The notes under the pieces were generated by a model, which made no database searches, was not told the origin of the DNA, and saw only the letters and a program-made list of their open reading frames with translations. The position numbers and the translations under genes were made by a program. A stretch of DNA of 38,692 nt from positions 1 to 38,692 of IMG/VR virus record IMGVR_UViG_3300043411_001628; one strand, 5' to 3'. Positions within the stretch are counted from its first letter, which is position 1. Each line of letters begins with the position of its first letter. This DNA is from a virus. This document shows, one piece after another, positions 1 through 38,692 of this stretch.

Positions 1-1
1 T

Positions 2-640
2 TCTAGAAAAACCCGTCCGTATTTTCATTACGTTCCAGTCACGGATCAGAACTTATTTAACTATATTGAGAGACATCAGTTTCCCGATAACTTTTTTCAT
101 CTTTCTTTGGCCCATAAGGCGGATTACCTTCGATGTGAATTGTTAACGGAACATGGAGGAATTTGGCTTGATAGCGATCAAATTTTAACATCGGATATGT
201 CTTCGGTCATTCCCTACCTTCAAATTTGGGATTATGTTGGATATGAATGGGAGCCTTTATCGCCATCTTTGGGGTTCATTGGCGCTCGAAAACAATGCCC
301 ATTATTGGTTAGCTGGAGAGAAAAAATGAAGGCGATGATAAAAATAAAGGCTACCTTTGGATGGGAGGAATTGGGATATCAAGTTCTGCATCCTCTATTA
401 AAACATATGGTGTCTTTGGAAGAGTTGAACTATATGGCATTTGATGCTAAAACCTCCTTCGCTCCAATTTATTGGAAGAATTGGGAAACTTTTTTTGATA
501 CTCGTGTTGATATGGTGTCCAGTCGTTATTCGGTCATGCTTTATAATTCACAGTTTCCAAACTGGTTCAAAAAAATGTCAGCCGTTGAAATCTTGCGTCA
601 AGATTATCTTATATCAAGGTTATTTAGAAGGTGTTTTTAA
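2..640 (+). CDS. Glycosyltransferase with DXD sugar-binding region, 5' truncated by the window
   Basis: The frame is open from the first bases of the window, so the true start lies upstream; internal codons near 107 are not the start. The visible 212 residues carry the hallmark of the Gly_transf_sug / capsular-polysaccharide transferase family: an AHKADYLRCELL helix, then EHGGIWLDSDQI, in which DSD is the metal- and nucleotide-sugar-binding DXD motif. Such enzymes (GT-A fold) move a sugar from a nucleotide donor to a glycan or protein. In a phage the target could be virion protein or host surface sugar; the sequence does not say. A dehydratase and another glycosyltransferase lie elsewhere in the window. 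Confidence 0.8.
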   Translation, partial: SRKTRPYFHYVPVTDQNLFNYIERHQFPDNFFHLSLAHKADYLRCELLTEHGGIWLDSDQILTSDMSSVIPYLQIWDYVGYEWEPLSPSLGFIGARKQCPLLVSWREKMKAMIKIKATFGWEELGYQVLHPLLKHMVSLEELNYMAFDAKTSFAPIYWKNWETFFDTRVDMVSSRYSVMLYNSQFPNWFKKMSAVEILRQDYLISRLFRRCF

Positions 641-652
641 CCTTGTTATTGA

Positions 653-660
653 TATTTATA
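653..660 (+). promoter_or_regulatory. TATTTATA motif before the 666 start
   Basis: TATTTATA ends 5 nt before the ATG at 666. The same element precedes five other starts in the window (4972, 8730, 12461, 12519, 27327). It resembles a -10-only phage late promoter, but the function is inferred. Confidence 0.4.
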
Positions 661-665
661 ACCAT

Positions 666-2306
666 ATGAGTAATTACAAGAGCTATTTTCTGAAATCTAT
701 GGGTCTCCGTGAAGATTCACTACCGGGAGGTAACGGCGATGAAACTTCATCAAACCAAGTCGATCCACAACAGTTAGAAATGGGGGTTAAGGTGGAAATG
801 GAGCATACGCAAGACGAAGCTCTCGCCAAAGAAATTGCCTTGGACCATCTTACCGAAGATCCAAACTATTATTCTACACTGAAAGGTGCTGGATTAGCTG
901 ATGAATTGCCGGGTAGTAGCATGGGTGAAACTTTGCCAATGCCGCCTCAAATGTCCAAACTTTTTTCTCCCACCGCCATCATGCCAACCCCTGTCATTGC
1001 GACGGCAGTTCGCGGTACACGTTCCGGTGGACTTCCTGCTGGTGGGCATGTGGCCGATCCTGAGAAGTGTCGTTTGGGCGGCTTGGAAGCGATGAAAGTT
1101 CTTCCTCAAGGTGGAGTGAAAGGGGACCCAGAAAAGGCTCGTTTTGGAGGCTGGGAGAGAGTAAAGAATCTCAAACCCAACTCTCAAGGTGCTATTTCTG
1201 ATACCCCGGCCTCTGAGGCTATTAAGGCAAAGGGGGGTCATTTCACCCCAGACAACGGCGAAATCACTCGTGGGGAGGCTCCCAAGACGAATAAAAAGGG
1301 GTCGGATGCGATTCATCCAATGCAAGTTCAACAATTGGGAAATGAACCCATTGATGATGATGGTACCACTCGTGATGGTAAAGAAACTCCTGCTTCTGCC
1401 GAAGCTGGAATTGAAGGTGGGTCGGTGCCAACGTCTGAACCCGAAGAACACCCCATGTCCAGCATGGTGGCCGGGAAGGAACAGGATGCTCCAAATCCAC
1501 CGGGAGATAATTTTGTGGAACCCAAAGAAAAGGAAGAACCAAAAGGCCCATGGGGAATTGGTTTGGATGATGATGAGGATGAAGACGACGAAAAAGAAGA
1601 AGGAGAAGCTAATGATGTCTCAATTGATATCAAGGAAGTTCGGGATGCCGCTCAAGCAACTGTCGTCAAAGAAGGATGGGCTATGGGTGAATACACTCCG
1701 GAACAACAACAGGCAGTTGACCTTTTGATGAAAAAGGGTTTCCGAGAAGTCAGTACCTTCCCAGACCAACCAGATGCCGAAAATCAAGGAACAACTCCTC
1801 AAGTAATTGTGGTTCTTCAAAAGAAGAAGAGCGCCTTCGGTACCAGTCAATGTGAAGTAGACCCACAGGGAATGTGTAACGGTCAGCCCGTTCAACAATT
1901 CCTCGCTGGTCAGGTCAAGGAATGTGATGATTGCGGCTGCGGCGATCCAACCATGGTACATCGCTTTCAACAACTTGCCAACATCAAAGGCAAGGATGGA
2001 AAGATGGGTGAAGCTGGCGCAATTTCAGAATTGAAAGAACTTGTAGGACGATTGAACGCCAAGGGTAAGGTTACTCCGTTGTTGGCGAAAGCCCAGAAGT
2101 ATCTTAAAGAGATGGATTCCCCCGAGGAAGCCGGAACTGGAAAACTCGATGCCTTTATTCAGGATGCTATCGCTCATCGTGGCCAGACGGACGATCAAAA
2201 TACGGTCGCCGATATGATTGTAACAAAGTTGGAAGATATGGGAGTAAAAAATATCCAACGTCGTTATGATTACGTTCTTTCGATGGTAACCAAATACTGG
2301 AAATAA
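666..2306 (+). CDS. Large acidic protein with DUF5661-like motif; possible virion protein
   Basis: 546 residues from the ATG at 666. I reject the longer open frame from 441 because it overlaps the glycosyltransferase and the TATTTATA element lies inside it. Near residues 40-70 the pattern MGVKVEMEH ... AKEIALDHLTEDPNYYSTL matches the DUF5661 type found in phage and plasmid proteins. The middle is low-complexity and acidic, with a DDDEDEDDEKEE run, and contains two copies of a DPEK(C/A)R(L/F)GG unit. A CDDCGCGD cluster near residue 415 could bind metal. The C-terminal 140 residues look helical. It overlaps the next gene by one base. Function is not established; a structural or head-assembly role is a guess from context. 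Confidence 0.75.
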   Translation: MSNYKSYFLKSMGLREDSLPGGNGDETSSNQVDPQQLEMGVKVEMEHTQDEALAKEIALDHLTEDPNYYSTLKGAGLADELPGSSMGETLPMPPQMSKLFSPTAIMPTPVIATAVRGTRSGGLPAGGHVADPEKCRLGGLEAMKVLPQGGVKGDPEKARFGGWERVKNLKPNSQGAISDTPASEAIKAKGGHFTPDNGEITRGEAPKTNKKGSDAIHPMQVQQLGNEPIDDDGTTRDGKETPASAEAGIEGGSVPTSEPEEHPMSSMVAGKEQDAPNPPGDNFVEPKEKEEPKGPWGIGLDDDEDEDDEKEEGEANDVSIDIKEVRDAAQATVVKEGWAMGEYTPEQQQAVDLLMKKGFREVSTFPDQPDAENQGTTPQVIVVLQKKKSAFGTSQCEVDPQGMCNGQPVQQFLAGQVKECDDCGCGDPTMVHRFQQLANIKGKDGKMGEAGAISELKELVGRLNAKGKVTPLLAKAQKYLKEMDSPEEAGTGKLDAFIQDAIAHRGQTDDQNTVADMIVTKLEDMGVKNIQRRYDYVLSMVTKYWK

Positions 2307-3571
2307 TGCCAGCCACCCCTGAAACAAAAGTTCAGATCGACCCCGAGTTAAAGAAACGACTTGCTGGGTTGTATCAGTCCATGGCCAAACGACTTGGCAT
2401 CAAGGCTACTCCTAAAATTGTTTTTTCCCACGATGCGGCTAATGCCGAAGAACCATTCGGAAAGACCGCCTACTATGACCCAATGTCGAGGACAATTAGG
2501 GTCTATATGACCAAGCGTCATCCTACGGATATGCTTCGCAGTTTTGCGCATGAACTTATCCACCACTGGCAGAATGAACATGGGGCTCTTCCCGGTAATA
2601 ATGCAGGGCAGGAACACTATGCGCAAAAAGACCCTATTCTTCGCAAGCGAGAGATGGAAGCATATTTGTTAGGCAATATTCTTTTCCGTGATTGGCAGGA
2701 CGAAAACCGGTATGGGAAAATTAACGAGAATCTTGAGATATCCGACCCAACCAAAGTCCAGAGCGCCATCAAGAAACTTTTGTTTGATTTGATCAAAACA
2801 AACGCTATTCGGTCCTATCATCGTAAAGCAACTTCTGGAGATATGAATCCAAATGACTATGTGGATGAAATTGCTCGAAAATTGTCTCTTGAAGTTGATA
2901 AGTTTCTTCAAGTTGTCAACAATCGAGGCAATTGGGAAAATCAACAACAGATGATTAAAGAGACCATCTCGAAGGACGAGTTGAAAAATTTGGTTAGAGA
3001 GCGCATCCAACAGGCATTGGAAGGGAAAAAAAGTGTTCCAACCGAGGATGATATTGAGGATTGGAATTCATGGCATCCCGAAAATCCAGTAAAAACGGCG
3101 GCAGACTTGCTAAAAGCAAAGAGAACTCCCAAGAAGAAAAAACGCAAAAATCAAGGAATGGTTGCTGTCAAAGGCGATCATGAATCGTATGCGGATTGGG
3201 TGAAATCACTTAACGTCAATTTATCTCAGCGACGGGAACGAGAAAAAAAGAACATCCAAGCAGGGGTGGAGTATTACAATATTGGTTTTTCGGGGAACTA
3301 TGTTTGTTGGTATTGGGATGCTAAACTCCGAAAGCTTGTCACTGCCGTTGGTCATAGTCACAAAGAAAATTTTGGAGATATTCTTCCATATAAAAACTTT
3401 CGTGGTCGTTATGATATGAAGACTAAAGAGTTGAGTCTCACGGTGCCAGAGGGTCTTGGGTCAATGAAACTCAGCGGTAAGGTTGAGACCGACGTTCCAG
3501 CGGAACTTCGTCGAGCGTTGGACGCTAAATTTCCCGGTCACATCTTACACTATTTTCCATATTTGGTGTAA
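2306..3571 (+). CDS. Zinc metalloprotease-like protein (HELIH motif)
   Basis: 421 residues; start ATG overlaps the upstream TAA. Residues about 55-100 hold a zincin core: YDPMSRTIRVY strand, then MLRSFAHELIHHWQNEHG, where HELIH is the HExxH zinc site with catalytic Glu. About 45 residues on, REMEAYLLGN supplies a Glu that could be the third ligand. A central helix SKDELKNLVRERIQQALE resembles one in the 4972 product. The C-terminal 130 residues form a separate unrecognised domain. Position in a possible structural block suggests virion maturation or a virion-carried peptidase, which is inference; substrate unknown. Confidence 0.7.
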   Translation: MPATPETKVQIDPELKKRLAGLYQSMAKRLGIKATPKIVFSHDAANAEEPFGKTAYYDPMSRTIRVYMTKRHPTDMLRSFAHELIHHWQNEHGALPGNNAGQEHYAQKDPILRKREMEAYLLGNILFRDWQDENRYGKINENLEISDPTKVQSAIKKLLFDLIKTNAIRSYHRKATSGDMNPNDYVDEIARKLSLEVDKFLQVVNNRGNWENQQQMIKETISKDELKNLVRERIQQALEGKKSVPTEDDIEDWNSWHPENPVKTAADLLKAKRTPKKKKRKNQGMVAVKGDHESYADWVKSLNVNLSQRREREKKNIQAGVEYYNIGFSGNYVCWYWDAKLRKLVTAVGHSHKENFGDILPYKNFRGRYDMKTKELSLTVPEGLGSMKLSGKVETDVPAELRRALDAKFPGHILHYFPYLV

Positions 3572-3575
3572 AAAT

Positions 3576-3968
3576 ATGATCGACGAAACCCTTCATCGTA
3601 TCCCTGACTTTGATGCTATGGCTTTATTGCAAGCTCGACTCGCCAGTAAAGGCACCGGACCTCAATCAACCCCGCTCAAAGGTAATATCGATCCATATCG
3701 AATGATGTTGGATCGAAGGGCTGAGAATGCATCAGAAGCCACTGCTCCTATTCAAAGCTGGCCAGCGGAAGATATAAAAAAATTGGAAGAATTTTGCCTG
3801 AAACATGGCATCGTGGGATTCAACTGTGGTCGAATGAGTCCAGCGGCGGCATTGTCCCTTCTCAAGCAAAAGCTTGGGGTTTTTGAAGGATCGCCACACA
3901 CGGAGGGGTATGGCCACAATTATCCGTACACCGAGACGATCAGAAAACGTATTCTCTTGAGTGGTTGA
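3576..3968 (+). CDS. Hypothetical protein, 130 aa
   Basis: Starts at the ATG 4 nt after the metalloprotease stop, so it is probably co-transcribed. A longer open frame begins at 3483 inside the previous gene, but that part is a shadow. The N-terminal half is polar; residues about 60-115 look helical with a small LKHGIVGFNCGRMSPAAALS segment resembling a short DNA- or protein-binding helical unit. I do not recognise the family. Confidence 0.65.
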   Translation: MIDETLHRIPDFDAMALLQARLASKGTGPQSTPLKGNIDPYRMMLDRRAENASEATAPIQSWPAEDIKKLEEFCLKHGIVGFNCGRMSPAAALSLLKQKLGVFEGSPHTEGYGHNYPYTETIRKRILLSG

Positions 3969-3971
3969 CCT

Positions 3972-3979
3972 TATAAATA
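3972..3979 (+). promoter_or_regulatory. TATAAATA, T4-late-type -10 box
   Basis: TATAAATA, identical to the T4 late promoter core, lies 15 nt upstream of the ATG at 3995 in the gap after a gene stop. It would give a leader of roughly 8 nt. No -35 box is evident. Confidence 0.4.
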
Positions 3980-3994
3980 TCTACTTATTAGTGT

Positions 3995-4960
3995 ATGAAA
4001 ACCGTCAAACAAGTCATTTTTGGTTTCATTGTCGCAGCAATGCTGATCATTCTTTCAGGTTGTGCCACGACAGAGAAAATTTTTGGTAAAAAGGCATCGG
4101 CTGAGGCTGACGCCAAGGCCAGTGTAGTAAATGTCGAAACTCTGTTGGGGGCTAACTTAAAAGAAAAGTTGGAACAGGTGGCCAATATTTCGTATGGTGT
4201 GGGATATGCGTTGGGGAAAGAAGCAAATCCCTCTCAAGCCGTTGAAATTGCAAAGGAATTGAATTCGAGGGCTGCGTCTCTTACTGGGGCTCCAACACTG
4301 GAAGAGATGAAGAAAATGAAGCAAATGATTGATGATTTGACTTCGGAACTGGCCACAGAACGAGAACGTGGATCAAAAGCGTTGGAGAATAAAGATTCGG
4401 AGATTTATGGGTTACAACTTAAGTCCAAACTTCTTGTCGAAGCCAAGGACAAAGAAATCCAAAAATACATGAAACTGTCACAGGACACGGCTCTAAAAGC
4501 CGATGCCATGCAATCAAAGTTGGATGATATGAATAGCTTTTTTGGTTTTGGTGCAATTTGGTATGGGCTCAAAAAGTTCGTGATTAGTATGTCATGGATT
4601 ATCGGCATTGGGTCTATTATTTATCTTGTTCTTCGCTTCGCATCGATGTCCAACCCATTGGCCGCATCGATTTTTTCGATTTTTGATACCATCATGAGTT
4701 GGTGCGTAAATATGATCAAGGTACTCGCTCCCAAGGCTCTTGAAGTCGCAGGTCAAACGGCAACACGGGTTGCGAATGGCTATCGGGATGCCATGACTAA
4801 GATGATCGATAATATCGAGGCTCTCAAAGAGATGCAAAAACGAGATCCATCGAAAAAATTTACCATTGATGAGTTTTTGGATGAACTTTCCAAATCTCTG
4901 GATACCACTGAAAAAGCTATGGTAGACAAAATTAAGCGAGATATTGGATACACCGGTTAA
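3995..4960 (+). CDS. Lipoprotein-like membrane protein with coiled coil
   Basis: 321 residues. The N-terminus is a signal peptide with a lipobox, LSGC, placing the modified cysteine at residue 23, so it should be an exported lipoprotein in a Gram-negative host. Residues about 95-180 are charged and coiled-coil-like (KMKQMIDDLTSELATERE). A second hydrophobic segment at about 190-215 (ISMSWIIGIGSIIYLVLRF) and a weaker one near 225-245 follow, then an amphipathic charged tail. A lipid anchor plus coiled coil plus transmembrane segment could fit a spanin-like or superinfection-exclusion protein; neither is proven. Confidence 0.7.
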   Translation: MKTVKQVIFGFIVAAMLIILSGCATTEKIFGKKASAEADAKASVVNVETLLGANLKEKLEQVANISYGVGYALGKEANPSQAVEIAKELNSRAASLTGAPTLEEMKKMKQMIDDLTSELATERERGSKALENKDSEIYGLQLKSKLLVEAKDKEIQKYMKLSQDTALKADAMQSKLDDMNSFFGFGAIWYGLKKFVISMSWIIGIGSIIYLVLRFASMSNPLAASIFSIFDTIMSWCVNMIKVLAPKALEVAGQTATRVANGYRDAMTKMIDNIEALKEMQKRDPSKKFTIDEFLDELSKSLDTTEKAMVDKIKRDIGYTG

Positions 4961-4968
4961 TATTTATA
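4961..4968 (+). promoter_or_regulatory. TATTTATA motif before the 4972 start
   Basis: TATTTATA immediately follows the previous stop codon and ends 3 nt before the ATG at 4972. It is one of six such placements in the window. Confidence 0.4.
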
Positions 4969-4971
4969 CCC

Positions 4972-5598
4972 ATGACCAAATACGATCTTGAACGGCTTGT
5001 AATGGAATGTCTGACTGATTATGTATCAGATGTCTCACGCAAACCGTCGAAACCAGTTAAGGAAAACACCATGAAGAAATCTGAACTCAAAGCCCTTGTG
5101 AATGAAGTCGTTCGCCAGTGCGTGCAAGAAGCGGGACCTCAATATAAGGTCCGTGGCAAGAAATCACAACTCGAACAACCGGGCCAACGTAATAAAGCCC
5201 GAGAAATTCAAAGCGATCCTCAAATCAATGAAGATTTTGGTGCTGAATTTGGGGCCGAGGGCGGCGATGAAGGAGGTGCTGAATTTGGTGGAGCGGGTGG
5301 TGAAGAGAAAAGTGAAGTTGAACTTCTGAAACAGATGGCTCAAATTCTTCTCAAGTTGCTCCAGATGCATCGTGGCGAAAGCCCCGTAGACAACATGGGT
5401 GACGAGGATGAGTCTCCAGAGGCTCCAGAGGCTCCAGAGGCTCCAGAAGCATCCCAAGACGCTCCAGAGGCATCTGAGGATGACGAAGAGGAATTGCAAG
5501 AGTCTAACCACAAGGTTCAGGTTCGTTCTTATAAGACCGTTAAGGATCTTCCGAACGATCCCAAGAACGTTCGAGACCCCGAAGTTCCACAGTCATAA
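4972..5598 (+). CDS. Acidic Gly/Pro/Ala-rich protein with PEA repeats
   Basis: 208 residues, low complexity apart from the N-terminus. Two short amphipathic helices open it: KYDLERLVMECLTDYV and KSELKALVNEVVRQCVQE; the second resembles a helix in the 2306 product. Then come a Gly/Glu-rich stretch, a hydrophobic helix ELLKQMAQILLKLLQMH and four PEA repeats encoded by tandem 9-bp units around 5415-5452. No enzyme motif is present. It might be a scaffold-like or minor virion protein, by composition and position only. Confidence 0.65.
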   Translation: MTKYDLERLVMECLTDYVSDVSRKPSKPVKENTMKKSELKALVNEVVRQCVQEAGPQYKVRGKKSQLEQPGQRNKAREIQSDPQINEDFGAEFGAEGGDEGGAEFGGAGGEEKSEVELLKQMAQILLKLLQMHRGESPVDNMGDEDESPEAPEAPEAPEASQDAPEASEDDEEELQESNHKVQVRSYKTVKDLPNDPKNVRDPEVPQS

Positions 5599-5604
5599 TA
5601 TAAT

Positions 5605-5630
5605 AAGCACTTAAAATAAGTTGCTTTTTT
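5605..5630 (+). terminator. Rho-independent terminator after the first + block
   Basis: AAGCACTT pairs with AAGTTGCTT (one bulged base) across an AAAAT loop and is followed by six T. It lies 7 nt after the 5598 stop and closes the 666-5598 block. Confidence 0.7.
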
Positions 5631-5637
5631 AGTTTTT

Positions 5638-5677
5638 ATACGCCATGATGCTTTTAAGATAAAGTGTTATGGCGTAT
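5638..5677 (+). other. Second hairpin in the intergenic region
   Basis: ATACGCCAT and ATGGCGTAT form a perfect 9-bp stem around a 22-nt loop, followed by TTTC. It may be a second terminator or an operator or processing element. The 119-nt gap 5599-5717 holds only these two hairpins and the leader of the 5718 gene. Confidence 0.5.
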
Positions 5678-5717
5678 TTTCTGTACTACTTATAGGCAGA
5701 AAAGAACACATACAAAT

Positions 5718-6014
5718 ATGCAAATTTACATAACCGACACTACAAAACAACCCGTTAAAGACGTTACCTTTAACGATTACCCCTCGGCAGTGAGATACCT
5801 CGAAGGAATTTCTCAACGTGCTTTTGGTCAGACCAGAAAGAGTTACATGATCCTCCTAGAGTCCATGGGACACGGGGAAGATGATCAAGCATCAGTCAAT
5901 TTCGTTCGAGCGATGGCCGAACGTATTGAGATTGGCGTAATTCGTGAAGGACGCAAAATGCGATGTGATATTACCTCTGCCTTTATGTTTAATAAGCCAG
6001 AGTATGGATCTTAA
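5718..6014 (+). CDS. Hypothetical protein, 98 aa
   Basis: I choose the ATG at 5718 (MQIYITDTT); the open frame extends back to 5664 but that part covers the hairpin region. Compact alpha/beta-looking protein with no motif I recognise. Its last 11 bases overlap the helicase start, so the two are probably translated together. Confidence 0.6.
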   Translation: MQIYITDTTKQPVKDVTFNDYPSAVRYLEGISQRAFGQTRKSYMILLESMGHGEDDQASVNFVRAMAERIEIGVIREGRKMRCDITSAFMFNKPEYGS

Positions 6015-7656
6015 CATTGAATGGTGCGCTCCCTATAAAGTCAAAGTCGGCACAATAGACCATTGGCGACGAAGTTGGCTTATCCCCCAACCTGCTCGGA
6101 CAGCATTTTTTGATTTCTGGAGAGAAGTCAAGTTTGATTTGCTGGCCAAAGGATTTCGAGTGTACAAGGAGGAAGACGAATGGTTCCTCTCGGAGACCAA
6201 GTTGGCTCAACTTCAGTTTGAAAAAATCGGCGTTACTCGTTCCGAACAAGAAGCCCCCGCTCTTTCCGATTTCTTTCTTCCTAACTATGACATTAGTAAC
6301 GCCATTGGGTTACGTCCTTGGCAGGTTTCAGCAGCAGGCAAACTCATTTCGGCCATTAACGAATGGGGATGTGCCATTGATGGATCAGATACGGGGACTG
6401 GAAAAACTTTTTCGGCATGTGGAGTTGTGAGAGAGTTGGGAATGAAAATGGTGGTTATATGTCCGAAAGCAGTTATTTCTCAGTGGCACGAAGTTGTTGA
6501 AAAACACTTTGGGATGACTGATAAACTCATTGCGGTCACCAATTACGAGCAACTCAAGATCGGAAAAACCAGTTCTAAACTTGCCTCTTACGTTATCCCC
6601 CGTTCTACTCGTCGGAAGACCTTCACATGGAAAGTTCCAAAAGACACTTTGATTATCTGGGACGAGTCACAAAAACTCAAGAACTGGAAGACCAAGAACG
6701 CTAAAACGTGCATAGCGGCGTACAAACAGGGGTACAAGCAACTTTTCTGCTCGGCGACCAATGCAACCAACCCCCTTGAACTGCGAACCGTAGGAACGTG
6801 TTTAAAGCTCTTCAAGGGTGGACAACAAGGTTGGTTTCAATGGTTGCGAGAACACGGCTGTTCCAAGGGCCAATGGGGCATGGAGTTTACCACTGACAAT
6901 AAGGTTCGTCAGAAGGTTCTCAAGAAGCTCCATAAAGATATTTTTCTCGACAGAGGCGTTCGCCTGCGTCGAGACACCATCCCAAATTTCCCAGAGTGTG
7001 ACTTGTTTGCAGTCCTGTTGGACATGGAAAAAGAAGACACCAGTCGGATCAATTCCATCTATGATGAGATGGAAAAAGAACTTAAACAATTAGAACAATT
7101 ACAGAAATTAAACAAGCATAACCACCTTGTCGTGGAATTAAGATTCAGACAAAAGATTGAACTGGTAAAAGTTCCGCTATTTATAGATATGATCGAAGAG
7201 GCTAAGGAAGACGGATTCTCAATTGTCGTGTTCGTGAACTTCACGGATACGCTCAATGCGATTGCCGAACGTCTCAAGATTTCCTGTATATTTGACGGTA
7301 AGGTGGGCGATGCTGAACGTGAGTTAAACAAGAAACGCTTTCAAAGCAACGAAGAACAAGTTATTCTGGTCAATGTCCAGTCAGGAGGCGGTGGATTATC
7401 GCTTCATGACCTACATGGGGGTCACCCCCGTATGTCTCTTATCTCTCCATCCTATTCGCCCGTCAATATGCGACAGGCCATTGGACGCATTTGGAGAGAT
7501 GATGCTAAGACAAAGGCCATCCAAAAACTGGTGTGCGTAGCAGGCACGGTTGAGGAAAACGTGTATAATAACGTCATAAAGAAATTGAACAACTTGGATC
7601 TTCTCAATGATGGCGACTTATCGTATTCCAAGGGATATACGGTGGTTAATCAATGA
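6004..7656 (+). CDS. SNF2/DEAD-like superfamily 2 helicase
   Basis: 550 residues from the ATG at 6004, which overlaps the previous gene by 11 nt; an upstream open extension to 5944 is out of frame with that gene and rejected. Motifs in order: LRPWQVSAAGKL (Q-motif-like) at 103-114, Walker A SDTGTGKT at 128-135, Walker B IIWDESQ at 217-223 (DESQ in place of DEAH), motif III SAT at 250-252, and motif VI QAIGRIWRDDAK near residue 495. This is the SNF2/RAD54-type ATPase core in minimal form. It should translocate on or remodel DNA. T4 UvsW is an analogue, but homology to UvsW itself is not shown. Confidence 0.85.
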   Translation: MDLNIEWCAPYKVKVGTIDHWRRSWLIPQPARTAFFDFWREVKFDLLAKGFRVYKEEDEWFLSETKLAQLQFEKIGVTRSEQEAPALSDFFLPNYDISNAIGLRPWQVSAAGKLISAINEWGCAIDGSDTGTGKTFSACGVVRELGMKMVVICPKAVISQWHEVVEKHFGMTDKLIAVTNYEQLKIGKTSSKLASYVIPRSTRRKTFTWKVPKDTLIIWDESQKLKNWKTKNAKTCIAAYKQGYKQLFCSATNATNPLELRTVGTCLKLFKGGQQGWFQWLREHGCSKGQWGMEFTTDNKVRQKVLKKLHKDIFLDRGVRLRRDTIPNFPECDLFAVLLDMEKEDTSRINSIYDEMEKELKQLEQLQKLNKHNHLVVELRFRQKIELVKVPLFIDMIEEAKEDGFSIVVFVNFTDTLNAIAERLKISCIFDGKVGDAERELNKKRFQSNEEQVILVNVQSGGGGLSLHDLHGGHPRMSLISPSYSPVNMRQAIGRIWRDDAKTKAIQKLVCVAGTVEENVYNNVIKKLNNLDLLNDGDLSYSKGYTVVNQ

Positions 7657-7663
7657 AAATATC

Positions 7664-8038
7664 ATGCCTATGCAAAAAACTATGAAGTCGTCCACAACTA
7701 ATAAAGTGGTTATAGTAAAACTTAATGGAAAGAAAAGTCAGATAACGGTTAATTCCGCTATTCATGACGATATTTTCATTGAGGCCGCCACAAGAGTTGT
7801 CGAGAAATATCGAAATGACATGTCTTTCTTTCACAAAATTCGCATTATAGGCGAGTGTTATGAGAAAACAGATGAAGCGGATATTAACAAACACTATCAG
7901 ATCAACATGTATCATATTCTTATGAATGCAGGATTATATTCCGTTGCTGAACTACTTCGTGAAAAGGCTAAGAATCTTCACAAAATTGATTTGCAGTTAG
8001 AACCTGCTCGTGCCAATGCAGGAAAATCCAACACCTAA
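7664..8038 (+). CDS. Hypothetical protein, 124 aa
   Basis: Starts 7 nt after the helicase stop at the first ATG (MPMQKT); ATGs at 7670 and 7682 are alternatives. Mixed alpha/beta, charged, no recognised motif. It overlaps the next gene by 23 nt, so it belongs to the same transcription unit as the helicase. Confidence 0.6.
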   Translation: MPMQKTMKSSTTNKVVIVKLNGKKSQITVNSAIHDDIFIEAATRVVEKYRNDMSFFHKIRIIGECYEKTDEADINKHYQINMYHILMNAGLYSVAELLREKAKNLHKIDLQLEPARANAGKSNT

Positions 8039-8717
8039 TACTGGTTCTCTCGAACGAGTTGTTGCGGTGCTCGCTCAAACGGTTGATGAGTTGACTCAGA
8101 AGGTCCACACCCTTGAAACGGAGAAGGTTCTCAAGGAAACTCAACTTCCGCCCGAAGCGTTGGCACAACTTGGTCTTTCTCAAGAACCCCCGCCCCGTAT
8201 TAAACGAGGTCGGGGCTATCGCCCACTCATGAAACATGAGTTCTTGGAAGCCAAACAAGCGACGGCCCTCAAGTACCCCAATGGTTTCAACGAAGCCATG
8301 GTTGCCCGTCACATGCGGGTGAACTATCACACCTACAAGAAATACGCCAAACTTCATGGAGTTTGGGAACCGAAACCAAACATCAAAGGCAAAAAGAATA
8401 TCCTTGATCCGGAACGAGGGAAATATCCTCTCAGTGAAATATTGGAAGGTAAACACCCCGAGTATTCCATCTTTCATATCAAAGATAAACTCATTCGTGG
8501 AAAAATTAAAGAAGAAAAATGTGAAAAGTGTGGATGGCATGAGCGGAGTGTGGCAAACGGTAAAGTTCCACTTTTTTTGACCTTCATGGATGATAATTCA
8601 AAAAATCATAGGCTTGAAAATATGAAGTTATATTGCCCAAATTGCACATTGACTTGTGGTCGAGGATATTTTAGAAGTGGACGAAAATATTTTGATCCAG
8701 ATTGGCTACAACGATGA
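8016..8717 (+). CDS. HNH-like zinc/HTH DNA-binding protein, probably nuclease-dead
   Basis: 233 residues from the ATG at 8016 (a GTG lies 6 nt upstream). Residues 10-40 form a short coiled coil; about 75-115 is an HTH-like segment (AMVARHMRVNYHTYKKYAK). The C-terminal 70 residues follow the HNH zinc layout: CEKCGWH, then FLTFMDDNSKNHRLENM, then LYCPNC. Active relatives have a His at the start of the central strand (typically DHIDGN); here it reads TFMDDN, so the catalytic His is missing. I infer a retained DNA-binding role, possibly transcriptional, rather than cleavage. Confidence 0.65.
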   Translation: MQENPTPNTGSLERVVAVLAQTVDELTQKVHTLETEKVLKETQLPPEALAQLGLSQEPPPRIKRGRGYRPLMKHEFLEAKQATALKYPNGFNEAMVARHMRVNYHTYKKYAKLHGVWEPKPNIKGKKNILDPERGKYPLSEILEGKHPEYSIFHIKDKLIRGKIKEEKCEKCGWHERSVANGKVPLFLTFMDDNSKNHRLENMKLYCPNCTLTCGRGYFRSGRKYFDPDWLQR

Positions 8718-8725
8718 TATTTATT
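8718..8725 (+). promoter_or_regulatory. TATTTATT motif before the 8730 start
   Basis: TATTTATT starts at the last base of the upstream stop codon (TGA 8715-8717 is adjacent) and ends 4 nt before the ATG at 8730. Confidence 0.4.
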
Positions 8726-8729
8726 CTTT

Positions 8730-9182
8730 ATGGAAGATCATCCTATGCATATTCTGACCAAGGCAGGTGTTCTTGCTTCTTTTTCAATTTCAAAGAAAAT
8801 TACGGAGCAAGAGATCGATGCTATGATGGCTCTTGCAAAACGCAAGGGTAAAAGCGAAGATGACGTAGTAAACATGGTCAAGAATAAGATCATGAAGGAA
8901 ATTGTTGATGCCACTCAAAAGGGAACTCTTCCCGGCATTCTACTCGATAACATTAAACCTCCATTGATTTCAATTCAATCGATTGAATCTTTGAATCGAA
9001 TGGTCATGGTTTTAAGTCAAAAACTCAAAGAAAAAAAGTTTGATAAACTTTCCCTTTGTTATTTTATCAATTATCTTGTTGGAAGTCTTCAGTTAACTGA
9101 AGAGGATTTTGAGGATTTCCATCGTCGGCTTCGAGATGCCAAAGAACGTAATGGAGATGAAGAAGATGATGAAGAAGATTAA
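8730..9182 (+). CDS. Hypothetical protein with acidic tail, 150 aa
   Basis: Largely helical, with a lysine-rich first half (ALAKRKGKSEDDVVNMVKNK) and a strongly acidic C-terminus (EERNGDEEDDEED-like). No known motif. Preceded by the TATTTAT element rather than a Shine-Dalgarno sequence. Confidence 0.6.
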   Translation: MEDHPMHILTKAGVLASFSISKKITEQEIDAMMALAKRKGKSEDDVVNMVKNKIMKEIVDATQKGTLPGILLDNIKPPLISIQSIESLNRMVMVLSQKLKEKKFDKLSLCYFINYLVGSLQLTEEDFEDFHRRLRDAKERNGDEEDDEED

Positions 9183-9229
9183 AATAAGTTGAGTTTTACC
9201 AAAAAATCTGTTAGTCTCCCAATCAAGTT

Positions 9230-10381
9230 ATGGAAATAATGAGTGCCGATGTTGCAAAACTTAATCTCTACCGTTCTGAAAAGACTGTGATGATCACAGG
9301 TGTTTCTGGCCAAGATGGGAGTCTGATGGCCGATTACCTGCTCAAAAACACAAACTTCAACATTGTTGGTGGGGCGCGAAGATTGGCGGTTCACAACCAT
9401 GGAAACTTTGCTCATTTGGAAAGCAATCCCCGATTCAGTTTGGTCAATTTTGATTTGACGGACACCCATTCTATTGATAAGCTCATTCGGGAATTGCGTC
9501 CACATTATTTCATAAATTTAGCCGCTCAAACATTTGTCAAGTCTTCATGGGACTTCCCTGTACAAACATGGGAGACCAATACCACTGGAGTTCTTCATAT
9601 CCTCGAAGCCATTCGACAACATTGCCCCAACTGTCGGTTTTACAATGCTGGATCAAGTGAAGAGTTTGGGGATGTCTCCTATTCTCCCCAAGACGAGAAA
9701 CATCCGTTGCGACCACGCTCACCCTATGGTGCAAGTAAGGCTGCGGCACGACAAGTTGTCAAGGTTTATCGGGAATCCTACAATCTCTTCGCAATCCAAT
9801 CATGGCTGTTTAACCATGAAGGTCCACGCCGAGGAAAGGAATTTGTCACTCGTAAAATCTCTTCCAAGGTTGTTGATATTTACAAGTCCCTGAAAGGGAA
9901 GTTCACTCCCATCATACCTTTGGAGTTGGGCAATCTTGATGCGATGCGAGATTGGTCCGATGCCGAAGACTGTGTACAAGCCATCTGGTTAATGCTCAAT
10001 AATTCCGTGCCTACCGAATACGTGGTATCAAACGGGAAGAGCCATTGCATCCGTGAATTTGTTGAACTGGCGTTTGAAGGGGTTGGCATCAAGGGAAAGT
10101 GGGTTGGCAGTGGAGTGGACGAAGTTTACAAATATGTGTCCGGACCTGTCTCGCCTGATGTGATTGAAGGAACGCTCGTGAAGATCAATCCTTCTTTCTA
10201 TCGACCAGCCGAAGTTGAATCCCTTTGCGGTGACAGCACCCGAATTCGTAAAGAGCTTGGATGGAAGCCTCAGACGGATTTCGCTCATTTGGTTGCTAAA
10301 ATGGTGAGCAATGACATGGATGAAGCGGGCTTGGAATCAGATTTTTTTAACCTCCACGTAAAGGTTGGCGGAATAAAATAA
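9230..10381 (+). CDS. gmd: GDP-mannose 4,6-dehydratase
   Basis: 383 residues, the usual length of the family. It converts GDP-mannose to GDP-4-keto-6-deoxymannose, the precursor of GDP-fucose, GDP-rhamnose and GDP-perosamine. NAD(P)-binding Rossmann motif GVSGQDGS at residues 24-31, NLAAQTFVKSSW, an SSEEFGD segment and the SDR catalytic pair in SPYGASKAAA (YxxxK) are all present, then NHEGPRRGKEFVTRKI typical of GMD. ATG at 9239 is an alternative start. No downstream reductase or epimerase is in the window, so the final sugar is unknown. With the glycosyltransferases at 2-640 and 27623 it suggests phage-directed glycosylation. Confidence 0.92.
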   Translation: MEIMSADVAKLNLYRSEKTVMITGVSGQDGSLMADYLLKNTNFNIVGGARRLAVHNHGNFAHLESNPRFSLVNFDLTDTHSIDKLIRELRPHYFINLAAQTFVKSSWDFPVQTWETNTTGVLHILEAIRQHCPNCRFYNAGSSEEFGDVSYSPQDEKHPLRPRSPYGASKAAARQVVKVYRESYNLFAIQSWLFNHEGPRRGKEFVTRKISSKVVDIYKSLKGKFTPIIPLELGNLDAMRDWSDAEDCVQAIWLMLNNSVPTEYVVSNGKSHCIREFVELAFEGVGIKGKWVGSGVDEVYKYVSGPVSPDVIEGTLVKINPSFYRPAEVESLCGDSTRIRKELGWKPQTDFAHLVAKMVSNDMDEAGLESDFFNLHVKVGGIK

Positions 10382-10466
10382 GTAAGAAAAGTGGAAACAT
10401 AACTATGTATCCATGAATCGAAATCTCCGGTATGAGGAGCTTTCACAAACGAAAGGTTAGTAAACT

Positions 10467-11138
10467 ATGAAAAAAGGTCTTACAGAGATCATCTTTATCG
10501 TGGACCGTTCCGGCTCCATGGAATCTATCCGAAAGGATATGATTGGCGGCTTCAACTCCTTCCTCAAAGAACAAAAGCGAGTTCCAACTGAGTGTAAGGT
10601 ATCCTTCTATCAATTTGATACCGATGGACCATGCGTGGTGGAAACAGTGTATGAGAAGTTGGATCTTCAACGGGTTGCCGATCTCAACACAGAAACATTT
10701 GTTCCCCGTGGCGGTACGCCTTTGTATGAAGCAATTGCAACGGTAGTGAAGAAGGTTGGTGAACGGTTGGCTGACACTGCTTCCAATGAACGTCCTGAAA
10801 GGGTGTTGGTTGTTGTGATTACGGACGGCGAAGAAAATTCCAGTCATGGCTGGACCGCCGAACAGGTCAAGCAAATGATTGAACATCAAGAAGAGAAATA
10901 CAAATGGGAGTTTGTGTATCTCGGAGCCAATCAGAACGCATGGGCAGTTGGCGCAACGATGGGCGTCAAAGGTTCTTCAACTCTTGCTTACGTGGCCTCC
11001 GCAGGAGGTACAAACGCTATGTGGAAGTCTCTTAGTGACAAAACCGCCAAATACCGTTCGGCTGTTAACGTTACTAAGGGCGTCGAGTTTGACGATGAAG
11101 ACGTTAAGTCTCAAGTTGATCAGGGCTACAAAATCTAA
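10467..11138 (+). CDS. von Willebrand factor A (VWA) domain protein
   Basis: 223 residues, nearly all one VWA fold. The MIDAS metal site is intact: DRSGSM at residues 13-18, the Thr in GGTPLYEA near 90, and ITDGEENS near 118. A weak Shine-Dalgarno (AAAGG) precedes the ATG. VWA proteins bind partners through the metal. In bacteria they often sit with TerD-type stress proteins or MoxR ATPases; here a TerD-like gene exists 18 kb away and no MoxR was seen. Role in the phage is unknown. Confidence 0.85.
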   Translation: MKKGLTEIIFIVDRSGSMESIRKDMIGGFNSFLKEQKRVPTECKVSFYQFDTDGPCVVETVYEKLDLQRVADLNTETFVPRGGTPLYEAIATVVKKVGERLADTASNERPERVLVVVITDGEENSSHGWTAEQVKQMIEHQEEKYKWEFVYLGANQNAWAVGATMGVKGSSTLAYVASAGGTNAMWKSLSDKTAKYRSAVNVTKGVEFDDEDVKSQVDQGYKI

Positions 11139-11160
11139 GGTTAGGCAACAGTACGTAAAG

Positions 11161-11190
11161 AACCCCCAGTGGTGACCCACTGGGGGTTTT
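11161..11190. terminator. Strong bidirectional terminator
   Basis: AACCCCCAGTGG and CCACTGGGGGTT form a perfect 12-bp stem with a TGAC loop. The outer AA/TT pairs and flanking T or A runs let it work both ways, between the convergent VWA (+) and HNH (-) genes. Confidence 0.92.
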
Positions 11191-11192
11191 GT

Positions 11193-11825
11193 TTAATCGT
11201 CAATTTCTTCAAGGAACAATTTCCAATCAGCGTGTCTCGCCTCACGGATGAGTTTGTATCGAGGAATTGGCTTTGGCTTTCCCGGCGTGGCGATAAGCTT
11301 CAAACCAACTTCCGAATTCAACTTGTCACCTTTCATGGAATTCAGCGCCTTGCTTGTTACAACAAGGTTGCCCCATGAGTTGTCGCCACCCTTGGAGCGT
11401 GGCAAAACGTGGTCGATGGAGATTTCTTCTCGCTTCAACTTCTGTCCCGTGTATTGGCAACGGTTACCGTCACGAATACGAATCTGGTCCGACGAAGGGT
11501 TCTTACCGAATTTAACTTCGGGTACCTTCGCATAGTTCTTCGCCACCAAAATCGTTGGAACTCGAATCTCCATCTTGACCGACTTGATGGAGAAGTCCCA
11601 TGGACGAACGGGGAGCAAAATCCACTCATCCCAGTTAACCGGCCTCATCTGGGGGTTGCTGAAATCTGGTGAACCGTCTTCCTTCTCGCCATAGTTAATG
11701 TCTAGGGCGTAGCTGTTCTTACCAGCCGCAAGGTCAACCAGCGCATCGCCAACGAGGGCGGTGTCTACGACCTTCCAGAACTTGTTCAACTTCAATACCA
11801 ATAGTTTTGTTTCAATGCCTTGCAT
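11193..11825 (-). CDS. HNH endonuclease (McrA/RRXRR-type layout)
   Basis: 210 residues. The C-terminal half carries an intact HNH core: IRDGNRCQYTGQKL, then ISIDHVLPRSKGGDN with the catalytic His after Asp, then WGNLVVTSKALNSMKGD. The single N-terminal Cys pair (CQYTG) and the long beta-rich N-terminal region resemble the free-standing HNH family common in bacteria and phages. Transcribed from its own promoter at 11851-11878, with AAAGGA close to the ATG. It may be a homing nuclease or a host-DNA-attacking enzyme. Confidence 0.85.
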   Translation of the reverse strand: MQGIETKLLVLKLNKFWKVVDTALVGDALVDLAAGKNSYALDINYGEKEDGSPDFSNPQMRPVNWDEWILLPVRPWDFSIKSVKMEIRVPTILVAKNYAKVPEVKFGKNPSSDQIRIRDGNRCQYTGQKLKREEISIDHVLPRSKGGDNSWGNLVVTSKALNSMKGDKLNSEVGLKLIATPGKPKPIPRYKLIREARHADWKLFLEEIDD

Positions 11826-11850
11826 AAATCCTTTCTTTGAGGATTGGGTT

Positions 11851-11878
11851 ATTATACCCTATCCTACCCAGAAGTCAA
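11851..11878 (-). promoter_or_regulatory. Sigma70-like promoter for the HNH gene
   Basis: On the minus strand: TTGACT, 16-nt spacer, TATAAT; 25 nt from the -10 box to the ATG at 11825. Confidence 0.85.
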
Positions 11879-11882
11879 GAGT

Positions 11883-12461
11883 TTATTTTCCTTCTTTTTC
11901 ATCCCACACTTGGTCAATGAGACCCCATTCCAAAGCTTGCCATGCATCAAAATACCGGTCACCAACTTTATCACACTGAGCTTTCCAAAACGATTCGGGT
12001 TTTTTTGTATGTTTTTCCATCAAATTCAGCCATCGTTTTTCCAAGTCATCCCAATGCACCAGATCGGATTTTACTTCATCATACCGCTTTGCTCCTAAAT
12101 CATCCCATCCCTGATGGACCATAAATGAGGTATTCGGCGTTGAATAGCGATGTCCCTTGGCTCCACAACATACCAATAGCGGTGCTGCCGACATACATTT
12201 ACCTATCGCAATCGTGTGAACAGGTGAATGAATGGTTTGAATGGCATCATACAAAGCAAACATATCATATTCACTTCCGCCAAATGAACCAATAAAAAGT
12301 TCAATCGGTTTCTCACTGGATTCGGTGTCCATGAGATATAATGCTTTGATGACGACGCCGATTGGGACCGTATCAATGTCGTCAAACAGAAAAATTCGGC
12401 GGTGGTTCTTGTCCACACCATAAACAAACAACACATCGATCCAGTCAGGAGTTGATTTCAT
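11883..12461 (-). CDS. ClpP-like serine protease
   Basis: 192 residues, starting at the ATG 3 nt after a TATTTATT element (an upstream ATG at 12482 precedes that element). ClpP/crotonase fold signatures: ELFIGSFGGSEYDMFALYDAI (SGG-like oxyanion region; G at the usual first Ser), nucleophile Ser91 in GKCMSAAPLL, His116 in TSFMVHQG and likely Asp168 in GDRYFDAWQALEWGLID. The triad is complete. Phage ClpP-like enzymes commonly mature capsids; here it is apart from any recognised capsid gene, so a regulatory proteolysis role is also possible. No Clp ATPase was seen. Confidence 0.85.
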   Translation of the reverse strand: MKSTPDWIDVLFVYGVDKNHRRIFLFDDIDTVPIGVVIKALYLMDTESSEKPIELFIGSFGGSEYDMFALYDAIQTIHSPVHTIAIGKCMSAAPLLVCCGAKGHRYSTPNTSFMVHQGWDDLGAKRYDEVKSDLVHWDDLEKRWLNLMEKHTKKPESFWKAQCDKVGDRYFDAWQALEWGLIDQVWDEKEGK

Positions 12462-12464
12462 GCA

Positions 12465-12472
12465 AATAAATA
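12465..12472 (-). promoter_or_regulatory. TATTTATT motif before the ClpP-like start
   Basis: Minus-strand TATTTATT ends 3 nt before the ATG at 12461. It is back to back with the copy at 12505 for the + gene. Confidence 0.4.
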
Positions 12473-12504
12473 GACAATTCAAACGTTACAGTCTCAATGA
12501 TATC

Positions 12505-12512
12505 TATTTATT
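12505..12512 (+). promoter_or_regulatory. TATTTATT motif before the 12519 start
   Basis: TATTTATT ends 6 nt before the ATG. Together with the minus-strand copy at 12465 it makes a divergent pair. Confidence 0.4.
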
Positions 12513-12518
12513 ATCAAG

Positions 12519-12860
12519 ATGAAGAGTGATATTTTAATCGTCTCTGATGCTTTGCTTGAACCGCCCTCAGAACCAATGGCCTTTAGGACGGTGACGATGA
12601 TGTGTCATTATGATCTAAAAATGGACATTCTTCTCCATACAACCCAAGAAATGAAGGATTTGTACTATAATTGGATGAAACCTCTTGGGCTCATGGACTA
12701 TGTTAATTATATTTTGAACGAGTTTGAATGGGAAAACGGTATCCGAATAGATGTCGTGAAGTTTTATCCGGATACCGTTGTAGTGAAAGCAATTCGAGTG
12801 GAAAATCAGCTTTCTTTGATAGGACAAATAAAGTCGATTACAGGTCTTCCCTGTAATTAA
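12519..12860 (+). CDS. Hypothetical protein, 113 aa
   Basis: A lone + strand gene between minus-strand units, diverging from the ClpP-like gene and overlapping the end of the phosphatase gene by 23 nt. Alpha/beta composition, no recognised motif. The N-terminal KSDILIVSDALLEPPSEPM and the dense TATTTAT element before it support translation. Confidence 0.6.
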   Translation: MKSDILIVSDALLEPPSEPMAFRTVTMMCHYDLKMDILLHTTQEMKDLYYNWMKPLGLMDYVNYILNEFEWENGIRIDVVKFYPDTVVVKAIRVENQLSLIGQIKSITGLPCN

Positions 12861-13650
12861 AAAATGTCATTGTCTTTCCGTCCCACACCGCCCAATGCGT
12901 GTTCCCATGTACGTCAAGATTCACGGTATAAGAACGATTGACGTTATCAAAGTCTTTCGCCTTGGGATGCCACATGCTTGTAGGATGATAACTGATTTTA
13001 TCCTTTTCATTCTGGAAACACCAATTGGTTCCCACTATCTGGGGCGTATGGCCCACGATTTGATTCAGGCCCATGATTGGGTAATACTCCCGTTCAAAGT
13101 CGCACCAGTCAATGCCTCCGACACGCTGCAATCCACCCCGAGAACGTCCTGCATGAAATATCCAACTCTTATCTCGATAACCGGGAATAATCTCGGCATC
13201 CAGATATGTTGCAATTGCCTTCAAGAATGCGGAGCGGTCTTTGTGTAACGCCGCAATGTCTTTTGGCAGATTGAACTTGTGCAACCCAGCGTGGGTAATC
13301 AACCACTTGTCATCCAGAATATGATACCATTGAAAGTGGTCCCAGATATTCTTACCTTCAAAGTTGTCGTGAATGAGAAAGTATTTCCATTCTTCGTAGC
13401 CACTACAGCGGAAATGAACATCAGGGCGAGCATAGTGAATGTCGTGGTTTCCATAAAGAAAAATTCGGTTGGGTTTCTTCACTTCGGCTTCCAACCAATC
13501 ACACATTTCACCAATCATCTGTGGGGTATCTCCGAAGTCGTCGAAGTGATCCCCAAGAAAGATAACCTCATCGGCACCTGCGCCCTTGATGATTTTGTCG
13601 GCTTCTTGCCAGCGCAAATGAAGATCGGGTATAATAAGTGTGATTTTCAT
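12838..13650 (-). CDS. Calcineurin-type metallophosphoesterase
   Basis: 270 residues. All metal-binding motifs are visible: PDLH at the N-terminus, FLGDHFDDFGD, LYGNHDIHY, HAGLHK and VGHTPQ. These define the two-metal phosphoesterase fold of Ser/Thr phosphatases, Ap4A hydrolases and the phosphatase domain of bacterial Pnkp. Its neighbour upstream in the strand order is a polynucleotide kinase lacking a phosphatase domain, so it could supply the missing 2',3'-phosphate removal; that is inference. The -10 box lies only 6 nt before the ATG. Confidence 0.88.
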   Translation of the reverse strand: MKITLIIPDLHLRWQEADKIIKGAGADEVIFLGDHFDDFGDTPQMIGEMCDWLEAEVKKPNRIFLYGNHDIHYARPDVHFRCSGYEEWKYFLIHDNFEGKNIWDHFQWYHILDDKWLITHAGLHKFNLPKDIAALHKDRSAFLKAIATYLDAEIIPGYRDKSWIFHAGRSRGGLQRVGGIDWCDFEREYYPIMGLNQIVGHTPQIVGTNWCFQNEKDKISYHPTSMWHPKAKDFDNVNRSYTVNLDVHGNTHWAVWDGKTMTFFNYREDL

Positions 13651-13656
13651 CCCACT

Positions 13657-13685
13657 ACTATACCCGATCCGAAGGCGTTTGTCAA
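13657..13685 (-). promoter_or_regulatory. Sigma70-like promoter giving a leaderless mRNA
   Basis: Minus strand TTGACA, 17-nt spacer, TATAGT; the -10 ends 6 nt before the ATG at 13650, so transcription should begin at or within a base of the start codon. Confidence 0.85.
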
Positions 13686-13692
13686 TCCCTTA

Positions 13693-14043
13693 TTACAGAG
13701 TAATAATGCGGGTCTTTTCTTTCTTTTCCCAACCAAGCTCTTTCATCTGTTCTTCATCGACAACTTCCATACCTTCGCCCGTTCCCATGACAATAAAAGC
13801 AATATTCTTCGCTTGAATCTGTTCTCGGAGCGGGCGTAGAGCCATGGCGATTTGCTGAGTAGCCGCCATTCGTTGCTGCATCCCCTCTGGAGCGATTTTG
13901 ATCACCACCACGGAGTTAGACTTCAACTCTTCAATATTGATGGTTGTAACCACGGTTCCGGCTGGAAGCGCAACAGTGGTGGAGGGAGGGGTGGGGGTAG
14001 TCTCAGGGACTACAAGTTCTGATTTTTGTGTGTTTTCACTCAT
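13693..14043 (-). CDS. Hypothetical protein, 116 aa
   Basis: Proline/threonine-rich N-terminus followed by a compact alpha/beta domain (VVTTINIEELKSNSVVVIKI ... QAKNIAFIVMGTGEGMEVVD). Its ATG overlaps the stop of the zinc-protein gene (ATGA), so it is the last gene of the 14831-13693 operon with the polynucleotide kinase. Family not recognised. Confidence 0.65.
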   Translation of the reverse strand: MSENTQKSELVVPETTPTPPSTTVALPAGTVVTTINIEELKSNSVVVIKIAPEGMQQRMAATQQIAMALRPLREQIQAKNIAFIVMGTGEGMEVVDEEQMKELGWEKKEKTRIITL

Positions 14044-14219
14044 TTCTTTTTGTCTTTCTTAGGTGGATGTAGTTCAGGACAAGAACCACTTTGATGGTCG
14101 GTCCATTTACCGCACATGGCACACCACTTTTTATGCCAGTCGATCTTACCAAAATTGGTATACCAGTTCTTGGCGTTGTAACCAAGAACAGGACGCTTGC
14201 CTTTACCGTTCTGACTCAT
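14040..14219 (-). CDS. Small zinc-binding protein, 59 aa
   Basis: Starts at the ATG overlapping the kinase stop (ATGA) and ends overlapping the next ATG (ATGA). Composition: basic N-terminus (SQNGKGKRPVLGYN), a CAMCGKW zinc-knuckle pair and a later SGSCPELH, which gives Cys/His ligands for one zinc, and a lysine-rich tail (KKDKKK). Such basic knuckles bind nucleic acid. Placement between the kinase and the 13693 gene suggests a helper in the same RNA or DNA process. Confidence 0.7.
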   Translation of the reverse strand: MSQNGKGKRPVLGYNAKNWYTNFGKIDWHKKWCAMCGKWTDHQSGSCPELHPPKKDKKK

Positions 14220-14677
14220 TTGGTGATGAACGTAACTTCATCGAATTCGGGAGATTCCGGCTTTTCGTAGTTACCCAACATGCGGTCAATTACGAACTGT
14301 GGAACGTCCCGCCCACCAGCCTTGGCCCGCTTGGAGTTTCGTTCCAATATCAGCTTACGGGGAAGGTCAAAGACGACGGCACGAAGATGTGCTCCTCGGC
14401 CACGAGCAATGTTGACGAAATCACGACGAGCCTTCTTGGACATAAACGTGGCGTCCACAACGACGTTTTCACCACGGTCCAAGGCGGCTCCCATTTCTTC
14501 TTTCAACAAAGCGAAGGCTCGGGCAGAAGCTTTCAAATCCTCTTCACCTGTTCCCACTCTCGCTCGGTTTCGGTCAGACGAGAGATAGATATAGCCATTA
14601 TCTTTGGCAAACTTCTCTCCCCATGTGCTCTTTCCGCTACCGGGAGCCCCGATTGTTAATATAGCAATGTTATTCAT
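14216..14677 (-). CDS. Polynucleotide kinase, kinase domain only (AAA_33)
   Basis: 153 residues, about half of T4 Pnkp. P-loop GAPGSGKST at residues 10-18; SSDRNRAR with Asp35 and Arg38, at the same positions as the Asp35 and Arg38 known to be essential in the T4 kinase; VVVDATFMSKKARRDF around 72-87; and a lid Arg near 123 in GGRDVPQ. It should phosphorylate 5'-OH ends of RNA or DNA. The T4 C-terminal 3'-phosphatase domain is absent. It lies in a four-gene overlapped operon, near a phosphoesterase and two RNA ligases. Confidence 0.85.
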   Translation of the reverse strand: MNNIAILTIGAPGSGKSTWGEKFAKDNGYIYLSSDRNRARVGTGEEDLKASARAFALLKEEMGAALDRGENVVVDATFMSKKARRDFVNIARGRGAHLRAVVFDLPRKLILERNSKRAKAGGRDVPQFVIDRMLGNYEKPESPEFDEVTFITK

Positions 14678-14831
14678 CTAAATAATCCAGATAGTGATGT
14701 CGGTCTCTAGCCGAAGAGTTTTCTTTCGGTTCGGGAACAAAGAGATAAAACATCACAAATACTATGATCACATACAGCATGGCTGGAACGAACCTGCCAA
14801 CTGCCCATAGCCATTGAACGAAATCTTTCAT
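14670..14831 (-). CDS. Small single-pass membrane protein, 53 aa
   Basis: Reads MKDFVQWLWAVGRF, then a hydrophobic helix PAMLYVIIVFVMFYLFVP, then a polar, His/Asp-rich tail. It is the first gene of the kinase operon; its stop overlaps the kinase ATG (8-nt overlap). Upstream are two copies of ACGTGACAAAA immediately before the start. Function unknown; the overlap with the kinase argues that it is real. Confidence 0.65.
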   Translation of the reverse strand: MKDFVQWLWAVGRFVPAMLYVIIVFVMFYLFVPEPKENSSARDRHHYLDYLDE

Positions 14832-14882
14832 TTTGTCACGTTTTTTGTCACGTTTTATTTTTCAGTATGATATGTATATCAC

Positions 14883-15602
14883 ATGAACAGTGAAATGTCA
14901 ACAAAGAAAGAGTATGTATGGGGAGAAAAAAACTTAATAGAACCAAAGATGAAATTCGAGAACAGTGGAGGGTTAGAAGAATGCGATACTATAACAGCCA
15001 TAAGCGTCTTGAACGGGAGAGGGCACTCACTAGATATTATAAAGTCAAAAAGTGGACGGCGGATAACCAGTTTATTGCGTAAACGATTTGGGAGGTTGGT
15101 TGTGGTTTCATATGCTGGAGTCCGTAGTAAACAATGTCCAGTTTCATTATGGACATGTAAATGTGATTGTGGTACTGAAAAAGTGGTTCGGAGTGATTTG
15201 TTAAAACGAGGGCTCACTAAGAGTTGTGGATGTCTGTATGCTCGAAAGGGATTGGAAAGTCCCCTCTGGAACGGAATTGGGGATATAAGTAAAACAGTTT
15301 TGACCCGAATTAAACAAGATGCCAAAACAAGAAAAATTCCTTTTGATTTAACTTTAGAGTATCTCTGGGAGCTTTATCTTAAACAAAACAAGAAATGTGC
15401 TTTGACTGGAGACGATATTTGTTTTGGCGCATTTGCAAAAGATAATAGTCGAACAGCTTCATTGGATAGAATCGATTCCTCTTTTGGATACGTGACAGGG
15501 AATGTTCAGTGGGTTCACAAAACAGTGAATTTTGCTAAACAATCCCTGTCACAAAAAGAGTTTATAGCGTTATGCCACAGAGTTGCGACTTACTCAGTTT
15601 AA
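14883..15602 (+). CDS. HNH homing endonuclease with zinc finger; start uncertain
   Basis: Coordinates give the whole open frame (239 aa). The recognisable protein begins near SLLRKRFGRLVV at 15070. It has a zinc finger (CKCDCGTEK ... KSCGC) then an HNH-like core: CALTGDDICFG, ASLDRIDSSFGYVTGNVQW and VHKTVNFAK. The gene at 17488-18036 is a clear paralogue and lacks the first 60 residues. Bases 14918-15082 also encode a different 54-aa basic peptide in another frame, so I think the true start is late, perhaps the TTG at 15075. Lone + strand gene in a minus-strand block, as expected of a mobile intronless homing gene. Confidence 0.8.
   Translation: MNSEMSTKKEYVWGEKNLIEPKMKFENSGGLEECDTITAISVLNGRGHSLDIIKSKSGRRITSLLRKRFGRLVVVSYAGVRSKQCPVSLWTCKCDCGTEKVVRSDLLKRGLTKSCGCLYARKGLESPLWNGIGDISKTVLTRIKQDAKTRKIPFDLTLEYLWELYLKQNKKCALTGDDICFGAFAKDNSRTASLDRIDSSFGYVTGNVQWVHKTVNFAKQSLSQKEFIALCHRVATYSV
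14918..15082 (+). CDS. Small basic peptide (RYYNS type) overlapping the HNH gene
   Basis: 54 residues, out of frame with the HNH frame: MGRKKLNRTKDEIREQW ... RMRYYNSHKRLERERALTRYY. A second peptide of the same kind (RRYYNS, then AERKRKRTAYRK) overlaps the start of the GIY-YIG gene at 27161-27313. Two independent occurrences in front of homing endonucleases suggest that this is the true reading frame here. Highly basic and helical, so nucleic-acid binding is plausible. Confidence 0.55.
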   Translation: MGRKKLNRTKDEIREQWRVRRMRYYNSHKRLERERALTRYYKVKKWTADNQFIA

Positions 15603-16231
15603 GGTTTCTTACCCAATGCGTTGGAAATTACCGATGCCGATACTCTGGCGTAACTATTTGCAAACATATCATAAATTGTATTGATAATGTCGCCCGTGAT
15701 GTGCCAGAACAGTGAAAACGGCCAATAAACGATCCAGCTAATCAGTTTGGATTTATGGGCAGAGGGGTTGAGTTTTTCGGAATAATATTGTTCGAGCGTT
15801 AATGTTCGTTTGTTATCCCCATACCCCTCTATCAAACTAATTTTTTCATTTGGATGTTCCTCAATGTATTTCCGACAGTACTTGAACCAGCGAAATACGG
15901 ACCATGCCCCACCAGCAATACCATAAGCGGCGACTCCGATTAAAAGTAACTGCCAATTGTGAAATAAAAGACCAAGATTGTTCCATCCCAAAAGAATAGC
16001 GAGGATGGTTGCAAAGATCGCAACACCGTGTTTGTCAACTTCGACAGATACGGTATAAACGATTGAAAGGGCTGCAAGCAAAAGCCAGAAGCCAAGAGCG
16101 CCAAAGGCGAAGAAACCAAGTATTGATTCTAACATAGGTGTATGAGTTTGTGTTATTTGTTGAACTGATTCTACTACTGCGTTTGTTTTTGTTTGACTAA
16201 AGTGGATTGACCAACTGAATGCATCGAGCAT
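15599..16231 (-). CDS. Multi-pass membrane protein, 210 aa
   Basis: Convergent with the HNH gene, overlapping by 4 nt. The first 32 residues are polar; an alternative ATG at 16135 starts directly before the first helix. Hydrophobic helices lie at about 35-60, 67-85 and 92-112 (LESILGFFAFGALGFWLLL; AIFATILAILLGW; WQLLLIGVAAYGIAGGA), followed by a charged cytoplasm-type region (YCRKYIEEHPNEK) and a further amphipathic aromatic segment near 170-195. No family recognised. Last gene of the 17454-15599 operon. Confidence 0.7.
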   Translation of the reverse strand: MLDAFSWSIHFSQTKTNAVVESVQQITQTHTPMLESILGFFAFGALGFWLLLAALSIVYTVSVEVDKHGVAIFATILAILLGWNNLGLLFHNWQLLLIGVAAYGIAGGAWSVFRWFKYCRKYIEEHPNEKISLIEGYGDNKRTLTLEQYYSEKLNPSAHKSKLISWIVYWPFSLFWHITGDIINTIYDMFANSYARVSASVISNALGKKP

Positions 16232-16233
16232 AA

Positions 16234-16524
16234 TTAAGCAATGTTTATGATGGTTTGTATTTGAATGTTTGCCGGAGTAACCCGAACCGGAATGAAATTA
16301 TCTTTGTAGCCATACATGGCAGTCATGCGTTTGTTGATTTCCGCTTTCCATTCCGACTCAGTATCAAAGACAATGTAGTCGGCTTTATTCTCATAACCTC
16401 CGGGATAGCCATGGCCGGGAGCGGTACGACTACGCTCATCCCCTTCCACATAATATTGTGAAAATTCAATAATGGCAAAATGTGGCCCTTTGGGGACTTC
16501 GCTTTTGTTGTGTATCCATTTCAT
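16234..16524 (-). CDS. Hypothetical protein, 96 aa
   Basis: Polar alpha/beta protein (HFAIIEFSQYYVEGDERS ... DYIVFDTESEWKAEINKRM) with no motif I can name. Its ATG overlaps the stop of the preceding gene and it ends 2 nt before the membrane-protein start, so it is operonic. Confidence 0.65.
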   Translation of the reverse strand: MKWIHNKSEVPKGPHFAIIEFSQYYVEGDERSRTAPGHGYPGGYENKADYIVFDTESEWKAEINKRMTAMYGYKDNFIPVRVTPANIQIQTIINIA

Positions 16525-16757
16525 AAAGCTTTGATTTGTCTCTCTACATCGAATTGTTGATTCATCTCGAACGTGGACATTAAGTTTGGATCGTTACGTG
16601 GGGCTTTAGCCAAGAGTTCCAGCACCTGTTCTTTGAGTTGTGTGCGACCCTCTTTATAGCCAGCATTCCAAGCATCCCGTGGGCATTTCGTGAAGCTCTC
16701 AGTCATGAGTTTTCGAAACTCATTTGATCCTCGATTCCAATATGTTTCAAAGGTCAT
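16521..16757 (-). CDS. Hypothetical protein, 78 aa
   Basis: Short helical protein (RDAWNAGYKEGRTQLKEQVLELLAK). The ATG lies 3 nt after the previous stop and its end overlaps the next gene by 4 nt. No family recognised. Confidence 0.6.
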   Translation of the reverse strand: MTFETYWNRGSNEFRKLMTESFTKCPRDAWNAGYKEGRTQLKEQVLELLAKAPRNDPNLMSTFEMNQQFDVERQIKAL

Positions 16758-16760
16758 AAA

Positions 16761-16997
16761 TCAATAAACCTCACTTTTGTCTTCAAACTTACGGGTGATA
16801 TATTCTTTCACGTTCAGTCGACCCTGTGGACAGTTTTTGGTTGGACACATCACATAGAAGAAGCAATCATCTCCTTGCAATCGAAGTGCTTCATCTCCAT
16901 ATTCCACTTCAACTTGACAATGACATGACGGACATTCGCCCCGATAAACTTTGGGGGGTGGCGGTTTCGGAACAATTCCTTTTTTGAGTATTTTCAT
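16761..16997 (-). CDS. Small zinc-ribbon protein, 78 aa
   Basis: I place the start at the ATG 16997, which overlaps the stop of the tiny membrane protein; an open extension to 17069 would cover that gene in another frame. After KGIVPKPPPPK there is CPSCHCQVEVEYG and, 20 residues later, MCPTKNCPQG: two CxxC-type pairs that should hold one zinc in a ribbon. Likely nucleic-acid or protein binding; role unknown. Confidence 0.65.
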   Translation of the reverse strand: MKILKKGIVPKPPPPKVYRGECPSCHCQVEVEYGDEALRLQGDDCFFYVMCPTKNCPQGRLNVKEYITRKFEDKSEVY

Positions 16998-17113
16998 AAT
17001 ACAGGTATCGGCTGACAGATTTTCCAAAGAATCAAAATGGCGGTCAAAACAATTGTCCAAATCATCCATTTAAGAATGTCGTGAATCAGATATTTTTTCC
17101 ACGGGGGCATCAT
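16994..17113 (-). CDS. Tiny single-pass membrane protein, 39 aa
   Basis: Reads MMPPWKKYLIHDILKW followed by a hydrophobic helix MIWTIVLTAILILWKI. Its ATG overlaps the upstream stop (ATGA) and its TGA overlaps the downstream ATG, a precise fit between two genes that supports real translation. Positive residues before the helix predict a cytoplasmic N-terminus. Confidence 0.65.
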   Translation of the reverse strand: MMPPWKKYLIHDILKWMIWTIVLTAILILWKICQPIPVL

Positions 17114-17454
17114 TTTCGTTCCTCCGGAATATGGCAGTGGATGCAATCACCATAGCTGCCTTCGCCATATTCGCAATATCCCTTGGGGTTCACGGGGCAA
17201 TGCCAGCCAAAGTCCTTGCCGCATACCTCACAGGAAACCGAATAACACCCATCATTCCAGTTGTCGGGCTTCCCAGCCATTGTATTGACTACTTTCCCCT
17301 GTCGAGGGCTCCAAATGGTTTGGCCCTTGTGAATAACATGACCAATATGGTCAGCGCAGGCACGGTGGATTGCACTTATTTCGAGATTGGCAGACCATAT
17401 CTGTTCCTCAAGGAATAGTCGTCGGCCCTTTAAGTTTTCTTGTTCCGTTGTCAT
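17110..17454 (-). CDS. Cys-rich protein, 114 aa
   Basis: N-terminal helix (ENLKGRRLFLEEQIWSANLEI), then Cys/His-rich half with CEVCGKDFGWHC and CEYGEGSYGDCIHCH, consistent with one or two zinc sites. First gene of the operon running to 15599, driven by the promoter at 17464-17491, whose -10 ends 9 nt before the ATG. Family not recognised. Confidence 0.65.
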   Translation of the reverse strand: MTTEQENLKGRRLFLEEQIWSANLEISAIHRACADHIGHVIHKGQTIWSPRQGKVVNTMAGKPDNWNDGCYSVSCEVCGKDFGWHCPVNPKGYCEYGEGSYGDCIHCHIPEERK

Positions 17455-17463
17455 TTCTTCAAT

Positions 17464-17491
17464 ACTCTACAGAGATTTTATAAAAAGTCAA
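17464..17491 (-). promoter_or_regulatory. Sigma70-like promoter, near-leaderless
   Basis: Minus strand TTGACT, 16-nt spacer, TAGAGT; 9 nt to the ATG at 17454. The -35 box overlaps the stop of the HNH gene upstream. Confidence 0.7.
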
Positions 17492-18036
17492 GCGAAATGT
17501 TTAGCGACTTTACGGCACCAATCCACGAATGATTCCTGTCTCATTGCCATTTTCATGGGGTTTAGGTCTTTGTGAATCCATTGAATATTGTTTCTCGTGT
17601 AACCCTGTGATGAATCAATTCGATCCAATGAAGCGGTTTTATCATGAAAACGTTTTGTCGTCCCAAATTGTATTGGTTCTCCCGAAAGCGCACATTTTCG
17701 GTTTTGTTTTAAGAACTGATGCCACGCCTCTTCCATGGTAACAGACATTTCAAGATTTCTGCTTCTCGCCCCCGCCTTTACTATTGACCAATAGTTTCCG
17801 CTTATTTCTTCATAACCACCCCATGCGGGATGAGCACTGCGTCGGCGGTATTGATAGCAGGAACAGGATTTTTTCTTTCCATTTACGACATCTCCTATTC
17901 TCCCAATGATTTCCGATCCACAATCACATTTCCATGTCGCCGCAGCCATCCCTTTGATTCGAAAGAAATTCCCGATATAAGTCAATGCGTGAAACTTTTT
18001 ACCAATCAAATTTTCATGAGTGTATTTTGTTTTCAT
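17488..18036 (-). CDS. HNH homing endonuclease, paralogue of the 14883 gene
   Basis: 182 residues: N-terminal NLIGKKFHALTYIG, zinc finger WKCDCGSEI ... KSCSCYQ, then the nuclease part with KCALSGEPIQFG, ASLDRIDSSQGYTRNNIQW and IHKDLNPMKM. Order and spacing match the 14883 protein, so the two share a recent ancestor or transfer source. It sits between the RNA ligase and the 17454 operon and its stop overlaps that operon's -35 box. Confidence 0.82.
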   Translation of the reverse strand: MKTKYTHENLIGKKFHALTYIGNFFRIKGMAAATWKCDCGSEIIGRIGDVVNGKKKSCSCYQYRRRSAHPAWGGYEEISGNYWSIVKAGARSRNLEMSVTMEEAWHQFLKQNRKCALSGEPIQFGTTKRFHDKTASLDRIDSSQGYTRNNIQWIHKDLNPMKMAMRQESFVDWCRKVAKHFA

Positions 18037-18054
18037 ATGAAGTACATATGAAGA

Positions 18055-18094
18055 ATTGGGAGTTATGTGTTATTTTATTTACACAACTCCCAAT
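18055..18094. terminator. Hairpin between RNA ligase and HNH genes
   Basis: ATTGGGAGTT pairs with AACTCCCAAT, extended by TGTG/ACAC after a 2-nt bulge, around an AT-rich loop. It lies directly after the RNA ligase stop on the minus strand. The T run is weak, so termination is probable but not certain. Confidence 0.6.
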
Positions 18095-18096
18095 AA

Positions 18097-19212
18097 CTAT
18101 TTCTTTAAGCATTGATACAGGAGTTTTTTTTCCTGTTCAGCCGTCAGCGGCTTAGAGTCCAGAAGCGCAAACACAAATGATGCTCGGTTCGTGTTGCCAT
18201 ATGAAGACAACACCCGTTCCGCTTGTTCACGTCGAGTTTTCATAGGTTTAAGCGTCTCATCTACAAACACTTTCATGCCTTCTATGATTTTTTGAACGTC
18301 TTTATACGCATCACAAATTCGAGACGCTTCTGGACGAACTTGTTGCCACAACTCATAGTCGAACATGTCGGTAATGTACTTTTCAAACTCTTGATATGAC
18401 GGCGTACCTTGAGAAAAATAAACATCGACGACTTTATCTATCGACGCCAGAGCTTCCTTCATACGGTGCAGAGCGAGATACCAGAGACCCTTGACCTTGT
18501 GGATGCGTTGTCCATCCTTGGAATAGACACAGACCCCTTCCTTGCCCTTCCATTGCTCCACATCAGCCATGAGAGCTTCCACGGATGGAAAGTCATAAGT
18601 GACTGGCCGCTTGAATCCCGTTTTGTCAGCAAGGCCATCAAGCATTTCTTGTGACGAAACGCTATAGTCGGTGTGCCCCACGGCACCAACAAAATACCAC
18701 TCTGGCGCATCGCCATAGTTCAAGATGATCCGGTTTTCCGGAGACACCCATTCAAACAAGTAGGAAATCAACCAAGTGTCCTTGGGAACGTTGCAAGTTA
18801 CCTCAATAAACTCAACCAGTTTTGGCAAATAATCCCGCTTGAACACTTCAATTTCGTAACCGTTGTCCAGCTTGGAGGCATCTACGGTACCACGAGTACG
18901 CAGGATATAGTTGCCCTTATACTTGGACACAATCAAGAGAGAGCCATCGATCTTTTCGACGATGGTCGCATTCTTGAGTGATTGCGGCACAGGGAAATTT
19001 TCAGGGTTTTCGCCCCAGTTGGTGAACTTTGGAAAACCAGCAGACACGAGTTCGCCTTCGTCATTCCACACTGAGGAACGAAAATGCTTGTTCTCCTGAA
19101 CCCATTTACAACCAATGTGTTGCGGCTGAATAAGCCACAAGGTTTCACCATTCACCACATGCGGGTGAACCATGAATTGTTCTTGGTCGATGGCATTTAA
19201 GTCAATTTTCAT
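18097..19212 (-). CDS. RNA ligase, T4 Rnl1 type
   Basis: 371 residues (T4 Rnl1 has 374). I place the start at 19212, MKIDLN; the open frame runs to 19242 but that part lies in the promoter. Nucleotidyltransferase motifs in order: I EKIDGSLL with Lys87 as the AMP-accepting residue, III YLFEWVSPENR near 151-161, IV KEGVCVY near 224-230, V HKVKGLWY near 238-245; the C-terminal helical domain follows. The enzyme joins 5'-phosphate and 3'-OH RNA ends; T4 Rnl1 heals tRNA cut by host anticodon nuclease. Here the kinase that would prepare ends is encoded 3.5 kb away. Confidence 0.9.
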   Translation of the reverse strand: MKIDLNAIDQEQFMVHPHVVNGETLWLIQPQHIGCKWVQENKHFRSSVWNDEGELVSAGFPKFTNWGENPENFPVPQSLKNATIVEKIDGSLLIVSKYKGNYILRTRGTVDASKLDNGYEIEVFKRDYLPKLVEFIEVTCNVPKDTWLISYLFEWVSPENRIILNYGDAPEWYFVGAVGHTDYSVSSQEMLDGLADKTGFKRPVTYDFPSVEALMADVEQWKGKEGVCVYSKDGQRIHKVKGLWYLALHRMKEALASIDKVVDVYFSQGTPSYQEFEKYITDMFDYELWQQVRPEASRICDAYKDVQKIIEGMKVFVDETLKPMKTRREQAERVLSSYGNTNRASFVFALLDSKPLTAEQEKKLLYQCLKK

Positions 19213-19221
19213 TTGAGAGAG

Positions 19222-19249
19222 AGTATATGGAGTTTCGGCCAATTGTCAA
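19222..19249 (-). promoter_or_regulatory. Sigma70-like promoter for the Rnl1-type ligase
   Basis: Minus strand TTGACA, 16-nt spacer, TATACT; 9 nt to the ATG at 19212. It fixes the ligase start. Confidence 0.8.
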
Positions 19250-19437
19250 CTGTTTTCCTCGGCGTCTAAAATTTTCTTTTGGCGGCAGGCACTTCGATAA
19301 GTTTTGATCGCTGCCTCGATTTTCTTTTGAAGGTCGGGAGAAGGCGATTCCTTCATTTTCTTTTGAAGGTCGGTGATATTGACCTTCTCCCATGCCCACT
19401 CAGCCAAGACTTCAAAGGCCGATTTCATCGTCGTCAT
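19246..19437 (-). CDS. Hypothetical helical protein, 63 aa
   Basis: Starts at 19437 (MTTMKSAF) or 19428; overlaps the end of the small membrane gene by about 25 nt. Helical, with an internal repeat TDLQKKMKE / PDLQKKIEA encoded by a near-identical 19-bp duplication. The first Trp-rich 30 residues (LAEWAWEKV) are hydrophobic on one face. The open frame extends to 19521 but that part shadows the membrane protein. Confidence 0.55.
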   Translation of the reverse strand: MTTMKSAFEVLAEWAWEKVNITDLQKKMKESPSPDLQKKIEAAIKTYRSACRQKKILDAEENS

Positions 19438-19573
19438 CCACAGCGGGGTCTGGCCATCCTCGGAAGGCAATCGTAATGTATTTGAAGATATAAACAATTG
19501 TCTGTCCCACCAACAGTACAAGGAAGAATGTTTGCCACGGGTGTTCGCCCATGAATGTGAGTATGTCTTTCAT
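19412..19573 (-). CDS. Small single-pass membrane protein, 53 aa
   Basis: Reads MKDILTFMGEHPW, then a hydrophobic helix TFFLVLLVGQTIVYIF, then KYITIAFRGW and an acidic tail (DDDDE). ATGA overlap with the previous gene. Function unknown. Confidence 0.65.
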   Translation of the reverse strand: MKDILTFMGEHPWQTFFLVLLVGQTIVYIFKYITIAFRGWPDPAVDDDDEIGL

Positions 19574-19902
19574 TGTTTGTCCTTTTCTCGAAACAGTGCT
19601 AATTCATCGGGTGTGGGCATGAGGTAGAGTTGATCTTCGGGGAGACTTTGATTGTCGCCAACACGGTCACCCCAATTGTCCGTCCATTCCGCTTCGTCCA
19701 CCACGTCTTTTTCCACCACTTCCCCTTTGCAGTTGTAGAGGTCGTCCACTTCGTCGTTGACGTTGTAGTACCCGCCCCACCAGTAAACCCGAAGGTAGGG
19801 TTTGTGACCGGGAATTTTTTTCATGACATCGAATACTTCGACAAGGCGGCGATTGCCATCTTCATCGAACCATTCCCAAATGCCTTCTCGATCTGGTTTC
19901 AT
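19570..19902 (-). CDS. Hypothetical protein, 110 aa
   Basis: Beta-rich, acidic and aromatic (GIWEWFDEDGNRRLVEVF; YLRVYWWGGYYNVND). Its ATGA overlaps at both ends place it inside the operon from 20299. No family recognised. Confidence 0.65.
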   Translation of the reverse strand: MKPDREGIWEWFDEDGNRRLVEVFDVMKKIPGHKPYLRVYWWGGYYNVNDEVDDLYNCKGEVVEKDVVDEAEWTDNWGDRVGDNQSLPEDQLYLMPTPDELALFREKDKQ

Positions 19903-20126
19903 TGTTTGGCTTCTAAACGTTGTTTACGAGCAAGTTCTTTGTTCACTCTATCACGCTCCAAACTGAGATGAATATACTCAGGAATATCTTTCATCGTCGT
20001 TTTCCTATGATCACATCCCAGACTTCCACAGTCGCATATTTCAAATCCGCCGACTTTGGCGAGGATTGATTTCCGATATGCCTTCAATCTGGCAATAGTA
20101 AGCGATGGTAAATTTACGGGTTTCAT
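19899..20126 (-). CDS. Hypothetical protein, 75 aa
   Basis: Short, basic and helical with a CDCGSLGCDH cluster that could bind zinc. ATGA overlap with both neighbours; operonic. Confidence 0.6.
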   Translation of the reverse strand: MKPVNLPSLTIARLKAYRKSILAKVGGFEICDCGSLGCDHRKTTMKDIPEYIHLSLERDRVNKELARKQRLEAKQ

Positions 20127-20299
20127 TTTGTATTGTTCGCTCGATAGGTTACGCCTTGCACTCCATCCAATTCTGTCTCACCGAAGGCGAGACGGCGATG
20201 GTCCGAATACGCCTTGCGTTTTTTGTAGCTCTTGTACTTCCATAGATTTTTGCCTTTGGGACAGAGCGAGTCGGCGGTGCAGCCACAGTTACTTTTCAT
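20123..20299 (-). CDS. Small Cys-containing basic protein, 58 aa
   Basis: Reads MKSNCGCTADSLCPKGK, then a Lys/Arg/Tyr-rich stretch (WKYKSYKKRKAYSDHRR). Three cysteines in the first 13 residues suggest a metal site. It is the first gene of the 20299-19246 operon: promoter at 20310-20337, -10 box 10 nt from the ATG, and ATGA overlap with the next gene. Confidence 0.65.
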   Translation of the reverse strand: MKSNCGCTADSLCPKGKNLWKYKSYKKRKAYSDHRRLAFGETELDGVQGVTYRANNTK

Positions 20300-20309
20300 T
20301 TACGTGCTC

Positions 20310-20337
20310 ACTATACCAATCCGTTAAAAAAAGTCAA
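20310..20337 (-). promoter_or_regulatory. Sigma70-like promoter, near-leaderless
   Basis: Minus strand TTGACT, 16-nt spacer, TATAGT; 10 nt to the ATG at 20299. Confidence 0.85.
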
Positions 20338-20345
20338 GGTTAAAA

Positions 20346-20639
20346 TTATTCGAATTGTGGGTTTCCATCTGTTGGAAGACATACTCCGGCGCATCCACAC
20401 TCGTTTTTGTGAAGCGATTGCTGTAGTTTGTGTTCTTTCATGCCCCGACGCAGGCGAGCATGGGCGCAGGCGAAGGAGATTTCTTCATTAACAATGGTTT
20501 GAACGTCACGGAGAGTAATGCCGTCCTGCACGGCTTTCTCAACGATGGGAGTGAGGTAGTTTCGAACCAAGTCGATCCATTCTTCGCCCTTGGGGGTAGG
20601 GGTTTCGCATCCGTTGTCGTTAAACAATCTCACATTCAT
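20346..20639 (-). CDS. Hypothetical protein, 97 aa
   Basis: Helical central part (DLVRNYLTPIVEKAVQDGI) and a C-terminal CGCAGVCLP cluster preceded by His residues, possibly metal binding. Single-gene unit with its own leaderless-type promoter. Family not recognised. Confidence 0.65.
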   Translation of the reverse strand: MNVRLFNDNGCETPTPKGEEWIDLVRNYLTPIVEKAVQDGITLRDVQTIVNEEISFACAHARLRRGMKEHKLQQSLHKNECGCAGVCLPTDGNPQFE

Positions 20640-20646
20640 TGTGGGT

Positions 20647-20674
20647 ATTATACGACTGGAATGAAAAAAGTCAA
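20647..20674 (-). promoter_or_regulatory. Sigma70-like promoter giving a leaderless mRNA
   Basis: Minus strand TTGACT, 16-nt spacer, TATAAT; only 7 nt to the ATG at 20639. The -35 box overlaps the stop region of the cREC gene. Confidence 0.88.
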
Positions 20675-21090
20675 GGGGAATCTTTGAATGCGTCTCGGAT
20701 TTGAATGAAACGAGCTAAATGGTTGTGAATGTTCATTCTCCCGACAGAGTTAAAGGAATGGACGTAATAATCGGGCAACTCCTTCTCGTTCGTGACACAG
20801 TAGTTGACCAGCCATTTGGCGCAATCATACCCGGTTTTTTCGGTATATTTGGTGTAATCAATCGGAACCAGCATTGCCTCGAAGTTTTCGGGGTAATGTT
20901 CCATGGACAAATCATGATCGAACGAAATGACGGAAGGGAGTCCATTTTTGAGAATGAACTCCGTAAACGCTGCATACGAGCGCACGATTTCCCATGACCA
21001 TATCGACGGAAACTCCACCCATGCACCATCATGCATGGCGTGGGTTACGTTGGATGGCTTACGAATGTCGTCGAGGAAGAGCTTGCTCAC
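20671..21090 (-). CDS. cREC-type cyclic-phosphate processing receiver-domain protein
   Basis: 139 residues. Shows the derived receiver fold signatures of the cREC_REC family: LFLDDIRKP at residues 4-12 with the paired Asp, VISFDHDL near 74-81, KTGYDCAKWLV near 105-115 and YVHSFNSVGRMNI near 128 of the strand-helix end. The family is proposed to act on cyclic or terminal phosphates in RNA-repair contexts; activity is predicted, not shown here. Its ATG overlaps the stop of an RNA ligase gene (ATGA), so the two are translated together, fitting 2',3'-cyclic phosphate opening before ligation. Confidence 0.8.
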   Translation of the reverse strand: MSKLFLDDIRKPSNVTHAMHDGAWVEFPSIWSWEIVRSYAAFTEFILKNGLPSVISFDHDLSMEHYPENFEAMLVPIDYTKYTEKTGYDCAKWLVNYCVTNEKELPDYYVHSFNSVGRMNIHNHLARFIQIRDAFKDSP

Positions 21091-22100
21091 TCGGCATCCT
21101 TATAGTTTTCACTGATGATTTTGCCTGACCATTCCTTTTGCAGAACGGTGCTACGCAGTGGCCATTGTGAACGAATGACAATGCCCTCAGCGGGCTCGCC
21201 ATTCGGATACTTCAATGAGTTTGCCATCTTGAGCAAAGACTCCAGATTGTAAAGAAACTTATCGCCCATTTCAATCAAAGAGACCATGGGAATTGCGGTT
21301 TCATTGCAAAAATCTCGGAGTTGTACGAATGTAGCATACGTCCGAACATCAATGAATTGGATGCTGAACAAATGCAGTTCGTGCTTGGTCAAGCCAAGAT
21401 TGTTTCCATTAACTCCCGGCCCAACAACCTCACCTTGAATGGCAATGTCTTGCTCACCGTAGTATTTCTTGATCTTATTCTCAATGTCATACTGACGGGC
21501 CAGCTTCCAAAACAAGTTGTTCTCGTCTTCGGCAAGTTGAAGGTTTCGGCTGCAAACGCCAAAGACTCCCTTATGCACAAAAAACGTACCAGAGCTACCA
21601 TCGTCCTTGCGAGTGATGTAATACTCACGGTTCTTCAATTCATCTAATGCGAATGGATTGCTTCGAAGATTTTCCTCATCGGTTTTGATGATGAAACTTG
21701 GGAGATAGCCGAGAGCCTTACCCGAAAGAGCAGCCGAAAGCGGTTTCTCATAATGTTTGGCTCCAATGGTCTCGCTTACGTCCACGCCGGGCATGAAAGG
21801 TCCACGCATGTCATAGCCGAATTTTCCCAAGGTATCAATGGGCAGGCACAATCCGTTGGACGCTTCGCCACGGAGACGAATTGGACGTACTCGAAAATGT
21901 TTGGTTCGCAAAAACTCAAAATCGGCGTGCTCTGGAAGTACAGAATCAATTTCTACATAGATGATCAAATCTCCGTCCTTATAATCGTTTTGGGTATGGT
22001 TAAAAATAACCTGCCAGCCCAACACCGTCCCGATGGATAGGGTATCGGCGTTCGGATGCTTTTTGATGTTTGTGATTCGTTGAATTGATGCAACACTCAT
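21087..22100 (-). CDS. RNA ligase, DRB0094/Rnl5 family
   Basis: 337 residues, close to Deinococcus DraRnl (342). Unlike Rnl1 it has an N-terminal OB-like domain (residues 1-120: SIQRITNIKKHPNADTLSIG). Motif I RKDDGSSGT gives nucleophile Lys165; III IQGEVVGPGVNG near 221-232; IV EGIVIR at 305-310; V SGKIIS at 325-330. DraRnl seals 3'-OH/5'-P RNA nicks, including where the 3' side is RNA and the template is DNA. It heads a two-gene operon with cREC; the leader has AAAAAGG before the ATG. Confidence 0.9.
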   Translation of the reverse strand: MSVASIQRITNIKKHPNADTLSIGTVLGWQVIFNHTQNDYKDGDLIIYVEIDSVLPEHADFEFLRTKHFRVRPIRLRGEASNGLCLPIDTLGKFGYDMRGPFMPGVDVSETIGAKHYEKPLSAALSGKALGYLPSFIIKTDEENLRSNPFALDELKNREYYITRKDDGSSGTFFVHKGVFGVCSRNLQLAEDENNLFWKLARQYDIENKIKKYYGEQDIAIQGEVVGPGVNGNNLGLTKHELHLFSIQFIDVRTYATFVQLRDFCNETAIPMVSLIEMGDKFLYNLESLLKMANSLKYPNGEPAEGIVIRSQWPLRSTVLQKEWSGKIISENYKDAE

Positions 22101-22131
22101 AGATTATACCTTTTTGCTTTTACAAACCAAC

Positions 22132-22159
22132 ACTATACATATTTTAGCTCGGAAGTCAA
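22132..22159 (-). promoter_or_regulatory. Sigma70-like promoter for the ligase-cREC operon
   Basis: Minus strand TTGACT, 16-nt spacer, TATAGT; 31-nt distance to the ATG at 22100, with AAAAAGG in the leader. Confidence 0.85.
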
Positions 22160-22164
22160 CTTAA

Positions 22165-22198
22165 AAATAAGAAGGACAGGCGACCCGAATCGCCTGCC
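22165..22198 (-). terminator. Terminator after rIIB, before the ligase promoter
   Basis: CAGGCGA and TCGCCTG form a 7-bp stem (extendable past one mismatch) with a 6-nt loop, followed on the minus strand by TCCTTCTTATTTTT. It separates rIIB from the ligase promoter. The 179-nt gap 22101-22279 holds only this and the promoter. Confidence 0.7.
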
Positions 22199-22279
22199 CC
22201 TCGGTTCGGAGACTTGTTAAATGTCCCCTTTTCGGTCTGACAGGGGGAACGCTAGAATCCCTGTTTACACCGAAGTTGT

Positions 22280-23983
22280 TTACTTTTGCTTGTAATCTTT
22301 GCGTCCCGCTCGATACCCGTCGCAGTAACCCGTCATGAACTGCTTTTCTTCTTTAACGGTAATATCGGTTTCATAATATTTTCGTTTGCGACGGCGAACC
22401 CCATTCCGGAGACCCAATTGGTAGCCCTCTTGATAAGTAGTATTGTCGTTTGATTTTACTTCGGTCTCACCCAAAACATCATTGAGATTTTTTTCGAGCT
22501 TATGGACGATGGGACCAAACTCCCGTTCAAATGCTGTTGATGCCGTTCGGAAAGTCGGTGGCAAAACCAAATCCTGAACCAGACTAATCGTCTGCCCCAC
22601 AGTAAAAGCCTTTTCAGCTTTCTCATCTGGAATTTCGATTCTAAACTCCGCTTCGAGTCCCATCGCCAATTCAACGGTATCCAGCGAATCAGCGCCGAGA
22701 TCCCGCATCAAGTCTTGGTCATCATGGATGTCGTTGATGCTTCGATCCAGTTGTTCAGAAATGACGGTCACAACTCGCTGGCGAATATCCAGATGAACGA
22801 CGGTCTCTTGACCCTTGGCCGCATTTTCGGCTCGGGAGATTTCAACCACATTATCCTTTTCGACTGGCGTACCAAAGCAGGTTGGTGTTGGCGTATAGCC
22901 ATCGGCAGGTTCGTTGTCAGGTGGTGGAAGTGAACCCTCCTTCTTCATTTGCTCATACAACCATGCCTCGTTGTCTCGTTGCTGCCGTTCAGCAGGAGAT
23001 TCTGAGGGTTGGAGATAGCCAACGCATTCCGTCGACCCACAATCGGGATCATGAGCGGTGCAATCACAGTAAGGTCCCGAAAGAACATCACATTCGCAAT
23101 CGACGGTATCCATTCCGCATTCATCGCAAATGTCATTGTCATTGTCATCATCGTTCTCACTCAAATCCTCTGGGCGATAAAAATGAACTGGTTTAGCCGA
23201 GTAATCCGATGTGAAGGTATCGGGCAGGGGTCCATCGTATAGGCCAAGTACCTTGTATTTTGCACAGCGCAACTTGGTACAATTGCAATCCTCCGGAACT
23301 GATACCACGCCAGCGGGATCAATTTCAATCAGGATGATGATGCCATCGTGAGTACGAGCCCAGTCACGGGCATAGGACAAAGAACCAGCGTGTAAACCAC
23401 CGGAGCAGTGTTTTCGAAAATCATCATCCACGTAAGAACGATCCATTTCAATGACTTCCCCCACCCCGTTGAAAATTTGCCCCGTTTCATTGCGTCGGCC
23501 AGAAATCAGTGGTTCTTGTCCAGAGGATACCGAAAAGAAATCCTTCTGCACCCCTTTGTAGGCCAGAATCATACCGTCCGGGGTGAGCGGCATTTCCTTG
23601 TGCTCCAAGAAGCTGTACATCTCATTGATGGCACGACGGGAAGGATTGGCGAGCTTGCGTACCATGTAGTTGGCAAGAGAGTCGTAAGAAATCTTCTCTC
23701 GGAGATACCCCATGATGCGGTCCACATCCACGCCAACTAATTGCTGATCACGGTAGAAGACCCCTTGGTCGGTGACGCTCAGACCGCCTTTGCTCCAACG
23801 TTCCACGACTCGTTTCAGACTGAGCAAATCGAGCAATTCCTCGAAATGGCCGGTGGTCCATGCCGCCACAATTTCTGGCCATTTTGGGTGGTCGGAGGTT
23901 GCGGGAATGGGCTTGATAAGACCGTTATCATTCACCAGAATGGTGATTGTGTTGTTTGACTTTGTGGCTGTGACTACATTCAT
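22280..23983 (-). CDS. rIIB: rIIB-like protein with embedded acyl carrier protein domain
   Basis: 567 residues (T4 rIIB has 312). Residues 1-275 look like the rIIB core (YDSLANYMVRKLANPSRR; PDGMILAYKGV; RSYVDDDFRKHCSGGLHAGS). Residues 276-330 are acidic and cysteine-rich (CDECGMDTVDCECD; CDCTAHDPDCGSTEC), likely metal binding. Residues about 399-473 are an acyl carrier protein: DLGADSLDTVEL with Ser433 as the phosphopantetheine attachment site, then EAEFRIEIPDEKAEKAFTV. The 95-residue tail has two GYxxGxRxG-like units. It follows rIIA, with its own promoter overlapping the rIIA stop. No ACP synthase is seen; host AcpS could modify it. Confidence 0.85.
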   Translation of the reverse strand: MNVVTATKSNNTITILVNDNGLIKPIPATSDHPKWPEIVAAWTTGHFEELLDLLSLKRVVERWSKGGLSVTDQGVFYRDQQLVGVDVDRIMGYLREKISYDSLANYMVRKLANPSRRAINEMYSFLEHKEMPLTPDGMILAYKGVQKDFFSVSSGQEPLISGRRNETGQIFNGVGEVIEMDRSYVDDDFRKHCSGGLHAGSLSYARDWARTHDGIIILIEIDPAGVVSVPEDCNCTKLRCAKYKVLGLYDGPLPDTFTSDYSAKPVHFYRPEDLSENDDDNDNDICDECGMDTVDCECDVLSGPYCDCTAHDPDCGSTECVGYLQPSESPAERQQRDNEAWLYEQMKKEGSLPPPDNEPADGYTPTPTCFGTPVEKDNVVEISRAENAAKGQETVVHLDIRQRVVTVISEQLDRSINDIHDDQDLMRDLGADSLDTVELAMGLEAEFRIEIPDEKAEKAFTVGQTISLVQDLVLPPTFRTASTAFEREFGPIVHKLEKNLNDVLGETEVKSNDNTTYQEGYQLGLRNGVRRRKRKYYETDITVKEEKQFMTGYCDGYRAGRKDYKQK

Positions 23984-23995
23984 AGTTTGATCCTT

Positions 23996-24023
23996 ATTAT
24001 ACGGAGACTTCCTGAGAAGTCAA
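23996..24023 (-). promoter_or_regulatory. Sigma70-like promoter for rIIB
   Basis: Minus strand TTGACT, 16-nt spacer, TATAAT, inside the last codons of rIIA; AAGGA lies 8 nt before the rIIB ATG. Confidence 0.85.
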
Positions 24024-26342
24024 GAGGTTTCTTTTGGCCTGCAACGACTCCACGTATTCAATGAGAGCTTTGAGCTTTTTTGAGTCCATGTCAGCATCAT
24101 CGCCACAGATACCCATATATTTGAACAGCGGGAACTTAGCCATCACCGCTTCATTTAAAGCCGCATAGTCGGGTTTCGTTCCAAGAGTGAAGTTTGATTC
24201 GGCCAAACCAAACATGCGTTGAGCCGTTTGTAGATCGTCGAAGTCGGTTGGTTCACCACCGAGAGCTTCGACATAGGCGTTCAGTTCAGGAGACGATTCA
24301 CTGAGGGTATTCGCAATGGCTAAAGCCCACGGATAGGTCAGCAATTCAGTGGTATCGTCGTTGGCGCAAAATGTTTGAAAGGTAGCTTGTTTCCGCATGG
24401 TCGGCGTAACATACACGTCTCCATTTTCTTTCAAATATTCGCCCGCTTCGGTCCAGAGCCCATCGGCTTTGGCTTTCACAAACCACTTGGCTTCCAACTT
24501 TCCTTCGGGAATGAGATAAATACGGTCCAAGTTCATGTCGGCATATTTTGCCAAATCCTGCAAGGCCGAGGTCGTACGGTCCAGTTCTCGGTTGTATCCA
24601 CCGATGCGAATATTTTTGCGGAAATAGGAGGCATAGACGCCACCCTCTTCCAAATCACGGAGAGACACTTCGGATTCTTCGATAGAACCAGATGTCACGT
24701 CGATGTACCGAAGGAGGGCCGTGCCCCCGCCACCGCCACCGTCGCCATTACGAGAATAGGATTTTCGATTTGCTTTCTGCCATGCCTTAATGTCGTCGAG
24801 AACCGTTGACAGCATGGTGTATTCGGCAGTCTCGAAATGATAGTGATCGAAAAACGCCTGACGTTGAGCATCATCGGAAAACCGCAACAGATGTAGTTTA
24901 TGGACGTTGAAACTCTCATTCAACAGGTAGTAACGAGCAATCGTTTGCATCATGCTCACGTTACGACCATCGATGACAATCACTTTGACGCCGTTGAATG
25001 GCGTAATGCGATTGTGTTCTGTTCCCGTGCAGCGAAGGCGCTTGACTTGCTTTTTCTTGCGTTTATATGATACCAAACAAGGTGTGGTTGGGTCGCTCAA
25101 CTCTTCAAGAAATCCGGTGGGGTAATTGACATCCCATTGATTCATTCGTGTAAAAGAAGGACTGTTCATTTCGATGTTGTTCCAGAACAAACGTCCTTTG
25201 AACATCGATTCCAGACGATAGAAATCACCATCCAGAATTTTGAGAGCCTTGTTGGTGTCAATGGATTCACCATCTTCCCGGTCACCAACATTTTTACCAA
25301 ACAAAGCCAAGTAAATTCGCTTGGCTTCCCAAATGGTCTTGGCTCCCGCAAACTTGGTGATAATCGCCTGCTCCAATGTGGTAAAGATTTCCTCGATTTT
25401 GCTTTCGAGATTGGCGTAGGTGGTATCGGTGTACTCCAACTCTTCCCGGTTAATCGTGAACTTCAACGAACCAATCGGAAACTGGAGAACCACTTCGTTT
25501 GATTGAAGGATTTCCGTGAAAATGCGCTTCTGAGGCGTCAGCGCCATCTTGGAGCGAAGCATCTGCCAGTCAATTGGATATGCCACTTGACCCATGACAG
25601 CTACGCTGCGGGCACTGTAACCGTAGGAACTGGAGTTCGGGCGGATTTCCCAACCGTTGCCAGAAAGAAACGCTTCGGTATTGCGCCAGCGGTTCATGCG
25701 AGTTAATTCCGTTTCGTCCATGTTGACGATGGTCGGAAGAACAACCCAATACTTGAAAAAATCAGCCGCTTTGGAATGAATGGTATTCAGGTCGCTGACC
25801 TTGATTGGCACGGCAACTTCAATACCCGTTCGGTCACCCTCGACCATCGGCACTTCGGACATGCGGAGAACGTCACCTTCCTTGTGATCGTCACCTTTGA
25901 TGATGTTGTAGATAGACTGGACACCATTAACCCACGATGTCACTATAAAAGAATCTCCGTAGCCCATGGCACTTTTGCAGCCCAATCCAAGCATCCCGTT
26001 GAGGTCGTTGGAGTTACGCTTGGTGCTTTCTCCGAGAATGCAATAAACATCACGGATTTGTTCCATTGTAAGGCCAGTTCCAATATCACGAACTCGAAGA
26101 GTAGGGTCTTTGAGAGTTGGGAGCGTAATTTGAACTGCGTTGATGGGAAGGCGGTTAACAATATGAGCATCGCTTGCATTGGTGCTATATTCTCGTATAA
26201 TAGCCATTGCCTTGTCTTTATAAATACGATCCGTAACGGCATTTATAAGGAACGGAATGTTTTTGGAAGTTACGGTGATTCTCCCAATCGAGTTCACGTT
26301 TCCAACGGATTCGATTGTTTGAGTATTGTCGATAGGTGTCAT
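23997..26342 (-). CDS. rIIA: rIIA-like GHKL ATPase
   Basis: 781 residues from the ATG at 26342 (T4 rIIA has 725). The open frame starts at 26384, but its -10 box lies inside that extension, so 26342 is preferred. The GHKL/Hsp90-type ATP site is intact: REYSTNASDAH at 50-60 (N box, Glu51, Asn55, Asp58), VRDIGTGL at 84-91 (G1) and MLGLGCKSAMGYGD at 117-130 (G2 region). A Gly-rich linker near residue 540 precedes the C-terminal half. rIIA and rIIB act together at the membrane during infection in T4 and protect against RexAB exclusion. Confidence 0.9.
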   Translation of the reverse strand: MTPIDNTQTIESVGNVNSIGRITVTSKNIPFLINAVTDRIYKDKAMAIIREYSTNASDAHIVNRLPINAVQITLPTLKDPTLRVRDIGTGLTMEQIRDVYCILGESTKRNSNDLNGMLGLGCKSAMGYGDSFIVTSWVNGVQSIYNIIKGDDHKEGDVLRMSEVPMVEGDRTGIEVAVPIKVSDLNTIHSKAADFFKYWVVLPTIVNMDETELTRMNRWRNTEAFLSGNGWEIRPNSSSYGYSARSVAVMGQVAYPIDWQMLRSKMALTPQKRIFTEILQSNEVVLQFPIGSLKFTINREELEYTDTTYANLESKIEEIFTTLEQAIITKFAGAKTIWEAKRIYLALFGKNVGDREDGESIDTNKALKILDGDFYRLESMFKGRLFWNNIEMNSPSFTRMNQWDVNYPTGFLEELSDPTTPCLVSYKRKKKQVKRLRCTGTEHNRITPFNGVKVIVIDGRNVSMMQTIARYYLLNESFNVHKLHLLRFSDDAQRQAFFDHYHFETAEYTMLSTVLDDIKAWQKANRKSYSRNGDGGGGGGTALLRYIDVTSGSIEESEVSLRDLEEGGVYASYFRKNIRIGGYNRELDRTTSALQDLAKYADMNLDRIYLIPEGKLEAKWFVKAKADGLWTEAGEYLKENGDVYVTPTMRKQATFQTFCANDDTTELLTYPWALAIANTLSESSPELNAYVEALGGEPTDFDDLQTAQRMFGLAESNFTLGTKPDYAALNEAVMAKFPLFKYMGICGDDADMDSKKLKALIEYVESLQAKRNLLTSQEVSV

Positions 26343-26373
26343 AATAGCGTTCTTGTTTATTCTAACTTCGACT

Positions 26374-26401
26374 ATGATATGCATCTTTTAGAAAAAGTCA
26401 A
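26374..26401 (-). promoter_or_regulatory. Sigma70-like promoter for rIIA
   Basis: Minus strand TTGACT, 16-nt spacer, TATCAT; 31 nt to the ATG at 26342. The -35 box overlaps the stop of the GIY-YIG gene. Confidence 0.8.
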
Positions 26402-27327
26402 CACCTTTTTGTGAGAATCCAATTTTTATGACTTTTTCTTGTTCCTGTTTTGAGTTGGCTGACGCTTCCACGATTTAGGTTGTGTTTTGTAATGAATTCG
26501 TGTCCAGTTCCAGTAAATGTTTCATCGGTGATGAGATGCTTGAAGGTGTATATGTTGTGATCATACGCTGGGTTGAGACTTCCCGCAGACTTTCCTCGTT
26601 GAGATTGGCTCATTTTTTCTCTGGACTCTGGGGTGAATGTTTTACCCAATCGTGGATGACTATGTGTTTTGAAATAAGATTTTTGACTTAAACTCATTCT
26701 TTTTCGAGATTTTTCGGTATGAGATTTGCCATGAAACGGATTTTTAACCCCAATTCTGGTAGAAGCGTGGTCGCTCATGCGAGTTTTGGCCTTTGTCGTA
26801 TGATGTTTTCCAAAGAAGTGATTCTTTTCTCCGATGCGGCCAATGGACATTCGTTGCCTAGTTTCATTGCTAATGATAAGTTTCTGTGTGGATTGGGCTA
26901 CCAAATTATAACCCTTACCGTGGTCGGATAAGGTATTATATTTTTTGATATAATCCGATTCTTTCAGAAGAAAATCCAATTCCTTAATGTTATTACACTC
27001 TTCCAATAAGTCAACGAAAAAGTTTTGTTTTCCATATTTTCGAATGGCAGCATGAAGAATTGAGTTGCATCGGCGCTTAGTATTGGCATCCCAGATATGT
27101 TCATTAAATCGAACCAGAACGTTTCTGGTTGTGACACCAACATATCGTTTGTTATTTATCTTATTTGTTATCAGATAAACGAACCCCTTTGCGATAAGCG
27201 GTTCGTTTCCGTTTTCGTTCAGCATCAATGTTGGAGTTGTAATATCGACGCTGGCGCTCGGCGTTTTTCCGTCGAACTTCTTCGAGAGTGAGATTTTCTT
27301 TTTTGGTTGGCATACTTGATTTGTCAT
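26398..27327 (-). CDS. GIY-YIG homing endonuclease with NUMOD3 repeats
   Basis: Open frame of 309 residues. The GIY-YIG domain starts near residue 48: GFVYLITNKINNKRYVGVTT, with Arg in RFNEHIW and the Glu in the later helix (LLEECNNIKELD). After it come four NUMOD3-type DNA-binding repeats, e.g. GEKNHFFGKHHTTKAKTRMS, GVKNPFHGKSHTEKSRKRMS and GKTFTPESREKMSQS, and a C-terminal HTH-like segment. The first 34 codons overlap a different small basic ORF, so the start may be the ATG at 27225. Located next to rIIA. Confidence 0.88.
   Translation of the reverse strand: MTNQVCQPKKKISLSKKFDGKTPSASVDITTPTLMLNENGNEPLIAKGFVYLITNKINNKRYVGVTTRNVLVRFNEHIWDANTKRRCNSILHAAIRKYGKQNFFVDLLEECNNIKELDFLLKESDYIKKYNTLSDHGKGYNLVAQSTQKLIISNETRQRMSIGRIGEKNHFFGKHHTTKAKTRMSDHASTRIGVKNPFHGKSHTEKSRKRMSLSQKSYFKTHSHPRLGKTFTPESREKMSQSQRGKSAGSLNPAYDHNIYTFKHLITDETFTGTGHEFITKHNLNRGSVSQLKTGTRKSHKNWILTKRC
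27161..27313 (-). CDS. Small basic peptide (RYYNS type) overlapping the GIY-YIG gene
   Basis: 50 residues from the ATG at 27313: MPTKKENLTLEEVRRKN, then RQRRYYNSNIDAERKRKR. It resembles the 14918-15082 peptide in charge, order and the YYNS core, and likewise sits on the 5' end of a homing endonuclease frame. An open extension to 27349 precedes the TATTTATA element. Confidence 0.5.
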   Translation of the reverse strand: MPTKKENLTLEEVRRKNAERQRRYYNSNIDAERKRKRTAYRKGVRLSDNK

Positions 27328-27331
27328 ATGC

Positions 27332-27339
27332 TATAAATA
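27332..27339 (-). promoter_or_regulatory. TATTTATA motif in a small palindrome
   Basis: Minus-strand TATTTATA ends 4 nt before the ATG at 27327. The element lies within ATGCTATTTATAGCAT, a 6-bp hairpin. Confidence 0.4.
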
Positions 27340-27349
27340 GCATCAACAT

Positions 27350-27365
27350 TTCCTAACGTTAGGAA
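27350..27365. repeat. 16-bp perfect palindrome
   Basis: TTCCTAACGTTAGGAA is a perfect palindrome between the small membrane gene and the GIY-YIG unit. Its size suits a dimeric repressor operator; no loop, so it is not a typical terminator. Confidence 0.5.
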
Positions 27366-27367
27366 TT

Positions 27368-27532
27368 TTACCAGTATTTTTGAATGAAGTGAACCGCCAC
27401 CCAAGCTAATCCGGCGATGGCGAAAAGGCAAATCAGTACCCATGCGATCCAAATGCCGAAGAAGATACCCCAGAACTTGGTCATTGATTTGAACAGGTCG
27501 GGTTCGTCGTTATTGAATAGTCGATTACTCAT
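27368..27532 (-). CDS. Small single-pass membrane protein, 54 aa
   Basis: Reads MSNRLFNNDEPDLFKSMTKF, then a long hydrophobic aromatic segment (GIFFGIWIAWVLICLFAIAG, continuing LAWVAVHF), then QKYW. Single-gene unit with a near-leaderless promoter, which strongly supports expression. Function unknown. Confidence 0.7.
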   Translation of the reverse strand: MSNRLFNNDEPDLFKSMTKFWGIFFGIWIAWVLICLFAIAGLAWVAVHFIQKYW

Positions 27533-27540
27533 ATACGACC

Positions 27541-27568
27541 ACTATACGAATTTTTCTTGTTAAGTCAA
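27541..27568 (-). promoter_or_regulatory. Sigma70-like promoter, near-leaderless
   Basis: Minus strand TTGACT, 16-nt spacer, TATAGT; 8 nt to the ATG at 27532. Confidence 0.88.
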
Positions 27569-27622
27569 GCCCTTTCTTCGTTTTGTTGTTTATGACGAAT
27601 ACTTATAGTAGAGATCATCAAC

Positions 27623-28651
27623 ATGCCAAAAGTCTTATTTATCTGTAAAAAACGCCAAACCGAGTATGGAATATCCTACGGTCTTATCAACTCATGTAAG
27701 TTTCTGTGCAATGCTTTGGAAGATCTTGGGGTTGAAGGTAAAGTTGTTTCGGTAATTGATAACAATGCTATTGACCGAGAAGTATATCAGTACAAACCGA
27801 CTCATGTATTCATTGAAGCATTATGGGTAGTTCCCGAGAAGTTTCACGTTCTGATTCCTCGTTACCCCGACGTTAAGTGGTACGTTCGGCTTCACAGTAA
27901 CACTCCATTCCTAGCTAATGAAGGAATGGCAATACAGTGGTTGATGGGATATGAGGAAATACGTAAACAATACGGTACCTTACAAATTGCTCCGAATGCG
28001 GAAAAGCTGGGAAACGATTTGTGGCGGGCTTGCAAGATCGCGACAGCCTATGCTCCCAATATTTATTATCCCGATTGTTACCGATCTGAATCTTATACAA
28101 AGATCGCCATTGATCACAGTCCAGAGGTTTTGAATGTTGGATGCTTTGGTGCAATTCGGCCAATGAAAAATACGTTGCAACAAGCAATGGCGGCTATGGC
28201 ATTTGCCAACAAGATCGGAAAGAAACTTCACTTCCATGTCAATGGGCGATGCGAACAGAACGGTGAAAATATTCATCGTAACCTCGTGCATTTGTTTAAG
28301 GGAACGGAACACACGTTGATTGGGCATCCGTGGTGTGAACATTCTGAGTTTATGTCGCTGGTCAAAGAAATGGATTTGGGAATGCAAATTTCATTTTCAG
28401 AAACCTTCAATATTGTTGCCGCTGATATGGTGACGGCCAATGTTCCATTAGTTGGCTCCCACGAAATTGATTGGCTTTCGATTTGGTATAAAGCCCGCAC
28501 TACCGATCTCGATGATATTGTCCTTTTCTTGTATTTCGCTTACTATGGAAAGAAAATTGGCATCCAAAAACTTAATAAAATTGGCTTGGACATCTGTAAC
28601 TACAAAGCCATGAATGCGTGGATGAAATTATTGTTTTCAGATATTTCTTGA
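27623..28651 (+). CDS. GT-B type glycosyltransferase
   Basis: 342 residues. The C-terminal half matches the GT4-like donor domain: EVLNVGCFGAIRPMKNT near 170-186 (VGxxxxxKN-like), LHFHVNGRCEQ, GHPWCEHSEF and the signature MQISFSETFNIVAADMVTAN with VPLVGS, in which SETFNIV corresponds to the E-x7-E-type nucleotide-sugar site. The N-terminal half is the Rossmann-like acceptor domain (PKVLFICKKRQTEYGISYG). Acceptor unknown. With GMD and the DXD enzyme at 2-640 it makes three sugar genes in the window. Confidence 0.8.
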   Translation: MPKVLFICKKRQTEYGISYGLINSCKFLCNALEDLGVEGKVVSVIDNNAIDREVYQYKPTHVFIEALWVVPEKFHVLIPRYPDVKWYVRLHSNTPFLANEGMAIQWLMGYEEIRKQYGTLQIAPNAEKLGNDLWRACKIATAYAPNIYYPDCYRSESYTKIAIDHSPEVLNVGCFGAIRPMKNTLQQAMAAMAFANKIGKKLHFHVNGRCEQNGENIHRNLVHLFKGTEHTLIGHPWCEHSEFMSLVKEMDLGMQISFSETFNIVAADMVTANVPLVGSHEIDWLSIWYKARTTDLDDIVLFLYFAYYGKKIGIQKLNKIGLDICNYKAMNAWMKLLFSDIS

Positions 28652-28702
28652 ATGTTTTTTGTTTTTGGTTATACTTATCTTTGATGACCCGAAGTCTTCA
28701 AT

Positions 28703-28725
28703 AAGGTAGGAACGCAATCCACCTT
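28703..28725 (+). other. Hairpin in the 28652-28782 gap
   Basis: AAGGT(A)GGA pairs with TCCACCTT (8 bp, one bulge) over a 6-nt loop, without a T run. It may be a processing or attenuation element; nothing else is seen in this gap except the promoter at 28747. Confidence 0.35.
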
Positions 28726-28746
28726 GCAGTTTAACGTATTTTGTAC

Positions 28747-28774
28747 TTGACTTTTTATATGAAGTCGGTATAGT
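28747..28774 (+). promoter_or_regulatory. Sigma70-like promoter, near-leaderless
   Basis: TTGACT, 16-nt spacer, TATAGT; 8 nt to the ATG at 28783. Confidence 0.88.
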
Positions 28775-28782
28775 CACGCATT

Positions 28783-29253
28783 ATGGCAAAGAGTGTTGCA
28801 ATCAAGAAACAAGGAATGGCATGGAAAGATACCATCGCCAGTAAGTGTCGCTACGGTGGCATTGCCGGGCAAATCTGGGGCGATTGGAACATTCTGTGGG
28901 AAGACTCCGAGGCTGATTATCAGGGCCACGCTTCCTTCTTGGCTGAGAAGAATGGGGCGTATTGTTTTTACGAGTGGTGGTATGGCTCATGCAGCGGTTG
29001 CGACACTTGGGAGTCCAAGGATTACGGTGACGGAGCCGTTCAGAACGAAATGCGTAAGACTGCCTTGTGGCTTGACGATGAGCAACAGTTGATGAAGTGG
29101 CTCAACATGCTTGAAGGGCGGGCTCCGGTTTCAAATCATTCCGATGGTGGGATTGTGGGAAACTTGGATATTTTGTCTGGTGGTCTGTTGGGGCGTGTTA
29201 ACGCCATTCGAGCGGTATTTGGAATGCCGCCATACACCCCGCCTGAAAAATAG
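28783..29253 (+). CDS. Hypothetical protein, 156 aa
   Basis: Aromatic-rich (KDTIASKCRYGGIAGQIWGDW; YCFYEWWYGSCSGCDTWES) with a CSGC pair, helical second half and a Gly-rich C-terminal segment. Resembles phage proteins of unknown function with a YGSCSGCD motif. Single-gene unit with its own leaderless-type promoter. Confidence 0.7.
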   Translation: MAKSVAIKKQGMAWKDTIASKCRYGGIAGQIWGDWNILWEDSEADYQGHASFLAEKNGAYCFYEWWYGSCSGCDTWESKDYGDGAVQNEMRKTALWLDDEQQLMKWLNMLEGRAPVSNHSDGGIVGNLDILSGGLLGRVNAIRAVFGMPPYTPPEK

Positions 29254-29266
29254 TTTCGGAAAGGGC

Positions 29267-29294
29267 TTGACTTTTGTGGGAATATCGGTATGAT
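29267..29294 (+). promoter_or_regulatory. Sigma70-like promoter for the TerD-like unit
   Basis: TTGACT, 16-nt spacer, TATGAT. Unlike the others it is followed by a long leader of about 430 nt before the 29734 gene. Confidence 0.85.
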
Positions 29295-29733
29295 AACCCA
29301 CGCTCGATAAAAAGAGCATTGATCTTTGAATCTTGTCGGTTCACGAACGGTGAAATACCGGACCTGTGCATGGTGATGTAGATGCACTTTAGAACTGACT
29401 AAACGAATTTGCTGGCTATGGAAACGCTTCCTTCTAACTCTTTATACGAAATCAGTTTTTCCGCTTACCAGCGACAATTTGTGATCGTCTCCAGTAAAAT
29501 CTGGAACAAAAATCACTCGGCTATGGGAGGATCTTCCTTCTATTTTTTTATTCAAAAACAAAGCCCAGATTTCCCAATCACCGATGATAAAGAACGGCTA
29601 TGGATGAGCTTCCTTCTAAAATTAACTGGAAAACAACCAGCTTGTCCGATTACCGTTCAGAATTTTAATGACCGTCTCCAGTCAATTCTGGATACAGAAG
29701 CCACAGTAAACTCAGTAACAAAACAGGAATGCT
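29295..29733 (+). other. Long 5' leader with structured segments
   Basis: The 480-nt gap 29254-29733 has no convincing long gene. It holds the promoter, a segment with small hairpins (GCTC/GAGC at about 29304; TGCAT/ATGCA at about 29368) and a degenerate three-fold repeat (29414-29695). A 141-codon open frame from 29418 crosses it but overlaps the 29734 gene by 110 nt and passes through repeats in different frames, so I do not call it a gene. Confidence 0.5.
29414..29695 (+). repeat. Degenerate three-fold direct repeat upstream of the TerD-like gene
   Basis: Units begin with GGCTATGG at 29414, 29519 and 29596; each continues with N3-6 and CTTCCTTCTA. Units 1 and 3 also share CGTCTCCAGT-N6-CTGG at their ends. 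Read from their own ATG, unit 1 gives METLPS, unit 3 gives MDELPS in a closed 22-aa ORF (29600-29668), and unit 2 gives EDLPS after one extra G is ignored. This suggests tandem duplicated small ORFs, unit 2 broken. Confidence 0.6.
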
Positions 29734-31854
29734 ATGAAAAAGAATCAAGTCTATCTCGAAAAGCGACTCAAGGTTTTGCTCCCGAAGGGCGGAACTACCG
29801 GAGTCAGCCGAATGCTCGTTGCCACCATTGGCAAGAACTTTGAAAACCTTGGATATGTCTTTACCCAAAGACTGTTCAACGGACTTTCGAAGTTGAATGA
29901 GTCTCAACTTACCGACTTCTACATGGAGACCCTCCCGGTTCTCAAGAAGATGCGTGGTGCCCACCGTGAGTACCACCCAATTTACCCGAACTTCCCGCAG
30001 CAAGTCATCGATGCGTCCAACTTCGAGTTGTACGTGAACGCCATGATTCATTATTGGTCTTTCTGGGCCAAGGATGCGGGGCTCGTCAGCGAAACGTGGC
30101 TTCCTGAATACGAGAAGGCAGAGCGTATGCCGCTCACTGAGCCAACTAAGCTCGACAGTATCGATCTTGGTACGCAAGCCGATTTCAACAACATTTTCAC
30201 GAACTTGGTTGCGGCCAAGTCTTCAATTTCCGAATCCGACAAGGCCATCCTTTCGGATTGGGTGAAGCAGGACAAGGATGCCGTGGTTGCTTTGCTGCCT
30301 GAGCAAATCGCTATGAAGGAGCAGTTGGCCTTTGTGGCAGGGTTGCTTTTGCAACACACCAACTCCGCATCAAAGATGACGAAGTATGTCAAGACGCCTA
30401 CGGACGTTTTGCGTATTGCTGCGGCTTTTGCTGGCGGCGATGTGTCACTTGCCGCAGTAACCAAGTTCAAGAAGTTCTCTCGCCCGGTGCGACGTTTCCT
30501 CTTGGAACTCTTGGAGTCCTGCAAGACGGATATTGCACAAGAAATGGTGAAGTACGACACCCGTTGGCATCGTCTTGGTGAAGTCATTCACCCCGGCGAA
30601 TATGCCAAGCAATTCCCTCGTTCTGCAAAGGCGTTCAAGGCCATTCGCAACGAAAAGGTGCAAACTTTTAACGGTAAGGTCGAAGCGGCATTGAAGGATG
30701 ACGTGACCGAGGCAGTTGACCTGTTGGTGACCCGCCCCGGCGACTTTGCCCGACGATTGGATCATGTGATTCGTATGAGCGAAGGCAAGCGAGCGGCGTT
30801 TGCCCGTAAGTTCATCGGCGTGGCTGACAAGGTGTCCACTACGGTTCTCTTGCAATTATTCACTCACTTCAAGACTCGTAGTGAAGTGCGGGACCGTGCC
30901 GTGTTCCCGAAGGGCAACCTCGCCAAGATTCATGTCTTGGAGACGACCCGTCCGAACATCGATCAGCGATTCTGTCTTGGTTTGGCCGAGAAGGTTCGCA
31001 AGGTTCTCGTGGACCGTTTTGCAAATCTCGACAAGATGGGTAAGGTGTACTTGGATGAAAATCTCAAGTCCTATCTCGTGCCATTCTCTCAACGTAGTGC
31101 GGCGAAGGCTCTCAAGACCATCGTGCGTGGTTCTCAGATTCCTCTCGACGGAGATTACGACACCATCCGGTTTTTTATATGGTGGAAGAACATGAGCAAT
31201 GGCAATGGTTCTGGATGGTCCAATGCTGGTCGAGTGGACATTGATTTAACGGCCTCCATCTTGGATGAGAGTTTCAGCAACATTGCCGATGTTGCATACT
31301 ACAATCTCAAGGATTTTGCTGGACATCACAGCGGCGATATCACTGATGCGCCTTACGGTGCGGCAGAGTTTATCGACATTTCCTTGAGTAAGGTATTGCA
31401 GCGTGGTGGGCGGTACATTGCTATGTGCATCAACTCATTCACGAGTCACAAGTATTGTGATTTGCCAGAATGTTTCGCTGGTTGGATGGGCCGAAAAGCT
31501 CCTCAGTCAGGTGAAATCTTCGAAGCCAAAACGGTTAAGAACAAGATCGATATTTCATCGGACACCACGGTTGTTTTACCGCTCTTGATTGATGCCAAGG
31601 AGCGCAAGGTAATCTGGATGGACCTTGGCTTGAAGGCACGCCCAACGTGGAACAACGTTCGGAACAACTGTAACAACATCGGGCTTGTCTGCAAGGCCAT
31701 GACTGAGTTGCGTAAGCCGAACCTGTATGACTTGCTCTCGATGCACGTTGAAGGACGTGGCAAGTTCACGCTTGACCGCACCAAGGCTGATGTGGTATTC
31801 TCTCCAGAGACCATCGCTTTTGATGTGGACACGATCCTCACGAAGTACGTGTAA
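29734..31854 (+). CDS. TerD-like domain protein (MXAN_6230/SCO0854-like), 706 aa
   Basis: A large helical N-terminal region (residues 1-470) precedes a TerD-like beta domain at about 500-690: GRVDIDLTASILDE, DVAYYNLKDFAGHHSGDI, DAPYGAAEFIDISLSKV, GGRYIAMCINSF and FAGWMGRKAP follow the order of bacterial MXAN_6230/SCO0854 proteins. TerD domains bind calcium and act in tellurite and phage-stress systems. The RING-like insert of some bacterial relatives is absent. AGGA precedes the ATG, and a terminator follows. Function in a phage is unknown; a decoy or antagonist of host Ter-based defence is one possibility. Confidence 0.72.
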   Translation: MKKNQVYLEKRLKVLLPKGGTTGVSRMLVATIGKNFENLGYVFTQRLFNGLSKLNESQLTDFYMETLPVLKKMRGAHREYHPIYPNFPQQVIDASNFELYVNAMIHYWSFWAKDAGLVSETWLPEYEKAERMPLTEPTKLDSIDLGTQADFNNIFTNLVAAKSSISESDKAILSDWVKQDKDAVVALLPEQIAMKEQLAFVAGLLLQHTNSASKMTKYVKTPTDVLRIAAAFAGGDVSLAAVTKFKKFSRPVRRFLLELLESCKTDIAQEMVKYDTRWHRLGEVIHPGEYAKQFPRSAKAFKAIRNEKVQTFNGKVEAALKDDVTEAVDLLVTRPGDFARRLDHVIRMSEGKRAAFARKFIGVADKVSTTVLLQLFTHFKTRSEVRDRAVFPKGNLAKIHVLETTRPNIDQRFCLGLAEKVRKVLVDRFANLDKMGKVYLDENLKSYLVPFSQRSAAKALKTIVRGSQIPLDGDYDTIRFFIWWKNMSNGNGSGWSNAGRVDIDLTASILDESFSNIADVAYYNLKDFAGHHSGDITDAPYGAAEFIDISLSKVLQRGGRYIAMCINSFTSHKYCDLPECFAGWMGRKAPQSGEIFEAKTVKNKIDISSDTTVVLPLLIDAKERKVIWMDLGLKARPTWNNVRNNCNNIGLVCKAMTELRKPNLYDLLSMHVEGRGKFTLDRTKADVVFSPETIAFDVDTILTKYV

Positions 31855-31872
31855 GTTTTAGCCAATACCCCG

Positions 31873-31905
31873 GCCCCCGATAGAAATATCGGGGGCTGCT
31901 TTTTT
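31873..31905 (+). terminator. Strong intrinsic terminator after the TerD-like gene
   Basis: GCCCCCGATA / TATCGGGGGC, 10-bp perfect stem with a GAAA tetraloop, then TGCTTTTTT. Confidence 0.93.
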
Positions 31906-31910
31906 ATATC

Positions 31911-31939
31911 TTGACTCTTTCGAAAAAATATAGTATGGT
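31911..31939 (+). promoter_or_regulatory. Sigma70-like promoter
   Basis: TTGACT, 17-nt spacer, TATGGT, directly after the terminator; leader of about 60 nt to the ATG at 32008. Confidence 0.75.
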
Positions 31940-32007
31940 TCTCTTGAAAATAAATTTGGGTAAAATATTCATTCGCCCAATAGTTAAACCTCAAAACACA
32001 GACACAA

Positions 32008-32229
32008 ATGAAGAATAGATCAAAACGGATTCGTAACCGTCAAAACGAAAGTCCCCGCAACCGCCGAGCCATTTTCTACAAAAGCCACGGCGAATATATT
32101 GGCCCATACTGCAACGTAATTTTCACCAAGCGAGAGGTTGAGAATTTGCGAACTAGTGGAACGTTGCGTCAACTCAGCAACTACATTCTCCGCTCTCCCC
32201 TGCAACTGCGCAGGCGGGTAGCGAAGTAA
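32008..32229 (+). CDS. Small very basic protein, 73 aa
   Basis: Arg/Lys/Asn-rich N-terminus (KNRSKRIRNRQNESPRNRR), a central IFYKSHGEYIGPYCNVIF and a basic C-terminus (LQLRRRVAK). Probably nucleic-acid binding by charge. Single gene between a promoter and a terminator. Confidence 0.65.
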   Translation: MKNRSKRIRNRQNESPRNRRAIFYKSHGEYIGPYCNVIFTKREVENLRTSGTLRQLSNYILRSPLQLRRRVAK

Positions 32230-32252
32230 CCCATCAAAATAAGTTATGTGAT

Positions 32253-32286
32253 AGTGTGTAAGCGAAAACGTTTACACACTGTTTTT
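32253..32286 (+). terminator. Intrinsic terminator
   Basis: 12-bp stem (one G-U pair) from AGTGTGTAAGCG and CGTTTACACACT with an AAAA loop, followed by GTTTTT. The next ATG is at 32292. Confidence 0.85.
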
Positions 32287-32291
32287 CGTAC

Positions 32292-32630
32292 ATGACCACC
32301 GTCATAAACATGCGTCGAGTTAAGGGGCAAGTAACCCCAGCATGGGATAGACGAGTTGATCGTGGTACAATTTTCGGTAATCCTTTCGATTACCAGAAAT
32401 TGGGTATTACCCGAGCCGAATCCGTTCAGCGGTATCGGGTTTATTTTTTCAATCGGATAGCCAAAGATGCAAATTTCCGAAATCAAGTCTTGACTTTGAA
32501 GAATAAAGTGATATCTTGTTGGTGTGTACCGATGGAATGTCATGCTACCATAATCGCTGAATATCTTAACAATTTATGTACCTCTACACCGACTCCGCTC
32601 GTTTCGACCCTCGCACCGGAAAACCCATAG
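32292..32630 (+). CDS. DUF4326 protein, 112 aa
   Basis: Matches DUF4326: VINMRRVKGQ at the N-terminus, RGTIFGNPF near 37, then VISCWCVPMECHATIIAEYL near 75-95. The conserved NP and CxxxxCHA residues form a likely active or ligand site; the family is widespread in phages without a proven activity. Overlaps the next gene by 55 nt. Confidence 0.82.
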   Translation: MTTVINMRRVKGQVTPAWDRRVDRGTIFGNPFDYQKLGITRAESVQRYRVYFFNRIAKDANFRNQVLTLKNKVISCWCVPMECHATIIAEYLNNLCTSTPTPLVSTLAPENP

Positions 32631-33067
32631 ACCCCGTTCTTCTCAGAAGTTCACGCAAATTCATTTGCGATATGACTGGGGAGTTATTTGACACCGACGA
32701 GGACGATACTCAAATGCGGTGTTACGAAATCTCCCTCGACTACAACCATGACTCCGAGCCTTGTTGGTATGAAGATTACCACAAATTCGAAAAAGAGTTT
32801 GGCATTGGATACGGAGACTTTTCTCAGTTCATGGAGTCGCCTTTCCACTTCGCCAATACAGAGGCATATGGTTCCTCCGACTTTTCCGAGCAGTTGATGG
32901 AAGAATGGGTTAAGGCAAAGAAAAGCAAGAAGAAATCCCGTTTCTCCGACTGCCATACCATCGAACAAGTGTTCAGTACTCTCCGTTTTGAAATGCTTTT
33001 CAAACTCCTTCGGGAGAAAAAATTTACCCTTGAACAGCTTGGGTTTGTTAATGGAACAGACGAATGA
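32576..33067 (+). CDS. Hypothetical protein, 163 aa
   Basis: Starts inside the end of the DUF4326 gene. The N-terminal part has RKFICDMTGELFD, a single CxxT-type turn, and several acidic stretches; a lysine-rich linker (KAKKSKKKSR) separates a C-terminal helical part. Family not recognised. Confidence 0.65.
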   Translation: MYLYTDSARFDPRTGKPIDPVLLRSSRKFICDMTGELFDTDEDDTQMRCYEISLDYNHDSEPCWYEDYHKFEKEFGIGYGDFSQFMESPFHFANTEAYGSSDFSEQLMEEWVKAKKSKKKSRFSDCHTIEQVFSTLRFEMLFKLLREKKFTLEQLGFVNGTDE

Positions 33068-33129
33068 AACCCGATTGTTGTCCGTGTTAGATAAATAAAA
33101 TTCAGTGGATACACAAAGTCGTCAATATT

Positions 33130-33198
33130 ATGAAACAAGATTTACCCGAAAAGGAACTAATCAAGTGGTGTCAACTTATAGCAAGGAGGTCCATTTGA
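33130..33198 (+). CDS. Possible 22-aa upstream ORF coupled to the phosphatase
   Basis: MKQDLPEKELIKWCQL followed by IARRSI; its TGA overlaps the TTG start of the next gene and its last codons contain that gene's AAGGAGG. The layout fits translational coupling or a leader peptide, but the ORF is very short. Confidence 0.3.
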   Translation: MKQDLPEKELIKWCQLIARRSI

Positions 33199-33923
33199 AA
33201 CCGGAATGCATCGTATTAGTGCGGCATGGACAGAGTATTGGGAATGCGGATAAGAACACCTATAAAGAAATCCCCGACTATGCTATTACTCTTACGGAGA
33301 AAGGCCATTTGCAGGCCCGTGAAGTGGGTCAGGAGATAAATGAATTGGTGGGTAAGGGTCCAGTTCAATTTTACGTCTCGCCCTTTTGGCGAACCCTCCA
33401 GACCTTCATTGGGATTGCTGAGTGGATGCCCAAAGACTTTGTGAAGTTTTATGCCGACTCTCGTTTGCGAGAGCAGGAATGGGGAGGTCAGCATATGACC
33501 GGAATTGATTGGGTGGCCGAAAAACATCGGGAAGCGTATGGGCATTTTTATTATCGGTTTCATGCGGGCGAATCCTGTGCCGATGTTTTTGATCGCATGA
33601 GCGATTTCATGGGGACGCTGTTTCGGGATTTTGAAAAAGAAGATTTTCCTCGCAACGTAGTCATTGTCACGCATGGAATGGCCATGCGGTTATTTATAAT
33701 GAGGTTTTTTCATGCGTCCGTTGAAGAATTTGAAAGTTGGGCAAATCCCAAAAATTGCGAATATTTATTGTTAGAACGTGGTGAGGGAGAAAAGTACAAT
33801 CTCGCCACGCCAATGAGACTCCATGATGTTCGGCATGACTATCAGTTCGATTGGTCCAAGTGGACGAAGAAATATGATTATTTAGGCGTGCCGAAAGTTC
33901 CTTATTCCAAACCTATACAATGA
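33195..33923 (+). CDS. Histidine phosphatase (phosphoglycerate-mutase-like)
   Basis: 242 residues from the TTG at 33195. AAGGAGG at 33183-33189, the best Shine-Dalgarno in the window, fixes this start; the open frame extends back to a GTG at 33105. Catalytic RHG is in VLVRHGQSIGNAD near residue 8, partners are the Arg in SPFWRTLQTF, Glu in REQEWGG and His in VIVTHGMAMRL. Two-His phosphatase fold; substrate unknown (sugar phosphate, nucleotide or protein). It overlaps the next gene by 4 nt. Confidence 0.87.
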   Translation: MKPECIVLVRHGQSIGNADKNTYKEIPDYAITLTEKGHLQAREVGQEINELVGKGPVQFYVSPFWRTLQTFIGIAEWMPKDFVKFYADSRLREQEWGGQHMTGIDWVAEKHREAYGHFYYRFHAGESCADVFDRMSDFMGTLFRDFEKEDFPRNVVIVTHGMAMRLFIMRFFHASVEEFESWANPKNCEYLLLERGEGEKYNLATPMRLHDVRHDYQFDWSKWTKKYDYLGVPKVPYSKPIQ

Positions 33924-34240
33924 AAACTCCCTTCGGGGCAACCCCCGCCGCTATCAAGCTGGCGCAAATTGTGGACCAAGATCGGAAAGCCCGCCAGTAC
34001 GTGGGCTCGGTCTTGAGTGAACTAAACAGCCTCATAGTTCAACTATACGTTGTTAAAAGTTATCGATTACACCTTCGGTTGCTTCGACGACTTCAGCCGT
34101 CTTTTTTATCACAAATTGATAGTTCGGCTCAGTCTCCGGTAGTGAAGTCATTTCTTAAGAATGTGGTTCGAACCACGTTTAGAATCCACATTCGAGACAT
34201 GAACCGTTTGATTGAACGAAACCCTACTTATAAGGGTTAG
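33920..34240 (+). CDS. Hypothetical basic protein, 106 aa
   Basis: Helical, basic (YRLHLRLLRRLQPSF; FRIHIRDMNRLIERN). ATGA overlap with the histidine phosphatase gene. No family recognised. Confidence 0.6.
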   Translation: MKTPFGATPAAIKLAQIVDQDRKARQYVGSVLSELNSLIVQLYVVKSYRLHLRLLRRLQPSFLSQIDSSAQSPVVKSFLKNVVRTTFRIHIRDMNRLIERNPTYKG

Positions 34241-34258
34241 TAAACACACACACAATTT

Positions 34259-34465
34259 ATGCTATATTTTATTAAAGCGAAAATCGTTATTCGGGTCTAT
34301 GGTATCTCCGGACCCTTCGAGCAGACTATTATTCAACTGGTCGATGCGAAATCTACAAACGAAGCCCGCGTCAAGTTCGAAAACCATATGCGAAGGAAAT
34401 TTGCCCACATGAACGGCGAATCTTTTTCGTTTGATTACCTCGAAATCGCTGACACCATATACTAA
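34259..34465 (+). CDS. Hypothetical protein, 68 aa
   Basis: Alpha/beta protein opening with a strand (LYFIKAKIVIRVYGI), then a KSTNEARVKFENHMRRKF helix. Preceded by an ACACACACA run rather than a Shine-Dalgarno. Family not recognised. Confidence 0.6.
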   Translation: MLYFIKAKIVIRVYGISGPFEQTIIQLVDAKSTNEARVKFENHMRRKFAHMNGESFSFDYLEIADTIY

Positions 34466-34470
34466 TCCGC

Positions 34471-34499
34471 TTGACAAAGTGACTCCCTTCTGATAGGGT
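34471..34499 (+). promoter_or_regulatory. Sigma70-like promoter of the sirtuin operon, leaderless
   Basis: TTGACA, 17-nt spacer, TAGGGT; 7 nt to the ATG at 34507. It is the only promoter seen before the unbroken run of overlapped genes to the window end. Confidence 0.75.
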
Positions 34500-34506
34500 A
34501 GTCATC

Positions 34507-34752
34507 ATGCAGATTACTACCAAGTTCAATGTCGGTGACAGTGTGGTGTTTCTTCACAACAATGCATTTCGTCGGAAGGAAATCGCCAAGATTGCAATCG
34601 AGGTCAATACTTACACCACGCCTCCCACCCCCATTATCACGTACTTTTTCAAGGATATGGTTCGGAGCCAGTATAACTCCGAGGTTTACAAATACGAAAC
34701 CGAGATCGCCCCTTCCAAAGCGGAATTGGCGGAACTCATGCACGAATCATAA
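34507..34752 (+). CDS. Hypothetical protein with SH3/KOW-like start, 81 aa
   Basis: The opening KFNVGDSVVFLHNN resembles small SH3-like barrels used for binding; a basic strand and an acidic helical tail follow. First gene of the sirtuin operon; its TAA overlaps the sirtuin ATG. Confidence 0.65.
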   Translation: MQITTKFNVGDSVVFLHNNAFRRKEIAKIAIEVNTYTTPPTPIITYFFKDMVRSQYNSEVYKYETEIAPSKAELAELMHES

Positions 34753-35504
34753 TGGACAAGCAATCACAACTTTTGGAATTCGTCAAGGCGTCTAAGTTCG
34801 CCTTGGTGTTCACTGGTGCTGGTGTCTCTACCGAGAGCGGCATCCCCGACTTCCGTTCATCTTCGGGCATCTATTCAGCGAAATACGAAAACAAGTCCCC
34901 CGAACAGATTTTGAGTCTCCGGACGTTCCGAGAGAACAAACCATTGTTTTTTCGGTTCTACATTGATCGCATTGGAAACATTGTGGACAAGCAACCTAAT
35001 CGTGCCCACGTTGCCATCAAAGAGTTGGTTGACCGTGGTATTGTCAAAGCGGTGTTGACTCAGAACATTGACAATTTACATGAAAAAGCCGGGACGAAGC
35101 ATGTCATTGATTTGCACGGGAACAGTTCAGTGTTTCGTTGTACGAGTGCCTGTGGCTACAAGACCGATTACGCCACGGTAGTTAAATTGTTGAATGAAAC
35201 CAAGGGGTATCCAGTGTGTCCTGACTGTCAAGGCGTGGTACGTCCCAACACTGTCTTGTTCGATGAGAATTTGAGCGATGATGCCTACGATACTGCATTC
35301 TTTCTTTGTAAAAAAGCCGATTTGATGATTGCTATTGGATCTTCTCTGGTGGTTACTCCGGCGTGTCGTTTAGTGGATGAAATTCCAGTTGACGCCAAGT
35401 TGGTCATCATCAATCGAGACACGACTCCGTATGACTCAAAGGCAGATTTGGTTATTCAAGAGAATTGTGGTGAAGTAATGGAAAATCTTGTAAAAAATTT
35501 ATGA
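34752..35504 (+). CDS. Sirtuin (Sir2-family NAD-dependent deacylase)
   Basis: 250 residues with all sirtuin motifs: FTGAGVSTESGIPDFRSS near 20-37 (NAD binding), TQNIDNLH near 99, catalytic His in DLHGNSS near 120, zinc Cys pairs CTSACGY and CPDCQG, GSSLVVTPA near 197 and IINRD near 216. This is a catalytically complete zinc sirtuin, unlike the zinc-less SIR2 NADases of Thoeris or DSR defences. It removes acyl groups from lysine using NAD, making O-acyl-ADP-ribose and nicotinamide. Co-transcribed with Thg1-like and EF-Ts genes. Confidence 0.93.
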   Translation: MDKQSQLLEFVKASKFALVFTGAGVSTESGIPDFRSSSGIYSAKYENKSPEQILSLRTFRENKPLFFRFYIDRIGNIVDKQPNRAHVAIKELVDRGIVKAVLTQNIDNLHEKAGTKHVIDLHGNSSVFRCTSACGYKTDYATVVKLLNETKGYPVCPDCQGVVRPNTVLFDENLSDDAYDTAFFLCKKADLMIAIGSSLVVTPACRLVDEIPVDAKLVIINRDTTPYDSKADLVIQENCGEVMENLVKNL

Positions 35505-35659
35505 AGACAAAAGGTCCAGTTGAAGAACTCCGGAATATTGGAAATGAATTCCTTGAAGGTCCACGGCAATTGAAAGCCTTGGGGTGGAATGTCTTGTTTC
35601 CAGTGATTTCTTTAGTTGCTTTCATTATTTTCGTTATTTGTATCTTATCGAAATCATGA
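35501..35659 (+). CDS. Small single-pass membrane protein, 52 aa
   Basis: Polar N-terminal half (KTKGPVEELRNIGNEFLEG), then a hydrophobic helix WNVLFPVISLVAFIIFVICI. Its ATG overlaps the sirtuin TGA (ATGA) and its TGA overlaps the next ATG. Function unknown. Confidence 0.68.
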   Translation: MKTKGPVEELRNIGNEFLEGPRQLKALGWNVLFPVISLVAFIIFVICILSKS

Positions 35660-35865
35660 CCGAAGCCCAAAGGATGTACGAAGATTACGGCGGCTGTTCC
35701 TGTCATAGTCATCCGCCATGTTCTTTTTGTATGGCTTTGACCGAAGAAGAAGCCGATGTTATTTGGAACGGGAGTATGCAAGATTTGATGAAATATTGGC
35801 GTGAACAGTCACTAATACCAGTCTTGGAAAAAAGCCAGTGGGTAACAATTTACAACTATGAATGA
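35656..35865 (+). CDS. Small Cys/His-rich protein, 69 aa
   Basis: Start at 35656 (MTEAQRM); the open frame runs back to 35584 over the membrane gene. CSCHSHPPCSFC near residues 14-25 gives up to six zinc ligands; the rest is helical and acidic with several Trp. Overlaps the Thg1-like gene by 8 nt. Confidence 0.62.
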   Translation: MTEAQRMYEDYGGCSCHSHPPCSFCMALTEEEADVIWNGSMQDLMKYWREQSLIPVLEKSQWVTIYNYE

Positions 35866-36658
35866 TGCACTTGGAGATAGAATGAAAAGCCAGTACGAAA
35901 ATCGTACTCGTTACATGCTGCCCCGCCGTACCTATACCCTTTTGCGTCTCGACGGAAAAGCGTTTCATACCTACACGAATGGGCTCAGGCGTCCCTTTGA
36001 TGCTGATCTTATTGCCGATATGGATTCGGCTATTATCGCCATGCTCCCTGAACTTCAAGGTGCGGTATTTGCTTATACGCAATCTGATGAAATCTCAGTG
36101 CTTTTAACCGACTTTGCCACACCCAATACCTCGGCGTGGTTTGATGGGAACTTGCAGAAAATGGTTTCTGTGGCTTCCAGCATTATGACTGCGGAGTTTA
36201 ACCTGAAAAGAATCAATCGTCAACTCACAGAGAAGAATCAATTTTATGATCCGACGATGGCCTATTTTGATTGCCGAGCGTTTACCATTCCTGATAGAAC
36301 GGAAGTGATGAACTACTTCCGTTTTCGACAGCAGGATTGCATTCGTAACTCTGTATCCATGGTGGCTCAATCGAACTTCTCCCACAAGGAACTTCACGGG
36401 AAGAGTCAATCGGACATGCATGAAATGTTGCATCAGAAGGGTGTCAATTGGGCCACGGGCTTCTCCGATGGGGAGAAGAATGGACGATTGATTGTTAAAG
36501 AAACATTCACGGTTAATTCTGTCATGTTTCCCGGAACGTTGGAGCAAGATAATGCGGCAACGTATAATGCATCCCGTACCAAATGGGTTGCCAAAGGCGC
36601 ATGGGTATTGACTCAAGACGAAGGTAAACTCCTTGGTATGATTCCGAAGTATGAATAG
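35858..36658 (+). CDS. Thg1-like 3'-5' RNA polymerase (tRNA-His guanylyltransferase family)
   Basis: 266 residues. Family motifs: LLRLDGKAFHTYTNG near 28-42 with metal-binding Asp32, RPFDADL, and FAYTQSDEISVLL near 71-83 with Asp77-Glu78 matching the catalytic carboxylates of Thg1; later YFDCRAF, RQQDCIRNSVSM, and a KEL/LHGKS segment. Eukaryotic Thg1 adds G-1 to tRNA-His; bacterial, archaeal and phage Thg1-like proteins mainly repair 5'-truncated tRNAs by templated 3'-5' addition. That would fit the RNA-end-repair genes at 12.8-22.1 kb. ATG at 35882 is an alternative start. Confidence 0.92.
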   Translation: MNDALGDRMKSQYENRTRYMLPRRTYTLLRLDGKAFHTYTNGLRRPFDADLIADMDSAIIAMLPELQGAVFAYTQSDEISVLLTDFATPNTSAWFDGNLQKMVSVASSIMTAEFNLKRINRQLTEKNQFYDPTMAYFDCRAFTIPDRTEVMNYFRFRQQDCIRNSVSMVAQSNFSHKELHGKSQSDMHEMLHQKGVNWATGFSDGEKNGRLIVKETFTVNSVMFPGTLEQDNAATYNASRTKWVAKGAWVLTQDEGKLLGMIPKYE

Positions 36659-36809
36659 AGTAATAGCAATAATCGCCATCATCATCCTCTTACTGGTTTT
36701 GGTGAAAGGATTGGCGTATGCCTTTCTGGGAATGCGACTCCTCAACTTTGTGTTTATCGTTCTGGCGTTCGTTGGAGTCGGATGGCTCTGGGGAAAACTG
36801 AGTAAATAA
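36651..36809 (+). CDS. Small two-segment membrane protein, 52 aa
   Basis: MNRVIAIIAIIILLLVLVKG is followed by a second hydrophobic segment (LLNFVFIVLAFVGVGWLWG), so it is probably a two-helix hairpin. It overlaps the Thg1-like gene by 8 nt and ends 3 nt before EF-Ts. Function unknown; holin-like size, without other evidence. Confidence 0.68.
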   Translation: MNRVIAIIAIIILLLVLVKGLAYAFLGMRLLNFVFIVLAFVGVGWLWGKLSK

Positions 36810-36812
36810 TTT

Positions 36813-37400
36813 ATGGAAAACTATATTGAACAGTGTAAGGTGGTCAGGCGTTTAACGCTTGCTCCGATGAACAAGATTGCTGCTGCATTGCAGGAGTCTA
36901 AGGGTGATATTGATGCGGCAGTGGCATTGCTGGTGAAGCAAAATGCGGCTGATGTCAATGAAATGGCCAACCGAGTCACGAATACCGACGTGGTGTATAG
37001 CTACGTCCACAACAACCGAGTGGGAGCAATGATCGTGATTGCCTGTCAGACGGATTTCGTGGCGAAGAACGAGACGTTCCTTAATCTGGCAAAGGACATT
37101 TGTATGCATATCGTGTCTGCGCCGATAGCCCCGAAGTATATTGATAGGGCTCATGCCTCCGAGAACCTTTATCTCGCCGTTGAGCTTGACTATCGGTTGG
37201 CATGTAAAGACAAGCCCCCGCAAATCGTGGACAAAATTGTTGCGGGAAAGATGCAAAAGTGGCTGGCCGAACATTGTCTTATTCATCAGCCATTCATCAA
37301 GGATGACAAGATGACGGTCAAGCAACTCATTGAATCGATTTCGGCTAAAATGGGAGAGAAGATCGAAGTGAAGCGGTTTGTCAAGATGGTGGCAGCATGA
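36813..37400 (+). CDS. tsf: Translation elongation factor Ts
   Basis: 195 residues, the length of short bacterial EF-Ts such as that of Thermus, not the 283 of E. coli. UBA-like N-terminus LTLAPMNKIAAALQESKGDI, then the signature core MIVIACQTDFVAKNETF near 70-88, and a C-terminal KMQKWLAEHCLIHQPFIKDD with VKRFVKM as in cellular proteins. EF-Ts exchanges GDP for GTP on EF-Tu; it is also a subunit of RNA-phage replicase. Some residues differ from cellular forms (UBA LTLAPMN for TGAGMMD). Inferred role: tuning or hijacking host EF-Tu. Confidence 0.9.
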   Translation: MENYIEQCKVVRRLTLAPMNKIAAALQESKGDIDAAVALLVKQNAADVNEMANRVTNTDVVYSYVHNNRVGAMIVIACQTDFVAKNETFLNLAKDICMHIVSAPIAPKYIDRAHASENLYLAVELDYRLACKDKPPQIVDKIVAGKMQKWLAEHCLIHQPFIKDDKMTVKQLIESISAKMGEKIEVKRFVKMVAA

Positions 37401-37741
37401 ACGACGAAATTGAAGCATTTGATCTTGACGGGGAACTGAATCGTCCCGAGAAATTGGTGAATCGGTGCATCGTTAGGTTGTCCACTTCTTATTGGTCCGA
37501 TGCCCGTGGTATTCATGTTAAGAAGACCCTCCGCTATCTTCAAAAAAAATGCAAAGGTTATAACCTTCTCGAAGAAGATTGTCAAAATATCGGAGCGGAC
37601 GAGGTTATTGGAAAAATTGATAATCTGTATGACTGTGAGGATGGAGTTTACTTGGTGATTACATGTAACGAATGGGGCGCATGGGAAACCCCTCATATCA
37701 TAGAAGACTATGATTATCGATTAATTCCTTATACTGAATGA
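37397..37741 (+). CDS. Hypothetical protein, 114 aa
   Basis: Acidic, alpha/beta (VRLSTSYWSDARGIHVKKTL; DGVYLVITCNEWGAWETPH). ATGA overlap with EF-Ts and with the next gene. Family not recognised. Confidence 0.65.
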   Translation: MNDEIEAFDLDGELNRPEKLVNRCIVRLSTSYWSDARGIHVKKTLRYLQKKCKGYNLLEEDCQNIGADEVIGKIDNLYDCEDGVYLVITCNEWGAWETPHIIEDYDYRLIPYTE

Positions 37742-37998
37742 AAACTGACATAGACGATGTCGAATTAGATGAATTGTATGATGCTATAACCATATTGATG
37801 CAAAACAACTGCTGGACTTTTTTGGACAGGGTAATCGAAGATTTCATCCCTCGTATCTGGCGAACGGATATTGATATTCTTTTGGGATATGCTACGGCGA
37901 CCCTTCCCGGTAAATCAAAGTTGCCCAGCCGAGTAAAATTTCTTGACTCTTGCAAGCAAATACATTACTATCCCGAATTATGGAAAGGTCTTGACTGA
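37738..37998 (+). CDS. Hypothetical protein, 86 aa
   Basis: Helical (DELYDAITILMQNNCWTFLD) with a mid-protein TLPGKSKLPSR turn. ATGA overlap with the previous gene. Resembles small helical phage proteins of unknown function. Confidence 0.62.
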   Translation: MKTDIDDVELDELYDAITILMQNNCWTFLDRVIEDFIPRIWRTDIDILLGYATATLPGKSKLPSRVKFLDSCKQIHYYPELWKGLD

Positions 37999-38001
37999 TT
38001 T

Positions 38002-38346
38002 ATGAGTAAAAAATATGGCAACGATTTCGCATGGTGTTTCCATGAAGACGGGTTTGAACTACCTCGTCAGATTGAAGTATGGCATTCTCTTGGTAACGGA
38101 GAATCCGAAGTGATGGCCTATGCCACGGATAAATACAATGCCCAACAGATTGTGGATGCTTTGGTTATAGCCGAGAAGGTCAATGATGACCCAGAGAACA
38201 AACTCTCCAAAAAGGAAGTGGTTTTTTTGCAATTTGTCTCATCCAATTGTCCCGAGCCATGGACGACAATGGCTGACAATGCCATCATGTGGAATGATCG
38301 GGACGCCTACAACACGCTCAAAGCAAAATTTAGCGAGATTTACTAA
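38002..38346 (+). CDS. Hypothetical protein, 114 aa
   Basis: Starts 3 nt after the previous stop; its TAA shares a base with the DHFR ATG. Opens MSKKYGNDFAWCFHEDGFEL; helical second half. Family not recognised. Confidence 0.62.
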   Translation: MSKKYGNDFAWCFHEDGFELPRQIEVWHSLGNGESEVMAYATDKYNAQQIVDALVIAEKVNDDPENKLSKKEVVFLQFVSSNCPEPWTTMADNAIMWNDRDAYNTLKAKFSEIY

Positions 38347-38692
38347 TGAATGCAATTTTAGCAATGGACCCACATCGGGTTATTGGTCATCATGGGCGGA
38401 TTCCATGGTATCACTCGGACGACTTCAAATGGTTCAAACGGGCCACCATGGGCGGATCACTTCTTATGGGGCGTACGACCTTTGAATCGATTGGGAAGCC
38501 TCTTCCCGGTAGATACACCTATATCCTGACCAATGACCGCATGAAGCAATTGCTTCCACCGGGAGAGTTGTGTTGCTATGTGAGCGGTGATTGGATACGT
38601 ACGCGACTGAATGACTTGCCCGATTTAGCAAAAAAACTGTGGCTCTGCGGTGGAGCCAGAGTGTATAAAGAATTTCTCCCTCTGTGTGAAAG
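38346..38692 (+). CDS. Dihydrofolate reductase, 3' truncated by the window
   Basis: 115 residues visible. DHFR hallmarks: NAILAMDPHRVIGHHGRIPW (VIGxxGxIPW), SDDFKWFKRATMGG with the active-site Asp region, LLMGRTTFESIGKPLPGR, YTYILTN and LWLCGGARVYKEFL (GG nucleotide loop). It makes tetrahydrofolate for thymidylate synthesis; thymidylate synthase would be expected downstream, outside the window. Last visible gene of the operon from 34507. Confidence 0.92.
   Translation, partial: MNAILAMDPHRVIGHHGRIPWYHSDDFKWFKRATMGGSLLMGRTTFESIGKPLPGRYTYILTNDRMKQLLPPGELCCYVSGDWIRTRLNDLPDLAKKLWLCGGARVYKEFLPLCE

Follow-up and report, generated by a model that had tools for sequence, protein, structure and literature searches.

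Here, we describe two overlapping genes, encoding an RNA ligase and a cREC protein, in a linear contig from a virus, 38,692 bases long and perhaps a fragment of the phage genome (record IMGVR_UViG_3300043411_001628; "the window" hereafter means this whole stretch). We judge it somewhat probable that the two genes form a single transcription unit within a split RNA-repair kit of end-healing and sealing proteins, where the task of cREC is to process 2',3'-cyclic phosphate ends. This reading is built on the genes and their motifs, a fold model, promoter-like sites and the recurrence of the linkage in other genomes.

A set of repair-type genes on one strand

Five repair-type genes, encoding an Rnl5-type ligase, cREC, an Rnl1-type ligase, a kinase-like protein and a phosphoesterase, lie on the minus strand within 12838-22100, a span of at most 9.3 kb. 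The features discussed below are:

12838-13650, minus strand: calcineurin-like metallophosphoesterase, 270 aa, candidate 3'-phosphatase (motifs PDLH, GDHFDD, GNHD, GH)
14216-14677, minus strand: stand-alone P-loop protein, polynucleotide kinase-like, 153 aa (PF13671, E 2e-31)
18097-19242, minus strand: Rnl1 (T4-type) RNA ligase, 381 aa from the listed TTG start (PF09511, 39.6 bits vs 28.3)
20646-20674, minus strand: promoter-like site TTGACT-N16-TATAAT, overlapping the end of the cREC gene and preceding the next gene (20346-20639)
20671-21090, minus strand: cREC protein, 139 aa, GTG start (PF20274, E 5.3e-20)
21087-22100, minus strand: Rnl5-type ATP-dependent RNA ligase, 337 aa, ATG start (PF21189 and PF09414, both over cut-off)
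22131-22159, minus strand: promoter-like site TTGACT-N16-TATAGT, from a pattern scan, ahead of the ligase-cREC unit
22171-22202, minus strand: intrinsic-terminator-like hairpin after rIIB (region z -3.1), setting rIIB apart from the ligase-cREC unit
22280-23983, minus strand: rIIB, upstream neighbour of the unit
23997-26384, minus strand: rIIA, upstream neighbour of the unit (rII span 22280-26384)
34752-35504, plus strand: SIR2 protein (PF02146, E 1e-46), 13.7 kb from cREC
35858-36658, plus strand: Thg1-like tRNA 5'-end nucleotide-adding enzyme (PF04446, E 1e-26; phrog_4717, E 1e-76)

The ligase and cREC genes are found on the minus strand where the initial annotation had placed them. The plus strand at 33-37 kb encodes a histidine phosphatase, the SIR2 protein, the Thg1-like enzyme and EF-Ts. 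No tRNA genes were found in the 38,692-nt window.

The kinase-like gene was found by a six-frame search, the gene caller having chosen an overlapping plus-strand ORF. Its product matches the structures 4gp6 (E 7e-14), the polynucleotide kinase 1ly1 (E 2.5e-9) and Pnkp1 4xrp (E 2.7e-9). We take 4gp6, which is titled Metallophosphoesterase, and 4jst to be the kinase domain of Clostridium thermocellum Pnkp. All matches of the 153 aa are to kinase domains and there is no phosphatase domain, so that a separate healer of the 3' end would be needed. The metallophosphoesterase has no direct Pfam match; it is 42% identical over 201 aa to a protein of another viral locus, L014, which itself matches Metallophos (E 6e-11). 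A sequence search of solved structures with the phosphoesterases gave nothing useful, and the fold predicted from the single sequence is of low confidence (pLDDT 40.6). The Rnl1 product matches RNA ligase 1 structures at E 1e-4 to 6e-4.

The ligase and its overlap with cREC

The ligase matches PF21189 (PHA02142 OB fold, E 4e-22), PF09414 (RNA_ligase, E 6e-19) and the RNA ligase family phrog_968 (E 1e-53), and its best solved relative is the Naegleria gruberi RNA ligase (E 2e-33). The set of nucleotidyltransferase catalytic motifs is complete: K165-x-D-G, R185, E224, E305-G and K327. K165, D167, G168, R185 and E224 are found in 98/98 aligned sequences, E305 in 95/98 (3 gaps) and K327 in 94/98 (4 gaps). 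With the OB and RNA_ligase nucleotidyltransferase domains and the catalytic motifs all present, the protein is an Rnl5-type RNA ligase, Rnl5 being presumably the name for the N. gruberi enzyme and DRB0094. The initial annotation had called it DRB0094/Rnl5-type. The Rnl5 assignment stands; the score against TIGR02306 (RNA_lig_DRB0094) falls just short of the curated cut-off (149.8 bits, 151.15 required) and the protein is therefore not filed as an equivalog of that family.

The stop of the ligase gene overlaps the start of the cREC gene by four bases. They had been read as ATGA; the overlap is there, and its letters are GTGA, with a GTG start preceded by AAGGAT. The same annotation had put the two genes under one promoter. 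The site at 22159-22131 supports this as a sequence pattern and makes a shared unit likely. The window holds 10 matches to the TTGACT-type pattern (6 exact, 4 with one mismatch) vs 0.18 expected, the pattern having been built from three promoter-like sites of this same region. A general sigma-70 scan of the region showed no enrichment (5 sites vs 3.3 expected), nor did a terminator scan (2 vs 2.5 expected). Ligase and cREC are thus plausibly a bicistronic transcription unit, as far as such sites can tell.

A predicted receiver-like fold with an apparently changed active site

That the product starting at 20671 belongs to cREC_REC, as first annotated, was confirmed by the profile search (PF20274, 72.3 bits against a cut-off of 27); it also matches phrog_1479. 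In an alignment of 61 sequences the conserved residues are D7, D8, R10, D58-H59-D60, H111-S112 and N114, and D7, D8, R10, D58, H59, D60 and H111 occur in 61/61. The invariance of D58-H59-D60 is partly built in, because one of the scan patterns contained FDHDL; the three residues are also kept in the window protein and eight tblastn relatives.

The AlphaFold2 model of cREC has a pLDDT of 93.6. Its best structural neighbour has a Z score of 8.3, which is moderate and just above the level that unrelated folds reach, and the 50 neighbours listed are receiver domains or proteins holding one. Foldseek gave no match at E 0.001 or better for the model, the best being receivers at E 0.06. A comparison of the cREC and receiver profiles was not significant (probability 1.2%), with a short aligned stretch that puts D58 on the receiver phospho-Asp, and a sequence search of solved structures found no cREC relative. 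In the model, D7-D8 come after strand 1, D58 after strand 3 and H111-S112 after strand 4, and would thus occupy the places of the receiver DD, D and T. The modelled fold, together with D7, D8 and D58 in 61/61 sequences, makes the protein receiver-like with the catalytic aspartates in place.

A canonical receiver is defined by five residues, DD, D, T and K, according to the available text of PMC12632262. The cREC model has no strand beyond residues 107-110, and the top structural matches pair its residues 1-127 with receiver residues up to about 100, some rows extending further through the last helix. Therefore, the last receiver strand, which bears the conserved Lys, seems to be missing from cREC as modelled. 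The alignment has no conserved Lys column after H111-S112, and with no strand after 107-110 in the model either, cREC does not classify as a canonical response-regulator receiver. D60 falls on the receiver position D+2, which affects dephosphorylation (PMC12632262 and PMC8510515, in the portions available). This position is Asp in 61/61 cREC sequences, partly through the choice of scan pattern, vs 0/27 ordinary receivers (27 of 30 loci, from two genomes). In sum, cREC resembles receiver domains in its predicted fold and in the DD and phospho-Asp places, and differs from them by the apparent absence of the last Lys strand, the Asp at D+2 and a His-Ser at the place of the Thr. An Asp-x-Asp of this sort resembles HAD phosphatases, and phage T4 Pnkp heals cyclic phosphates with a HAD-type Asp-x-Asp domain.

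The chemistry might then run as follows. Mg2+ would sit on D7/D8, D58 would be the nucleophile, D60 might serve as general acid/base, and H111, S112 and N114 might bind the phosphate. The accessible part of PMC9503650 describes the site as metal-independent; the kept DD pair in the sequences suggests, on the contrary, a metal. One might speculate, although we think it rather unlikely, that cREC is a receiver turned phosphohydrolase, which lost the Lys strand, fixed D58-x-D60 and turns over the aspartyl-phosphate instead of keeping it as a signal, taking a 2',3'-cyclic phosphate to a 3'-OH. RNA 3'-end healing would then have arisen separately once more, beside the HAD and metallophosphoesterase types, and this version would serve phages and Chryseobacterium chromosomes alike.

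The pair recurs among viral contigs

A profile search with Rnl5 recognised at least 573 of 600 candidate stretches as relatives. The best 80 fell into 53 groups at 90% ligase identity, of which 50 were examined; the three others, on contigs <10 kb, were left out, and one of them (L024) carries cREC. Among these 50 non-redundant contigs (from the best 80 of at least 573), cREC was found in 25 at E 0.001 (24 over cut-off), an AAA_33 kinase in 27 (25 over cut-off), Rnl1 in 25 (24) and Metallophos in 29 (28). Related contigs remain after the 90% cut, hence these are not fully independent events. The counts that depend on the gene caller are lower bounds, because the caller missed the window kinase. 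Contig-wide searches also undercount Rnl1: none was found in G001 and G081, yet the Rnl1 clusters include genes of L016 and L095. In the Rnl5 contigs of at least 100 kb (same best 80), cREC is present in 16/20; the published figure for jumbo phages, in the available text of PMC9503650, is "up to 18%".

Proximity was compared with random placement within each contig, for this same set from the best 80 of at least 573 relatives. A distance of at most 6 kb from Rnl5 was found for 16/26 cREC copies vs 5.3 expected, and 0/4000 random placements were as high. Within 500 bp the count is 4/26 vs 1.2 expected, and on contigs of at least 40 kb cREC is within 6 kb in 10/20 vs 1.8 expected. The other kit genes also lie near cREC. 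The kinase is within 500 bp of 5/18 copies (0.28 expected). Rnl1 is within 6 kb of 13/18 (3.0 expected), with none within 500 bp. The phosphoesterase is within 3 kb of 14/23 (3.4 expected), a set that includes three matches under the family cut-off and leaves out two others; matches over cut-off give 11/22 vs 3.1 expected.

The initial annotation held that the pair should be sought in other phages. The neighbourhood survey shows that it recurs, both by the 25/50 contigs with cREC and by direct Rnl5-cREC neighbours in four contig groups besides the window (the L014 group, L071, L085 and L059, from the best 80 of at least 573). The cREC of L059 has lost the Asp-His-Asp and scores under the family cut-off. 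The order in L014 is Rnl1, then rIIA-rIIB-Rnl5-cREC-kinase, then phosphoesterase; the kinase that follows cREC there is 47% identical to that of the window, and rIIA-rIIB precede the ligase in L014-L016 as they do here. In L011, a Sinorhizobium phage, a small gene overlaps downstream of the ligase and there is no cREC match in the locus. Single-protein scans of viral contigs returned no loci with cREC and two with the ligase.

Starting from cREC instead, we found at least 584 relatives, of which 80 were kept, forming 56 groups at 90%; the 50 on the longest contigs were examined. An RNA ligase over cut-off is present in 29/50, and lies within 6 kb of cREC in 16/29 vs 5.7 expected, 12/16 on the same strand (80 kept of at least 584). 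The ligase search used two profiles, one of them PF09414, which also matches 6/14 control genomes and may therefore have picked up other ligases in a few cases. In the viral loci the direct same-strand neighbours of cREC include Rnl5, Rnl1, the kinase and the phosphoesterase, frequently with four-base overlaps. The cREC closest to that of the window in the 61-sequence alignment (55% identical) is in L094, where the order is RNA ligase, cREC, Rnl1, kinase, two short ORFs and phosphoesterase.

Possible links to NAD, or possible chance neighbours

Named phages give a different picture of the flanks. In GenBank phages, the first eight cREC loci (seven annotated) have no annotated RNA ligase in flanks of 4-5 kb. 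Downstream of cREC in the DLP_6 locus, a DNA ligase and a Ser/Thr phosphatase are annotated, and among the other flanks there are SIR2, Nudix, NadR-type, macro and tRNA nucleotidyltransferase genes. When the best 60 records were taken for each of the two genes (there were 27 and 271 further records), only LR756501 and LR756503 were common to both. The genes are about 130 kb apart in LR756501, and thus no adjacent pair appears in a named phage among the matches listed.

These flanks bear on another role for cREC, which we consider possible, if on balance doubtful: that its direct substrates are not RNA ends but small molecules derived from NAD (ADP-ribose 1''-2'' cyclic phosphate or a signal of the cyclic ADP-ribose kind), produced in NAD-dependent RNA repair or by host immunity. 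The published prediction allows it, in the portions available of PMC7824862 and PMC9503650. In XbC2, cREC is part of a gene that carries a Nudix hydrolase annotation and lies next to Sir2, and a Sir2 gene is near cREC in 121Q. A macro cluster is in the flanks of 9/58 non-redundant viral cREC loci, and the SIR2 protein of the window is a possible NAD-linked partner. Yet a SIR2 profile search found 0/50 among the Rnl5 contigs (best 80 of at least 573), against 25/50 for cREC. In the window SIR2 is 13.7 kb off on the opposite strand, and the nearest partners of cREC are RNA enzymes.

The linkage itself might be due to chance, phage accessory genes being prone to cluster and shuffle, with ligase and cREC serving unrelated tasks. 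Gene order is indeed fluid: six of the 25 Rnl5 contigs with cREC have the two genes about 10-52 kb from each other (best 80 of at least 573), and no RNA ligase over cut-off was found in 21/50 cREC-selected contigs, including contigs of 246, 203 and 175 kb (80 kept of at least 584). Against this stand the enrichment seen from both anchors and a co-occurrence control on contigs chosen by thymidylate synthase (ThyA; the 33 of 80 that are at least 60 kb long). There, cREC is present in 8/11 Rnl5-positive vs 4/22 Rnl5-negative contigs (p 0.0055, Fisher test). The value is 0.013 when one near-duplicate is removed, and 0.016 (5/7 vs 4/22) without G010, G015, G024 and G071, which come from the Rnl5-selected 80. 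The control is only partly independent, because the synthase profile came from Rnl5 or cREC contigs.

Bacterial chromosomes also argue against chance. A search of 84,980 species genomes gave 83 cREC relatives, and 72 of the best 80 are, judging by their titles, from Chryseobacterium. Among these best 80 of 83, an Rnl2-type ligase cluster is found at 57/79 loci, a phosphoesterase at 59/79 and RNase_T-type exonucleases at 66/80; the 27 non-redundant loci have a ligase in 13 and a phosphoesterase in 13. The Chryseobacterium loci tie cREC to another RNA ligase family on the chromosome. At two SAR324 loci the genes ahead of cREC encode GlgE and an enzyme of the alpha-amylase family. Given the enrichment from both anchors, the control and the Rnl2 link, we regard chance association as improbable. 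The recurrent linkage with RNA ligases upholds the tie to RNA repair that was first proposed for the pair.

A split repair kit

In the available text of PMC7824862, ATP-grasp RNA ligases require a 3'-OH and a 5'-phosphate. Therefore, once the cyclic phosphate has been opened, a terminal phosphate and a 5'-OH would still stand in the way of sealing. That ligase and cREC alone mend the break, the minimal pair that opens and then seals in the initial annotation, is highly improbable: the four-base overlap makes a bicistronic unit likely, but the ligases have these end requirements, neither protein is a kinase, and a kinase-like protein and a phosphoesterase share the strand. The kinase-like protein, the metallophosphoesterase and the second ligase are candidates for the missing steps.

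In the split kit that we favour, a cut by a host RNase would end in a 2',3'-cyclic phosphate on one side and a 5'-OH on the other, and the latter would be phosphorylated by the stand-alone kinase (14216-14677). The cyclic phosphate would be opened by cREC and the remaining phosphate stripped by the metallophosphoesterase (12838-13650), or cREC might do both. Rnl5 or Rnl1 would then seal the ends. Several observations run against this kit: the ligase-free cREC contigs (21/50), the GenBank phage flanks without an annotated RNA ligase, the SAR324 loci, the SIR2 gene of the window and the 10-52 kb spacing. Moreover, the phosphoesterase could process the 3' end completely by itself, with no need of cREC.

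Relation to known systems

The linkage between cREC and RNA ligases was already published in 2021-2022, and the window is a further case of the predicted kind, with a fuller kit. Iyer et al. 2021 (PMC7824862) defined cRec, proposed that it processes 2',3'-cyclic phosphate or cADPr, and described operons that join it to different families of RNA ligase, both in phages (jumbo phages) and in cells. The window shares with these operons the family, the ligase linkage and the predicted cyclic-phosphate role. The Rnl5-cREC pair is not named in the available text, and may be in its Figure 6b; the window adds the kinase, the phosphoesterase and Rnl1. The second source (PMC9503650, 2022, in part) calls cREC experimentally uncharacterised. 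In V5/Mydo-type phages it describes a sirtuin, a T4-like tRNA ligase, cREC, a nucleotide kinase, MazG and sometimes a calcineurin-like phosphoesterase. These are nearly the same enzyme classes as in the window, SIR2 included, although here the sirtuin gene lies at a distance on the opposite strand, and the ligase that overlaps cREC is of the Rnl5 and not the T4-like type. Among the papers searched, the terms "cRec domain" and "cyclic-phosphate processing" were found in these two only, and literature searches on the Rnl5 ligase name and on Chryseobacterium RNA repair found nothing useful.

Phage T4 Pnkp and Rnl1 share with the window the 5' kinase, the 3' healing and Rnl1-type sealing, a ligase of this type being present here. 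The window differs by its separate kinase of 153 aa, with no phosphatase fused to it, and by a second, Rnl5-type ligase; its 3' ends would be healed by cREC and the phosphoesterase. The bacterial Pnkp-Hen1 and Pnkp1-Rnl-Hen1 systems (PMC4411300, in the text available) also bring together kinase, phosphatase and ligase classes. The window kinase is closest to 4gp6/4jst, yet the proteins of the window are separate and cREC is added.

The window offers a compact set: its five genes, in 9.3 kb, between them supply candidates for every activity. Should cREC prove to heal RNA ends, a receiver fold known from signalling would have been turned to RNA repair, and the missing 3'-end healer of phages that carry a stand-alone kinase would have a candidate. 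As predicted from its parts, the kit looks able to repair RNA cut by bacterial defences.

Gene context and promoter-like sites in the window

The window also carries, besides the ligase-cREC pair:
22280-23983 (-), rIIB, with an acyl carrier protein domain at its C-terminal end (residues 402-464, DSLD motif)
26398-27327 (-), immediately upstream of rIIA, a homing endonuclease of the GIY-YIG type that carries NUMOD3 motifs
33105-37400 (+), second gene group, with a histidine phosphatase, SIR2, a Thg1-like tRNA enzyme and a homologue of elongation factor Ts

None of the 2604 phage records matching the rIIB protein covers at least 80% of it in one place. The rIIB of the viral contig L014 is 389 aa long and thus has no room for the acyl carrier protein domain.

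A scan for the uniform promoter-like site TTGACT-N16-TATA[AG]T[AG], a pattern drawn from three sites of this same region, returned 10 sites in the window against 0.18 expected, four of them with one mismatch. They span positions 11850 to 29295, and eight lie on the minus strand.

cREC genes in other loci

In the viral contig L059, a cREC-like gene (217-675) overlaps the Rnl5 gene. Its product may be inactive, since the Asp-His-Asp motif is lost and FGYE is found.

Among bacterial chromosomes, Chryseobacterium accounts for 72 of the best 80 of 83 relatives (L174-L253). The chromosomal locus also holds an RNase H-like protein, an Rnl2-type ligase, a beta-lactamase-fold protein, a phosphoesterase and RNase_T exonucleases. 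In two SAR324 loci (L191 and L243), GlgE and an alpha-amylase family enzyme precede cREC, a hint that the role of some cREC proteins may involve sugar phosphates.

What the first reader, a model, noticed from the sequence alone, without database searches (positions are those of the whole stretch)
22565..22789. Acyl carrier protein domain embedded in an rIIB-like protein
Residues 399-473 of the 567-aa rIIB-like protein have the full ACP helix pattern with DLGADSLDTVEL (Ser433 as phosphopantetheine site) and EIPDEKAEK, very close to bacterial fatty-acid ACP. T4 rIIB has nothing like it, and I know of no described rIIB-ACP fusion. A cysteine-rich acidic linker and a basic tail flank it. rIIA/rIIB work at the membrane and against RexAB; an ACP could tether to or titrate host acyl-ACP enzymes, AcpS, SpoT or IscS-type partners, or sense fatty-acid state. 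The role is inferred.
Basis: partly seen in the sequence, partly recalled or inferred. Interest (0 to 1): 0.88.

Follow-up and report, generated by a model that had tools for sequence, protein, structure and literature searches.

The report
Acyl carrier domain in phage rIIB
A phage version of the classic rIIB protein carries a complete acyl carrier protein domain (the module bacteria use to hold growing fatty acids), and because at least four other phages carry such a fusion, the domain probably does something for rIIB, perhaps linking it to host lipid or stress machinery.

Summary
One open frame (22280-23983, minus strand, 567 aa) has an rIIB core (residues 1-250), a disordered acidic Cys-rich linker, a full type-II acyl carrier protein (ACP) domain (399-473, serine 433) and a basic tail. 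rIIA lies 13 bases upstream. PF00550 scores 40.1 bits against a cut-off of 20.8, and AlphaFold gives the four-helix ACP fold at pLDDT about 97.

No annotated phage has the fusion, but four other IMG/VR contigs do (L100, L138, L178, L265), each directly downstream of rIIA. Domain order varies: ACP after rIIB in four, before it in one. The rIIB tree rejects a single clade (AU p=3e-7) and its supported branches require at least four changes. For three fusions the nearest relatives lack the ACP at the matching linker, so an assembly join is very unlikely. In all five the DSL serine and the core partner-binding residues are intact. Each of these records has exactly one ACP, the fused one, and none of the four tested has its own AcpS.

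Best reading: rIIB repeatedly captured a host-type ACP as a modifiable docking arm for host ACP-binding proteins or the membrane-lipid machinery. Recurrence is shown; modification, partners and function are inferred.

The parts
22280..23983 (-). rIIB-ACP fusion gene, 567 aa
23234..23983 (-). rIIB core, residues 1-250
   Evidence: PHROG 609 residues 6-246 E=8e-51; AlphaFold core pLDDT 88
22790..23233 (-). acidic, Cys-rich, mostly disordered linker, residues 251-398
   Evidence: pLDDT mostly below 50; a Cys-rich linker also follows rIIB in Streptomyces phage Circinus and IMG/VR L025
22565..22789 (-). acyl carrier protein domain, residues 399-473
   Evidence: PF00550 40.1 bits, PHROG 5934, four-helix model pLDDT about 97
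22685..22687 (-). codon of Ser433, the predicted 4'-phosphopantetheine site in DLGADSLD
   Evidence: alignment to E. coli AcpP Ser36; inferred site
22283..22564 (-). C-terminal tail, residues 474-567: long helix 476-504, basic RRRKRK stretch, GY-rich helices
   Evidence: a comparable GY-rich tail in L025 and L178
23997..26384 (-). rIIA homologue, 795 aa, directly upstream of rIIB-ACP
   Evidence: PHROG 612 rIIA E=2e-89

Best explanation
The gene encodes an rIIB protein that has gained a host-type ACP domain in the flexible linker after its core. SHOWN: the fusion is one frame, sits behind rIIA, is found in four other viral contigs with other architectures, and keeps the serine and the helix-II surface by which AcpS and ACP partners recognise ACP. 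INFERRED: host AcpS attaches 4'-phosphopantetheine to Ser433; the holo- or acyl-ACP arm then docks the rIIA-rIIB complex on host ACP-binding proteins (acyl-transfer and fatty-acid enzymes at the membrane, SpoT and similar). This places the complex where its counter-defence work at the membrane is needed, or lets it alter or sense acyl or (p)ppGpp status. The ACP is thus a recurrent targeting module, one of several interchangeable appendages (HTH, Cys-rich, GY-rich tails) on rIIB.
For: Strong PF00550 match and ACP fold. Four further fusions: L100, L138, L178, L265, each directly downstream of rIIA. A single clade of fused rIIBs is rejected, AU p=3e-7, and starred branches force at least 4 changes. 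Relatives without ACP at the matching linker: nACB2 for L138; SABI, HN02 and Holyagarpour for L100; L025 for the window. None of eight nearest-relative records has any PP-binding domain (one, G008, is only a 4.9-kb fragment). In all five fusions D35 S36 L37 D38 V40 E41 M44 E47 E53 I54 D56 E60 (E. coli numbering) are retained; helix II (L42, V43, M44) is the surface used for SpoT and fatty-acid enzymes (PMC3340395). None of the four tested fusion records has its own AcpS family member (PF01648), so a host enzyme would be needed. Divergent rII pairs counter RexAB, which depolarises the membrane (PMC11879866).
Against: No biochemical evidence of phosphopantetheinylation or of any partner. The window ACP lost two acidic positions (E48A, D51R) that may contribute to partner binding. 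The records may be incomplete, so absence of AcpS or of other ACP genes is weak evidence. A 257-kb contig carries a MazG-like-ACP fusion without a detected rIIB, so the benefit of an ACP arm is not exclusive to rIIB. Searches were ranked in favour of rIIB, so the share of rIIB among ACP fusions is biased; one search was not.
Confidence: 0.45

Rival explanations
1. Structural appendage: the ACP fold is used unmodified as a stable acidic helical spacer or protein-binding module (much as ACP subunits support mitochondrial complex I), with no acyl chemistry.
For: rIIB tails are highly variable and often acidic, and several appendage types are exchanged; ACP tolerates terminal tagging (PMC3340395).
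Against: The DSL serine and neighbouring AcpS-contact residues are kept in all five fusions; a purely structural use would not need the serine.
Confidence: 0.22
2. Metabolic titration: the fused ACP drains AcpS, CoA or acyl chains to slow or redirect host lipid synthesis, with rIIB serving only as carrier or expression partner.
For: Intact ACP signature; standalone ACPs are known in phages and are placed among auxiliary metabolic genes (PMC7760394).
Against: A separate small gene would do this more cheaply, and most phage ACPs fetched are separate genes; it does not explain repeated linkage to rIIB.
Confidence: 0.15
3. Defence decoy: the ACP mimics host ACP to bind and block, or be sensed instead of, a host anti-phage factor that uses or monitors ACP, matching the counter-defence role of rII.
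For: Diverse rII pairs act against RexAB (PMC11879866); repeated gain in unrelated phages suggests selection.
Against: No defence system with an ACP partner was identified here; PADLOC gave no hits for these proteins.
Confidence: 0.13
4. Chance, near-neutral fusion, or an assembly or mis-called gene.
For: The exact window architecture was seen once.
Against: Five contigs from different datasets with different architectures, each next to rIIA; intact ACP signature; high-confidence fold.
Confidence: 0.05

Closest known systems
T4-type rIIB (PHROG 609/11221; rIIA-rIIB lysis inhibition / anti-RexAB pair)
   Same: Homologous core, same gene order directly behind rIIA, variable appendages
   Different: No ACP domain in annotated phage rIIBs matched here or in 80 IMG/VR rIIB loci fetched by rIIB similarity
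Bacterial type-II fatty-acid ACP (AcpP, PF00550)
   Same: 45% identity to E. coli AcpP, DSL serine, helix II surface, predicted four-helix fold
   Different: Embedded in a 567-aa phage protein between a disordered linker and a basic tail; E48A and D51R
Standalone phage ACPs (PHROG 5934; e.g. Serratia phiMAM1, Cronobacter GAP32, Caulobacter CcrRogue)
   Same: Phage-encoded ACP of unknown role
   Different: Separate small genes, not joined to rIIB
Schitoviridae rIIB (PHROG 2886), relatives of fusion L100
   Same: Same N-terminal region, rIIB core and C-terminal KKGW-type repeats as L100
   Different: Lack the ACP that L100 carries in the linker

Membership tests
rIIB | Sequence homology to the rIIB profile | tested here: met
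   PHROG 609 E=8e-51, residues 6-246
rIIB | Gene lies directly downstream of rIIA | tested here: met
   rIIA 23997-26384, 13-bp gap; PHROG 612 E=2e-89
rIIB | Protects the phage from RexAB-type exclusion | not testable with these tools
   Shown for other divergent rII pairs in PMC11879866, not for this one
ACP / PP-binding (PF00550) | Profile match above the curated cut-off | tested here: met
   40.1 bits versus 20.8
ACP / PP-binding (PF00550) | DSL motif with the phosphopantetheine serine | tested here: met
   DLGADSLD, Ser433 aligned with AcpP Ser36
ACP / PP-binding (PF00550) | Four-helix ACP fold with helix II starting at the serine | tested here: met
   Helices 400-412, 433-447, 453-458, 462-473 at pLDDT about 97
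ACP / PP-binding (PF00550) | 4'-phosphopantetheine attached in vivo | not testable with these tools
   Needs mass spectrometry. No PF01648 transferase was found in the window record or in five other records, so a host AcpS would have to act

The most novel reading that the evidence does not exclude
Rosetta-stone reading: rIIB acts through host ACP in general. Phages with ordinary rIIB recruit the host's own ACP (or an ACP-bound partner such as SpoT or a membrane acyl-transfer enzyme) in trans, and several lineages have hard-wired the contact by fusing an ACP. The decades-old rII function would then be tied to acyl-ACP or (p)ppGpp signalling at the membrane.
Probability: 0.14. Interest if true: 0.92.

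Novelty: new variant of a known kind. Interest (0 to 1): 0.7.

Why it matters
rII is among the most studied phage loci, yet what rIIA and rIIB do in molecular terms is unknown. Repeated gain of the same host module by rIIB in unrelated phages is a natural experiment pointing to a host pathway (acyl-ACP and its partners) and gives a one-residue test (the DSL serine). It would also be a first described case, as far as the searches here reach, of a phage embedding an ACP in a counter-defence protein.

Tried and rejected
Searches with whole P0001 or rIIA as single queries found no close relatives in viral contigs. A structure search of the rIIB core against PDB gave no significant match. Vibrio EniLVp02 looked like a fusion by tblastn coverage, but its protein has no ACP. 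L312 (158,136 bp, the length of Pseudomonas phage pf16) ranked high because of its rIIB; no ACP was found in the locus held. Internal translation starts that would release the ACP alone: no consistent Shine-Dalgarno in four fusions. The ACP-domain tree (79 columns) cannot resolve whether the captured ACPs share an origin; holding the four then known as one clade is not rejected, p=0.88. A first, smaller rIIB tree with four fusions forced only two changes; the later tree with nearest relatives added is the one relied on.

Full report
OBSERVATION. The ORF at 22280-23983 (-) encodes 567 aa in one uninterrupted frame. PHROG places residues 6-246 in rIIB (E=8e-51) and residues 399-471 in an ACP family (E=4e-16). 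Pfam PF00550 hits 402-464 with 40.1 bits against a cut-off of 20.8. Against PDB sequences the region matches bacterial ACPs at E down to 4e-14. rIIA (795 aa, 23997-26384, PHROG 612 E=2e-89) lies 13 bases upstream. AlphaFold from an alignment of window and viral-contig sequences gives a confident rIIB core, a confident ACP (helices 400-412, 433-447, 453-458, 462-473, pLDDT about 97) and low-confidence linkers, then a long helix 476-504. The rIIB core alone (pLDDT 88) has no significant PDB match.

RELATIVES. In 50,697 phage records 2570 match, but none over 80% or more of the protein. ACP-like hits there are small separate genes or unannotated contigs, and no annotated hit is called rIIB. Eighty IMG/VR rIIB loci fetched by similarity to the rIIB core contain no ACP; their C-termini vary (acidic, CxxC-rich, GY-rich, RDxxGRF, other extra domains). 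Searching IMG/VR with the ACP alone brought up two rIIB-ACP fusions: L100 (840 aa) and L138 (452 aa, HTH-ACP-rIIB). Scans seeded on ACP patterns but ranked by the whole protein added L178 (rIIB, GY tail, ACP) and L265 (rIIB, ACP, tail). A last scan on the helix II-III motif found no more. In all four cases rIIA is the next long gene upstream.

INDEPENDENCE. On a 48-row rIIB tree the five fusions fall in different places. L100 groups with Schitoviridae rIIBs, L138 with Acinetobacter phage nACB2 (100/99), and the window with a set that includes rIIBs carrying Cys-rich linkers. Holding the fusions as one clade is rejected (AU p=3e-7), and starred branches force at least four changes. L265 is a long branch whose place is unsure. 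Alignments show that nearest relatives have the flanking parts without the ACP: L100 against SABI, HN02 and Holyagarpour; L138 against nACB2; the window against L025. Eight records of nearest relatives have no PP-binding domain anywhere, though G008 is a short fragment. Repeated gain explains this better than one ancient gain with many losses, because the ACP stands on different sides of the core and of the GY tail. The ACP tree itself is too short to tell whether donors differ.

IS THE ACP KEPT FUNCTIONAL? All five fusions retain D35, S36, L37, D38, V40, E41, M44, E47, E53, I54, D56 and E60 (AcpP numbering), although they are only 32-47% identical to each other. The window ACP lacks E48 and D51. 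Each of the window, L100, L138, L178 and L265 records contains exactly one PP-binding domain, the fused one. No AcpS-family gene was found in the window record or in those of L178, L138 and L100; the L265 record was not tested. Native rIIB starts have Shine-Dalgarno sequences; starts in the linkers have no consistent ones, so a separately translated ACP is unlikely.

MECHANISM. Divergent rII pairs protect phages from RexAB, which depolarises the membrane (PMC11879866). A genomic review treats rIIB as a possible transcription factor (PMC7824862). ACP binds SpoT and fatty-acid enzymes through helix II, including L42, V43 and M44 (PMC3340395). The most economical reading is that rIIB carries exchangeable targeting modules and that ACP, once modified by the host, directs the rII complex to ACP partners at or near the membrane. 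Recurrence, architecture and residue conservation are shown. Modification, partner and effect are inference.

OTHER ACP FUSIONS. A MazG-like-ACP protein occurs in two contigs of about 250 kb (L108/L110), and a 408-aa protein of unknown kind has an internal ACP (L002). In one search, ranked only by ACP, recognisable multi-domain ACP proteins were rIIB (2 lineages), MazG-like (1), L002 (1) and possibly L139 (1). Two of about five being rIIB, one gene among roughly a hundred or more in phages of this size, is more than random fusion would be expected to give. This is a rough argument, not a formal test.

NOVELTY. The library search found no paper describing an rIIB-ACP fusion; ACPs are called rare in phages (PMC7760394). 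Parts and fold are known; the repeated combination is new as far as these searches reach, hence a new variant of a known kind.

Noticed in passing
L108 4605-5444 and L110 (257-kb and 251-kb contigs): MazG-like pyrophosphohydrolase fused to an ACP domain, in contigs of jumbo-phage size.
   Followed up: partly
L002 24-1250: 408-aa viral-contig protein of unknown family with an internal ACP domain.
   Followed up: partly
window 36813-37400 (+): Elongation factor Ts homologue (PF00889, E=2.6e-24) with no PHROG match, in a phage window.
   Followed up: no
window 34752-35504 and 35858-36658 (+): Sir2-family protein and tRNA-His guanylyltransferase Thg1 homologue close together.
   Followed up: no
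window 18097-19242 and 21087-22100 (-): Two different RNA ligases flank a cluster of small genes; the second follows rIIB-ACP, as an RNA ligase follows rIIB in Xanthomonas phage XacN1.
   Followed up: no
window 26398-27327 (-): GIY-YIG/NUMOD3 homing endonuclease directly upstream of rIIA.
   Followed up: no
window 20671-21090 (-): cREC_REC receiver-like domain protein (PF20274, E=5e-20).
   Followed up: no
L007 4905-6038 and L025 3929-5293: A Cys-rich acidic segment after the rIIB core recurs in Streptomyces phage Circinus and in an rIIB of a 303-kb contig; possibly metal binding.
   Followed up: no
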